Origin: a virus
DNA: 40,756 bases
IMG/VR virus record: IMGVR_UViG_3300046820_000157
Span: 1-40,756 of that record
Reading direction: 5' to 3' (one strand)
Part shown: in pieces, positions 1-40,756 of the stretch
How positions within the stretch are numbered: the stretch's first letter is position 1
Layout: each line of letters starts with the position of its first letter
Translations under genes and position numbers: made by a program
Notes under the pieces: generated by a model
Told to the model about the DNA's origin: nothing
Databases searched by the model: none
Seen by the model: the letters and a program-made list of their open reading frames with translations, nothing else

Positions 1-24
1 GACATATCCCATGGGTAAAGATAC

Positions 25-43
25 AATTTAGTCATGGGTTGAG
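25..43 (+). promoter_or_regulatory. repeated leader motif, copy 1
   Basis: The 19-base motif AATTTAGTCATG-GG-TTGAG lies about 30 bases upstream of the first gene. It recurs with only the central two bases changed (CC) at 713-731, again upstream of a gene start. The repetition in two otherwise unrelated leaders suggests a control site or promoter part. Its role is inferred only, and no matching canonical -35/-10 pair is clear. Confidence 0.4.
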
Positions 44-75
44 ATTGGCTCGACTCATTAACAGGGAGATTTAAC

Positions 76-561
76 ATGAGTAATAAATCATTAGCAGTAG
101 AGTTATTAGATGACGCCAAGGCAGACATTACCCGTAGCCGTAATAGCTTGGGTAAGAACGCCAAGCAGTTGCAAGCAGTGCGCCGTCAGTTAACCCACAT
201 CATCAAGATGATTTGTCCTGAACCTGTGGGCAAGATGTGGGATAACCAAGAGTATTCGCTAGTGTGCAGAGTAGATGCCACTTACTGTTTACCGACAGTA
301 ACTTTTTATGCGGCAGGTCTAGATAGCTTTAAGGACGACCGCTTAGTTAGCATGCTGTGGTATCTCAGCACACTAGATGGTGAGCGTGAAGCAAAGTCGG
401 AAGACTATGCTCAGTCATTAAACCGCACCTATCGGTTTCAATTTGATGGGTTTGTGGTTCGGGTTGATGCAACTGTGAAGTCAGACAGTCCTATATGCCG
501 TAAGGTCGTAGTTGGTAGTAAGACCGAAGTCGTAAACGAGTACAAAATCGTTTGTGATTAA
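76..561 (+). CDS. hypothetical protein, 161 aa
   Basis: The frame is open for 161 residues and starts at an ATG preceded by the phage's common leader TAACAGGGAG about 8 bases upstream. I do not recognise the family. The N-terminal third is helical and rich in charged residues and Lys/Gln. The rest is mixed, with scattered cysteines but no CxxC pair, and there is no signal peptide or membrane segment. A candidate terminator follows at 584-610, so it looks like a single-gene unit with its own leader motif at 25-43. It probably belongs to the early accessory genes. Coding is well supported by the ribosome binding site and length; function is unknown. Confidence 0.75.
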   Translation: MSNKSLAVELLDDAKADITRSRNSLGKNAKQLQAVRRQLTHIIKMICPEPVGKMWDNQEYSLVCRVDATYCLPTVTFYAAGLDSFKDDRLVSMLWYLSTLDGEREAKSEDYAQSLNRTYRFQFDGFVVRVDATVKSDSPICRKVVVGSKTEVVNEYKIVCD

Positions 562-583
562 GCTTTCCCTGTAGTACCTTCAG

Positions 584-610
584 CCCTCTCGCTTAACGGC
601 GGGAGGGTTT
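584..610 (+). terminator. candidate rho-independent terminator
   Basis: CCCTCTCGC (584-592) pairs with GCGGGAGGG (599-607) through nine base pairs, one of them a T-G wobble, around a six-base loop. Only three T follow, so it may be weak. It sits 23 bases after the stop of the first gene, where a terminator would be expected. Confidence 0.5.
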
Positions 611-613
611 GAT

Positions 614-636
614 ACCAGTTATTTGTCCTCGAGCGC
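614..636 (+). promoter_or_regulatory. repeated intergenic box, copy 1
   Basis: A 23-base segment beginning ACCAGTTAT and ending GTCCTCGAGCGC recurs at 1534-1556 with two differences. Both copies come directly after a terminator and upstream of an AGTTCAAC-type site. This order suggests a promoter or activator site of a duplicated control module. The function is inferred. Confidence 0.45.
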
Positions 637-667
637 ATCTGCGTGAGCGTGCATTTCCGTATATAGC

Positions 668-686
668 GGTTCAACGCCTGTTGAAC
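668..686 (+). promoter_or_regulatory. AGTTCAAC-N7-GAA element, site 1 (perfect palindrome)
   Basis: GGTTCAAC-GCCTGTT-GAAC contains the most symmetric member of the twelve-site family: GTTCAAC, a four-base spacer, then GTTGAAC. It is intergenic and preceded by the AT-rich box TTCCGTATATAG, which other intergenic copies share in variant form. It could be an operator, or an RNA hairpin in a 5' leader. Confidence 0.6.
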
Positions 687-712
687 TTTACAAATAGCGT
701 GGGATAAGAGAT

Positions 713-731
713 AATTTAGTCATGCCTTGAG
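713..731 (+). promoter_or_regulatory. repeated leader motif, copy 2
   Basis: AATTTAGTCATG-CC-TTGAG matches the motif at 25-43 at 17 of 19 positions. It sits about 55 bases upstream of the start of the next gene, in the same orientation. Confidence 0.4.
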
Positions 732-785
732 TGATGTCGATTACTTTCAATCTGCCACTCATTGCATAAATGGGAGGTTTGTCAT

Positions 786-1472
786 ATGACAAAAACTAAG
801 CTTGTAAATGCCCTTGAGCAAGGCGCTGTAATTAACTCTAACAATCCTACTAGCTTACCTGATTTAGGTTATAGGCATGGCGGGGCGTTACATACTGTTA
901 AGCAATTAGCGGTATGGGCATTAGACGGCGGGGTTAAGGGTTTTCCTGACAATGTTAGCGATGAAGATACTTTGAGCATACGCCAAGGTTATAAGCGTAA
1001 ACACTCAGAATTGAACCCGCCTACTCAGTATTGCATTGTTGAGGGTAAATATCTCAAGGTTAGCGATATGCAGTTGCAAGGCATTGAACTACCTAAGAAT
1101 CCCGAAGTAGTCAATATTGGGGTGGATTATGCTTTTAGTTTTACTCAGCAACAAGCGGGTAAATTGAAAGAAACTCACAATCCTGTATTGCATAAGATTG
1201 TTGCGGATATTAGAACTCGTTGCAATAAGTATGAAACTACCACTTTCGCAAAGCTTCAAGCGGAGGGTAATAAAATACTGAAAGAGCGTAAGGGTGAAGT
1301 TACTCAACGCAAGGGTAACCTAGCTTTCATGGAATGGCTCTATAACGATAAGGGCGTTTTCGATACCATGAAAACTCGTTGCAAAAATGCCAAGGCAAAG
1401 GGCGATGAATTCGCTGATGTCGCTAAGTTAGATAAGGCAATATCAGCTTTCAACGCTGTATTTAAGAAGTAA
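786..1472 (+). CDS. hypothetical protein, 228 aa
   Basis: I chose the ATG at 786 because GGGAGG (772-777) lies eight bases upstream. A longer frame from 762 would place this binding site inside the gene. The product (MTKTKLVNALEQGAV...) is lysine-rich and soluble, with no signal peptide. Its C-terminal half looks helical, with many Lys, Glu and Ala residues. I do not recognise the family. It forms a stand-alone transcription unit: the repeated motifs at 614-731 lie in front and a strong terminator begins 18 bases after the stop. It is probably an early host-interaction or regulatory protein, but nothing in the sequence proves that. Confidence 0.75.
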   Translation: MTKTKLVNALEQGAVINSNNPTSLPDLGYRHGGALHTVKQLAVWALDGGVKGFPDNVSDEDTLSIRQGYKRKHSELNPPTQYCIVEGKYLKVSDMQLQGIELPKNPEVVNIGVDYAFSFTQQQAGKLKETHNPVLHKIVADIRTRCNKYETTTFAKLQAEGNKILKERKGEVTQRKGNLAFMEWLYNDKGVFDTMKTRCKNAKAKGDEFADVAKLDKAISAFNAVFKK

Positions 1473-1489
1473 TCTAGATTGACTTTTTG

Positions 1490-1518
1490 GGGAGGGCTTC
1501 GGCTCTCCCCTTTTTTTG
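1490..1518 (+). terminator. strong rho-independent terminator
   Basis: GGGGAGGGC, a TTCG tetraloop and GCTCTCCCC form a nine-pair stem with one wobble, followed by seven T. This is a textbook intrinsic terminator that closes the unit of the 228-residue protein. Confidence 0.9.
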
Positions 1519-1533
1519 TGCCTAAAAATGAAA

Positions 1534-1556
1534 CCAGTTATCTGTCCTCGCGCGCG
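1534..1556 (+). promoter_or_regulatory. repeated intergenic box, copy 2
   Basis: ACCAGTTATCTGTCCTCG followed by CGCGC matches the box at 614-636 at 21 of 23 positions. As in the first copy, it follows a terminator and precedes an AGTTCAAC element, here 82 bases downstream. No convincing gene follows this copy, so it may drive a transcript through the candidate origin. Confidence 0.45.
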
Positions 1557-1637
1557 TGAACAAGGGTTTGCATCAGTTTTAGAATTCTTTGCTGACGCAA
1601 CGCACAGCGCCATGTTCCGACCATTTCCTTATTTAAG

Positions 1638-1656
1638 AGTTCAACAGGTGTTGAAG
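1638..1656 (+). promoter_or_regulatory. AGTTCAAC-N7-GAA element, site 2
   Basis: AGTTCAAC-AGGTGTT-GAAG, preceded by TTCCTTATTTAAG. It is intergenic, at the left edge of the candidate origin. The inner palindrome GTTCAAC/GTTGAA is intact around a four-base spacer. Confidence 0.6.
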
Positions 1657-1930
1657 TGGCTCATCATGTAGACAATGTATTGCCGAGCAAGTTCTGGAAC
1701 AAATCATGGCTGGAACAAAGTCTGGAACAAGAAAAGCCGTGCAGAATCAAGGAGTTACATGGTTTTGTTCCAGCGTTCCAGTGTTCTGACCAAGAAATGT
1801 GGTTTGGGAAAGTGAAAATAAAAATGGTCTGGTCGTTCGAAGCATTTTGCGAGTGCAAAGCAAAAACCCACTTTTCCCCCTATCCCCTCAGAACAGTCAG
1901 AACATTGGAACAACTCTCTTTTCGCCCCCT

Positions 1931-1967
1931 ATTATTATTATTATATATTATATATTATATATATAAA
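1931..1967. repeat. AT-only tract, possible DNA unwinding element
   Basis: About 37 consecutive A/T bases made of ATT and TATA repeats lie between two clusters of GGAACA/CAGAACA repeats. The placement fits a duplex-unwinding element of an origin. Simple replication slippage would also produce such a tract. Confidence 0.55.
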
Positions 1968-2140
1968 ACAAGGACTTACAGAATCCCCAACACCACGCAA
2001 AAACCTTGTTCCAGTTCCATTAGTAAAGTTACGAGGCTCAGAACATCAGAACACGAGGAATATCAATAACTTACACCGCAAAAAACAAGGTAAAAGCCTA
2101 ATATCAGCAAGAAACCCCTCCTAAAAAAGTCAGATAGAAG

Positions 2141-2169
2141 CCTATTATATGTAAAGTATGTGGTATAAT
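2141..2169 (+). promoter_or_regulatory. extended -10 promoter, copy A
   Basis: A perfect TATAAT (2164-2169) with TGG directly in front makes an extended -10 element. No good -35 is seen 17 bases upstream. The 29 bases ending in TATAAT recur at 3955-3983 with one mismatch. The downstream layout is also shared: an AGTTCAAC element about 65 bases further on, then a ribosome binding site and an ATG. It probably drives the small-gene operon starting at 2274. Confidence 0.8.
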
Positions 2170-2233
2170 GATTACTGGAGAGGCGCACAAATTAGTGGCT
2201 AATCTACGAGGTCGGAACAATTCCTTAAATAAG

Positions 2234-2252
2234 AGTTCAACGACTATTGAAA
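2234..2252 (+). promoter_or_regulatory. AGTTCAAC-N7-GAA element, site 3
   Basis: AGTTCAAC-GACTATT-GAAA, preceded by TTCCTTAAATAAG. It sits 22 bases before the ATG at 2274, in the 5' leader expected from the promoter at 2141-2169. Confidence 0.6.
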
Positions 2253-2273
2253 TCAATCTAACAGGGAGGTGTC

Positions 2274-2477
2274 ATGGATACTAAACAAATCCAAGAAGAA
2301 GTGCAGATATTTAACCCAATCCTTAACGAGGGTCTGTATTTAGCGCAAGACTTAGTTGACCCAAGCACACAGGAGATTCTTTTTAGGCGCAGAACACTGC
2401 TGACAACCAATGTATTACTTGCTTTGTTGGCAGTCGGCTATGAGTTCATTCCAACAATGGCACACAAGGGAGACTAA
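2274..2477 (+). CDS. hypothetical protein, 67 aa
   Basis: First gene of a small-gene operon. The ATG follows AACAGGGAGGTGTC, a very strong binding site and the best match in the window to the loop of the candidate small RNA at 15311-15390. The product is acidic at the N-terminus, with a hydrophobic stretch (VLLALLAVGYEFIP, residues about 46-60) that is rather short for a membrane span. I do not recognise it. The next gene starts three bases after its stop, so the two are very likely translated together. Confidence 0.75.
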   Translation: MDTKQIQEEVQIFNPILNEGLYLAQDLVDPSTQEILFRRRTLLTTNVLLALLAVGYEFIPTMAHKGD

Positions 2478-2479
2478 TC

Positions 2480-2677
2480 ATGGGCAGAGTTAAACAACTC
2501 TTCAACGAGTATTGGGAAGAAAAACTGACCAAGATGGAAATCCATCAACGGCAGTTAGAACTAGACTTGGCGCAGGACAACCTGAGGGCTGAGGAATGGG
2601 CGCAACACGAGAAGGACTTCAATGCATGGCTTGATGCTTACGAGAAGTCGTTTGGCAAACAGGGAGGTGAGTCATGA
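2480..2677 (+). CDS. hypothetical helical protein, 65 aa
   Basis: A short, highly charged protein (Glu, Gln, Lys, Trp) that should form one or two amphipathic helices and possibly a coiled coil. AAGGGAGA lies at a good distance before the ATG. Its stop overlaps the start of the next gene (ATGA). No family is recognised. Confidence 0.75.
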   Translation: MGRVKQLFNEYWEEKLTKMEIHQRQLELDLAQDNLRAEEWAQHEKDFNAWLDAYEKSFGKQGGES

Positions 2678-2892
2678 TTGATGAGACTTTTACCCCACAG
2701 TGCAAGCTATGTGGCGATACCTATGACGAGGCTCGGTTTCGTATTGGCTATGCAGTCTGTATGCCATGCGGTGATGACCTAGCGAGTAAGGTCGTGAGAA
2801 CCGTTGCGCCGATGCACAAGTCAAACTATATGCTGATTACTGACAGGGCTGACCTGAAGGGATTAAACAACAAGGGAGGGTTAGTGAAATGA
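2674..2892 (+). CDS. small zinc-ribbon protein, 72 aa
   Basis: The N-terminal half carries two CxxC pairs, CKLC (residues 10-13) and CMPC (about 29-32), spaced as in a zinc ribbon or treble-clef finger. The remainder is basic and without motifs. The ATG overlaps the upstream stop and is preceded by AACAGGGAGGTG. The fold prediction rests on the cysteine pairs. A DNA-, RNA- or protein-binding role is inferred. Confidence 0.75.
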   Translation: MIDETFTPQCKLCGDTYDEARFRIGYAVCMPCGDDLASKVVRTVAPMHKSNYMLITDRADLKGLNNKGGLVK

Positions 2893-3038
2893 CATTGACA
2901 CAAGCTAAGAAAGATATAAATGCCTACATAAAACTAGTAAACAAAGAGCATGCTATGTGGAAAAAGCGAGTCAAGATGCACGAGAAAGAACTGCTGAGAC
3001 TTGCCGATGTATATATAAAACTAAAGGAGAAGTCATGA
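2889..3038 (+). CDS. hypothetical basic helical protein, 49 aa
   Basis: A 49-codon frame (MTLTQAKKDINAYIKLV...) joined to the previous gene by an ATGA overlap and to the next one in the same way. AAGGGAGG upstream gives a good binding site. The product is rich in Lys and Leu and almost certainly all-helical. The overlaps at both ends are the main evidence that it is real. Confidence 0.65.
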   Translation: MTLTQAKKDINAYIKLVNKEHAMWKKRVKMHEKELLRLADVYIKLKEKS

Positions 3039-3154
3039 AATGGATTGACCCACGAGTAGACCACAAGTATTGTAGGAAGAACCGAGGGGGGTATAAACCG
3101 ATGCGCAAAACTATCCCTTGGTTTACTAGGAGGGCAACAGCTCATGGAAGATAG
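3035..3154 (+). CDS. hypothetical basic protein, 39 aa
   Basis: MKWIDPRVDHKYC... begins at an ATG that overlaps the stop of the previous gene, with AAAGGAGA upstream. It is very basic (many Arg and Lys). A longer in-frame version from 2957 would sit inside the previous gene and has no binding site. No family is recognised. Confidence 0.6.
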   Translation: MKWIDPRVDHKYCRKNRGGYKPMRKTIPWFTRRATAHGR

Positions 3155-3224
3155 AGCATGGGCTGTAGTTTTATTTGTTTCACTGATGGCTTTTATGATT
3201 AACTTAATACGAGGTGCAATATGA
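3144..3224 (+). CDS. single-span membrane mini-protein, 26 aa
   Basis: MEDRAWAVVLFVSLMAFMINL followed by IRGAI is one hydrophobic span with a charged N-terminus. AGGAGG (3128-3133) lies ten bases before the ATG, and the stop overlaps the ATG of the next gene. The strong binding site and the linked overlaps support translation despite the tiny size. It is presumably an inner-membrane peptide; the role is unknown. Confidence 0.6.
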   Translation: MEDRAWAVVLFVSLMAFMINLIRGAI

Positions 3225-3517
3225 GCAAGAAAGACTTAGACATAACCGAGTTTTATAAGACTTCTTTGGCAAGAGAACTACAGATTCTCAAAGAGGCGGT
3301 GGATGCCCACAAGCGTGGCGACAAGCAGGGCATGGCTGATAAGTTCAACGAACTATGTGAAGTGCAGGAACAAGTAGCTTGGGAGGAGGCTAGATATGAA
3401 ACGGAAGAGATTATCCACAATGCCAGACGAAATGCGGAACGAACGATTCAAGCTAGACATCAGCAGGGCATTTCGGGAAAAGACAGTCCCAACAAAACAG
3501 ATGGGCAAGGGGGGTAA
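3221..3517 (+). CDS. hypothetical coiled-coil protein, 98 aa
   Basis: A charged, Glu/Arg/Gln-rich protein that looks helical throughout (residues about 10-80), with a polar Gly/Lys tail. The start follows TACGAGGTGCAAT and overlaps the stop of the 26-residue membrane gene. One base separates its stop from the ATG of the next gene. No family is recognised. Confidence 0.7.
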   Translation: MSKKDLDITEFYKTSLARELQILKEAVDAHKRGDKQGMADKFNELCEVQEQVAWEEARYETEEIIHNARRNAERTIQARHQQGISGKDSPNKTDGQGG

Positions 3518-3518
3518 C

Positions 3519-3938
3519 ATGGGCTATCGTTCAACAGTTGCTTACACCATACGATTCACAGGAGATGATGATAAAGCGATAAAGCAGTCGTTTTATTGTT
3601 TCTTAGCCGACGCAAAGGTTAAGTTCCCATCAGCAATCTCTGACTCAGACTTGAAGGTAGACGAGAAGAACTTTAGATTGAACTTCTTCGCTAGTGATGT
3701 GAAGTGGTATGAGGACTATGAAGATGTGAAGTGCCATATGTCCTTGTTGCAGTTAGCCCAAGATTGGGCTGAGAACACAGACGAGAAGAATGGTGAGGTT
3801 GCAGGTAACAAGCATATAGGAGGTATCTTTGTGCGTGTGGGCGAGAACTCCGATGACATCACTGAAGAGTCTTTTGGTGAATACGATTGGGATTGGGTGC
3901 GAGTTAATCGTGAGGTTGTATGTGACTGGGAAGTATAA
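3519..3938 (+). CDS. phage hypothetical protein (MGYRS-type), 139 aa
   Basis: I place the start at 3519 (MGYRSTVAYTIRF...) behind AAGGGGGGTAAC. Phage proteins that begin with this MGYRS-x-VAY pattern are familiar to me as hypothetical proteins of unknown role. A start at 3396 also has a good GGAGGAGG in front, but it would add 41 residues read out of frame through most of the end of the previous gene. The protein is acidic and Trp-rich, with a mixed alpha/beta look and no membrane segment. It is the last gene before the second promoter copy at 3955. Confidence 0.75.
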   Translation: MGYRSTVAYTIRFTGDDDKAIKQSFYCFLADAKVKFPSAISDSDLKVDEKNFRLNFFASDVKWYEDYEDVKCHMSLLQLAQDWAENTDEKNGEVAGNKHIGGIFVRVGENSDDITEESFGEYDWDWVRVNREVVCDWEV

Positions 3939-3954
3939 AAAAGATGTATAAAAC

Positions 3955-3983
3955 CCTATCATATGTAAAGTATGTGGTATAAT
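3955..3983 (+). promoter_or_regulatory. extended -10 promoter, copy B
   Basis: TATAAT at 3978-3983 is preceded by TGG. Of 29 bases, 28 match the promoter at 2141-2169. An AGTTCAAC element follows 67 bases downstream, then GAGGTG and the ATG at 4091, which repeats the layout of copy A. It probably drives the AAA+/VWA operon. Confidence 0.8.
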
Positions 3984-4049
3984 ATGTTTGTTGGGAGTGA
4001 AGATGTTTAAGTCGTATCAGTAAGCAGTTAAGCCGAACCGTTATATAAC

Positions 4050-4068
4050 AGTTCAACAGTTATTGAAG
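4050..4068 (+). promoter_or_regulatory. AGTTCAAC-N7-GAA element, site 4
   Basis: AGTTCAAC-AGTTATT-GAAG, preceded by CCGTTATATAAC. It lies 22 bases before the ATG at 4091, the same distance as site 3 from its gene. Confidence 0.6.
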
Positions 4069-4090
4069 TTAATCTTTAGTGAGGTGAAAT

Positions 4091-5014
4091 ATGAGTGTTA
4101 TTCAGTTAGACAGTCCGAACCATGTCATCAGTCTTGCGACATCGGCAGTCTTGGTCAATGCAGAAGTAAGCGTTTGGTCAGCGACTAAGCAAGATAGAGT
4201 TATCTCTAACGAGGTAACAACGGCTAAGAAAGCAGACCATTCAGCAGGGCGGTATGTAAAGAATCTCTTAGCTGACGACCCCACCCATAAGCAACTGCTC
4301 AATTATAGACAGACCGTTTATAACTGGCTTCGTAGGTCAACTTACGATTGGAATGGGTCATTGCGGTTGTTGCCTGTCGTGAATTTGCCAAAGTTCAAAA
4401 CAGAGTTTCAACACCATGAGAAGGCTTACTTTGCGTTGCGTGATGAGTTCTTGGCTAAGTATCCTACTATCGTAAGCAACATGGCTTTCAAGCAGGGAGA
4501 TATGTTTAATAGACAGGAGTATCCCGATGTGAACCAAATCAAGGACAAGTTCCGTATCAGGTTGTATGTGGCAGAAGTTCCACAGTCAGACTTTCGCTGT
4601 TCCATAGCGCAGGACTTGGCTGAAGACTTAAAAATTACATACCAAAAGCAAGTCAACGATGAGATTGTTCCACAGGTCATGGCTGATATTGCTAATCAGT
4701 TCATGGAGGTCATGGAGTCGATTAGTCATTGTTGCGGTGTTGACGAAATTAGCAGTTCAACGGATGGAGAAGTCAAGACCAAGAAACGGAAGATATATGA
4801 GACCACAGTCGATAAGGCTAAGGACTTGTGCGAGACCTTTAGGTCGTTCAATCTTACGAATGACGAAGAGTTAGCTAAAGCGTCTGTATCGTTGGAGAAA
4901 GTCTTAGGCGGTGTATCAGCAGAGGATATTCGAGAAAGCGATGCGGTGCGTGAAAGCGTGAAGAAGGGTGTCGATGACATTCTAATGAAGTTCGGTGCAT
5001 TTCAATCAATCTAA
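4091..5014 (+). CDS. DUF3150-like protein, 307 aa
   Basis: The N-terminal half resembles the DUF3150 family of phages and bacteria. It has a VSVWSA-type start of the conserved region, then an LRRSTYDWNG segment, LLPVVNLPKF, and a FLAKYP...DMFNRQEYP block near residues 125-155. Members of this family are typically encoded beside a MoxR/CobS-like ATPase and a VWA protein, exactly as here, so it is probably the third partner of that complex. The C-terminal half is helical and charged. The start follows GAGGTG, and the next gene begins 20 bases after the stop. The family assignment is from memory of its pattern. Biochemical function is unknown. Confidence 0.65.
   Translation: MSVIQLDSPNHVISLATSAVLVNAEVSVWSATKQDRVISNEVTTAKKADHSAGRYVKNLLADDPTHKQLLNYRQTVYNWLRRSTYDWNGSLRLLPVVNLPKFKTEFQHHEKAYFALRDEFLAKYPTIVSNMAFKQGDMFNRQEYPDVNQIKDKFRIRLYVAEVPQSDFRCSIAQDLAEDLKITYQKQVNDEIVPQVMADIANQFMEVMESISHCCGVDEISSSTDGEVKTKKRKIYETTVDKAKDLCETFRSFNLTNDEELAKASVSLEKVLGGVSAEDIRESDAVRESVKKGVDDILMKFGAFQSI
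4754..4772 (+). promoter_or_regulatory. AGTTCAAC-N7-GAA element, site 5 (inside a gene)
   Basis: AGTTCAAC-GGATGGA-GAAG lies within the DUF3150-like gene and encodes SSTDGE. The left half is perfect and the right half is reduced to GAA, as in the other in-gene copies. Confidence 0.5.
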
Positions 5015-5034
5015 ACCTAAACAGGGAGAATCAA

Positions 5035-6114
5035 ATGAAACTTAATCTAGTAGAAACTATGTCCATCAGCGAATTGCGTAAAGCGATTCCTATCATTGGT
5101 AAGAGTCTTACCCCAGTCATTATTAGTGAGCCAGGTGTCGGCAAGACTAGCCTCTTGAATATGTTAGAAGAGGATTTGGGGACAACCGAGTATGACTACA
5201 TATATGTGGACTGTCCTGTAAAAGATATGTCAGACATAGGTATGGTTATTCCTAACCATGAGACCAAGACCTTGGAATACTATGTCGCTAGTCTGTTCAA
5301 GCTAGGCAACGGCAAGAAGAAAGTCATCTGCCTTGACGAGTTGATGAAAGCCCCAAAGCTATTGCAGATTATCTTTACTCGCATGATGCTAGAAAGAATG
5401 GTAGGCGATGAGCCGTTACCCAAGGGGTCAATCATCTTTGCAACATCTAATAATGCAACAGATGGTGTCGGTGACTCTATGCTTGCCCATGCAGGGAATC
5501 GTGTGTGTAAGATTGAGATGGCTAAACCTAGCCCGAAAGAGTGGTTGTTGTGGGCATCGGAGAATGGAATCCATCGTTCGATTCGTTCTTGCGTAGCCAT
5601 GCACCCTAATTGGTTGGCATCTTATCGGAGTGGAGACCAAGACGAGAATACTGTAATCTTTAATCCAAAGAGAGCAGGGAATCAGTTCGTATCGCCTCGG
5701 TCATTAGCTAAGAGTTCAGTCATTGTTGAAAACAAAAACATCCTCGGTGAGAATGCCACGATGGTTGCTCTTGCAGGGACAATCGGTGTATCCGCCGCCA
5801 AACAGATGTCAGCGTTTTTATCGCTAGAGGAACAATTACCTGACTTCAAGGACATCTTGAAGAAGCCAGACGACATAGAAGTTCCCAAGGATATGTCAGC
5901 CCTTCTTATGATTATGTTTCAGGCGATAGACTTGTTAGAGACACAGGATGAGCTATCTAAGTTTATGAAGTTCGTGAAGAGAGTCGCTAGCGATGAGTGT
6001 CAGGCAATATTCTTTACGATGATTATGAGGGCTAAACGCACAGCCAAGATTGCTCGTAACAACGAGGAAATCAAGACATGGGCAGTAGCTAACCATGAGT
6101 TGTTTGGTGATTAA
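5035..6114 (+). CDS. MoxR/CobS-like AAA+ ATPase, 359 aa
   Basis: An ATP-driven remodelling enzyme of the MoxR/CobS branch of AAA+ proteins. Walker A is EPGVGKTS (about residues 33-40) and Walker B is VICLDE (about 97-102). A sensor-1-like ATSNN follows near residue 138, and the rest is a helical lid. In bacteria such ATPases work with a VWA-domain partner (RavA-ViaA, CobS-CobT). Here the VWA protein is the next gene and a DUF3150-like gene precedes it. The ATG follows AACAGGGAGAATCAA. The fold is clear. The client, possibly a host or virion metal-containing complex, is not known. Confidence 0.9.
   Translation: MKLNLVETMSISELRKAIPIIGKSLTPVIISEPGVGKTSLLNMLEEDLGTTEYDYIYVDCPVKDMSDIGMVIPNHETKTLEYYVASLFKLGNGKKKVICLDELMKAPKLLQIIFTRMMLERMVGDEPLPKGSIIFATSNNATDGVGDSMLAHAGNRVCKIEMAKPSPKEWLLWASENGIHRSIRSCVAMHPNWLASYRSGDQDENTVIFNPKRAGNQFVSPRSLAKSSVIVENKNILGENATMVALAGTIGVSAAKQMSAFLSLEEQLPDFKDILKKPDDIEVPKDMSALLMIMFQAIDLLETQDELSKFMKFVKRVASDECQAIFFTMIMRAKRTAKIARNNEEIKTWAVANHELFGD
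5713..5731 (+). promoter_or_regulatory. AGTTCAAC-N7-GAA element, site 6 (inside a gene)
   Basis: AGTTCAGT-CATTGTT-GAAA with TAAG in front lies inside the AAA+ gene and encodes KSSVIVE. It deviates at the left end (GT for AC) but keeps a good right half, GTTGAA. Confidence 0.45.
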
Positions 6115-6119
6115 TTAGT

Positions 6120-6138
6120 AGTTCAACACAGGGAGAAA
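6120..6138 (+). promoter_or_regulatory. AGTTCAAC-N7-GAA element, site 7, overlapping a binding site
   Basis: AGTTCAAC-ACAGGGA-GAAA lies between the AAA+ and VWA genes. The seven-base spacer contains the ribosome binding site ACAGGGAGA of the gene at 6143. The leader is almost identical to that at 8490-8508. Anything bound here, to DNA or RNA, could affect translation start. Confidence 0.5.
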
Positions 6139-6142
6139 CGGT

Positions 6143-7435
6143 ATGAGAACCGCAGAAGAAACACGCTTGAAGAAAGCGCATATTACTTTGATGCAACATC
6201 CAATGACTGCATTGTATTCGCAGATTATTGCATCAGGTAGAAATGAAGTAGTTGATGCCAAGGAACATGGTGGAATGTTTACCGCCTACACCGATGGCAT
6301 GAACAAGGTATATTGCAAGGAACACATCGCCGAGTATAAGTTGGAATCGGAGTTGCGAGGTGTGGTGTTGCATGAGAACCTTCATGTGGCATTGAAGCAG
6401 ATACCAAGACACCGAGACCTAAGCCATGACCATAAGATGCTTAATTATGCGATGGACTTCGTTGTCAATGATGTCATCAAGAATACTGTTGGCACAGTAG
6501 GACACAACAAAGAACCGTTGGTTACGCTTAACCCTAATTGGTTGTATCACCCAATGTTTCATAATTGGTCAGTCCGCAAGGTCTACGAGTATTTGAAGAA
6601 ACGCAAGGAGGAAATTGACAAGGCAGACCAAGACGGTAATCAGCCTCAGCCATGCCCTCAGCAAAACAACAGTTCAACGAATGATGAAAGCCAAAACGAG
6701 ACTGACATTGACGAGGCGCTACGCAATATGGACAAGGGTATGGATGACCACATATTCAAGGAAATCCAAGACATGACTGCCGAGGAGTTGAAGAAGTTGG
6801 AGGATGCGGTTGATAAAGCATTACGGCAGGGCGGTATGCTAGCAGGGCGGATGGGCGCATCTATCCCTCGTGTCATTGGAGATTTGCTTGAACCAAAGGT
6901 GGATTGGCGAGAGGTCTTTCGTGAGTTTGTTCAGTCAGCGATGCGTGGCAAGGATGAATACACATGGCGCAAGATGAACAAGTCTTATCTCGCTAATGAT
7001 ATGTATCTACCATCTATGCACTCTGAGACAATGGGTGAGTTGGTAGTTGCTATCGACACATCAGGCTCTATCAACAATGAGCAAATCTCTGAGTTTGCCT
7101 CAGAACTGGCATCCATCTGTGAAACTTGTAGCCCCGACAAGGTGCGAGTCTTGTGGTGGGATACCAAGGTGCATGGTGAGCAAATCTTTGAAGGTAACTA
7201 CAACGATATTGCCAAGATGCTCAAACCCCAAGGCGGTGGTGGCACTCATGTTGGTTGTGTCAGCGAATACATAATTAAGAGTTCAATCAATGCTGAAGCC
7301 TTGGTTATCTTTACCGATGGCTATGTGGAGAATAATCCTAAGTGGGAAGTAACGACTCCTACTATGTGGTTTGTTACACAGAACTCTAGCTTTGTTCCGC
7401 CCGCAGGTGGTCGTTGTGTTACGGTTGAGCAGTAA
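6143..7435 (+). CDS. metallopeptidase-like + VWA domain protein (DUF2201-type), 430 aa
   Basis: Partner protein of the AAA+ ATPase. The N-terminal part has the zinc-site motif HENLH (residues 77-81) of the putative metallopeptidase domain found in this family. A low-complexity, Gln/Asn/Asp-rich linker (about 165-195) follows. The C-terminal von Willebrand A domain has a complete metal-ion-dependent adhesion site: DTSGS at about 305, a Thr in GGGGTH near 370, and an Asp in FTDG near 393. This layout matches the CobT/ViaA-like partners of MoxR ATPases. The start follows CACAGGGAGAAACGGT. The domain calls are strong. Whether the peptidase site is active cannot be judged. Confidence 0.88.
   Translation: MRTAEETRLKKAHITLMQHPMTALYSQIIASGRNEVVDAKEHGGMFTAYTDGMNKVYCKEHIAEYKLESELRGVVLHENLHVALKQIPRHRDLSHDHKMLNYAMDFVVNDVIKNTVGTVGHNKEPLVTLNPNWLYHPMFHNWSVRKVYEYLKKRKEEIDKADQDGNQPQPCPQQNNSSTNDESQNETDIDEALRNMDKGMDDHIFKEIQDMTAEELKKLEDAVDKALRQGGMLAGRMGASIPRVIGDLLEPKVDWREVFREFVQSAMRGKDEYTWRKMNKSYLANDMYLPSMHSETMGELVVAIDTSGSINNEQISEFASELASICETCSPDKVRVLWWDTKVHGEQIFEGNYNDIAKMLKPQGGGGTHVGCVSEYIIKSSINAEALVIFTDGYVENNPKWEVTTPTMWFVTQNSSFVPPAGGRCVTVEQ
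6671..6689 (+). promoter_or_regulatory. AGTTCAAC-N7-GAA element, site 8 (inside a gene)
   Basis: AGTTCAAC-GAATGAT-GAAA encodes SSTNDE in the low-complexity linker of the VWA protein, a place where the amino-acid sequence is free to vary. Confidence 0.5.
7280..7298 (+). promoter_or_regulatory. AGTTCAAC-N7-GAA element, site 9 (inside a gene)
   Basis: AGTTCAAT-CAATGCT-GAAG preceded by TAATTAAG encodes IIKSSINAEA in the VWA domain. The flank TAATTAAG is the same as at site 11. Confidence 0.45.
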
Positions 7436-7461
7436 TTATATTAACTAACAGGGAGAAAACT

Positions 7462-8484
7462 ATGCCATATTTGACATACAAAGGGTTACAACATGTAACT
7501 CATACGCAAGACCCATTTAGGGGAACGATGAACTTCCCCATGTATAGCGACAGGAGACAACCGTATAGTCTCTTTCGGGTAGTCGAGACTGAGAACGATA
7601 TTGAATATCATGTCTGCTATGGCAGGGATTGGGAGAGTAAAGAAATCACTGAGCAAAAATATAATTTGCTCAAGGGTGTACGAGGTAAACGAGTCAGCAA
7701 GAAAGACAGGGACTATGAGCCTTATCCTTTCTATGAAACCATTGCCATACCAAGAGCCTTAGCTATCGTGCGGTCTGATAACACGATTGAGTTCGTTCGA
7801 GATAGTTATTGGCAAGGCGACAGGAAGAAAATGTCTGAGTGGATAAAATCAACTTGCTATATGTTTGACAGTTATCGGTATAGCGGTAATGGTCTGATGG
7901 TGTATGGGCAGAATAGTATGCCTATATTCAAAGGTCTGCGCTTAGACGCAGAAACTCTTAAGCCACACGAGTCTCAGAACATTCAAGTATTCCGCAAGGT
8001 CGTTGACCGTAAGAGAGCAAAGTCATTGATGGAGGGTTACAAGGACAAGCTAGATGTTGCCCATGCCATGCTGAAGTGTTTGGATATGGACACAATGATG
8101 GTATCAGCTAAAGATTTATTAGAAGAGCATGCCAGTAAACCCGATGAGAATAATTGGAAATACTTGGGGTCTGATGAAGCTATGCGAATCGGCGATAACT
8201 TACTCGAAAGCGGTTCAGAGTTTGAAGCATCATTGATGTATGCGATGGCAATAGGTGTGAACGGCTTTAGTGTATATGCGATTGAGAGATATGATAGTGG
8301 TGGGCATACAAGATACAACACTTGTGAGCCTAAGAATCTTGTGCCACGAATCAAGACTAGCTTGGCTAAGAAGGCGTATGAGACACACAAGCCATTCTAT
8401 GAGGTAGAAGTTCCTTTCATGAATACCAAGGGTAGTGAGTGGGGCCTACGAGTTGTATTAAACGGTGTGGATGTAGTTCGTTAA
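7462..8484 (+). CDS. hypothetical protein, 340 aa
   Basis: A soluble protein rich in Tyr, Arg and Asp with no motif I recognise. There is no signal peptide, membrane span, Walker motif or metal-binding cluster. The ATG follows CTAACAGGGAGAAAACT, a perfect 11-base match to the complement of the candidate small RNA loop. It follows the VWA gene by 26 bases and precedes a gene with a near-identical leader to that of the VWA gene. It is thus co-transcribed with the AAA+/VWA group and may act with it. That is inference from position only. Confidence 0.75.
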   Translation: MPYLTYKGLQHVTHTQDPFRGTMNFPMYSDRRQPYSLFRVVETENDIEYHVCYGRDWESKEITEQKYNLLKGVRGKRVSKKDRDYEPYPFYETIAIPRALAIVRSDNTIEFVRDSYWQGDRKKMSEWIKSTCYMFDSYRYSGNGLMVYGQNSMPIFKGLRLDAETLKPHESQNIQVFRKVVDRKRAKSLMEGYKDKLDVAHAMLKCLDMDTMMVSAKDLLEEHASKPDENNWKYLGSDEAMRIGDNLLESGSEFEASLMYAMAIGVNGFSVYAIERYDSGGHTRYNTCEPKNLVPRIKTSLAKKAYETHKPFYEVEVPFMNTKGSEWGLRVVLNGVDVVR

Positions 8485-8489
8485 TCAGT

Positions 8490-8508
8490 AGTTCAACACA
8501 GGGAGAAG
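8490..8508 (+). promoter_or_regulatory. AGTTCAAC-N7-GAA element, site 10, overlapping a binding site
   Basis: AGTTCAAC-ACAGGGA-GAAG, just after the stop of the 340-residue gene. The spacer carries the binding site for the ATG at 8513. It matches the leader at 6120-6138 almost base for base, including the upstream TTAAT and AGT. Confidence 0.5.
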
Positions 8509-8512
8509 TAGT

Positions 8513-9454
8513 ATGTTAAGTAATATCTTATTCCATGCAGTAGCAGATGATTCATTGAAAGAGAATGTAGCGCAGAGCAAAGTATTGCCTCTCATTCGTG
8601 AACTCAATCATATCTATGGCTTAAAAGTATATGCAGAGTCAGGCGACTTTCGTTTCGGTAGCGGTGGCGGTAATGCAGATAACTTTATGCTATGCGATGA
8701 AGTACAAGGCTTTCCTGTTGGTCGTGTGTTTGTGTATGAAGATAACTTTTGCTATCACACACCGTATAGTTCAAAGCAACGAGGGACTGATGACTTTGAT
8801 AGACACACCTTCCGTAGCAAAAAACTATCGTCATTGATAGCATCGCTAAAGAAAGTAGGCATTCTTACCAAAGGAGAACAGATAATTGAACAGCTTGATG
8901 AGGCTATGAATGGGGCAGTTCGCCCTATATATACATCATTCAATGTTGACAGAAAAAATAATATTACTGGAGACCATGCACATGAAATACTTTTAGCGTT
9001 ACAAAGCGGTAAGACACTTAGCGACTTACCACAGGGTAGTAGGGATTTATACCTAAAGTATATTGACGACTATACCAAAGTTGACATACAGTTAGAAACT
9101 AGAAAACAGGGAATACATGAAATGACGGATAACTGCTATGTCGTGGGTGCAGACAGAAAAGGTCACTACCTAGTTGCTGATGGAGGTTGTGAAGTTATGC
9201 AATCTAATGGGGTTGAATTTTATAAGTTAGATTACAAAAGTCCATTCAAGCGTGTTAGTTCTTTGAAGGAGTATCCCGATATATTGTCTTGCCTAACAAT
9301 GACTAAGGTGCATCTTGACGATAAGTTCAGACCTTGGTCAGATAAATCTTTAGCACCGTATGGAGACAAATACATCCCTGAGTTAGGTATTAGTTACGGT
9401 TATAGAAACAACAACACCGACTTTGATATGGAGTGGCTATGCATATCCAAATAA
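8513..9454 (+). CDS. hypothetical protein, 313 aa
   Basis: A soluble, mixed alpha/beta-looking protein with a glycine-rich stretch (FGSGGGNADN, about residues 47-57) and many Asp and Tyr residues. I do not recognise a family. The start is set by ACAGGGAGAAG five bases upstream. Its end overlaps the next gene by 16 bases. It belongs to the same transcription unit as the AAA+/VWA genes. Confidence 0.72.
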   Translation: MLSNILFHAVADDSLKENVAQSKVLPLIRELNHIYGLKVYAESGDFRFGSGGGNADNFMLCDEVQGFPVGRVFVYEDNFCYHTPYSSKQRGTDDFDRHTFRSKKLSSLIASLKKVGILTKGEQIIEQLDEAMNGAVRPIYTSFNVDRKNNITGDHAHEILLALQSGKTLSDLPQGSRDLYLKYIDDYTKVDIQLETRKQGIHEMTDNCYVVGADRKGHYLVADGGCEVMQSNGVEFYKLDYKSPFKRVSSLKEYPDILSCLTMTKVHLDDKFRPWSDKSLAPYGDKYIPELGISYGYRNNNTDFDMEWLCISK

Positions 9455-9801
9455 GCGACTTAGTTCCGTTAGTGCATCCATATAACTGGTCTCTTTATCG
9501 TGTGCCATTAAGGAAAGTCAATGACGATTACTATGTTTATTTGGGCAATGGTATTGTTAGAATTTTTACTTCTGATACTTTGCCTGATTGTATTAAGGGT
9601 AAGATGGCAATGATACTTGCGTCATCTAGCGTTAACTTATACAGAGACCACGATAGGTCTTTCGGAGTATGTGAACTAATGAATAATTATCCTTCAGATG
9701 TGTTAGATACTGGTTGGCGAGGTAGCGATACATTCTTTGTAGTTGTAATAGAACGGCAAGATTTGGATTCAATGGTTGGTGAAGTATTAAATAAGGAGTA
9801 G
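9439..9801 (+). CDS. hypothetical protein, 120 aa
   Basis: Starts inside the end of the previous gene. I prefer the ATG at 9439 (MHIQISDLVPLV...), five bases after GGAG. A GTG two codons earlier is also in frame but would overlap that binding site. The protein has alternating hydrophobic residues suggesting beta strands, and no recognisable motif. It is the last of three unrecognised genes after the VWA gene. Confidence 0.68.
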   Translation: MHIQISDLVPLVHPYNWSLYRVPLRKVNDDYYVYLGNGIVRIFTSDTLPDCIKGKMAMILASSSVNLYRDHDRSFGVCELMNNYPSDVLDTGWRGSDTFFVVVIERQDLDSMVGEVLNKE

Positions 9802-9803
9802 TT

Positions 9804-10106
9804 ATGGCAGTAACACCTGAGTCAAAAGTTAAAACAAAGATAAAGAGAACCTTAGATTCTATGGGGGCATACTTTATTCAGCCAGTAGGGACAGGCTTTG
9901 GCTCTAGCGGTGCGCCTGATATTGTCGCTTGCTATAAAGGATTCTTTATTGGTATTGAAGCAAAAGCAGGGAAAGGCAAGACAACTGCTTTGCAAGAACT
10001 TAATCTTGCTAAGATAAAGATGATGGGTGGTCTTGCGTTAGTTATTAATGAGATGAATGTCTCAGAGTTAAGACAGTTAATTGAAACTTGGTTAAAGGAG
10101 AAATAG
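9804..10106 (+). CDS. VRR-NUC domain nuclease, 100 aa
   Basis: A small single-domain nuclease of the VRR-NUC branch of the PD-(D/E)xK fold. Members cleave branched or single-stranded DNA and are frequent in phage replication regions. The catalytic pattern is clear: GSSGAPDIV (Asp near residue 37), then FIGIEAKAGKG (Glu and Lys, about 49-55), then TALQELNL with the conserved Gln. The length is typical of the phage stand-alone form. AAGGAG lies just before the ATG, and it follows the previous gene by two bases. It may process replication intermediates together with the polymerase and helicases further on. Confidence 0.88.
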   Translation: MAVTPESKVKTKIKRTLDSMGAYFIQPVGTGFGSSGAPDIVACYKGFFIGIEAKAGKGKTTALQELNLAKIKMMGGLALVINEMNVSELRQLIETWLKEK

Positions 10107-10107
10107 T

Positions 10108-10320
10108 ATGCATAGTAAAACACTTAGACGATTGATTGCAGTTCAAGAAAAACCTAAAGAAGTAAAGCCATCAATGGCGATTGATAGGGATTCTAAATTT
10201 GTTTGGACAATGGGCGCTGATGTGATGAAAACTTTTAAGCGCTTTGGCTTTGTACCACCAACAGAATATCGTGATGATTTCTTATTTAAGATAAACAGGG
10301 AAGCGAGTAAAAATGAGTGA
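10108..10320 (+). CDS. hypothetical protein, 70 aa
   Basis: A basic protein, one base after the nuclease gene and overlapping the next small gene by 8 bases. AAAGGAGAAATAGT provides the binding site. The region KFVWTMGADVMKTFKRFGFVPPTEYRDDF looks like a short folded module, possibly DNA- or protein-binding, but I do not recognise it. Confidence 0.7.
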   Translation: MHSKTLRRLIAVQEKPKEVKPSMAIDRDSKFVWTMGADVMKTFKRFGFVPPTEYRDDFLFKINREASKNE

Positions 10321-10411
10321 TATAAGCAAAATTGTAATTACGCTTGTCATATCTGTTATGTTCGGTATGGTTTGCACAATATTGGGTTATTGGTTAGCGA
10401 GTATCTTATGA
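10313..10411 (+). CDS. single-span membrane mini-protein, 32 aa
   Basis: MSDISKIVITLVISVMFGMV continues to CTILGYWLASIL, one long hydrophobic helix. The frame overlaps the end of the previous gene and ends in an ATGA overlap with the next one. AGGGAAGCGAG precedes the ATG. Size and hydrophobicity suggest an inner-membrane peptide. The overlaps support it. Confidence 0.6.
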   Translation: MSDISKIVITLVISVMFGMVCTILGYWLASIL

Positions 10412-10614
10412 CACAAGAAGATGAAGGAATGCTCAGAGACATCTTTGCAGGGTTAGCGTTGTGCGGTATTTTGTCTTGTGATTATTCAGTTGATGAAGAC
10501 CCTGCGGTGTTGGCATACAAGTATGCAGACGAAATGATGGAGGCTCGTAAACCAAAAGAAGAAATTGGTATTAAGACTGTGCGTAAAGGTAGAAGATATG
10601 ACAAAACGGCTTGA
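10408..10614 (+). CDS. hypothetical acidic protein, 68 aa
   Basis: I start at the ATG overlapping the membrane-peptide stop (MTQEDEGMLRDIFAG...), not at an upstream in-frame ATG at 10372 inside that gene. It is an acidic, helical protein of the kind often seen as anonymous phage ORFs. It ends within the start region of the sigma-like gene (17-base overlap). Confidence 0.65.
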   Translation: MTQEDEGMLRDIFAGLALCGILSCDYSVDEDPAVLAYKYADEMMEARKPKEEIGIKTVRKGRRYDKTA

Positions 10615-10804
10615 ACCCATACCCTTTGGGATGGTCGAGGTAGATGATGAGGACTTTGATAAAACACTTTTTAGTAAAACACAAAAGGAGGTGGCAGATG
10701 AACTAAAAGTAACTAGAAGTACAGTAGGAAATATAGAAAAAAGAGCGATGAAAAAATTTAAGGAAAAATTCATTGCTAAATTTAACAAAGACGATTATAT
10801 TTAA
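10598..10804 (+). CDS. sigma-70 region 4-like HTH mini-protein, 68 aa
   Basis: The C-terminal half reads KTQKEVADELKVTRSTVGNI then EKRAMKKFKEKF. This matches the helix-turn-helix of sigma-70 region 4, which contacts the -35 element and ends in the familiar IEKxAxxKL pattern. No region 2 is present, so it cannot act as a complete sigma factor. It could instead bind DNA, or compete with or redirect the host sigma on RNA polymerase. I start at MTKRLEP because the longer frame begins inside the previous gene. The HTH assignment is good; the regulatory role is inferred. Confidence 0.75.
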   Translation: MTKRLEPIPFGMVEVDDEDFDKTLFSKTQKEVADELKVTRSTVGNIEKRAMKKFKEKFIAKFNKDDYI

Positions 10805-10822
10805 TTTAATAGGGAGTAGTAA

Positions 10823-11197
10823 ATGAAAACTAAATCATTAAAAACCAAAAAGGTTATGGCTTACTTACAAGCTAATCCATCAGCCAAACCAAGCGAAGTG
10901 GCTAAGAAATTTAAGATGACACCATCATATGTGTATCTTCTAAGAAACAAAACTAAAAAGCCAAGCAAGCTAATTAAGAGTTCAACCAAGGAAGAAGCCG
11001 TAGATAAAGTGAATCATCCTCCGCACTACAAAGTAGGTGGCATCGAGACGATTGATTTTATCGAGGCGAAGAAACTAAATTACAACCTTGGTAATGTTAT
11101 TAAATACATTACTCGTGCCGACCACAAGGGCAGTCGTAACGAGGACTTACAGAAAGCCCTATGGTATCTAAATCGTGAATTAGGGAGAAAAGCATGA
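10823..11197 (+). CDS. HTH + DUF3310 protein, 124 aa
   Basis: The C-terminal 65 residues are a DUF3310 domain: VNHPPHY, then IETIDFIEA, NLGNVIKYITRA and EDLQKALWYLNREL. DUF3310 is widespread in phages and of unproven activity, though it is often annotated as a nucleotide kinase-like domain. The N-terminal part (PSAKPSEVAKKFKMTPSYVY, about residues 19-38) looks like a helix-turn-helix, which is unusual as a fusion. The linker KSSTKEEA is encoded by an AGTTCAAC-N7-GAA element. AGGGAGTAG precedes the ATG. Confidence 0.85.
   Translation: MKTKSLKTKKVMAYLQANPSAKPSEVAKKFKMTPSYVYLLRNKTKKPSKLIKSSTKEEAVDKVNHPPHYKVGGIETIDFIEAKKLNYNLGNVIKYITRADHKGSRNEDLQKALWYLNRELGRKA
10979..10997 (+). promoter_or_regulatory. 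AGTTCAAC-N7-GAA element, site 11 (inside a gene)
   Basis: AGTTCAAC-CAAGGAA-GAAG preceded by TAATTAAG falls exactly in the linker between the HTH and DUF3310 domains and encodes LIKSSTKEEA. Confidence 0.5.
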
Positions 11198-11346
11198 AGA
11201 AAGTATTAGTCGCTTTATGTGGTATAGGTTTTGCAACGGCAGTCTATGCTAATTGCACAACAAGCACAGTTACAATGCCTAATGGCAAGATGATGTTTTG
11301 CCAGACTTGTTGTTATAACGGCAACTGTAACACCACTTGTTTTTGA
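11194..11346 (+). CDS. secreted Cys-rich mini-protein, 50 aa
   Basis: A signal peptide (MKKVLVALCGIGFATAVYA, probable cleavage before NCTTS) is followed by about 31 residues with six cysteines, including a CC pair (CQTCCYNGNCNTTC). It should be exported and disulphide-bonded in the periplasm, or released. The start overlaps the previous stop, with TAGGGAGAAAAGC in front, and a terminator follows. Similar short exported Cys-rich peptides are familiar from phages of freshwater bacteria, with unknown function. Host envelope modification or exclusion is possible but not shown. Confidence 0.75.
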   Translation: MKKVLVALCGIGFATAVYANCTTSTVTMPNGKMMFCQTCCYNGNCNTTCF

Positions 11347-11356
11347 GTAGTCTTTA

Positions 11357-11390
11357 GGGGAGTCCGCCTAACGGTGCGCTCCCCTTTTTT
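11357..11390 (+). terminator. rho-independent terminator
   Basis: GGGGAG (11357-11362) pairs with CTCCCC (11379-11384), with an inner CCGC/GCGC region making a partly paired loop, followed by six T. It closes the operon that ends with the Cys-rich peptide. Confidence 0.85.
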
Positions 11391-11413
11391 GTAGCTATTT
11401 CATATCTTATTTA

Positions 11414-13276
11414 ATGTCATTAATCACACTAGACTTCGAGACCTACTACGACAAGGACTTCTCCTTGCGTAAACTCACGACTGAAGAATATATCAGGGAT
11501 AAGCGCTTTGAGACTATCGGTGTTGGATTGAAGATAGACGATGCGGAAACTAAATGGGTTAGCGGAACTTGTCAGGAATTAAAGCCTTACCTGATGTCGT
11601 TCGATTGGGCTAACTCTGCGGTGCTTTGCCACAACATGCAGTTTGATGGCGCAATCCTTGCGTGGAAGTTCGGCATTATCCCCCACATTTACTTTGACAC
11701 CCTATGCATGGCTCGTGCGCTTCATGGGGTAGACTCTTCAGCATCATTGATGGCGCTTGTAGAACGCTACAAACTTGGCGCAAAAGGTACAGAAGTCGAA
11801 CAGGCACAAGGCAAATATATAACTGGCTTCACTCCTAGCGAGCTTGAACAGTATGGGCGCTACTGCATCAACGATGTCGAGCTAACAAAAAAGTTATTTG
11901 ATGTTATGTCTAAGGATTTTCCCTTGGGCGAACTAAAGCTAATCGACATGACGCTACGCATGTATACACAGCCTGTGCTTGAGGTAGATGATGCTTTACT
12001 GATGGAGAGGTTAGACGAAGTCCGCAGCGAAAAGAGCGTGTTACTGCAATCCTTGATGGAAAAGCTAAAGTGCGAGACCGAAGAAGAGGTACGCAAGAAG
12101 CTAGCAAGTAACAAGAAATTTGCAGGACTGCTGACAGAATTTGGAGTTCAACCACCGTTGAAGACTAGTAAGACGACAGGCAAAGAAACCTTTGCGCTTG
12201 CTAAAAATGACGAAGGTTTTATCGCCTTGACAGAGAGCGAAGACCCATTTATACAACAACTATGTGCGGTGCGTCTCGGTACTAAATCTACATTGGAGGA
12301 GTCACGAATTGAACGATTCATTGATATTGGCAAGCGTAATAAAGGTCGCCTTCCTATTCCTCTTAAGTATTATGGCGCTCATACTGGTCGTTGGGCTGGT
12401 TCTGACAAGGTTAACTTTCAAAATCTCCCCTCCCGTGATGTCAAAAAGAAGACGCTCAAGAATGCAGTCGTAGCGCCTGATGGTTTTGTAGTTATTAACT
12501 CCGACTCCTCACAGATTGAAGCTAGGGTGCTGGCTTGGCTTGCAGGGCAAGAGGACTTGGTCAAAGCCTTTGCGGAGAAGCAAGATGTATATAGCCTGTT
12601 TGCCTCCGAGGTATATGGTAAAAAAGTAACTAAAGAGAATCCCGTTGAGAGGTTCGTGGGTAAGACTTGTATCCTCGGTCTAGGATATGGGACTGGCGCA
12701 AGCAAATTACAGCACACGCTAAAGACTACCCCTCCTGGTGTTGAACTAGACGAAGATGAGTGTAAGCGAATAGTTGATCTATACAGACAGACTAATGATG
12801 GCATCGTAGGTCTGTGGCGAGAGTCAGAAGATGCGCTAGAAAGTATTTTCTCAGGCGTCAAAAAGCCGTATTATCTAGGACAACACCGTTGCCTAACTGT
12901 CAATTCGGAGGGGATTCTTTTGCCCAGCGGTTGTTATATCCGATACCCCAACCTAACAGTCGAGATCCAGAATAACAAGCCTCAATACTCGTATAAGTCT
13001 CGTAGAGGAGAGATTACTCTATGGGGTGGCGCGGTCGTTGAAAACGTGGTTCAAGCCTTGGCGAGATGCATTGTGGGCGAACAGATGCTCAAGATTCAGG
13101 AAAGATATTCTGTAGTGTTGACTGTGCATGACGCTGCGGTATGTGTAGTGCCTGAAGATGAGCTTGAGCAAGCAGTTTCTTATGTGACGGAATGTATGTC
13201 TGCAGCGCCGTCTTGGGCTACAGGGCTTCCTATCGCCTGTGAAACTAAAGTAGCAAAATCATACGGGGAATGTTAA
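11414..13276 (+). CDS. family A DNA polymerase with 3'-5' exonuclease, 620 aa
   Basis: The replicative DNA polymerase of the phage. The exonuclease domain has DFE at residues 7-9 (Exo I), HNMQFD at 73-78 (Exo II) and YCINDVE near 150-156 (Exo III), so proofreading looks intact. The polymerase domain has motif A NSDSSQIEAR near residue 360, a motif B-like GKTCILGLGYGTG near 420, and motif C TVHDAAV near 570. The length suits a compact phage enzyme without a 5' nuclease. It follows the terminator by 23 bases. No Shine-Dalgarno sequence precedes the ATG (TCTTATTTA), which is odd for so important a gene. The C-terminus overlaps or abuts the next small gene. Confidence 0.95.
   Translation: MSLITLDFETYYDKDFSLRKLTTEEYIRDKRFETIGVGLKIDDAETKWVSGTCQELKPYLMSFDWANSAVLCHNMQFDGAILAWKFGIIPHIYFDTLCMARALHGVDSSASLMALVERYKLGAKGTEVEQAQGKYITGFTPSELEQYGRYCINDVELTKKLFDVMSKDFPLGELKLIDMTLRMYTQPVLEVDDALLMERLDEVRSEKSVLLQSLMEKLKCETEEEVRKKLASNKKFAGLLTEFGVQPPLKTSKTTGKETFALAKNDEGFIALTESEDPFIQQLCAVRLGTKSTLEESRIERFIDIGKRNKGRLPIPLKYYGAHTGRWAGSDKVNFQNLPSRDVKKKTLKNAVVAPDGFVVINSDSSQIEARVLAWLAGQEDLVKAFAEKQDVYSLFASEVYGKKVTKENPVERFVGKTCILGLGYGTGASKLQHTLKTTPPGVELDEDECKRIVDLYRQTNDGIVGLWRESEDALESIFSGVKKPYYLGQHRCLTVNSEGILLPSGCYIRYPNLTVEIQNNKPQYSYKSRRGEITLWGGAVVENVVQALARCIVGEQMLKIQERYSVVLTVHDAAVCVVPEDELEQAVSYVTECMSAAPSWATGLPIACETKVAKSYGEC
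12145..12163 (+). promoter_or_regulatory. AGTTCAAC-N7-GAA element, site 12 (inside a gene)
   Basis: AGTTCAAC-CACCGTT-GAAG lies in the polymerase gene and encodes GVQPPLK, a different codon phase from the other in-gene sites. It keeps a full palindrome (GTTCAAC/GTTGAA). It is the last copy I found. Confidence 0.45.
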
Positions 13277-13278
13277 AA

Positions 13279-13551
13279 ATGAAAAAAGACATCCCTTGCA
13301 AAAAATGCGGTAAGTTAGTAAACCATGTATCACGCTACTGTTTAGAGCATAGAAGACCGTGGAGAGAAGGGTACAAAATGGGGTTTCAGATTAGAGAGTC
13401 TGTGCTAGATGTACCTGAAGAAGAACTAATATTAGAATTAGAAAAGGAAGCAAGTTGTCCGCATATTATGGCGATAGGTCGTACTCCGTTGTTAATTCGG
13501 GCGGCGAATACTATAAGAAAGCTGAGTAAAAATGTACCTAATAAAAGATGA
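13279..13551 (+). CDS. small zinc-finger protein, 90 aa
   Basis: The N-terminus has CKKC (residues 6-9) and, after ten or so residues, C-x-E-H, a plausible zinc-binding knuckle. The rest is helical. I choose the ATG at 13279 because GGGG at 13265 is better spaced for it than for an in-frame ATG three codons earlier that overlaps the polymerase stop. The 3' end overlaps the next gene by 20 bases. Nucleic-acid binding is inferred. Confidence 0.68.
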   Translation: MKKDIPCKKCGKLVNHVSRYCLEHRRPWREGYKMGFQIRESVLDVPEEELILELEKEASCPHIMAIGRTPLLIRAANTIRKLSKNVPNKR

Positions 13552-13693
13552 GAATGGGGAAACTATGCGCACTGTGCATAGGCAAGAAGAGGCTCAACAG
13601 ATTGTGGCTAACCGTGAGGGTTGGACATTTAAGTGCGTACGCAAACCCGTACGTAAGATTGATTTATCAATGCTAGAGGAGGCTCCATTTTGA
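13532..13693 (+). CDS. hypothetical protein, 53 aa
   Basis: MYLIKDENGETMRTVHRQEEA, then a short module with GWTFKCVRKP and an ending SMLEEAPF. I recognise this as a recurring small phage protein type of unknown function: a start with MYLI, a central AxxIV..REGWT and an acidic end. It lies in a chain of overlapping small genes and is too short to be found by length alone. The ending overlaps the start of the next membrane-protein gene. Confidence 0.6.
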   Translation: MYLIKDENGETMRTVHRQEEAQQIVANREGWTFKCVRKPVRKIDLSMLEEAPF

Positions 13694-13863
13694 TTGTCAC
13701 AATACTAAATATGTTTGCACTGCTTTTGGCTACCTTTGCGGTGTTGATTTTTGCCGTTGTCTTTGCGTTCTTCCTGTTCATTATGTATGCCTGTATACAC
13801 ATTGGCTGGAGAGAGATTAAAGGGATGCCGTTGTCTGAGTTATGGGAGAGGATTCAGAAATGA
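13690..13863 (+). CDS. small membrane protein with TTG start, 57 aa
   Basis: A TTG at 13690 lies eight bases after AGAGGAGG (13675-13681). From it runs a frame with one very hydrophobic segment (residues about 2-38, MFALLLATFAVLIFAVVFAF in the centre), then an amphipathic tail ending SELWERIQK. The long hydrophobic stretch could be one long or two tightly turned spans. The non-ATG start is supported by the strong binding site and the ATGA overlap at its end. Confidence 0.62.
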   Translation: MIVTILNMFALLLATFAVLIFAVVFAFFLFIMYACIHIGWREIKGMPLSELWERIQK

Positions 13864-14042
13864 ACGCAAATGTTTTTTGTAATCAATGCCACAGAATACC
13901 AAGTCAATGTAATTGCAATCATGCACTAAAAGAGTTAAGTGATGAGGAAATACTGCAATTTAGGGATAAAGTTCCTTACTCACTTGGTTCTGATTTGATT
14001 GATTTTGCTAGAGCAATACTAAAGAAAGCGAGTGAGAAATGA
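13860..14042 (+). CDS. Cys-rich small protein, 60 aa
   Basis: MNANVFCNQCHRIPSQCNCN carries five Cys/His-type ligands in 20 residues (CNQCH...CNCNH), likely a zinc knuckle. A helical tail follows (ELSDEEILQFRDKV). I use the ATG overlapping the upstream stop, with GGGAGAGG nine bases in front, and not an in-frame ATG at 13842. It ends in an ATGA overlap with the next gene. Confidence 0.68.
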   Translation: MNANVFCNQCHRIPSQCNCNHALKELSDEEILQFRDKVPYSLGSDLIDFARAILKKASEK

Positions 14043-14260
14043 CTACTTTTACCACGGAGGACAGAATGAACGCATCACCCCCACACATTGTAGATAGCGG
14101 TGCTAGTGTTAAAACTTTAGCGGATTATATTGAACAAGAAACCCGTGAGGAAATGTTGCGTAAACAGATGCAACTATTACTTGAAGAAATAAATAAGTTA
14201 CAGGCAGAAAATGCTAGATTGAAACGGGAAGTAGAAGACTTGATGGATGGGAGATGCTAA
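14039..14260 (+). CDS. leucine-zipper-like coiled-coil protein, 73 aa
   Basis: The C-terminal half (LLLEEINKLQAENARLKREV) is a regular heptad coiled coil with an Asn at a core position, as in parallel dimers. The N-terminal part is polar. No basic DNA-binding region precedes the zipper, so a protein-protein adaptor role is more likely than a bZIP. The start overlaps the previous stop and the end shares TAATG with the nuclease gene. Confidence 0.7.
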   Translation: MTTFTTEDRMNASPPHIVDSGASVKTLADYIEQETREEMLRKQMQLLLEEINKLQAENARLKREVEDLMDGRC

Positions 14261-14913
14261 TGTTTACTTGGTCATTCTCTTCTCTCAAGGATTACATAAA
14301 CTGCCCAAAGCAATACCAAGAGGTCAAGGTCCTCAAGAACTATCAGAAGGAGATGACCCAACAGATTCTCTACGGAAACCAAGTCCACAAGGCATTGGAA
14401 AACTATATCAAAGACGGAGAACCGTTAGCTGAAAACTATCAAAGATTTGCTCCGCTGATGGATAGCCTTAAAGAAATACCTGGGGAATTCCACCCTGAGC
14501 TTCGTATGGCACTTAATTATGACAAGAAAGCCTGTAAATGGAGTGCAGAGGACTGCTGGGTAAGGGGTATAGTTGACTTCCTAGTAGTGGATGGCGAGGA
14601 TGCGTATATTGTTGATTACAAGACGGGCAGTAATAAATACGCAGACCCCAAGCAATTAAAGCTCATGGCGTTGATGGTCTTTGAACACTTTCCTGAAGTG
14701 CGTAACGTCAAGGCTGGATTGATGTTTGTCATGAATAATAGTTTTATTACAGAGGAGTATGTACGGGATACAAAGAATGAACTTTGGGATGCTTTTACCC
14801 CAGACCTTGCTCGTTTGACCCATTCGTACGAAAATGATGTATGGCAAGCAAACCCTACGGGGCTGTGTGGTTGGTGTCCAGTTAGGTCTTGCGAACATCA
14901 CAAGGAGAGATAA
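14260..14913 (+). CDS. Cas4/RecB-like PD-(D/E)xK exonuclease, 217 aa
   Basis: A nuclease of the RecB/Cas4 type. It starts with the conserved SFSSLKDYINCPKQY segment including the first cysteine (residue about 17). A histidine lies in GNQVHKALE, then RGIVDFLV (Asp), then YIVDYKTG (Asp and Lys) near residues 110-130. A cysteine cluster closes the protein: GLCGWCPVRSCEHH. Four cysteines in these positions suggest an iron-sulphur cluster as in Cas4. I choose the ATG at 14260, seven bases after GGGAG; the ATG at 14254 is too close. No other CRISPR parts are present, so this is a phage replication or recombination enzyme. Confidence 0.88.
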   Translation: MFTWSFSSLKDYINCPKQYQEVKVLKNYQKEMTQQILYGNQVHKALENYIKDGEPLAENYQRFAPLMDSLKEIPGEFHPELRMALNYDKKACKWSAEDCWVRGIVDFLVVDGEDAYIVDYKTGSNKYADPKQLKLMALMVFEHFPEVRNVKAGLMFVMNNSFITEEYVRDTKNELWDAFTPDLARLTHSYENDVWQANPTGLCGWCPVRSCEHHKER

Positions 14914-15224
14914 TGCCCTACGTTACTAAACCAAGACCTTATAAGAAGGAATACCAGCAACAAAAAGCTCGTGGAGAGCATGGCAACCGCATGGAACGCC
15001 AGCGAGCTAGACGGGGTATAGACAAGAAGATGCCTGATAACAATGGCAACGGCAAAGCAGACGCACGGGAAGGCAAAGATGTAGCCCACCGCAAGGCGCT
15101 GGACAAGGGCGGCTCTAATAAACATGGGGTTTACATCACTACGGCAGCCAAAAATCGCTCTTTTAAGCGGGACTCTAAGGGTAATTTGGTATCCGAAACC
15201 AGCAAAAAAGAGCGCAAAAAGTAA
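14913..15224 (+). CDS. HNH-endonuclease-like basic protein, 103 aa
   Basis: A very basic protein whose core, GKDVAHRKALDKGGSNKHGV, followed by AAKNRSFKR and the ending SETSKKERKK, matches small phage proteins often annotated as HNH endonuclease-like. Those share the xDVxHxxALxxGGSN pattern and an ending SxTSKxERxK. A full HNH set (second His, metal ligands) cannot be confirmed by eye. AAGGAGAGATA precedes the ATG at 14913, which overlaps the previous stop. It could be a DNA-binding or nicking protein for genome maturation. Confidence 0.65.
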   Translation: MPYVTKPRPYKKEYQQQKARGEHGNRMERQRARRGIDKKMPDNNGNGKADAREGKDVAHRKALDKGGSNKHGVYITTAAKNRSFKRDSKGNLVSETSKKERKK

Positions 15225-15310
15225 AGTTTTAGTGTAAAGTATTTGTTTACCGTAAGACATGAGTGGGTAACAAACAAGCTTGCCTTTGGTGATTCTCAGG
15301 CTTAAACCAT

Positions 15311-15390
15311 GTCAGCTAGCCGTACCGCTTTTTACCTCCCTGTTAGAGTGGTAATGGGCTAGACGACTAACCCCCGTAAGGGGTTTTAGT
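15311..15390 (+). ncRNA. candidate small RNA or leader RNA with anti-Shine-Dalgarno loop
   Basis: Between two genes a two-part hairpin forms. The lower stem is GTC-GCTAGCC (from 15311) with GGCTAG-C-GAC (to 15367), apart from single-base bulges. The upper stem is TACCGCT (15323-15329) with AGTGGTA (15347-15353), including one G-T wobble. The 17-base loop contains ACCTCCCTGTTAG. A terminator hairpin follows directly. The loop and its closing bases are complementary over 14 bases to the leader at 2257-2270, and over 8-11 bases to several other phage leaders of the form (TA)ACAGGGAG. A loose -10 (TTAAAC, 15302-15307) stands at a fitting distance. It may instead be a cis leader of the helicase gene at 15410. 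Confidence 0.4.
15366..15390 (+). terminator. terminator-like hairpin
   Basis: ACTAACCCC, CGTAA, GGGGTTTTAGT: a stem of four G-C pairs extended by A-T pairs, with the T run partly inside the stem. It ends 19 bases before the helicase ATG. It could end the candidate small RNA, or act as an attenuator for the downstream gene. Confidence 0.55.
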
Positions 15391-15409
15391 TAACTTAGTT
15401 AAGGAAAAT

Positions 15410-16987
15410 ATGGAAATAGTAGATAACACAGCAGTTCGCTTTACGCTCCCAACAGACCTTGTGCCAAGCGTAATAAACAACATAGAAAAAAGCGAACTTG
15501 TAGAGACCAAGGGAAATCTCTCAGAAGTTTTAGTTTATTGGGGTATAGAAGAACTAACCCTACTTAATAGGCTAATCAAGTTTAATAAACCCCTCCCCTC
15601 CCCCATAAGTGCTAACTACAATTGGCCTGGACTGTATAAGCCTTTCGATCACCAAAGAGTTACTTCAGCGTTCCTATCCATTAACATGCGGGCGTTCTGC
15701 TTTAACGAAGCAGGGACAGGTAAAACATCATCTGTTATTTGGGCTGCTGACTACTTAATGAATCAAAAGCACATCAAAAAAGTTTTAGTAATATGCCCTC
15801 TATCAATTATGTATTCAGCATGGCAAGCAGACATTTTCAAAACTGCAATGCATAGACGAGTTGCTGTAGCGTATGGTAGTCCAGACAAGCGTAAAAAGAT
15901 TCTTAACGGAGACTACGAGTTCATCGTTATAAATTACGATGGAGTAAACATTGTATTCAATGAGTTAGAAAAAATAGGGTTTGACCTGATAGTAATAGAT
16001 GAAGCAAACGCTTATAAAAATGTTACGACTAAAAGATGGAAAGCATTAGCTAAATTGATGAAACCAACCACGAGGTTGTGGATGTTAACAGGGACACCCG
16101 CCTCACAATCACCAGTAGATGCATTTGGTATAGCCAAACTTGTATCACCACAAAACGTTCCACGCACATTGACTGTGTGGAAAGATAAAGTTATGACTCA
16201 ACTGTCACGCTTTAGGTGGATTCCAAAACATGATGCAAAGCAAAAAGTATTTGATGCACTGCAACCAGCAATTCGCTTCACAAAAAACGAGTGTTTAGAC
16301 TTGCCTGATTTAATGTATCAGACACGGGAAGTACCGCTATCACCACAAGCACTACGCTACTACAATGATTTAAAAAAGAATATGCTTATCCAAGCAGCGG
16401 GTGAACAAATCACCACAGTAAATGCTGCAACAAATTTAAATAAACTATTGCAATTATCAGGAGGGGCAGTATATACTGATGAAAGGGAGGTAGTTGAGTT
16501 CGACATAGCACCACGCAAGAACGCACTGCTAGAAGTTATCGAAGAAACAGAACACAAGCTAATTATTTTTGTACCGTATAGACACACTATACAGTTAGTT
16601 TGTAAGTTCTTAACAGAGGAGGGAATCACAAACGAAGTTATCAATGGAGATGTGCCTGCAAAAGAGCGCAGTCTAATCATTAACAGATTTCAAGAATCAG
16701 ACAACCCAAGAATACTTGTAATACAACCGCAAGCTGCGAGTCATGGAGTAACGCTTACAGCTGCAAATACTGTAGTGTTTTGGTCTCCTGTTACTAGTGT
16801 TGAAACATACTTACAATGTATCGCTCGCATTGATAGGGTAGGTCAAAAGAACAAGATGACAGTAGTGCATTTACAAGGTTCTCCAGTTGAAAGAAGGATG
16901 TACGAAGTGTTGCAAAATAAAGTAGATATGCATGAAAAATTAGTTGATTTATATAAGTCAGAACTCGGTATAGGAGAAAACAAATGA
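15410..16987 (+). CDS. SNF2/DEAD-like superfamily 2 helicase, 525 aa
   Basis: A DNA-dependent ATPase of the SNF2-type branch of superfamily 2. Motif I is NEAGTGKTSS (about residues 102-111), motif II is VIDEAN (about 193-198) in place of DEAH, and motif III is LTGTPA (about 225-230). The C-terminal half has FVPYRHT (IV), VIQPQAASHGVTLTAA (V) and YLQCIARIDRVGQ (VI). Phage members of this group act in replication or recombination-dependent fork handling. The ATG follows TTAAGGAAAAT. It is preceded by the hairpin/terminator element at 15311-15390, which may control it, and ends in an ATGA overlap with the next gene. Confidence 0.93.
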   Translation: MEIVDNTAVRFTLPTDLVPSVINNIEKSELVETKGNLSEVLVYWGIEELTLLNRLIKFNKPLPSPISANYNWPGLYKPFDHQRVTSAFLSINMRAFCFNEAGTGKTSSVIWAADYLMNQKHIKKVLVICPLSIMYSAWQADIFKTAMHRRVAVAYGSPDKRKKILNGDYEFIVINYDGVNIVFNELEKIGFDLIVIDEANAYKNVTTKRWKALAKLMKPTTRLWMLTGTPASQSPVDAFGIAKLVSPQNVPRTLTVWKDKVMTQLSRFRWIPKHDAKQKVFDALQPAIRFTKNECLDLPDLMYQTREVPLSPQALRYYNDLKKNMLIQAAGEQITTVNAATNLNKLLQLSGGAVYTDEREVVEFDIAPRKNALLEVIEETEHKLIIFVPYRHTIQLVCKFLTEEGITNEVINGDVPAKERSLIINRFQESDNPRILVIQPQAASHGVTLTAANTVVFWSPVTSVETYLQCIARIDRVGQKNKMTVVHLQGSPVERRMYEVLQNKVDMHEKLVDLYKSELGIGENK

Positions 16988-17382
16988 ACACCGATCAGTT
17001 AGTAGAAACATTTATTACGCTAAGGAATGAGCGTGACCGTTTGCGTAATGAGTGGGAAGCAAAAGATAGTGTAGTAAAAGAAGAGATGGCTAAGCTTGAA
17101 CAGGCTTTGTTATCTATCTGCAACGAAACAAATGCGACAAGTATCAAGACAGATAAAGGTACTGTGATTCGCAAATTAACCGAACGTTACTTCTGTACGG
17201 ATTGGGAACACTTTAGAGACTATGTGCTTGAACACCAAGCCTTAGAACTTCTAGAGCGCCGTATCCATCAAGGTAATTTCAAAGAATTCATCACTGAGAG
17301 ACAAGACGAAGGTCTACCTCCTGGTGTGAATGTTATGCGTGAGTTTGGTGTTACTGTGCGTAAACCAACAAGCGTTTCCTAA
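16984..17382 (+). CDS. hypothetical coiled-coil protein, 132 aa
   Basis: The first 55 residues (LRNERDRLRNEWEAKDSVVK and on) form a coiled coil. A beta/alpha segment follows, with KTDKGTVIRKLTERY and DWEHFRDYV, and a conserved-looking end PPGVNVMREFGVTVRKP. Proteins of this shape often stand beside phage helicase and ssDNA-binding genes, as here, and are annotated as hypothetical. Translation is coupled to the helicase gene by overlap. A helper role in replication is inferred. Confidence 0.72.
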   Translation: MNTDQLVETFITLRNERDRLRNEWEAKDSVVKEEMAKLEQALLSICNETNATSIKTDKGTVIRKLTERYFCTDWEHFRDYVLEHQALELLERRIHQGNFKEFITERQDEGLPPGVNVMREFGVTVRKPTSVS

Positions 17383-17406
17383 TAGTCTATTTAGTGGAGT
17401 TAAATT

Positions 17407-18261
17407 ATGAGTAATGAATTATCAGTTTTATTAAAAAGTAACCCAGCCCTAGTTACAACAGGATTGGATGAGGATACATTAGCCGTTGCTGGCGGTAGCG
17501 TAGCGTCTAACAGTGGTAGTAAACGCATCTCTATTGCTGGTGGTGTATTTCGTAAGATGGCTAACGGTAAAGAGATTGGTGCTATTGAAGACCGTCATAT
17601 GAACATTATTTTTGTGAAGATGGCGCATGACCCAAGCCGTACTTTCTATGCGGAAGCGTACAAAGAGGGGGAGAAGGTTTCTCCTACATGCTGGTCGTCT
17701 GACTCTAAAAAGCCTGACGCTGATGTTAAAAGCCCAGTAGCTTCTACTTGCGACCAATGCCCCAACAGTGCAAAAGGTTCAGGTACAGGCGGTGTAGGTA
17801 CTTCGTGCCGTTTGTCTTGGAGAACTGCGGTTGTTCTTCCTAATGACCCAAAAGGCGACATTATGCAGTTGGTAATCCCAGCTACATCGGCTTTTGGTAA
17901 AGAAGATAATGGTCGTTGGCCCTTCAAGGCTTATATCAATATGCTCGCTCAAAACAATGTTAGCGCAGGGCGTGTTGTAACCAAGATGCAGTTTGATACT
18001 AAGACTAAGTATGCCAAAGTATTATTCTCGCCAGCCGCTGCTGTTCCTGACGATGATTACGAAGCTGTTAAATCACAGGGTAAAAGTGCGACTGCGGAGA
18101 ATGCAGTCAAGCTAACTGTATATCAGCAAGACGGTGGCGCAGAGGATGTAGCTGCTCCAGAAGCTGCTGAACCAGTAAAGCGTGAGAGTGCGCCTAAAGC
18201 AGCTAAGGCTGAAGGCAACGATGTTACTGACATCGTCAAGAAGTGGTCTAAGAAAGCGTAA
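17407..18261 (+). CDS. candidate ssDNA-binding protein, 284 aa
   Basis: A protein with an N-terminal beta-rich region containing ISIAGGVFRKM. A Cys-rich module follows (STCDQCPNSAKG then TSCRLSWR, about residues 113-140), with a further beta region, and a disordered Ala/Pro/Lys tail ending DIVKKWSKKA. The mix of an OB-like core, metal-binding insertion and flexible tail, together with its place between a helicase and a primase-helicase gene, suggests the phage ssDNA-binding protein. I cannot assign it to a named family, and the tail is basic at its very end, unlike the acidic tip of bacterial SSB. TAGTGGAGTTAAATT precedes the ATG. Confidence 0.55.
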   Translation: MSNELSVLLKSNPALVTTGLDEDTLAVAGGSVASNSGSKRISIAGGVFRKMANGKEIGAIEDRHMNIIFVKMAHDPSRTFYAEAYKEGEKVSPTCWSSDSKKPDADVKSPVASTCDQCPNSAKGSGTGGVGTSCRLSWRTAVVLPNDPKGDIMQLVIPATSAFGKEDNGRWPFKAYINMLAQNNVSAGRVVTKMQFDTKTKYAKVLFSPAAAVPDDDYEAVKSQGKSATAENAVKLTVYQQDGGAEDVAAPEAAEPVKRESAPKAAKAEGNDVTDIVKKWSKKA

Positions 18262-18269
18262 GGGTAGGT

Positions 18270-18578
18270 ATGCCACGAAGCTATAGTAATAGGTTCTTAT
18301 TAACCTTAAGTAAGCCTGATGCAATTATGACTGGGCAGCAGTTAGCAAAGCTATGTGTTGAAGCTAATCTACCTGCTAGTTATGTATGCAAAGTATTTGG
18401 TATATCACGGATGGCTTTACACACTTGGTTTCGTGGCGGTCCTATACGACCAAAGCGTATACAACTAGTTGATGCTTTTATGAGTTTAGTAGAGAAAGAT
18501 ATGAAAGCTGGATTGTTACCAGCTAGAAATTTAGTAGAAGCAAAAAACTATATTGAAGACATGATTAGAGAAGACTAA
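18270..18578 (+). CDS. small HTH DNA-binding protein, 102 aa
   Basis: The central part, QLAKLCVEANLPASYVCKVF then GISRMALHTWFRGG (residues about 24-57), has the spacing and hydrophobic pattern of a helix-turn-helix with a recognition helix ending in W-F-R-G. The rest is helical. It could be a transcription regulator and is a candidate binder for the repeated AGTTCAAC elements, although nothing ties it to them directly. AAGGGTAGGT precedes the ATG, and a terminator follows. Confidence 0.65.
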   Translation: MPRSYSNRFLLTLSKPDAIMTGQQLAKLCVEANLPASYVCKVFGISRMALHTWFRGGPIRPKRIQLVDAFMSLVEKDMKAGLLPARNLVEAKNYIEDMIRED

Positions 18579-18606
18579 GCGGGGTATATCCCCACCCAAT
18601 AACCGA

Positions 18607-18627
18607 GCCGAGGAAACTCGGCTTTTT
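18607..18627 (+). terminator. rho-independent terminator
   Basis: GCCGAG, a GAAA tetraloop, CTCGGC and five T make a compact intrinsic terminator. It is preceded by a small GGGG/CCCC hairpin at 18581-18593. Confidence 0.9.
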
Positions 18628-18641
18628 AGACTGTGCCATAT

Positions 18642-21542
18642 ATGTTAAAACAATTTTATGAGAAAGCATTGGCTACGCAGGGCGTGTATTGCGCTACTGG
18701 GATAGAGCAAGGTGAGGCTGGCAAGGGCAAGGTTACAAATAAGTTTGCCGAGAATATTGATGATTTATTAAAACAAGTTGAAGTATTTAAAAAGAAAGGT
18801 TGGAACACTTATGTTGCGTTGGGTACGTTCGAGGGTTACAGTCGCAAAAAGGATGATTGCCTTTACTTTCGTTCGTTCTTTATTGATTTGGATGTTGGTG
18901 AAGATAAGGCTGAGAGTGGTAAGGGTTACGCTACTAAGGAAGATGCGCTTGAAGCGCTGGATAAATTTCTAGCAGAAAGCGAACTACCCCCACCTGTGCG
19001 CATTGACTCAGGCACGGGTATACATGCATATTGGTTACTAACCGAAGAAGTACCTATTAATCAGTACATGCCCTATGCGCTTAAGTTCAAGGACTATGTA
19101 CTAGAGAGACTGCTTGCAGACCCAGCGGTAATGGCAGAGGCGGCACGGATTATGCGTGTGCCTGACTCCCTGAACTATAAAACTGACCCACCATCACAAG
19201 CTAAGTTTATAGATACTGAGTTCCACCAGTATGATTTTGAGGCTTTTAAGGATTTTCTAGGACCCATAGAAGTCCCAACCAACAATGTATTAAGTCTTAT
19301 ACCAAAGGGTTTGGACGAAGAGACTAAGAAGATGCGTAAGCTAGACAACTTTGTCAATAGCTTTCCTAGGATTCTAGAACTAACTGCCGAGGGTAAAGGC
19401 TGTGCGCAGATTCAATACGCATTTGAAAACGCTGAGCATCTAGAAGAACCCATATGGCATAGCGTTATGACCATCGCAGCACACTGCGAAAACAAGGAGG
19501 AAATGGTTCATTTAGTCTCTAAAGGCTATGTGGGTTATGATCCTGATACCGTTAACAAAAAACTGGAGAACATACTAAGTGTCGAGAAAAGCGGTCCGCA
19601 TACCTGCGCTACTTTTGATGCGCGCAACCCAGGCATCTGTGACGGATGCCCCAACCGTAAACTCGGAAACCCAATCAAGCTTGCCAGAATCCTCAACGTT
19701 GCCAAGCCCGACCCAGAACCAGAACAACTTCCAGAACACACCGAAGAAGAAAAAAATCCTGAGGAATCAATTCGGGCGGCGAAGAGTTCCAAAAAAGTTC
19801 CAGAGTTCCCAGATTACTTAGCGCCGTTTGTCCGTGGAGTGAATGGAGGTATTTACTTCCAGCCTCCTGCTAAGTTTGACAAAGAAACCAAGAAATACCA
19901 CGATGTAGATGCCGTATTGCTATCGGAGCATGACTTCTATGCTTACCGCCGTATCTACAGTCCTAATGATGGTGAGTGCCTTATGTTGCGTTTGCACCTA
20001 CCTAATGACGGCATCCGTGAGTTTATGATTTCTATGAAGACAGTATACGCTCCAGAAGATTGCAGGAAGATATTGACTGGCAACGGCGTATTCTTTAACC
20101 AAAATTACGCTAAACAAGTATCGGAGTATGTTATGAAATGGGGAAGATATTTCCAGAATTCTGGACCCGCTGAAATTATGCGCAACCAGATGGGGTGGCA
20201 TGACGACAATCAGACATTCGTTATTGGTAGCCTTGAGGTTACAGAAGAGACAGGACCAGAGGGCAGAGACGCTCCTACTTCTCCTAATGCCGCTAACGTA
20301 ACAAAAGCGTTGGTTAAAAAAGGTGACTTTGAGAAATGGAAATGGGCAGCACAACAATTAAGCGATGTCCCAGGGTTGGAGATGCATGCCTTCGGTGCTT
20401 TGACTGGATTCGGTGCGCCCTTGATGCAGTTTGCTTCTACCGATGGAGTCTCGCTATCCTACGAGGGGGAGTCTGGTTCGGCTAAGACTGGTTCGTTATA
20501 TGCGGCGCTAAGCGTCTGGGGCAACCCTAAAAAGCTAAGTGTGTTTGAAACAACAGATAACGCGGCACATACTAGGATTATGACGTCTAAGAATATCTTA
20601 GTTGGTATTGACGAAGCGGGTGACAAGGACCCTGCGGCAGTCGGTAAGTTTATTCATAGGATTGCTCAAGGAGAAGCCAAGATGCGACTCTCAGGCACAA
20701 GTATGGCTGAGCGTTCTCAAGACATAACTTCTTCTACCATTGGTTTCTATACAACTAACCACGCCCTTATTGGTATTGTTAAGAAAAAGAAGTCCACCCC
20801 CTATGGTGAGACTGCTCGTATGGTGGAGTTGTTTGTACACAAGCCACAAATACTCAAAGACCACCCTGAGAAAGGTAAAGAAATATTTGACGAGTTCCGT
20901 AAAAACTATGGGCATGCTGGTCCGATATATGCTCACGAAATGATTTTATGGGGCGAAGACAGAATATTAAAACAGATGGACTTATGGGTAAAACGTTTTA
21001 AGAAAGACTTTGGTAATGACGCAGTTAACAGATACTACGAGGATTTAATCTCTGTATGCATGACTGGCGGTGAGATTGCTAAAGATGCGGGTCTAATTGA
21101 CTATGACTTAGACAGAATATATGAAGTCATGGTTAGCTTGATGCTTGCCAAGAAAGACGGCGGTAACGCAATTAACGACACCGACTTTGAAAGCGTGTTA
21201 GGAGAGTTTTTCTTAGACCACATAGGCGCTACGCTGGCAATTGTCAATGACAAGGTTATATCTACCCCCTCCCCCCACAGGAAACTAGCGGTGCGCGTTG
21301 ACTTGGATGAGGGAATGTCTTATGTGTCTACAATGACCATGACCAAATGGCTGGCTGAGCATGGGTATAGCGAAGAGAATTTCTTGCATGTTATGAAGAA
21401 GAAAGGTGTTTTGGATAAGAAAGATAAAAAGCGTTTAGCGTCTGGTTGGAAGGGTGCGCCAGACAGCGTTAACGTTAACTGCTATTTCTTTAAATCTGTA
21501 CCACTTATACCTGTATCTGATGAGCAACAATCTGTTCAGTGA
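18642..21542 (+). CDS. primase-helicase fusion (AEP primase + DUF927-like ATPase), 966 aa
   Basis: A single chain that probably both primes and unwinds. The N-terminal archaeo-eukaryotic primase-like domain has FFIDLDVG near residue 85, DSGTGIHAYWLL near 125 and RIMRVPDSLNYK near 175. A Cys cluster (HTCATFDARNPGICDGC) lies near 325-340. An acidic, Pro/Glu-rich linker (about 355-385) follows. The C-terminal ATPase resembles DUF927 helicases, with Walker A YEGESGSAKTGS near 605-615 and Walker B ILVGIDEAG near 655. I use the ATG at 18642; a GTG three codons earlier is possible. No Shine-Dalgarno is visible after the terminator, as with the polymerase gene. Confidence 0.87.
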   Translation: MLKQFYEKALATQGVYCATGIEQGEAGKGKVTNKFAENIDDLLKQVEVFKKKGWNTYVALGTFEGYSRKKDDCLYFRSFFIDLDVGEDKAESGKGYATKEDALEALDKFLAESELPPPVRIDSGTGIHAYWLLTEEVPINQYMPYALKFKDYVLERLLADPAVMAEAARIMRVPDSLNYKTDPPSQAKFIDTEFHQYDFEAFKDFLGPIEVPTNNVLSLIPKGLDEETKKMRKLDNFVNSFPRILELTAEGKGCAQIQYAFENAEHLEEPIWHSVMTIAAHCENKEEMVHLVSKGYVGYDPDTVNKKLENILSVEKSGPHTCATFDARNPGICDGCPNRKLGNPIKLARILNVAKPDPEPEQLPEHTEEEKNPEESIRAAKSSKKVPEFPDYLAPFVRGVNGGIYFQPPAKFDKETKKYHDVDAVLLSEHDFYAYRRIYSPNDGECLMLRLHLPNDGIREFMISMKTVYAPEDCRKILTGNGVFFNQNYAKQVSEYVMKWGRYFQNSGPAEIMRNQMGWHDDNQTFVIGSLEVTEETGPEGRDAPTSPNAANVTKALVKKGDFEKWKWAAQQLSDVPGLEMHAFGALTGFGAPLMQFASTDGVSLSYEGESGSAKTGSLYAALSVWGNPKKLSVFETTDNAAHTRIMTSKNILVGIDEAGDKDPAAVGKFIHRIAQGEAKMRLSGTSMAERSQDITSSTIGFYTTNHALIGIVKKKKSTPYGETARMVELFVHKPQILKDHPEKGKEIFDEFRKNYGHAGPIYAHEMILWGEDRILKQMDLWVKRFKKDFGNDAVNRYYEDLISVCMTGGEIAKDAGLIDYDLDRIYEVMVSLMLAKKDGGNAINDTDFESVLGEFFLDHIGATLAIVNDKVISTPSPHRKLAVRVDLDEGMSYVSTMTMTKWLAEHGYSEENFLHVMKKKGVLDKKDKKRLASGWKGAPDSVNVNCYFFKSVPLIPVSDEQQSVQ
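19714..19809. repeat. second cluster of CAGAACA/GTTCC repeats, inside the primase-helicase gene
   Basis: CAGAACC, CAGAACA and CAGAACA (19714, 19720, 19732) are followed by GTTCCAAAAAAGTTCCAGAG near 19786-19805. These are the same short words that fill the candidate origin at 1613-2220. They encode the disordered Pro/Glu linker. They may be secondary binding sites of an initiator, or chance in a low-complexity segment. Confidence 0.35.
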
Positions 21543-21726
21543 GCCAATCTGGTTGTTTCCGTTTGACGGCATGGAGGTCGGGGATAGCTTTTTTATCCCC
21601 ACTCTAAAGTCTGCCGAGGCTATCTACTCAGCCGTTGAAGCCTCTAAAAAACATAACCTAAGAGTCAAAGCCTTTGCCGCTATGAAAGACGGCATCATGG
21701 GTGTTCGTGTATGGCGGGTTAATTAA
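21520..21726 (+). CDS. hypothetical protein, 68 aa
   Basis: MSNNLFSEPIWLFPFDGMEV begins inside the end of the primase-helicase gene. An in-frame earlier start at 21454 is deeper inside that gene. The second half (SAEAIYSAVEASKKHNLRVK, then GIMGVRVWRVN) looks like a compact alpha/beta module of a type seen in small phage proteins. The stop lies within TTAATTAA, which also provides the stop of the opposite-strand gene. Confidence 0.7.
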   Translation: MSNNLFSEPIWLFPFDGMEVGDSFFIPTLKSAEAIYSAVEASKKHNLRVKAFAAMKDGIMGVRVWRVN

Positions 21727-24700
21727 GGTCGTCGTAGGCTTTAAAGACTTCAATCAAATGCCGTTTGATTAGATTCTGTTGCTCTTTAATGTTATCTAGC
21801 AACTCTTTACGTTCTTTAATAGTAAGATCAGGCATAGCACGGTATCTATTAGCTAACTCCCGTGCTTTCTTTAAATCTCCATTAACACCTTTGTTGTACA
21901 TGTCTACAAGCCCTTGGTCGTATGGATTCTCGGCTATGTACTCCATATAGCGTTCTGGGTCGTTCTTAAACATATTTAGCTTACGCTCTTTGTCTTTAAT
22001 CATGTTCTCCATCTTAGAGAACTCACGAGCATCAAAGTTAGACTTAGCGCCAAAGAACATATCAAACGCTAAAGTATCTGTCTTAGGATTGAAATCTTTC
22101 TGCATAGTGCCTACCATGCCGATGTTGTAAGAGTTGTGTATAAGACGAGTCAAACCATCAGCGTAGTTGTTAGCAAAGAAGTACATGGTGTTTGGACTCC
22201 AATCTATCCCACCATTTGTAATGTTTGCAAGCAATTTGGCGGCATCTTTGTATAGCTCAGGGATGCTGTCCCCACCTGTATAGGCGTCTCCGCTGCGTGT
22301 TTGACGGTTGTTATAAATCTCTCTACCTAAACCGTCTAGGTTCATCGCATACTCAAAGAAGGGGCGGAATAACGAAGGTGTCACGCTATCCATAGCCCAA
22401 GCTGCTGGGTTTTCCCACATATTAATTCTTGATGCTGGGAGTGGTAGGAATGCATCAAACCCAACGTCTTTAATATTATTAAATGTATCTTTTATTGAAT
22501 TATTTCCTGACCCAAAAGCCATAATTTGCGCACCAGCAGACGCAAAAGCGCCAAGACCAAAGCCCCAAGGAATTTGGAATATTATGTCTGTGCCTGGAAT
22601 ATGGAACCGTGCATAGCGTGTCCAACGAGCCATATCATCTATAGCCACTTTGTTTCGCCCATCCTCATCATCCTCTGCTAACATGGAAGCCATCAGATAA
22701 ATAACTGACCCTGCTCCAAGTAAAGACATAAACATAGCCGCTGCAGACCGTCTTTGTGCAATCATGTTTTCACGGAATTTAGCAACAGCTTCAGGGTCAT
22801 TACGCACTGCTTCTGGCAGCCCAGCCAAAGCTGTGTCAATATTGCGGAACAACGGAACAAGTGACTCAATAGCTCTAACTGCACCCGTAGCAGATGGGCG
22901 GAAGAACATAAAGATTGCGCCTAAACTCTTACCCCACTGACCCACTTGCTCAAAATTAGCTAGATTTTTAACATATGCAGTTGCCTTAACCTGTGCTTCC
23001 CGTTCTGAAAGCTTTTCAGGACCGTTCATCAAGTTTTCTTTAACTACTTGATATGCTGCGGTGCGGCTAGCAAATTCAAACATGTTAGTCCAAATATCAA
23101 TCACACCGTCTATTTCAGCTTTGGTAGTAGCTATACCTTTGCGCCCTAGAGTTTTCTGCATTTGCTCAAACTGGCTCTTAGCACCTATACCTGATACATA
23201 AGATACTTTTCCACCCTGCTGGATGTATTCGTACATAGCTTTGACGTATGGGTCTGTCTTAGCAAGTTTTTCAATTTCATCAAACTTGCCATTTTTATAT
23301 AGTCTAGATACTTTAAAGGCTCTGAATAAACCACCTTGAGCTACCTTAGACGCTACCGCACCCACCGTGCCTACACCCATCTCAGCACCCATAGTAAAGG
23401 CATTAGTCAAAGTATCACGAATGAAGTTCATTGGTGCAAACGCTACGTTATAGCGGGTATGGAACTGCCCCATCAAGCTGGTAGTATTGTTTAGAGCATC
23501 AAGCAAAGGTTGAGAACCACGATAGCTACGGCGAACAGCCTCACGAATCTTGGGGTTGTCGATAGCGTATATCTCTATCGAACCGTCTGGGTTGTAGTGG
23601 AAGAAAGTATTTTCCCCTCTAGTAAGAACCTCATCGTCTGCAACCTTATAACGGTCTTCAAACTTAACTGTCTTTAACTTTCTACCTTCTAATAGTTTCT
23701 TATCTATAGCATTTTTAATTGCTAAAGTAATACCGTACTGTTCTGTAGTTCCGTCAGGATTGGTATATGTACCGCCCCGCCCAGCCCGCAATGCAGAGCG
23801 CACTCCGTCAGATAAAGTTTGGAGAAGTGGGTTTTCAGACTCGGACACACGACCATCAAATGCAGATTCTTTTTCTTGCAACTCACTACCGTTAGATTTA
23901 CTGCTAAAGTCTAGTAACTCATCAACTCTAGACTCTTTTTCTTTCCTATCTGGTCTGCCTTTTAACGGTACATAGTTATCAAAACCATAAAAAGCTACGA
24001 TGTTGCTGACGGGCTGCGACCAATAGTTAGCCTTTCTATTAAGCTCTATAGTGGCTTTGTGAACAGTCTGTAGAGCATCTCTAATTGGGTCTATAAGCGC
24101 CTTGTCTGGCTCGTAATACTTAGCAATTGTTTCTTCACGTATTTCAGGGCGAATACCTGCTACGTTATAAAAGTCAGAGTTCTCATCTAAAGAGAAGTCA
24201 GAAGGTTCGGCATTAAAACCGTAACCCTTTTCCTGTTTATTGTTAGCTACTAAAGTTTCTATATAGCTTCGTAGTTGTTCAATAGTTTCTTTGCTTAGAT
24301 TAGCATTTGACCTTATTTGTTTTAAAATGTTTTCTCGTGTCTGCGCTGCTTCAGCAGTTAGGGGTACGCTTAGTAGATATTTAACGTGGCGACGCTCTTG
24401 TTCGTGCAGCGCAACAAATATACCGTGTAGCTGTTTTAATGCAGTTTCTTCATCTATATTTTTTGCTTTTGCATACTCACCAATAGTTTTGTATAACTCA
24501 TTAGACGGGTTATACATGTTGACAAGGAATTCATCTTCGGCACGTCCAGTAGACAATGAAATCTGGGTATATACAGCAGTTGTATCATCACCAGAATAAG
24601 TCATTTTATTAGCTGTAGATAATAAGTCTTCCCAGTTTTTAATAGGGTAGCGTTCGTTTTGGAATAATCTTACTAACTCTTTAGCGCCTTCTACGCTAGT

Positions 24701-27487
24701 AAAAGCTTTTCTTACCTTTGAAGATGTTGGTTCTGGCTGTCCAGATATAGACGATATAAAGTCTTCTGCTGATTTAAATTCACGCAGTTCAGGTTTTAGA
24801 GTTTCTTTTGGTGCTTTACCTTCTGCTACAGGAGCAAGGGCTGCCGTTGCTGGGGGTGGGTTTGTAGCCTCTAATGTACGACCCTCAGTCAAAATACTTT
24901 CTGTAGACACTAATGCGTAAGCCAGGGCTGTGAAGTCTTTACCTGGAGCGATACCAAGTAAATTTAAGATGTCTTTAACAAACTCAACAAAAGCATTAAT
25001 TACAATGTTGCCACGCTCGTATGGAAGAGCATTTAATTGCTCTTGGAATTCAGGATTAGACATAGCCTCAGAGACAAACTCTGCAAGGTTCTTCATGCCG
25101 TACTTGTCTTTTAATTCTGGATAAGTCTCTTTTAAGTGGTTGTATAACTTCTCAAGGTTGGCAACGCCCTGATTAAACTTAACACCATCTTTGTGTGCTT
25201 TGATAATAGCTAGGGTAAACCCGTGCAGTGTTTCGTGCAGTACAACATGTGAAGTCATAGCATCTTCACTAATGTAGGCTATATCTGTAGCTGCATCGTA
25301 TTGCCCTAATTTGCCGCCAAGTTCACTAGTTGTTACCACACGTAGAGTAGGCAAGGTGTCTGACTCTAATAAGCGTTTAGCTACTATCTTATCTAGTTTA
25401 GTAAATTGACCAGAAGTATCACCAGCTATTTCTTGCAAAGCACCACGCAAATCGCCGTGCATTAGGTTGGACATAAGCCCAATCGTAGTGCCACCACGCA
25501 ATCCCTCTATAGCCTCTAAGTTGGCAGAACCGTAAGAAGGAATAGCTCTAAGCTCAGCCATTCTCTCTTCTATTAAAGACATCTTCTTAGGCACGGGAGG
25601 TTTACCAGCAACTTCTTTAGCTTCGGCTTTTTCTGCTTTAACTATTTTTTTGTATTCTTTTGGCGTGTAAACAACGCCTGGAATTACTTTACTTTTACGC
25701 TGAAGCATAGGCTTAGCTTCTTTAAACTCCAGCAAAGATTTATATTTTGCTACGGCGGTATCTACCATAGCCTTTTCTTCTGGAGTTAAAGCATTGTATC
25801 TATCAGCTGTTTTACCAGCAATTACATCAGTCGCTGCCTCTTTAACGTTCTTAACAGATTGTTTAGTTTTAACAACTTCTTCATCAGTAGGTTGTGCTGC
25901 TTTTAACTTTTGTTCTTCCCGTGCAGCAATAGCTTTAGGATATAAATCTTCTTCAGTTACTCTAGGTTCAATAAACCTTCTTTCTGTTCCTGAAGTAAAT
26001 GCAGATTCACCCATAAAAGGTTTTGGTGCAGGTGCTTGGTCTACTGCAGCTTGGTCTACTGCAGCTTGGTCTACTGCAGCTTTTTCTAATGCACGCTGCT
26101 GTTCCGCATCTCCAGCTCCAGCCTGCTCTGTAGTACCTCCAGCGTCAGCCATTCCAGATCGCTCAGATGCTGCAGATTTTGCGGCGGCTCTATCTGTTTC
26201 GGGTCCGCTAAGTACTTCAGCGCCAACTCCACCTCCTGTAACGTCAGTTCTGTCAGCAACATCTTGACCTCCTTTTACGTCAAACGTTTCTTCTTCGGCT
26301 TTTTTAGTCTTGCCCTCTGCTTTAGCTATAATTTCATCAGCAGTTAAATCTACTTGTGCGGGGGCCGCGGCTGGTGTTTCTGCTTCTGTTGCTGGTGTAA
26401 CTGCGCTAGGCTCTGTAGGGGTTACAGGTGCTGGAGCTTGTTTTTGCCCAAATGGAATATTAGCCACCCCACTAATTGCACCGCCACCAATACCACCTTT
26501 AAGCCCTGCGTTAATGAATCGCTCAAAATTCTTTTCAGTGAAGAACTGTTTATTGTTGTCTACAAACTTCTCAGCCGCAGCTGACGACATCTCTTGGACT
26601 GCTTCCGTTGCGCCTTCTGTCGCAAAGCCTGTTAATACACCCTTACCTGCCCGTTTGTACCAAGCACCAATAAGTTCTTTCTCAGTAAGACCAATACCTT
26701 TAGCCTTGCGTAATAACGCTATAGGGGTGATTGCATCTAGTACGGAGTTAAAGCCACCAAACAGAAGCGCAGCGCCAAGGTCTTCTTTGCCTGTTTCTTC
26801 AGCAACATTCTGATAAACCTCAGGTACGTTTTGTATAGCTGAGCCACCCACTGCGCCCACCGCTTGGTATTTAAGCGCCGTTCTTTTAGCTGCATCTACG
26901 CCAGCTTGAGTAGCTAGGTCTTTAATTTCTTTCTCGGTTAGCCCTTTAGCCGCCCCAGCTGCCGCCGCTTTTTCTGCCGCTTGCTTAGCCGCTACGACTG
27001 CGCCACGCCCAACAACACCTGCGGCACCGCCTGTAAAGATAGATGGAAGAATAGACGGAATTAACTCGCCGACTGACTCAACCACATAGGTTAAGAAGTC
27101 CCCACCACTCTTAATATCTGTATAGCTAGGTACAGCTGACGGATACATTTGCTGTATGTATTGCTGTGCTTCTTGGGCTTCCTGCATCTGCTTAGTAGCG
27201 TAATCGCCCGCACCCTGTACCCCTAGCTTCTCACCAACGCGCCCAGCCATAGCTGGTAGTACGTCCCCTACAAGCGACTGGAGACCCAGCGCACCACGTT
27301 TAACGGCGGGAATAAATGAACTGATACCAGTTGCTGGTTCAGGTTTGTACTCAGGAGTGGGTTCTTTAGGCGCATCGTTAAGATATGCTTGTTGGGCAAA
27401 GGCAAAAATGGCTCTTTCTGAAGTACCCTCTGGTGCTTCAACGTCATAGATTTTGCCGTTAGGCGCCTCAACACTATAGATTGGCAT
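21719..27487 (-). CDS. giant polyvalent ejection-type protein with metallopeptidase site and LPD38-like end, 1922 aa
   Basis: The largest gene and last of the leftward virion block. N-terminus: short beta module (MPIYSVEAPNGKIYDVEAPE), then a hydrophobic region (GELIPSILPSIFTGGAAGVV, about 137-156) and Ala-rich helices. Residues about 345-520 are low complexity (Pro/Thr/Ala, with AVDQA repeats). HVVLHETLHGF near 749 is a gluzincin-type HExxH zinc site. The C-terminal 550 residues resemble the large polyvalent protein domain LPD38, with MGQFHTRYNVAFAPMNFIRD near 1339, hydrophobic AAMFMSLLGAGSVIYLM near 1590 and SPNTMYFFANNYADG. Such proteins are carried in virions and injected with the DNA. 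The HExxH could cut host proteins on entry. It overlaps its + strand neighbour by eight bases. Confidence 0.8.
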   Translation of the reverse strand: MPIYSVEAPNGKIYDVEAPEGTSERAIFAFAQQAYLNDAPKEPTPEYKPEPATGISSFIPAVKRGALGLQSLVGDVLPAMAGRVGEKLGVQGAGDYATKQMQEAQEAQQYIQQMYPSAVPSYTDIKSGGDFLTYVVESVGELIPSILPSIFTGGAAGVVGRGAVVAAKQAAEKAAAAGAAKGLTEKEIKDLATQAGVDAAKRTALKYQAVGAVGGSAIQNVPEVYQNVAEETGKEDLGAALLFGGFNSVLDAITPIALLRKAKGIGLTEKELIGAWYKRAGKGVLTGFATEGATEAVQEMSSAAAEKFVDNNKQFFTEKNFERFINAGLKGGIGGGAISGVANIPFGQKQAPAPVTPTEPSAVTPATEAETPAAAPAQVDLTADEIIAKAEGKTKKAEEETFDVKGGQDVADRTDVTGGGVGAEVLSGPETDRAAAKSAASERSGMADAGGTTEQAGAGDAEQQRALEKAAVDQAAVDQAAVDQAPAPKPFMGESAFTSGTERRFIEPRVTEEDLYPKAIAAREEQKLKAAQPTDEEVVKTKQSVKNVKEAATDVIAGKTADRYNALTPEEKAMVDTAVAKYKSLLEFKEAKPMLQRKSKVIPGVVYTPKEYKKIVKAEKAEAKEVAGKPPVPKKMSLIEERMAELRAIPSYGSANLEAIEGLRGGTTIGLMSNLMHGDLRGALQEIAGDTSGQFTKLDKIVAKRLLESDTLPTLRVVTTSELGGKLGQYDAATDIAYISEDAMTSHVVLHETLHGFTLAIIKAHKDGVKFNQGVANLEKLYNHLKETYPELKDKYGMKNLAEFVSEAMSNPEFQEQLNALPYERGNIVINAFVEFVKDILNLLGIAPGKDFTALAYALVSTESILTEGRTLEATNPPPATAALAPVAEGKAPKETLKPELREFKSAEDFISSISGQPEPTSSKVRKAFTSVEGAKELVRLFQNERYPIKNWEDLLSTANKMTYSGDDTTAVYTQISLSTGRAEDEFLVNMYNPSNELYKTIGEYAKAKNIDEETALKQLHGIFVALHEQERRHVKYLLSVPLTAEAAQTRENILKQIRSNANLSKETIEQLRSYIETLVANNKQEKGYGFNAEPSDFSLDENSDFYNVAGIRPEIREETIAKYYEPDKALIDPIRDALQTVHKATIELNRKANYWSQPVSNIVAFYGFDNYVPLKGRPDRKEKESRVDELLDFSSKSNGSELQEKESAFDGRVSESENPLLQTLSDGVRSALRAGRGGTYTNPDGTTEQYGITLAIKNAIDKKLLEGRKLKTVKFEDRYKVADDEVLTRGENTFFHYNPDGSIEIYAIDNPKIREAVRRSYRGSQPLLDALNNTTSLMGQFHTRYNVAFAPMNFIRDTLTNAFTMGAEMGVGTVGAVASKVAQGGLFRAFKVSRLYKNGKFDEIEKLAKTDPYVKAMYEYIQQGGKVSYVSGIGAKSQFEQMQKTLGRKGIATTKAEIDGVIDIWTNMFEFASRTAAYQVVKENLMNGPEKLSEREAQVKATAYVKNLANFEQVGQWGKSLGAIFMFFRPSATGAVRAIESLVPLFRNIDTALAGLPEAVRNDPEAVAKFRENMIAQRRSAAAMFMSLLGAGSVIYLMASMLAEDDEDGRNKVAIDDMARWTRYARFHIPGTDIIFQIPWGFGLGAFASAGAQIMAFGSGNNSIKDTFNNIKDVGFDAFLPLPASRINMWENPAAWAMDSVTPSLFRPFFEYAMNLDGLGREIYNNRQTRSGDAYTGGDSIPELYKDAAKLLANITNGGIDWSPNTMYFFANNYADGLTRLIHNSYNIGMVGTMQKDFNPKTDTLAFDMFFGAKSNFDAREFSKMENMIKDKERKLNMFKNDPERYMEYIAENPYDQGLVDMYNKGVNGDLKKARELANRYRAMPDLTIKERKELLDNIKEQQNLIKRHLIEVFKAYDDLN
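26034..26093 (-). repeat. 15-base tandem repeat, three exact copies plus one degenerate
   Basis: On the + strand the unit GCTTGGTCTACTGCA stands three times in a row (26034-26078), then a diverged copy GCTTTTTCTAATGCA. On the coding strand this gives ALEKA followed by AVDQA three times. In-frame units point to recent slippage in a flexible linker. Confidence 0.9.
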
Positions 27488-27493
27488 GGGTTA

Positions 27494-29524
27494 TTACCCT
27501 CTTACACCAACAATTTTCATCCCTGCGCCTGGTGAAGCGTACATCCTATTAGCTTCAAGTTCAATGTTTTTTCTTTCATTTTCGTAAAACTCTAATCTTC
27601 TACGTTCTTGCGGTGTAAGTTTTCCGTCTAATTCTTTAAGTCTGTAATTTTTTAGCATTTGCTCATCCATCGGCAAAGATTTTAGACGCTTTTCTATATA
27701 CGCATTTTTAGCAATTTGTAAGTCTTGATTTAATTTAGCTTCTTTTCCTGCTTTAGCCTGTTCCATTTGGTCACGACGTAAATCACCCAACATAGCAGAG
27801 CTATACATTTTGTTCTGTAGACTGCCAAGACCAGCTTCTTCTGCGGCTCGTAGTTTTTGCGTTGCAGCATATTGTGCTACACCTTGCGCTCCACCTTGTC
27901 CAATATTAGTTAAAGCATATGGCGATGTACCACCCATCATACCTAAACCTGCAGCCAGACCAGCTAACCAAGGGTCTTGTTTACGAGCAGCCTCTAAACG
28001 TGCTTCACGCTTAGCATAAGCATCTTGCATTTGAGCAAATAGTTTATCCGTCGCAGACATAGGGGTTTCAGCAGGGGCATCTTTAGCAGGAGCTGTGCCA
28101 GTAACAATTGGCGGCATACCGTTTATATACGGACTACCAGCTTCGTCAGGTACATAATTTGCTGGCGGGGGTACATTTGCTCTAACAGCAGGTGCGGCGC
28201 TATTATCCGTTTTTCTTTGGACGTTAGCTAGCGGACCAATAATGTTAGTAGCAGGTTGTCTAGCAGTTAGAAGAGTAGGGTTACGTTTTAGTAACTTTTC
28301 CATTTCTTGCTTGTAAGGCTCGTATGTAGGGTCTTTTTCAAGCTCAGCAGCCAACTCATTGTAATAATTTAAGTCGGACATTCCAGGGTATACGTTAGCA
28401 TCTGACCCTATCATTGATGGTCTTAATAGTTTATTTGCTATACCAGGCTGTGTAGATTTTGTTGGGGTAGCTCTATCTTTTTGTTGCTGTAAAAAATTTG
28501 CCGCTTCAGCAGACAAGGGGCGATATCCGCCAGTCTGATACCGTTTAACTTCTCCACCTTCAGCTAGGCTAACACCACGAATATATCCTTGAGTTTCTTT
28601 TGGTAATTTGCGTGGGTCAGCACCAGCAGCTAACCATTTATCAGTAGCCCCAGGCCCCATGTTGTAAGCAATCATAGCCAATTTAGGGTCTTTATAACGG
28701 TTATACATAGCCGCTGCATATTCATCGCCTACGCGCCGTAGCTCGTCAGGACTATTATCTCTAGCTGGTTTAATGCCAAAGCCTGGATCTCTAGAAGTAT
28801 ATGGCATGACTTGCATTTCGCCTAATGCACCCTTAGATGATGTCAGTAAATTGCCTTCTTTGTCATAGCGTCGTCCACCACTCTCTTTAGCCATGATCTG
28901 GGCTTGTAGACGTTTTACTAAATCATCTGGTCCTTTTTCTTCTTTAGCAACAGCTTTAATCCCTGCGGCTGCACTTTGTGGCATAGAAGGCATCGCATAA
29001 GCAATTCCACTACTATCTGTATCAGTATCCTGATAAGTATTAAGAATCATGTTTTCTATCTTAGCGCGCTGAAGTTCGTCTAAGTAGTCTTCGTATGATT
29101 CGTCTTCGTCATCGTCCTCGTCAACATCACCGCCTGGGGCAAAAGCAATAATCCCCCCACCAGCCATCTGCATAGGAGGTACAGGGTTTTGAGCAATACC
29201 TACATCTTCAGGTAATTGTGCTGGCATCTGCGCCATCGGTTGAGGCACCATTTGTGGTTCTGGAGCAGGGTTTTCAGCCTGAGCAATCTCCATCATTTTC
29301 TGTTCCATGACGCTTGGCTGTTGCGCTCCGCCTTGCATTAAAGCTTTTTGTCTAGCAACGGCTTCAATCATCTCGGCTTTTTTGCTAATGATTAAAGGTA
29401 CTAATTCTTTTTGAATCTCGCCACGCTGAGCCATCTGCATAATTAAAGCTTGTGGCAGCAATGCCATATCTTGGAGATTATTGTTATCTCGCTTTACTTC
29501 TTTAATTGCGTTTAATATGCTCAT
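27494..29524 (-). CDS. virion protein with SLT lytic transglycosylase domain, 676 aa
   Basis: A structural protein that should open the peptidoglycan during DNA entry. A Pro/Gln-rich N-terminus leads to a Gly-rich GGGIIAFAPGG and an acidic run (about 125-150). The SLT domain then has the catalytic Glu in MAKESGG near residue 210, GALGEMQVMP near 236 and AYNMGPG near 286. The remainder is linker and helical, with an Ala/Gly-rich hydrophobic segment (PWLAGLAAGLGMMGG) near 515-530. The start overlaps the stop of the upstream structural gene (TAATG). The pairing with the giant protein mirrors phage ejection cassettes. Confidence 0.88.
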   Translation of the reverse strand: MSILNAIKEVKRDNNNLQDMALLPQALIMQMAQRGEIQKELVPLIISKKAEMIEAVARQKALMQGGAQQPSVMEQKMMEIAQAENPAPEPQMVPQPMAQMPAQLPEDVGIAQNPVPPMQMAGGGIIAFAPGGDVDEDDDEDESYEDYLDELQRAKIENMILNTYQDTDTDSSGIAYAMPSMPQSAAAGIKAVAKEEKGPDDLVKRLQAQIMAKESGGRRYDKEGNLLTSSKGALGEMQVMPYTSRDPGFGIKPARDNSPDELRRVGDEYAAAMYNRYKDPKLAMIAYNMGPGATDKWLAAGADPRKLPKETQGYIRGVSLAEGGEVKRYQTGGYRPLSAEAANFLQQQKDRATPTKSTQPGIANKLLRPSMIGSDANVYPGMSDLNYYNELAAELEKDPTYEPYKQEMEKLLKRNPTLLTARQPATNIIGPLANVQRKTDNSAAPAVRANVPPPANYVPDEAGSPYINGMPPIVTGTAPAKDAPAETPMSATDKLFAQMQDAYAKREARLEAARKQDPWLAGLAAGLGMMGGTSPYALTNIGQGGAQGVAQYAATQKLRAAEEAGLGSLQNKMYSSAMLGDLRRDQMEQAKAGKEAKLNQDLQIAKNAYIEKRLKSLPMDEQMLKNYRLKELDGKLTPQERRRLEFYENERKNIELEANRMYASPGAGMKIVGVRG

Positions 29525-30462
29525 TATTTGTTCCCAAACATATTGTAAAGAGACAGTCCTGTTAGTCCCATACCAGCTAATTGGCTTGCAAAACTAGGCG
29601 GAGGCGTAGTCTGGGAACCAGAGGTTGCGGTCTGTGTTAATGGTACACCACGGGCTAAGTTACTCATAGTCTCAATGCTAGTTAATGGGTAGTTTAATTT
29701 AGCCATCAAGTCTTGGTACTGAGCGTCTAACTGTTGTTGCTGGACGCCACGCTGGAGGTCGCCATATGCACCTTGAGTTTTAATACGGTCAATATCCGAA
29801 GCTTGTTGAGCCGTACCCAAAGCACCGTAAGTTTGACCTAGTGAACCGTAAGTTTGACCTAACTGCCCATATCCTGCGGCTTGAGCAATCTGAGCTTTTT
29901 GCGCTGCGTCAAATGCGTTTTGTAATCCTGTAGCTTGAATGTTGCCTAACTTAGTCTGGAGGTTACGCTCTTGCTCAGTTTGAGATAATAACTGTCTAGC
30001 ACCGCCATAAGTTCCTTGACGGGCTGCGGCTAAATTACCAGACATTAAGCCTTTTTGTGCGTCTCTTAGGGCTTCTGCTTTATTAACATCAATGACGTTC
30101 TGAGCATATGGAGACATATACTGCTTAGTTAAAGTGGGATCTAGCATAGAACCCAAAGCACCCAAACCTAAAGCGGTAGAACCAACACCTAACTGAGCCG
30201 CACCCGTACCAGAACCAAATTGAGTAGGAGTACCCATAGCACCCAACTGAGTACCCACCTGTTGCTGCATTGGTGAAAGGCTTGCTACTCGACCTGATCC
30301 TGCCAGTCCTGCTGCTTTTAATGGGTCTCCATAAGTAGTTGCATAGTCTTTAGCTAATAAAGTTTGTGCGGTAGGAAGCACACCACCAGCACCTGTAATA
30401 TACGGACGTAAGACCTCTGGGACGTCTGTTAGTGCTGTTGATATTGAGGTAGATGTTGCCAT
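29524..30462 (-). CDS. putative virion structural protein, 312 aa
   Basis: A Gly/Ala/Gln/Thr-rich protein with repeating LGxLG(Q)TYGSLGQ-type segments near residues 195-215 and a C-terminal hydrophobic FASQLAGMGLTGLSLYNMFG. The N-terminal VPEVLRPYITGAGGVLPTAQ is a start I associate with virion proteins of short-tailed phages, with no assigned role. It lies between the SLT protein and another structural gene, so it is probably a core or adaptor component. AGGAT precedes the ATG. Confidence 0.7.
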   Translation of the reverse strand: MATSTSISTALTDVPEVLRPYITGAGGVLPTAQTLLAKDYATTYGDPLKAAGLAGSGRVASLSPMQQQVGTQLGAMGTPTQFGSGTGAAQLGVGSTALGLGALGSMLDPTLTKQYMSPYAQNVIDVNKAEALRDAQKGLMSGNLAAARQGTYGGARQLLSQTEQERNLQTKLGNIQATGLQNAFDAAQKAQIAQAAGYGQLGQTYGSLGQTYGALGTAQQASDIDRIKTQGAYGDLQRGVQQQQLDAQYQDLMAKLNYPLTSIETMSNLARGVPLTQTATSGSQTTPPPSFASQLAGMGLTGLSLYNMFGNK

Positions 30463-30472
30463 AATTTATCCT

Positions 30473-32128
30473 TTACGCAGTCATATATTTGCGTGGGTTG
30501 ATTTGTTTGCCTTGAGATTTGCGACCTGTACGAGCAGAGCGAACTCTATCCATCATGGCATATAACTGTTTTGCGCCAGCTTTAGATGAACCGTTTCCAA
30601 GGTGAGATACTACATCAGCGGGGATTACAAACTCTCCATCGGCTAAACGGGCTGGTTGTTTTTCATTAATTGTAGCTTTAATAGAGTCGCTCATTCCATC
30701 CCCACCACCTGATAAAAACCGTGGGGTACCACCAGCAGCGTAGCCCATGCCAAATAGACCTTTTTGTAGATTTCCTTGATCCATACCCATAGCAGAGTAA
30801 TCACCGCCTAACTCATCATCTACTTGCCCGCCCATTGCATAAAGATTACCTTGCATACGGTCATATAAGTTTTCACCTTCACCACTACGCCCATAGAAAG
30901 TCTCACCAATGGATACATCACGGCTTGGGTTGGGGTTGAATGGGTTTCTGCTAACTACGTCTGAAGCAATATCACGCTGGCGGTTAATTTCTCCTAGGGC
31001 TTTATCGTATTCTGCTTGGCTAATAGCGTTTGCTAGTTTAGATTCTTCTAAGAATTTGCGCTGTTCATCTAACGCAGCAAGGCTAGTAGTGCCATAAAGA
31101 GCCATTCCAGTCATATTAATTGGATTTACACCAGACGCAATAGCCGCTGCTTTGGAAGTACCAGCAGGACCAGTCAATAAGTTTGTAATACCAGATCCAG
31201 TTTTACTTATATTGTCTAAACCTCTATCTAAAGCACCTGTATACGTTTCAGGATTGATAGCTGCTTTTCCAAAGTCTTGAACACTAGCTATTCCCTTGTC
31301 AAATGCAGAACCAGCCGCACCACTAATATCTTTGCCTAAAGTACTAAGAGCCTCTCCAAATTCACCACGCCCTAATGAACTAGTAATTGGTTGTCTAAGA
31401 CCAGCAAATTCATTGTAATTTGGATCAAAAGGAGGTGGTTGATAATTAACCGTTGGTGTAGGTACTGAAGGCGGTGGGGCTACTGACGCTCCAGATACAT
31501 TTTCTGCAAATTGGGGAACCAAATCGCCACTTGCGTCAAGCGTGTAACCTATTGGTTCTTTTGCTGCTTCTTGCACTGCGTCAGTAAGAGATTTTGATGC
31601 AGTTTCAGAACCAGGAGCTGCGCCACGCATATACTCACCTAATTCTGCTGTAGCATAAGCAGTTGCACCACCAATAATTGCCCCTTGGAGATTTATATTT
31701 TTAAGAGAAGAACCTGGACGCAACATCCCACCTCCTCTTGCTGCACCATAAGCTACTTGTAGTCCTGTTGGAACACCCATTGCTGAAAGAGCAACTTGCC
31801 CAACCGTTTCCCAACCGCCTGGAATTGCTTTACCTACTGTTTTATCTAACCCCACCAAAGCTTGGTCAATGGGTTTAAACGCTTGAGTAGATACATCCGA
31901 TACTTGTTTGATGCCAGGAATGTTTTGTATTGCTTTAACACCCTGAACAATAGGTTGGGTAATTTTCTTTAAAAAGTATTCGGGTAAACCCGTATCTGGA
32001 TTTCTTGTTCCTGACCCACCCAAGGCTTTTAAAATACCTGCTTCTTGAGGATTAATATGGGCAAGGATAGTATCGCCATTGCGACCTTTGCTTTGAAGTT
32101 CTTTAGCGAGTGTTTTTAAGCCTGCCAT
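30473..32128 (-). CDS. putative virion structural protein with GEFVIPADVVS end, 551 aa
   Basis: The first 190 residues include membrane-like, Gly-rich segments (TVGQVALSAMGVPTGLQVAY). The middle is Pro/Ser-rich. The C-terminal 90 residues hold the recognisable block GDGMSDSIKATINEKQPARL, ADGEFVIPADVVSHLGNGSS and KQLYAMMDRVR, which recurs in phage virion proteins of unknown function. It probably helps form the internal core or tail channel. AGAGG precedes the ATG; eleven bases separate it from the next gene. Confidence 0.72.
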   Translation of the reverse strand: MAGLKTLAKELQSKGRNGDTILAHINPQEAGILKALGGSGTRNPDTGLPEYFLKKITQPIVQGVKAIQNIPGIKQVSDVSTQAFKPIDQALVGLDKTVGKAIPGGWETVGQVALSAMGVPTGLQVAYGAARGGGMLRPGSSLKNINLQGAIIGGATAYATAELGEYMRGAAPGSETASKSLTDAVQEAAKEPIGYTLDASGDLVPQFAENVSGASVAPPPSVPTPTVNYQPPPFDPNYNEFAGLRQPITSSLGRGEFGEALSTLGKDISGAAGSAFDKGIASVQDFGKAAINPETYTGALDRGLDNISKTGSGITNLLTGPAGTSKAAAIASGVNPINMTGMALYGTTSLAALDEQRKFLEESKLANAISQAEYDKALGEINRQRDIASDVVSRNPFNPNPSRDVSIGETFYGRSGEGENLYDRMQGNLYAMGGQVDDELGGDYSAMGMDQGNLQKGLFGMGYAAGGTPRFLSGGGDGMSDSIKATINEKQPARLADGEFVIPADVVSHLGNGSSKAGAKQLYAMMDRVRSARTGRKSQGKQINPRKYMTA

Positions 32129-32167
32129 ACAAGCCTCTTAGGGTTATTTGGGTTTAAGTTTATCATG

Positions 32168-33529
32168 TTAGTCCGTCAAATCATAGTAAGACAACGACCC
32201 AATAATGTCGTCTGAGCCTGAAATAGTGCGGGCAGCAAGGGTGTAAATATCACTTGTACCACCAAGACTTACCCCAAGTTGTAAATCAAAGTTATATTCG
32301 GTAGAGCCTGTTCCTGTACCACTCCCTTGATTGCTACCTGAGACATAGGTCAAATCTGTGATTGTCCCACCAGTCAAAGCGGTTGCCGTTACGTCATATT
32401 CTACATTGGTAGAATTACTGGTAAAAGAAGCACCTGTTAATGTTGGGTTTTTAATTAAAGCAACCTCATAGTCCAAGACAGAGCCGATTGGCAAAGCATT
32501 AAAAATAGAAGGTAAAACTACCGCACCTAAAGCAGTACTTTTTAGTTGGATAGAAACCAATGGTTTAAAGGTCGTAGTTGCTGCCAAAACAGTAGTACGC
32601 CTAGCCCAAGCTAAAGCTGACTTTTGTTCGTATCCGCCTTCAGAAATAACGGTAGAGCATATTTGTTTCATGGTGGCGCTAGTCGTTGTGGACACGGACT
32701 CAATCTCATATCGAACGGGCAATATAGCCGTGGTCATATAGACTTTATTTAAGTCATTAGCGTTATTAAAGGTATGACAAATAATGATCTGCCCATCAAT
32801 AACAAAGCCACAACGCACCGAACCAACCCCTAACCACTCAAAGTCCATATACAGAATCTGAGCTTTAGTCGGATCTAAGGTAAACCCAGACGCTCCCGTA
32901 CCGTCTAGTTTGTCGCCATTCCAATCTGCTTGGTTTACAGTTCTAGCGTCACTGGGCGTTCCAGAAGTATTGGTGCGAAGCACAAAAGACTTAGTCGTAC
33001 CATAAACCTGAAAGAAAAGACCATTATCGGTATTAAAATATCCTACCCGCTGACGTAAGTTTGTTTGGGCTGCCGCCATAACAAAAGTAGCAAATACCTC
33101 AAGACTCTTGCCAGGCTGATAAGGGAAAACCCTATATGTTTGACGCACCGCCTTAGACCCAGCCGTAGTATCAGCAGATAGTAATACAGTAGAAGCGTTC
33201 CCATCATAAGTAATTGATGCCCCATTAGCAGTACTTTGGCTAAATTGCGGGTCGGCTTGGTAGCGGTTTTGGCTATCAAATAAAGTAAATGGCGAGCTAG
33301 TTCTTAGCCTTCCAAAGGCATCAACTGTAGCGCCACCAAAGGCTACGTAGGTTGGGTCAGTTATGGTTCCACTCATATTAATACAAGCACTTAGCTCCGC
33401 TAAATAGTTATCCAACCGATTAAAGTACAGGCGTAGGGCATACTGAAATTGGTCTTGTTGTTTTTGGTCATAGTCTGGGGTCGCTAAAGGTAGTGCGGGC
33501 GCCTTTATGTTGTATGGTGTGCAATCCAT
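32168..33529 (-). CDS. putative virion structural protein, beta-rich, 453 aa
   Basis: A soluble, Thr/Ser/Gly-rich, beta-strand-heavy protein. SSPFTLFDSQNRY near residue 77 and the following GASITYDGNASTVLLS, TAGSKAVRQTYRVFPYQPGKS segments form a pattern I know from phage structural proteins. No enzymatic motif is evident. It could be a tail or decoration component. Its start overlaps the stop of the upstream gene by one base (TAATG), so the two are co-translated. Confidence 0.72.
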   Translation of the reverse strand: MDCTPYNIKAPALPLATPDYDQKQQDQFQYALRLYFNRLDNYLAELSACINMSGTITDPTYVAFGGATVDAFGRLRTSSPFTLFDSQNRYQADPQFSQSTANGASITYDGNASTVLLSADTTAGSKAVRQTYRVFPYQPGKSLEVFATFVMAAAQTNLRQRVGYFNTDNGLFFQVYGTTKSFVLRTNTSGTPSDARTVNQADWNGDKLDGTGASGFTLDPTKAQILYMDFEWLGVGSVRCGFVIDGQIIICHTFNNANDLNKVYMTTAILPVRYEIESVSTTTSATMKQICSTVISEGGYEQKSALAWARRTTVLAATTTFKPLVSIQLKSTALGAVVLPSIFNALPIGSVLDYEVALIKNPTLTGASFTSNSTNVEYDVTATALTGGTITDLTYVSGSNQGSGTGTGSTEYNFDLQLGVSLGGTSDIYTLAARTISGSDDIIGSLSYYDLTD

Positions 33530-35400
33530 TAACGTCTTCCATCTGGTCTGCCATCTAAACGAGGACTACCTAACTGCCACTGGACATTTAAGTCTGTGGA
33601 CGCAATCTCAATTGCCATCTGCCTAGCCCTAGCCCGCATGAAGATCTGCTCGGTATATACGTCTACGGAGGTTTCGATAACATTCTGGGACTCTGTGTTT
33701 GTATAAGCATTTCCAGGGAAATTGCGGGGTTTAATATACATAGTAGCCGTTGGGGTATTAGCCGTAGAGCCACTAAAACTAATGTCAGGAATAATCCGCT
33801 TGGTCAGGATAAACTGATCTCCGTCCACAAGGTCAAAGTCTGACGAGGCAATATTGGCAAGTAATGGCAAGGTGTCATCATTAGTACCCAGCTCATGGTT
33901 ATAGAGCTTATTATCTCCAACAGCTTGAGGGTATTCCCTAACTGGAGAATCAAGCCATGCAGTACGGTGGATTGTGCCGTAGTACCAAATCTTTTCTAAG
34001 TGGTTATAGACCACATAGGCATCATTTACCTGACTGTTGGCAGTAGGATAGAACCACCAAATCTCGTTCCAGCCTTCGTTAGTCCCAGAGACGATCTGGT
34101 CAGCTTGGGCGTAATTTAAGTTAGTAAATACATGGTTTCTTAAAGTAGACGGAAGTGTCTCAACTCGTCCAGAATACGCATAGAACTTATCTTTTCCCAT
34201 CCAGTAGGCTACGTTATTAACTACCGCTACGGATCTTGGACTAATAATAGATATATTGTCGGCAAGTTCTTGAAGGCTAAAGACGTCTGCCGTACCTAAG
34301 AATTGCAAGGAATTAAGCGTTCCCTCGGTATAGACCAGAATCTCCTGACGGGTTGTAACGGCACAAACAATCTTAGATCCACGGGATAGGCGTATAAATC
34401 CTGCTGAGTTAGTTACTAACGGAGTCCAAACATTAGGCTGATCTTGAGTAGCCCAACGGATTAATAGGGGGTCAAAGGTACCACCACCATAAGGAGTCGC
34501 TCCAAAGGCTAATAGGTGTTTATCGTTCTGAGACACTAAAATCTCAGTGGTTTCCGTTGGTACATCTGCTGGGGCAATACCATTAATAGTGGTAGCCGAC
34601 AACAAAGCTGCACGGGAAGTAATACCAGCAGAACGCTCCCAGTAATAGATCGGACCATTACGGATATTCATTACTAGGTCGTTGTCAAAGTTATTGAAGA
34701 ACCAATCCCTTTGCTGTAAAACAACAGGAGTGACCGCACCAGAACCCCAGCCTAACCGACTCCAAGCACCAGCGCCCCAGCCGTAGCCATAGGCGTCTAC
34801 GTCATAACCGACATCAATGTCATATTTGGCTGTAACCGTAGCCCCACCTTTACCTGTGTCTGAACCGTTAGCGTTTACACTTACATTAATAGTGTAAGTT
34901 TTTGCACCAGTGTTAACAGTTAAAATTTCATATCCGAAGGCTTTGTTTAAGACATCAGCCGTAATAGTCCCACCTAAAGTGGTAGCCCCTGAATAAGTCA
35001 CATAGTTTCCAACCTCTGGATCATAAGCCGTATCAGTAGAGTAGGAGACTGTAAGCGTAGAAGAGCCTGACGTAGCGGTAAACGGACCAGCAGCAGCCCC
35101 CAAAGTCGTGGAAGTATGCTGTAAGGGGGTAATGTCATAAACCTCAGTACCAGCTTCTAAGTAGACCTTTTTGCTAGTCCCCATAGCGAGGTAGTTATCA
35201 CTCTGGGTGGTAATCCAGTTAAACATCTGGCGGCAGATACCAATAATAGTAAACGAGCCGTAGCGTAACCAACCGCCTATTTTCTGAGGATAGCCAGAAC
35301 GGAAACGCACTTTGTCGCATTCAAACCAGCCACCTTCGTTGGTATAGTTGGTCTGATCTCGGTTGACCCCTGGCTTAAATTGTAGTTTCTGTAGTGGCAT
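33529..35400 (-). CDS. putative tail/hub structural protein, 623 aa
   Basis: MPLQKLQFKPGVNRDQTNYT begins a protein whose N-terminus (GGWFECDKVRFRSGYPQKIG) is typical of structural proteins in marine and freshwater short-tailed phages. The repeated short strands and YLAMGTSKKVYLEAG-like turns suggest a beta-propeller-type fold, as seen in tail hub or stopper proteins. The exact role is inferred. The gene follows the lysozyme gene directly, which is an unusual place for a tail gene and marks the edge of the lysis cassette. Confidence 0.72.
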   Translation of the reverse strand: MPLQKLQFKPGVNRDQTNYTNEGGWFECDKVRFRSGYPQKIGGWLRYGSFTIIGICRQMFNWITTQSDNYLAMGTSKKVYLEAGTEVYDITPLQHTSTTLGAAAGPFTATSGSSTLTVSYSTDTAYDPEVGNYVTYSGATTLGGTITADVLNKAFGYEILTVNTGAKTYTINVSVNANGSDTGKGGATVTAKYDIDVGYDVDAYGYGWGAGAWSRLGWGSGAVTPVVLQQRDWFFNNFDNDLVMNIRNGPIYYWERSAGITSRAALLSATTINGIAPADVPTETTEILVSQNDKHLLAFGATPYGGGTFDPLLIRWATQDQPNVWTPLVTNSAGFIRLSRGSKIVCAVTTRQEILVYTEGTLNSLQFLGTADVFSLQELADNISIISPRSVAVVNNVAYWMGKDKFYAYSGRVETLPSTLRNHVFTNLNYAQADQIVSGTNEGWNEIWWFYPTANSQVNDAYVVYNHLEKIWYYGTIHRTAWLDSPVREYPQAVGDNKLYNHELGTNDDTLPLLANIASSDFDLVDGDQFILTKRIIPDISFSGSTANTPTATMYIKPRNFPGNAYTNTESQNVIETSVDVYTEQIFMRARARQMAIEIASTDLNVQWQLGSPRLDGRPDGRR

Positions 35401-35401
35401 A

Positions 35402-35878
35402 TTAACTCAAGAATAAGGCACGTTCATCGTTTCTGCGGGTTACTAGACCTTTTAGTACTTTACCCCCAGCCAGCGTATATTTCAAGAACTCCTCTGCCGC
35501 TTCTTCCATCTCGCCCCGAATAACCTTTTGACGGAGGGTTGAGCGCTGTAGTGTTCCCAGACCAACATTAAAGCTAAAAGATACAAGAGCATCGAACTGA
35601 CCTTGAGTGAGCTTAACGGGACAGTAGCGTTCAACACCCCGCTCAAAGCGATTAAGGTCGTCTCTAAGAATGTCATCTACTTCCTCCATCGAAAAGGTAC
35701 GGTCGTCTTTATATTCCAGTGGGTAGGCATCCCGCTCATCTATTTTTAAAGCACCTTGCCGTGGGTAGAGTACATGCCCGACACCAATCGTCCACAATTT
35801 TGCGGGACAGCGATATGGACGCTGGCGGACACCCTCATGGTGCTTAATCATTTTGATGGCTTTATCGCTTACCTTCAT
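35402..35878 (-). CDS. GH24 lysozyme (endolysin), 158 aa
   Basis: A phage lysozyme that cuts peptidoglycan at the end of infection. The family signature is clear: KHHEGVRQRPYRC, then LWTIGVGH. The catalytic positions are Glu15, Cys24 and Thr30, the E-8-C-5-T form of the usual Glu-Asp-Thr triad. QFDALVSFSFNVGLG near residue 92 is the second conserved block. There is no N-terminal signal or anchor, so it needs the holin encoded immediately upstream, whose stop overlaps its start. The length is typical. Confidence 0.93.
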   Translation of the reverse strand: MKVSDKAIKMIKHHEGVRQRPYRCPAKLWTIGVGHVLYPRQGALKIDERDAYPLEYKDDRTFSMEEVDDILRDDLNRFERGVERYCPVKLTQGQFDALVSFSFNVGLGTLQRSTLRQKVIRGEMEEAAEEFLKYTLAGGKVLKGLVTRRNDERALFLS

Positions 35879-36360
35879 TTCTTAGAAAATGCCTGAGTCC
35901 CGAACCAGAAAGAAACAATACTTGCCCAGATAATCTGGGTCTCATCATCCCATAGTAGGTTTAGGGCTACGTCAAACGGCACTTCCCGATGGAACGCAAA
36001 CCAGAACCCAAACAGTTCTACAAACATAAACATGATGAACATACCGTAGGTAATGGCAGGTCTTACCATAGCCCGTGAATTTGTAACCCACTGGGAAGCA
36101 CCCTTGCCAATCTCAATGTCGTGAGCATACAAAGACGCCCTTTCTTGGGCTTGGGTCTGCATCTCAATCTGTTGGGTCTTAATTTCTTCTACATGGGCTT
36201 GGGCTTGGAATCCTCTCTCCATCATCTGGAGTTCCCGTTCGGTCTGCAAACGAGCCATTTCCATTTCATGCTTTTTGTCGGATTTGTCTTGGAAGAACCC
36301 TAGTAGGTTAGGTAGCCCGCCAGACAGGAACGATATAAGGGTAGTAAATAGGGTAATCAT
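35875..36360 (-). CDS. three-TM holin (GTA_holin_3TM-like), 161 aa
   Basis: Probable holin that permeabilises the inner membrane for the lysozyme. There is an N-terminal hydrophobic segment (ITLFTTLISFLSGGLPNLLG), then a charged coiled coil (about 25-85). Next comes a QWVTNSRAMVRPAITYGMFI segment leading into a membrane span, and a last hydrophobic part (IIWASIVSFWFGTQAF). This layout with the RP-x-I/T-Y motif fits the GTA_holin_3TM family. It overlaps the lysozyme gene by four bases. Confidence 0.78.
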   Translation of the reverse strand: MITLFTTLISFLSGGLPNLLGFFQDKSDKKHEMEMARLQTERELQMMERGFQAQAHVEEIKTQQIEMQTQAQERASLYAHDIEIGKGASQWVTNSRAMVRPAITYGMFIMFMFVELFGFWFAFHREVPFDVALNLLWDDETQIIWASIVSFWFGTQAFSKK

Positions 36361-36617
36361 TTTTTAGCTCTTTCTTCTAAGAGTTTGACCCGCACATGGA
36401 GGTCTTGAATATCTTTGTGTAGCTCGGCTTTGAGAACATGACGCTTTTCTGCGGATATTGGGCTATCGGTGGGTACGCCTTCATTAGTAATTAGGGCAGG
36501 CATCTTGCCTTCGATCTTAGTAAGACGCTCTTGGAATGAAGAAACCTGACCAAGTAGCCACGCTATACAGGCTACTAATATCGGAATAACCGCCTTCATA
36601 ATGTCTTGCATATTCAT
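36357..36617 (-). CDS. small membrane-anchored coiled-coil protein, 86 aa
   Basis: One N-terminal membrane span (VIPILVACIAWLLGQV, about residues 10-25) is followed by two helical, charged segments, ending LHVRVKLLEERAKK. It overlaps the holin gene. The type II topology with a periplasmic or cytosolic coiled coil is reminiscent of an inner-membrane spanin, but no outer-membrane partner is evident. The role is inferred from its place in the lysis cassette. Confidence 0.68.
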   Translation of the reverse strand: MNMQDIMKAVIPILVACIAWLLGQVSSFQERLTKIEGKMPALITNEGVPTDSPISAEKRHVLKAELHKDIQDLHVRVKLLEERAKK

Positions 36618-37066
36618 TTTTTAGACCCCCATACCATGTAATAAGCAATCCAAGCAGCTACTAAAAAGCACCAGAACTGCACCCATTTAACTTTTGATAA
36701 CTCGGCATCAAAGTACTTCTTGTCTTCCTTCTCAAGCCGTTCAATCTCGGTCTTGATGTCTATTAACTTCTGCCACTCTTTAGTGCCGTACTGCTTTATA
36801 AAGTCCACCCTTAATTTGTACTCTTCATCGCTAATCTTCTTGCGGTGTTTGTACTCTTCAAGGGCTTTAAATATCGCCCGTTCTTTCCTTAACTCTGCTT
36901 CTCTACGCTCACGGATCCTTGCGTTTGCTTGCGCTTTTGCAACATCTACTGCTTCCTTCTGTACTTCTTCAATGTTCTTGCCAATCTCTCGACCAGCTTC
37001 TCTGCCAGTTTTTATCCCTTCACTAATGCCTTTAGCACCAGCCGATAACCCCAGTTCGTCCGTCAT
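36614..37066 (-). CDS. coiled-coil protein with C-terminal membrane span, 150 aa
   Basis: The first 125 residues are almost entirely charged helix (long Lys/Glu/Arg runs). A C-terminal hydrophobic span (WVQFWCFLVAAWIAYYMVWG) makes it a tail-anchored protein. It overlaps the next gene by four bases. It may be a lysis accessory or a membrane tether. I do not recognise a family. Confidence 0.68.
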   Translation of the reverse strand: MTDELGLSAGAKGISEGIKTGREAGREIGKNIEEVQKEAVDVAKAQANARIRERREAELRKERAIFKALEEYKHRKKISDEEYKLRVDFIKQYGTKEWQKLIDIKTEIERLEKEDKKYFDAELSKVKWVQFWCFLVAAWIAYYMVWGSKK

Positions 37067-37074
37067 GATTCAAT

Positions 37075-37284
37075 TTAAAATACCTCTCCGCCAGCGGCAG
37101 GGACAGATGTTGCATGGATAGATATATGCTGTTTTAAGTTCAAAGGCGCACCGCAATCGGCACAAGTATCTGCCTCTAACTCAGATGTATCTAAGTCATA
37201 CCCACACGCTGCACAAACGATCTCAACCTCGTGTCTAGGCTGTACTTGCCCGTCAACTAGTTGAGCTTCGTATATGGCTCTCAT
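37075..37284 (-). CDS. small zinc-ribbon protein, 69 aa
   Basis: CAAC (residues 24-27) and CADC (about 41-44) form a rubredoxin-like zinc ribbon, flanked by short strands. The ATG lies within the end of the upstream gene. It is probably a structural zinc-binding domain in a small virion-assembly or regulatory protein; nothing narrows it further. Confidence 0.72.
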   Translation of the reverse strand: MRAIYEAQLVDGQVQPRHEVEIVCAACGYDLDTSELEADTCADCGAPLNLKQHISIHATSVPAAGGEVF

Positions 37285-37889
37285 GCTTTGGGCCAGTTCG
37301 CTTTAACAGCAGTTAGGGCATCTACGTTAGCAACGGCAGCGATAGCGGCTTCTAAGCGGTCGGCTTCGGCAACAACAGCAGCACGGTAGGTAGCAACAGC
37401 AGCAGGGATGTCCACATTACGCTCAACCTTGCGAATTACCATCCAGTCGGTCGATGCTAGGAGTGAACCAGCAGCAGCCTTAACTGCGGCAGTCTCGGTA
37501 GACTTTAAACCCTTAGTTACTAGACGTTCTGTAGAGTCAACCATAACGGGGTTCTCTGGGTCTGAGTTGTCTAATACTTGCACAAACATAGGGTTGCCGT
37601 TTTGATCTACTTCTTCACGGTCATTCAACAACTTCTCTGTGCCAGCGTATGTAGCCTCTACGGTGCTGTTGGTTTCATTCACACGATAGGTAGGACCAGA
37701 GACCCAGTAGTACTTATCGTCAGGGCGGGCGCCATGAATGATTTCCCAAACGCCAGCTTCGAGCTTCTCGGCAGGGGTTGAAGAACGCAAGAAAGAACCA
37801 GAATAGGTCTTAGCTCCTACGGTGAACATTACATCTAAGGGGACAATCTGTACTACTTGTCCGTTTTGTACTACTGCAAAGTTACTCAT
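37281..37889 (-). CDS. DUF4376-like / tail fibre assembly-type protein, 202 aa
   Basis: The N-terminal half begins MSNFAVVQNGQVVQIVPLDV with strands typical of fibre-assembly or fibre-tip accessory proteins. The C-terminal part (residues about 155-200) is an Ala-rich helix ending ALTAVKANWPKA, which resembles the DUF4376 end. The gene comes directly after the fibre gene in the direction of transcription, the usual site of fibre chaperones. AGGAGTAAATAAC precedes the ATG. A chaperone role is inferred. Confidence 0.65.
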   Translation of the reverse strand: MSNFAVVQNGQVVQIVPLDVMFTVGAKTYSGSFLRSSTPAEKLEAGVWEIIHGARPDDKYYWVSGPTYRVNETNSTVEATYAGTEKLLNDREEVDQNGNPMFVQVLDNSDPENPVMVDSTERLVTKGLKSTETAAVKAAAGSLLASTDWMVIRKVERNVDIPAAVATYRAAVVAEADRLEAAIAAVANVDALTAVKANWPKA

Positions 37890-37910
37890 GTTATTTACTC
37901 CTGTAAAAAG

Positions 37911-40415
37911 TTATCGAGCTAAAGCGTATTTAAAAGGTGATTCGGCAAATGCCATGTAAATGTAAGTTCCACCTGATGCGTTATGCGAACTTGATGAAGT
38001 GCGAATTTTAAAGCCATTAGATAAATAATCTATTGGATTGCTATTGTTTTCTTCTGCGTTACTTAAATTAGCAAATAATTCTAATACAACAGCGTTATAA
38101 GGACTTCTTGCAGCATCTCCAATTCTCCAAGATTCAACTGCATCCGACCTTTTTGTCATAACATATCTAGGTCTAAATCCAGTAAACACAAACGGACCAT
38201 CCGTAGAACCATTACCTGTGTATGAGCCAAATGCAGAGTATCCAGCGATAGGTGCAAAGCAGTAGGCTACATAATTTACTGTGCCAGCAAAGCCAGTTCC
38301 AATATTAACTATAGAAGATGTTGGAGCAGAGTTCCAAACTGTTGAATCGGTTGTTGCCGCACCTGTTCCATTTAGTAGTAAATATTGTGTTCCTGTTGAT
38401 GTGTGTTGGCAAATCCAGTTGCCTGATGCCCTACTTTTTACAATTACAAAAGATGGTGTAACACCTAAACCATGACCAAAAGATGCAGTTCCGCTAGATG
38501 GGCTTGTAAAGGTTGCAACACTAAATCCAGCAGTTGTATTAGCACTTACTGTAGATGTAATAGAACCTGCTGTGTTGGATACTCCTGCTCCGTTGGCTTT
38601 CCAGTTCCATGCTACATAAGTACCGCCTGTTATGTTATCTGCCGCATCACCGCCTGTTCCTAATGTAAAACTTGTATTACCAAAAGTTTGAACATAATAA
38701 CTTCCGTTGGCGGCTTCCGCATTAGTTAGGTTACTGTATAAAGTTGCACCAGCACCACGCAACACATCAAACAAAATATTATTGGTTGAACTATTTCTGC
38801 GTTTAATCCACACAAAGTCAGAACCACCGCCTGTTGTAATTACTCGGTTGCTTGTGCTATCACCTGAGTAAGTTGTTGCACCCATGTAGTTGATAGCCTG
38901 TGTAGATGCAGTAGCACCAATAGTAGGAGTAGGTAAGTTAGTCGTGTTTAGGGTCTTAAAGCCACTGGGTGGGGCGTAGGCAAAGGGGCGTTGACCGAAG
39001 TTAATACTGTTTACATTTGTGCCGCCTGAACTATCTGAACCACAACCAAAATAACTTAAAAGCCCAGCTGAGTTAGCCACAGTTCTTGTTGTTTGCAAGG
39101 AATTGTTTTTATACCAAGCAATTTGACTTGTTGAAGCGTTGTATGTCATACCAATCACATCACCTGCGGTATAACTTGCAACAGTTGCAACATTAGAGCC
39201 ATTAACAAAAATTGCGCCATCACTACGATATTGAGCATACGCAGAAGTTGCACTGTATTGATTAATATTTACTGGGAACATACCAATAGCCCAATAGGTT
39301 GATGTTTTTGATACCGCAGTTACTTCGCAATACCATTGACCTGTTGAGTCCCCGTTTACAGGCATTGTAGAAAGTACACAACGCTGGTCTGTTGCTGGGC
39401 TAGTCCATGTCAAATTACCATTTGATAGAGTACCTTGTAAAGCACCAGATGGACCACCTAAAGGATTAAAAACACAATAATTCCCCCGATACAAGGCTCC
39501 TGTATCGCCCGCTGTGTTGTAAGGTATCCACTGGGTTGGGACATCGGTCATTGAGTCATAAGTAGACCCGCTGGTTAGCGAGATGTTATTAGGCGTCCAG
39601 TTATTAGAGTTACCAGAGAAGTCGTAGCCTAGCGTTGTGGTCGAGGCGGTGTTGGAGAACGGCAAGTAAAAGCCATTTGTTCCGTAAGTACCTGTGTAGG
39701 CGATGGGTTGCCATACGCCAGTCTGGTCGTTAGTGTTACCGAATGATGAAGCAGTAAGTTGCTGCCCATCTATTAAATAGTATTCTGCGTAATAAAGATC
39801 TGAATGATAAAAGGAAGAATTAAAAAGGTTAATGTATTGAGCCGTAGCAGCATTAATACTTGTACTGGTGTTTTGTGTAATTGCAGTACCTGAAAACGCA
39901 CCTTGGTCAACGCCATTTACATATAATTTAGCTCGATTAGCAGCAGTTGATTGTGTTGTATCCATAGCAAAAACAATGTGATACCAAGCTGATGGATCAC
40001 GGAACACCATGGGCCAATAAAACAGTGAAGTCCCAGCCTCACGATACAACAATCTGTCTTGATATGTTGCACCAAAAGCACCTGTTCCAGCAATTAACAA
40101 ACTACTTCCATCCCCGCCAGCATTAAGTATATTTGCGTTTGACGGACCAGCACTAATTCCACCAGGTTTATACCAAACAGAAACAGTAAATTTTTGTCTA
40201 TTACCAGCACTAGTAGGTGTTCTAGTCAAATACGCACTAGCCGAGCTTCTAAACCGCAAAGACCGACTAATCGGATCAGGAACGCCAGCGATGGGCCAAG
40301 TATTCTCTTTAACAGCCTGAGTGACGGACGCCATATCCCAAATACCCTGAGCAGATGTCTGGCTTGGTGTCTGAGGAGTCTTGCGGATAATACCGCCTGG
40401 ATATCGTTTACTCAT
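37911..40415 (-). CDS. tail fibre / receptor-binding protein with LamG- and SPRY-like domains, 834 aa
   Basis: A Ser/Thr/Gly/Asn-rich fibre protein. Residues about 45-225 (SLRFRSSASAYLTRTPTSAG, FTVSVWYKPG, YYLIDGQQLT) form a concanavalin/LamG-like sugar-binding domain. Residues about 320-470 (GQWYCEVTAVSKTSTYWAIG, GDVIGMTYNAS, INFGQRPF) resemble a SPRY domain. The C-terminal 300 residues, with GPFVFTGFRPRYVM and FKIRTSSSSHNASG, match the end of the next fibre gene. It probably binds carbohydrate receptors on the host surface. It follows the partial paralogue by six bases. Confidence 0.82.
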   Translation of the reverse strand: MSKRYPGGIIRKTPQTPSQTSAQGIWDMASVTQAVKENTWPIAGVPDPISRSLRFRSSASAYLTRTPTSAGNRQKFTVSVWYKPGGISAGPSNANILNAGGDGSSLLIAGTGAFGATYQDRLLYREAGTSLFYWPMVFRDPSAWYHIVFAMDTTQSTAANRAKLYVNGVDQGAFSGTAITQNTSTSINAATAQYINLFNSSFYHSDLYYAEYYLIDGQQLTASSFGNTNDQTGVWQPIAYTGTYGTNGFYLPFSNTASTTTLGYDFSGNSNNWTPNNISLTSGSTYDSMTDVPTQWIPYNTAGDTGALYRGNYCVFNPLGGPSGALQGTLSNGNLTWTSPATDQRCVLSTMPVNGDSTGQWYCEVTAVSKTSTYWAIGMFPVNINQYSATSAYAQYRSDGAIFVNGSNVATVASYTAGDVIGMTYNASTSQIAWYKNNSLQTTRTVANSAGLLSYFGCGSDSSGGTNVNSINFGQRPFAYAPPSGFKTLNTTNLPTPTIGATASTQAINYMGATTYSGDSTSNRVITTGGGSDFVWIKRRNSSTNNILFDVLRGAGATLYSNLTNAEAANGSYYVQTFGNTSFTLGTGGDAADNITGGTYVAWNWKANGAGVSNTAGSITSTVSANTTAGFSVATFTSPSSGTASFGHGLGVTPSFVIVKSRASGNWICQHTSTGTQYLLLNGTGAATTDSTVWNSAPTSSIVNIGTGFAGTVNYVAYCFAPIAGYSAFGSYTGNGSTDGPFVFTGFRPRYVMTKRSDAVESWRIGDAARSPYNAVVLELFANLSNAEENNSNPIDYLSNGFKIRTSSSSHNASGGTYIYMAFAESPFKYALAR
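38166..38245 (-). repeat. direct repeat between tail-fibre genes, copy 1
   Basis: About 75 bases here match 40682-40756 with only a handful of differences. They encode SYTGNGSTDGPFVFTGFRPR in both fibre genes. The high nucleotide identity, above that of the flanking sequence, suggests recent duplication or gene conversion. Confidence 0.8.
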
Positions 40416-40421
40416 ATTTAC

Positions 40422-40756
40422 CTATCTGGCACGGGAGATCTTGAAGGGGTTTTCTGCGAAACAAGCGTATATGTAAGTATCACCGCTATTGTTCCAGTTA
40501 CCAGCAGAACTTTGTCTAATCTTAAAACCATTGGATACCATATCAATAAAATCTGTGCCAGTAAGCTCTGCACTAGAACTGTTTGGAAGTAAATTAGCGG
40601 TTGCCACATTGTATGTAGAACGAGATGTATCCATTAACTGCCAGCTTTGTGCTGATGTAATATTTTTAACCATAACCCAACGAGGTCTAAATCCAGTAAA
40701 TACAAACGGACCATCTGTAGAACCATTACCTGTGTATGAGCCAAAGGCAGAGTAAC
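40422..40756 (-). CDS. tail fibre paralogue, C-terminal part (gene runs off the window)
   Basis: The frame is open from the right edge to the stop at 40422 and encodes at least 111 residues. It starts YSAFGSYTGNGSTDGPFVFT and ends NNSGDTYIYACFAENPFKIS plus RAR. It aligns along its length with the C-terminus of the 834-residue fibre (NASGGTYIYMAFAESPFKYALAR). The start lies outside the window. Two adjacent fibre genes with related tips suggest alternative or combined receptor binding. An internal ATG at 40673 gives a shorter frame but is not a real start. Confidence 0.85.
   Translation of the reverse strand, partial: YSAFGSYTGNGSTDGPFVFTGFRPRWVMVKNITSAQSWQLMDTSRSTYNVATANLLPNSSSAELTGTDFIDMVSNGFKIRQSSAGNWNNSGDTYIYACFAENPFKISRAR
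40682..40756 (-). repeat. direct repeat between tail-fibre genes, copy 2
   Basis: Partner of the repeat at 38166-38245, truncated by the window edge. Both are in the same orientation, so recombination between them would delete or fuse the fibre genes. Confidence 0.8.

Follow-up and report, generated by a model that had tools for sequence, protein, structure and literature searches.

What would a virus do with a MoxR-type ATPase, a VWA-metallopeptidase protein and a DUF3150-like partner encoded side by side, and do the genes behind them belong to the same system? The window, i.e. the whole 40,756-nucleotide stretch of viral DNA of environmental origin analysed, carries this trio and its neighbours as listed below, with genes named by their first nucleotide; the three trio ORFs were confirmed as noted in the original prediction.

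4091..5014, + strand: DUF3150-like protein, proposed third subunit of the trio, 307 aa (sub-threshold PF11348 score plus matches of a clean profile)
5035..6114, + strand: MoxR-clade AAA+ ATPase, 359 aa (PHROG_1297 at 1.1e-53, midasin, invariant motifs)
5125..5148 and about 5320..5343, + strand: Walker A and Walker B, respectively, within the AAA+ gene
6143..7435, + strand: zincin-like metallopeptidase domain fused to a VWA domain, 430 aa (PF13203, PF09967, PHROG_1314)
6371..6385, + strand: HENLH zinc motif, residues 77-81 of the VWA protein, invariant in 42/42
6443..6457, + strand: putative third-ligand region N101/D105 of the VWA protein, invariant in 42/42
7055..7069, + strand: MIDAS motif DTSGS, residues 305-309 of the VWA protein, completed by T368 and D392, invariant in 42/42
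7462..8484, + strand: orphan protein, accessory, 340 aa (absent in 23/64 loci with VWA and 9433)
8513..9454, + strand: orphan protein, constant and fast-diverging neighbour of the trio within the lineage, 313 aa
9433..9801, + strand: orphan protein, 122 aa from GTG, with an in-frame ATG at 9439
9804..10106, + strand: VRR-NUC/Hjc-like nuclease opening the DNA-metabolism block, 100 aa (PHROG_93 at 2.2e-14, PF01870 at 0.00086)
5021, 6128, 7448 and 8498 (span 5021..8507), + strand: ribosome-binding leader ACAGGGAGAA, exact repeats in identical copies

The intergenic gaps across 4091-10106 measure 20, 28, 26, 28, -16 and 2 bases, so that a single operon over this interval is plausible, and the structural genes of the window lie on the opposite strand. 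The gene previously called 9439 corresponds to the ORF listed with GTG 9433 as its start, within which 9439 is an ATG in the same frame. The leader ACAGGGAGAA stands directly 5′ of the AAA, VWA, 7462 and 8513 genes, its four exact copies comparing with 0.08 expected in the window and with 0/100 shuffles reaching four; it is present in loci L007 and L009 too, and was found neither in L010 nor in the farther relatives looked at.

Motif conservation agreed with the original prediction of an intact ATPase and an intact zinc and adhesion site. In the AAA protein, P33, G34, G36, K37, D101, N139, R156 and R222 were invariant among 32/32 aligned relatives and E102 was kept in at least 90% of them, giving it the Walker A/B, sensor 1 and arginine finger of a ring-forming AAA+ protein; in its P-loop, SEPGVGKT, Ser replaces the first Gly of the textbook motif, as it does in N4 gp24. 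Midasin was the best solved relative of its profile (1.1e-29; the next group, Clp proteins, 1.5e-10), which places it in the MoxR clade. The VWA protein passed the curated Pfam cut-offs for both DUF2201_N and DUF2201 (PF13203, 84.8 bits against 23.2, 1e-23; PF09967, 67.6 bits against 26.4, 1.4e-18), and its residues H77, E78, H81, N101, D105, D305, S307, S309, T368 and D392 were invariant in 42/42 aligned relatives. Among the aligned relatives, the catalytic and MIDAS residues of the pair show no change across phages and plasmids; dN/dS was 0.02-0.04 for AAA and 0.10-0.16 for VWA, and judging from the invariant motif the latter is a putative protease. PHROG_1314, matched at 8.9e-83, bears the label HNH endonuclease, a name that the VWA protein also carries in many RefSeq phage records.

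Metal insertion, as attributed to cellular counterparts, was not borne out. A chelatase/CbbQO/NorQD-type chaperone activating a host metalloenzyme would share the general AAA-VWA plan, and the BchD-ChlD model does touch 6143, but at 14.1 bits against an NCBIfam equivalog cut-off of 499.55; no chelatase model reached its cut-off, and of the window genes scanned none could be recognised as a chelatase or CbbO-like partner, making this reading highly improbable. To our knowledge, these chaperone systems have no conserved zincin component, which we also count against it.

The 4091 protein scored below the curated PF11348 (DUF3150) cut-off (14.7 versus 24.9 bits). Nevertheless, a clean profile, composed of 29 members of the window phage's lineage with no outside sequence, matched the DUF3150-position protein of phage MinM2 (1.2e-20) and those of plasmids (from 1.5e-18 in Cupriavidus to 1.3e-36), and therefore ‘DUF3150-like’ is the right wording; no homology to pCAR1 ORF102 was detected (hhalign 0.8%). 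An earlier 4091 profile had included members from L002 (MinM2) and L004, and the earlier AAA and VWA profiles members from L002 and L003, so that their matches at these loci are not independent. The ORFs, Pfam scores and clean profile together agree with the predicted AAA+/VWA-metallopeptidase unit and its DUF3150-like partner.

Among 50,697 phage records, 735 contained a VWA match and 508 an AAA match, and the trio is carried by Burkholderiales and Rhodovastum plasmids as well, its genes being adjacent on two plasmids, in looser linkage on another, where AAA lies about 3.6 kb off, and adjacent in 10/10 Cupriavidus-type bacterial loci. Thus, the trio is phage-borne here as predicted, yet it is not phage-specific. 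The Cupriavidus/Rhodovastum plasmids and Cupriavidus-type contigs hold all three families side by side as in the window, whereas their order is AAA-DUF3150-VWA and that of the window phage DUF3150-AAA-VWA; by annotation, no 8513/7462/9433-like gene is evident in the plasmid stretches. An equivalent trio is formed by pCAR1 ORF101-103, a MoxR/CbbQ ATPase, a true DUF3150 protein (8.3e-92) and a VWA protein bearing a HECSH motif in its N-terminal part, although its AAA and VWA proteins are of other subfamilies with weak or no profile match to those of the window. The presence on plasmids argues for a job inside the host cell, where it can be tested.

Coliphage N4 encodes the same AAA+ and zincin-VWA families as gp24/gp25 (PHROG_1297/PHROG_1314; phmmer 1.8e-13 and 1e-25; motifs shared), a pair listed as of function unknown (PMC2784036), while N4 and LIT1 differ in having no detectable DUF3150-like protein and no relatives of 8513, 7462 or 9433. 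An N4-like phage (Schitoviridae), first suggested by the PHROG labels, was rejected: of the 25 pieces of N4 protein compared, matches came from gp24, gp25 and PolA (1.5e-6) alone, and neither the N4 RNA polymerases (gp15, gp16 and gp50) nor the N4 structural proteins had a match in the window, a comparison limited by the window possibly being a fragment with capsid, portal and packaging genes outside it. In the group 2.2 jumbo phages, according to the passage concerned in PMC7824862, a MoxR ATPase likewise adjoins a vWA protein with an N-terminal metallopeptidase, for which virion assembly is proposed; the likeness is by description, not sequence, and that passage mentions neither a DUF3150-like partner nor fast-evolving followers. 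Acidianus two-tailed virus has a comparable viral MoxR ATPase and VWA co-chaperone, p618/p892, but this case concerns extracellular tail development, and according to PMC7824862 its VWA protein has no peptidase domain, unlike 6143. The AAA/VWA pair in phages was thus known before, and its fast-changing followers are a lineage feature. As to the phage role, which the original prediction called not established, a proposal had already been made for the jumbo-phage pair; our literature search found no experiment on any close member of the machine, and no papers on DUF3150 (alone or in phages), Schitoviridae MoxR or N4-like MoxR plus VWA.

Could the pair then serve virion assembly or maturation, where it would remodel and clip structural proteins? 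Besides the jumbo-phage proposal, this is favoured by p618 being a virion component that binds p892, according to PMC4124505, and by a 1922-aa ejection-type protein that always accompanies the cassette in the lineage. In 22 cassette contigs, picked by length from the 75 then known, this protein was as constant as primase (both 22/22), and hence the idea that within the lineage the cassette follows the replication and not the virion block was dropped. The other tail/ejection proteins were less regular, with the 623-aa protein in 13/22, the 312-aa protein in 16/22 and the full-length 453-aa protein in 0/22 (8 short N-terminal matches). Conversely, among contigs with the 453-aa protein (20 of 80, length-chosen and mostly fragments), VWA was strong in one and weak or partial in one; three further primase contigs gave VWA in two, the third ending short of the cassette position. 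The label ‘virion RNA polymerase’ (PHROG_2206) of the 1922-aa protein was likewise discarded, with no polymerase match in PDB and LPD38 as its Pfam domain.

Since lineage linkage does not separate the blocks, the argument about cassette and virion now rests on outside phages and plasmids only. Phage DSL-LC04 shares with the window tail/ejection proteins of 453 aa (2e-134), 623 aa (9e-116), 551 aa (3.5e-21) and 312 aa (6.7e-16), yet gave no match for AAA, VWA or the DUF3150-like protein, whereas RHph_TM3_14A has the replication block in common with the window and carries AAA and VWA upstream of PolA, each comparison being of one phage. In Pseudomonas phage Rollin the shared replication block comes with neither AAA nor VWA, so replication does not require the cassette. 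In addition, PolA lies downstream of the trio on the same strand in 31/38 eligible loci. Given that plasmids and bacterial loci, i.e. elements without virions, have the trio as well, that DSL-LC04 lacks it and that in the window it sits in the replication block opposite to the structural genes, virion assembly appears unlikely.

We therefore tentatively favour, at somewhat less than even confidence, an ATP-driven intracellular remodelling or proteolysis machine made with the replication genes over a virion-assembly factor, because plasmids carry the trio and DSL-LC04, with tail/ejection proteins in common with the window, has none; the leader shared by AAA, VWA, 7462 and 8513 was counted for this reading as well. 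Modelled on characterised MoxR-vWA pairs (as described in section 8 of PMC7159879), the AAA+ protein would form a ring, a substrate peptide would be captured by the VWA domain of 6143 via its MIDAS metal site, ATP hydrolysis would alter the conformation of the bound substrate, and the fused zincin domain would probably cleave it, with the DUF3150-like protein as a predicted third subunit. Made with early/replication genes, the trio would act inside the infected cell and not in the virion, its target being either a protein of the host or a DNA-metabolism complex of phage or host, and 8513, often with 7462, would be the best candidate adaptor or client setting the target in the lineage. Coliphage N4 and RHph_TM3_14A, a Rhizobium phage in culture, are available test beds.

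Whether the followers belong to such a machine depends on how they travel. In a 74-locus survey omitting L001-L006, median identity was 0.21-0.30 for 7462, 8513 and 9433 versus 0.54-0.61 for the trio, and 9433 occurred in 64/74 loci, directly 5′ of the nuclease gene where both were present; neighbour-order counts take in L001, which is itself part of the window, as well as L005/L006 (the same contigs as L007/L009). The 8513 slot was never empty wherever sequenced in the lineage, being occupied in 20/20 loci without a direct 8513 match, and 8513 aligned to divergent members (hhalign 98.9%, 3.5e-17). Reverse scans with 7462 and 8513 found the trio alongside in 17/17 distinct contigs (19 loci; 15 contigs already known via VWA and only two new) and neither gene away from it. 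Thus, the predicted co-travel holds within the lineage and fails outside it: none of the further carriers examined, whether of the trio or of the pair, gave relatives of 7462, 8513 or 9433, and the genes that follow VWA in the corresponding slot of RHph, MinM2 and CRP-7 have no detectable kinship with them. We regard the three as lineage-specific neighbours, not part of a universal system, and possibly as partners. That they are mere syntenic neighbours in one lineage's collinear early block, with no physical link to the trio, has nearly an even chance in our estimate: 7462 was absent from 23/64 loci with VWA and 9433, and nuclease gene 9804, a conserved neighbour in lineage loci, is just as syntenic, while the ever-filled 8513 slot, the failure to find 7462 and 8513 apart from the trio and the leader common to AAA, VWA, 7462 and 8513 in the three closest genomes speak for a closer bond.

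The fast-diverging companions hint at what might carry the machine's specificity, and raise a phage version of the MoxR-vWA-peptidase counter-invader systems, directed at host defence or rival elements, in which 8513 and 7462 would be recognition subunits that change quickly. The plan is the same in the parts of PMC12839542 and PMC7159879 that describe it (MoxR, a vWA-fused peptidase and a rapidly evolving further component), the window pair has the MoxR and vWA-fused peptidase of the ternary conflict systems, the followers diverge far faster than the trio, and plasmids sharing the trio meet identical host defences. Yet no meaningful PADLOC match and no NCBIfam model at cut-off were obtained, and dN/dS of the followers was 0.20-0.32, below 1 with dS raised too, showing no sign of positive selection, so that allele exchange accounts for part of the divergence; this reading is rather unlikely. 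Its sharper form, a counter-defence or inter-element weapon whose 8513 and 7462 would be exchangeable new-fold recognition subunits against changing host proteins, is doubtful.

None of 7462, 8513 and 9433 resembles a known family; 8513 and 7462 gave zero matches in Pfam, NCBIfam, PADLOC, PHROGs and INPHARED and show no detectable kinship between themselves (hhalign 0.1%). A VMAP, FtsH or iSTAND third component was sought in them without a Pfam, PADLOC or PDB fold match, and their AF2 models (pLDDT 90.4 for 8513 and 87.2 for 7462) had no PDB fold match, STAND-like or other; VIA-align rows, all at Z ≤4.0, are not evidence for a new fold. In BFVD, the models matched viral proteins without assigned function, A0A516LPG7 for 8513 (3.5e-16, TM 0.66) and A0A6J5QYP6 for 7462 (5.8e-7).

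The window is the entire 40,756-base IMG/VR virus record, classed as linear, and is laid out as follows (genes named by start coordinate).

4091-7435, plus strand: the trio, three ORFs (4091, DUF3150-like; 5035, AAA; 6143, VWA) with gaps of 20 and 28 bases.
6143-7435, plus strand: the zincin-VWA protein 6143, bearing the Pfam domains and motifs.
After the trio to 10106, plus strand: four further ORFs (7462, 8513, 9433 and nuclease 9804) with gaps of 26, 28, -16 and 2 bases.
After 10106 to 21542, plus strand: a block of PolA, exonuclease, helicase and DUF927 primase.
40415 down to 21719, minus strand: long ORFs that match tail, ejection and lysis proteins.
21719-27487, minus strand: a 1922-aa protein with a C-terminal LPD38 domain, labelled virion RNA polymerase by PHROG.
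32168-33529, minus strand: a 453-aa structural protein.

Judged from its sequences, the trio is real and well conserved, a machine of a kind already known, whose function we infer. The original prediction of intact AAA+ motifs, a zinc motif beside an intact VWA adhesion site, and a DUF3150-like partner was borne out. 5035 is assigned to the MoxR clade of AAA+ proteins, because midasin was the best solved relative of its profile (1.1e-29, Clp proteins far behind at 1.5e-10); its motif residues were invariant across 32 aligned rows. 6143 comprises Pfam DUF2201_N (putative metallopeptidase) fused to the VWA-like DUF2201, both well over cut-off; in an alignment of 42 sequences (31 of the window lineage and 11 of other phages and plasmids), neither H77, E78, H81, N101 and D105 nor the MIDAS residues D305, S307, S309, T368 and D392 varied, and the unchanged catalytic Glu favours a zincin domain that would be active. 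4091 scored under the Pfam DUF3150 cut-off, yet its profile (29 members, window lineage only) matched the MinM2 protein annotated DUF3150 and the corresponding plasmid proteins, so we class it as DUF3150-like. The zincin-VWA family (6143, N4 gp25 and relatives) carries the label ‘HNH endonuclease’ in PHROG_1314 and in many RefSeq phage records, a label that looks wrong and propagated, because Pfam and the motifs give a metallopeptidase-VWA protein.

By tblastn, 6143 and 5035 matched 735 and 508 of 50,697 phage records, respectively, all below 60% identity. N4 gp24 and gp25 belong to the AAA and VWA families, and are entered in a table-level listing as AAA and vWFA superfamily members of unknown function (PMC2784036). 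Among 72,556 plasmid records, the MinM2 DUF3150 query matched 42 and the VWA query 57: AAA, DUF3150 and VWA lie side by side in Cupriavidus pRK1-1 and a Rhodovastum plasmid and are loosely linked in a Simplicispira plasmid; in the stretch examined of Synechocystis pSYSA, AAA and VWA occur and DUF3150 does not. A Cupriavidus DUF3150 query returned 10 bacterial contigs, closely related to one another, all with the three genes adjacent. The pCAR1 trio belongs to more distant subfamilies than the window's and includes a true DUF3150 (8.3e-92); since its NorD-annotated VWA protein (L126, the pCAR1 locus, 15527-17341) bears an N-terminal HECSH motif and adjoins this gene, elements of the pCAR1/SXT type may follow the zincin-VWA plan as well. 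Passages of PMC2642839 report these genes as conserved in R478, Rts1, SXT and R391, with host-dependent operon transcription and a suggested link to conjugative transfer.

The VWA protein is encoded on 73 contigs besides the window, and gene order is fixed across loci (4091, AAA, VWA, (7462), 8513, 9433, nuclease). 7462 was missing in 23 of the 64 loci having both VWA and 9433 (window counted), 20 of which also had no direct 8513 match; in all 20 the 8513 slot was filled by a 310-411-aa ORF. A profile of twelve slot ORFs matched the 8513 profile (98.9%, 3.5e-17, 296 columns), and two more divergent ones joined through it (98.2%, 95.9%). Searching in the reverse direction, from a single group of 8513 and a single group of 7462 sequences, gave 17 distinct contigs (2 new), each with a VWA gene. 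Since the 8513 slot was never empty where sequence covers it, we regard 8513 as constant and 7462 as optional within the window lineage. The expectation that the downstream genes travel with the trio thus stands inside this lineage but not outside it, where relatives of 7462, 8513 and 9433 were not detected in the examined stretches of N4, LIT1, MinM2, CRP-7, At2 and pVa5, nor in RHph_TM3_14A.

Across the 35 loci that carry the full set of seven genes, 569 pairs had VWA proteins less than 0.95 identical, and in these the median identities were 0.54 for 4091, 0.61 for AAA, 0.59 for VWA and 0.53 for the nuclease, versus 0.25, 0.21 and 0.30 for 7462, 8513 and 9433. Among the three closest genomes, dN/dS was 0.02-0.04 for AAA, 0.10-0.16 for VWA and 0.20-0.32 for 7462 and 8513; because dS was also raised in the latter two, we attribute their divergence to weaker constraint plus allele exchange rather than demonstrated positive selection. 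The nuclease gene likewise has an exchanged allele in L009, a close relative (dS > 0.8). Models of 8513 (pLDDT 90.4, pTM 0.85) and 7462 (pLDDT 87.2, pTM 0.76) were confident, and neither had a solved counterpart (8513, Foldseek best E 0.17 and VIA-align best Z 4.0; 7462, VIA-align best Z 2.5), which does not by itself prove a new fold. The papers searched gave no description of a third subunit and lineage-specific, fast-diverging companions in such a machine.

Four exact copies of ACAGGGAGAA (expected 0.08; four reached in 0 of 100 shuffles) lie directly upstream of 5035, 6143, 7462 and 8513. This translation leader also precedes their counterparts in the closest related loci, L007 and L009, and was not before these genes in L010 or the farther relatives examined; its sharing by four genes hints at matched synthesis of their products in the window/L007/L009 subgroup. 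Ahead of 6143 and of 8513, the 25-base stretches that finish with the leader (6113-6137 and 8483-8507) differ at one position and are a possible recombination site within the operon.

MoxR-vWA machines in general capture a peptide, after which ATP drives restructuring (PMC7159879, section 8). PMC7824862 describes a MoxR-vWA pair in jumbo phages of group 2.2, with a metallopeptidase at the N terminus, and proposes a role in virion assembly and structural-protein processing. Virion assembly fits the trio poorly, because the trio is carried on plasmids, phage DSL-LC04 has four tail/ejection-type proteins of the window (2e-134 to 6.7e-16) yet no detected trio member, and a cultured Rhizobium phage couples the window's replication block to AAA and VWA:

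L112 1621-8541 (MN988472): AAA and metallopeptidase-VWA of RHph_TM3_14A, directly upstream of PolA.

Phage Rollin keeps the replication block without AAA or VWA, which is evidence against a simple replication role. Inside the window lineage the replication and structural blocks both co-occur with the cassette, and therefore co-occurrence there cannot decide the role. The candidates are then a machine that remodels a host complex or a replication complex, and a conflict machine; for the latter, the cassette resembles, in plan only, the MoxR-vWA-peptidase systems that act against invaders and include a third, rapidly evolving component (PMC12839542). RHph_TM3_14A, whose slot after VWA holds an unrelated 257-aa gene, offers a cultured test bed for the AAA/VWA role.

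On the minus strand, the 1922-aa protein was found in all 22 cassette contigs tested and had no polymerase match despite its label. The 453-aa protein was replaced in 22/22, with a 34-64-residue N-terminal piece common to 8; its closest annotated relative comes from DSL-LC04 (55.8%), and it has the look of a modular tail protein whose anchor is conserved.

Follow-up and report, generated by a model that had tools for sequence, protein, structure and literature searches.

Between a small HNH-like gene and a SNF2-type DNA helicase gene, the IMG/VR virus record IMGVR_UViG_3300046820_000157, whose full 40,756 nucleotides form the window analyzed here, carries a stretch of DNA for which a sequence-only reading had proposed a hairpin RNA with a loop complementary to the phage's own ribosome-binding leaders. 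This locus raises the questions (i) whether a structured RNA is conserved at this position; (ii) whether its loop fits the early-gene leaders beyond what chance and phylogeny provide; and (iii) whether the RNA would act on these genes or in cis on the helicase gene. The helicase gene lies at 15410..16987 (PHROG 62, E 2.8e-106; plus strand, as are the RNA parts and leaders described below) and the upstream gene at 14913..15224 (plus strand); the latter has no Pfam match, is kept beside the element according to tblastn, and is presumably HNH/endonuclease-VII-like, a name assigned from a motif. GenBank holds no close DNA relative over the element region, and blastn of the element against GenBank phages returned no match.

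Structure and distribution of the element

A covariance model of the conserved structured RNA has one good match in the window, at about 15243..15389 (73 bits, E 8e-17; the window itself is in the training set), with the order P1-pseudoknot-P2-P3-P4. The P1 hairpin (15243..15276) has a 14-nt loop, GUAAGACAUGAGUG (15252-15265), in which GACAUG (15256..15261) pairs with CAUGUC (15308..15313) to form the pseudoknot. A variable P2 hairpin (15276..15303) precedes P3 (15316..15362), in which an outer stem, CUAGCC/GGCUAG (15316-15321/15357-15362), and an inner stem, UACCGCU/AGUGGUA (15323-15329/15347-15353), carry the apical loop TTTTACCTCCCTGTTAG (15330..15346). Behind P3 stands P4 (15371..15384; CCCC(C)GUAAGGGG), in the window a CCCC-GTAA-GGGG-TTTT hairpin. 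The two-part stem described in the sequence-only reading is confirmed; the hairpin is real but is not the whole RNA unit, which begins about 70 nt farther upstream with P1, the pseudoknot and P2, all of which had been missed.

Covariation of the stems in related phages, suggested at the time as a check, proved very strong. In 41 aligned sequences, pairing was 99.2% for the pseudoknot and 99.5% for P3, and in an alignment of 98 distinct sequences, built on a model lacking the pseudoknot, it was 98.8% for the pseudoknot and 99.4% for the outer stem of P3; the covariation score was matched by none of 500 shuffles in either set. Across relatives, the six base pairs of the pseudoknot join G-NNNN-G of the P1 loop to a downstream CNNNNC (GACAUG/CAUGUC, GGUGUG/CGCACC, GGUACG/CGUAUC, GGCACG/CGUGUC), and among the 98 sequences two of its columns show compensatory UA/CG and GC/AU changes. 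Two-sided changes were also found in four of five columns of the outer P3 stem (98 sequences) and in nine of nine pairs of P1, for which 75% of cells are paired in the 98 sequences. The stem of P4 likewise varies by compensatory change, from CCCCC-GTAA-GGGG to CCTCG-GAAAGA-CGAGG or GCCGG-GAAAGA-CCGGC, and a P2-like hairpin is possible in 101 of 124 distinct forms. The relatives share the invariant frame GUNRG-NNNNN-AGUG in the P1 loop, and carry AAC-CNNNNC-AGU between P2 and P3. Folding of 15290-15400 alone, a further suggested check, gave a z-score of only -2.0; the stems are nevertheless backed by covariation, and it is on this comparative evidence, rather than on folding energy, that the structure rests.

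Some loci depart from this plan at the 3' side. In L007, L035, L048, L184 and their relatives, a longer structured module, GGACACGCAGACGUUAAAG...GUGGG(G/A)...GGUGGAA..CCC, common to otherwise different loci, takes the place of P4 after P3. A subset of loci L023-L070 has an extra hairpin between P4 and the helicase ribosome-binding site (e.g., AAACACAGACCGUGUUUGG), the stem of which is strongly variable and the loop near-constant.

IMG/VR contigs contain about 124 distinct forms of the element, and a motif scan, which sets a lower bound, matched more than 119 viral contigs with one motif. Nearly all copies sit between the small HNH-like gene and the SNF2 helicase gene; roughly half of 80 relatives gathered via the helicase gene have the same architecture in the stretch before it. 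In four isolates with helicase relatives, no comparable conserved element is annotated or to be expected, the helicase gene following closely on its upstream gene. Each record has one copy, except for one contig with two equal-scoring copies about 64 kb apart, possibly its redundant ends. Copies without the helicase gene lie before terminase genes (L096, L105, L114, L146, L158, L168) or in other contexts (L159 and L199). In the terminase group, the element is followed by a conserved noncoding stretch of about 500 nt (GCCAGCGCACAGUAAUCGGACAGGGCUGC...CUCCCUGCACUGGC, then ACRCGCAUGGGG), with a tRNA-Met gene nearby in most; this stretch looks like another structured RNA. Of 84,980 prokaryote species genomes, the motif was found in a single contig, from a bacterial MAG. 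This good copy, at L209:2772-2917 (minus strand, 61.8 bits), has epimerase-like and HxlR-like genes as neighbors, no phage genes having been seen, and it is possible that this copy reflects misbinning or a prophage remnant.

Complementarity of the P3 loop to early-gene leaders

Within the window, the 13-base loop complement reported at the leader of the 2274 gene was verified: exact CTAACAGGGAGGT occurs only at 2258-2270, in that leader, and, reversed, in the P3 loop. By simple arithmetic, about 0.001 exact 13-mers would be expected by chance in such a window; allowing up to three mismatches gives 17 sites where 9.7 are expected, a count reached by three of 100 shuffles. The partial matches reported for the leaders of genes 76, 2674, 5035, 6143, 7462 and 8513 are also present, each with 8-11 bases of the loop complement, and the 10823 leader has the related TTTAATAGGGAG. 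The predicted duplexes range from -26.5 kcal/mol at the 2274 leader (2258..2270) and -23.3 at the 2674 leader (2658..2668) through -20.3 at 7462 (7445..7455), -18.2 at 10823 (DUF3310; 10807..10816), -17.6 at 76 (59..68) and -16.9 at 5035 (AAA ATPase; 5020..5028) to -15.0 at both 6143 (DUF2201 metallopeptidase/VWA; 6128..6135) and 8513 (8498..8505). The 2674 leader recurs in the close relatives G002 and G003, the loops of which match the 2674-type leader at 13 of 13 positions; in the closest relatives of the window, the loop ends in GTTTG, not GTTAG, and its match to CAAACAGGGAGGT (the 2674 leader) is 13 of 13. Resemblance to an anti-Shine-Dalgarno sequence is a property of every C-rich loop, so a single genome cannot settle whether such matches go beyond chance.

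Positions 4091-9454 of the window form a conserved early operon in which the AAA ATPase (5035) and the DUF2201 metallopeptidase/VWA protein (6143) resemble a MoxR/VWA pair. A GTTCAAC...TTGAA inverted-repeat-like repeat, possibly an operator or promoter element, stands before genes 1656, 2274 and 4091. As no phage RNA polymerase was found among the window proteins scanned, the reading of CTAACAGGGAG as a T7-type phage promoter was dropped.

The P3 loop differs between clades, and the early-gene leaders differ likewise. We compared the pairing of each P3 loop with its own leaders to that of loops from other phages, correcting for how sticky each loop and each genome is on average. The gene starts used here are mechanical calls, and many of the contigs are fragments. 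For all leaders of 33 genomes without close relatives, own loops fitted better (z -4.5; -3.5 without the window), while the reversed loop, P2 and P4 gave values near 0. The signal came from same-strand upstream leaders (28 genomes; z -6.6; -5.5 without the window), and opposite-strand leaders gave none (z +0.5). Shuffled loops gave z values of 0.2, 0.9 and -1.5. Loop limits in these tests were partly trimmed by hand, after some matches were visible; with the untrimmed P3 interior, an objective limit, z was -4.6. Relative to the start codon, the signal falls in the -24 and -16 windows (z -6.1 and -7.2; span -24 to +3), other distances being near zero except for weak values at -60 (z -2.9) and at -8 (z -2.2), the latter overlapping the same site.

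The strongest partners, by orthologue, were 6143 (cluster 6, z -5.0), 4091 (-4.4), 5035 (cluster 9, -4.0) and 7462 (cluster 31, -4.0), followed by 10823 (cluster 20, -3.0), 785 (-2.9) and 8513 (cluster 25, -2.8); leaders within one genome resemble each other, so these clusters are not mutually independent. DNA polymerase (-0.2), exonuclease, helicase (+0.8) and primase stayed within a z of +/-1, and the remaining genes scatter around zero (-2.5 to +2.4). Thinning the set to one genome per clade, at helicase identities of 90, 80, 75, 70 and 65% (from 32 clades down to 9), left a median z of -6.8, -5.5, -5.2, -4.0 and -3.6, respectively, the last, for nine clade representatives, corresponding to p 0.0007; the opposite-strand control remained at about 0. 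Judged by these reduced sets, phylogeny does not account for the loop-leader fit.

Individual clades illustrate the matched changes. The loop/leader motif of the window, CTCCCTGT/ACAGGGAG, recurs in seven leaders, and is replaced by CAGCCTCC/GGAGGCTG in G035, GCACTCC/GGAGTGC in G021, CTTCTCCTTT/AAAGGAGAAG in G049, TCCTTTCA/TGAAAGGA (in six leaders) in G019 and, through G-U pairs, GCCCTTTCGG/CCGAGAGGGC in G041. In G016, G020, G023, G029 and G032, own matches were not in excess of foreign ones. The variability of the loop was considered as evidence against leader pairing, and this argument was rejected because the leaders vary along with the loop. The earlier interpretation as a whole is partly borne out; its central idea, that one phage RNA pairs with a set of early-gene leaders, is supported by this demanding comparison, in which co-variation is confined to the Shine-Dalgarno position of the same-strand upstream operon. 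Sequence-specific complementarity to several mRNAs beyond chance, as looked for in an sRNA, was found.

These comparisons bear on two other readings of the locus. In nearly every locus the element is immediately followed by the helicase gene, and it has the pseudoknotted 5' leader anatomy typical of riboswitches, so that its loop or fold might control helicase translation only. Cis action on this gene had been offered as an alternative from the outset and found no support: own loops are no better than swapped ones on their own helicase leaders (p 0.88; the helicase cluster is the one at z +0.8), and the element exists without the helicase gene in the terminase group, L159, L199 and the bacterial MAG contig. 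In the P3 loop, the part examined for this purpose, we found no expression platform pairing with the downstream helicase Shine-Dalgarno sequence. We consider a purely cis-acting helicase leader unlikely; a dual role, in cis on the helicase and in trans on early genes, is possible. The loops are also pyrimidine-rich and often CUCCUUUC-like, as would be expected if they copied the anti-Shine-Dalgarno tail of 16S rRNA and bound ribosome-binding sites generally or titrated a factor. A general mimic would favor neither its own genome nor only early upstream genes, however, and where the window loop CCUCCCUGUU differs from the 16S tail, its leaders differ in just the same way; mimicry of this kind seems highly improbable to us.

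Transcription and relation to known RNAs

A near-consensus sigma-70 site (at least 11 of 12 positions) immediately precedes P1 in 18% of the 118 loci and occurs in 0.3% of random windows, an enrichment that supports separate transcription of the putative RNA; the window has no such site before P1. The adjacent hairpin had been read as terminator-like, which did not hold up: a standard terminator scan of the window did not find P4, and a run of at least four T residues follows it in five of 65 distinct relatives scored. On this comparative basis, P4 is a structural hairpin and not a conserved terminator. Given the missing sigma-70 site in the window and the rarity of T-runs, the RNA may arise by processing of the helicase mRNA or, through read-through, form its 5' portion. 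In the window (15217-15246) and in L002, GTAAAGTKTTAGTGTAAAGTAT is conserved before P1, though P1 itself differs; it may be a non-sigma-70 promoter or an activator site.

Rfam 15 at gathering score gave no match in the window or in 13 relatives; by E-value, there were none in L014 and L027 and three unrelated weak matches in the window. With no Rfam or ARAGORN match, a known riboswitch, ribozyme, C4 or tRNA-like RNA was rejected. According to a 2025 review of phage small RNAs (PMC12197685), the C4 RNA of phages P1, P7 and P4 is structured, and its loops block the ribosome-binding region of a phage mRNA. The element resembles this antisense RNA (RF01695) in that its loop is also complementary to ribosome-binding sites of its own phage's mRNAs. 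However, C4 acts on one antirepressor mRNA in temperate-phage immunity, whereas the element fits six or more early genes and lies in a replication module; its core holds a pseudoknot, the covariance model of the C4 family does not match it, and its neighbors are the HNH-like and helicase genes, not a temperate-phage antirepressor gene downstream. Bacterial small RNAs with anti-Shine-Dalgarno loops, such as the rhizobial cuckoo RNA/NfeR1 group, reportedly target the Shine-Dalgarno sequences of several mRNAs with C-rich exposed loops. The element shares the C-rich, exposed anti-Shine-Dalgarno loop and the plurality of targets, but those RNAs are bacterial, chromosomal and constant in their motif, while the loop described here changes by clade with its targets.

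Pseudoknotted leaders of the riboswitch type, such as preQ1, likewise pair a hairpin loop to a downstream strand before a gene; the element differs from them in lacking an Rfam match and specific pairing with the helicase leader, and in occurring away from the helicase. AgvB, AsxR and STnc6030 are phage-derived base-pairing regulators that target host RNAs, host sRNAs or a superinfecting phage (PMC12197685). None of the three is described there as controlling the early operon of the phage that carries it, which is what the element fits, and the passages of the review consulted (PMC12197685) name no RNA addressing its own phage's early operon. We found none in the open literature searched, where absence is no proof of novelty. 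We file the element as a new RNA family and a new variant of phage antisense RNA, not a C4 RNA.

Proposed role in early gene control

Comparison demonstrates the structure (P1, pseudoknot, P3 and P4) and a sense-strand loop-leader co-evolution at the ribosome-binding position. On these grounds we think it likely that the element is a conserved pseudoknotted phage RNA, one loop of which is complementary to the Shine-Dalgarno leaders of its own early operon, and that it is a candidate multi-gene repressor. The P3 loop would pair with early mRNAs as a separate molecule acting in trans, or would reach distant leaders on a single early transcript; the duplex would block ribosome binding at initiation; and once the RNA accumulates, several early genes would go down together. 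In this scheme, the invariant P1/pseudoknot core would act as a scaffold or bind a protein, and the P3 loop, which changes fast, would be the address label.

The comparative data reveal pairing, not its outcome, so that the early mRNAs might instead be activated, stabilized or cleaved, or their leaders might sponge the RNA. The paired window covers the Shine-Dalgarno sequence itself, however, and pairing there usually blocks initiation, as established for antisense sRNAs; we hold such other effects to be distinctly unlikely. The RNA probably brings about a joint shut-off of several early genes. We are evenly divided on the broader proposal that a previously undescribed family of virulent-phage RNAs would serve as a single translational master switch, in which a variable loop on an invariant pseudoknotted scaffold, co-evolving with the leaders of the entire early operon, turns the operon off at the early-to-middle transition.

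Proteins and promoters are the usual explanation for how phages silence their early genes. The loop-leader pairs that occur naturally in different clades amount to a set of compensatory mutants for studying RNA targeting, and a partner molecule may bind to the invariant scaffold. If the proposed role is true, a large group of uncultured phages would possess a simple and evolvable switch, an RNA that uses one loop to address its own phage's early operon.
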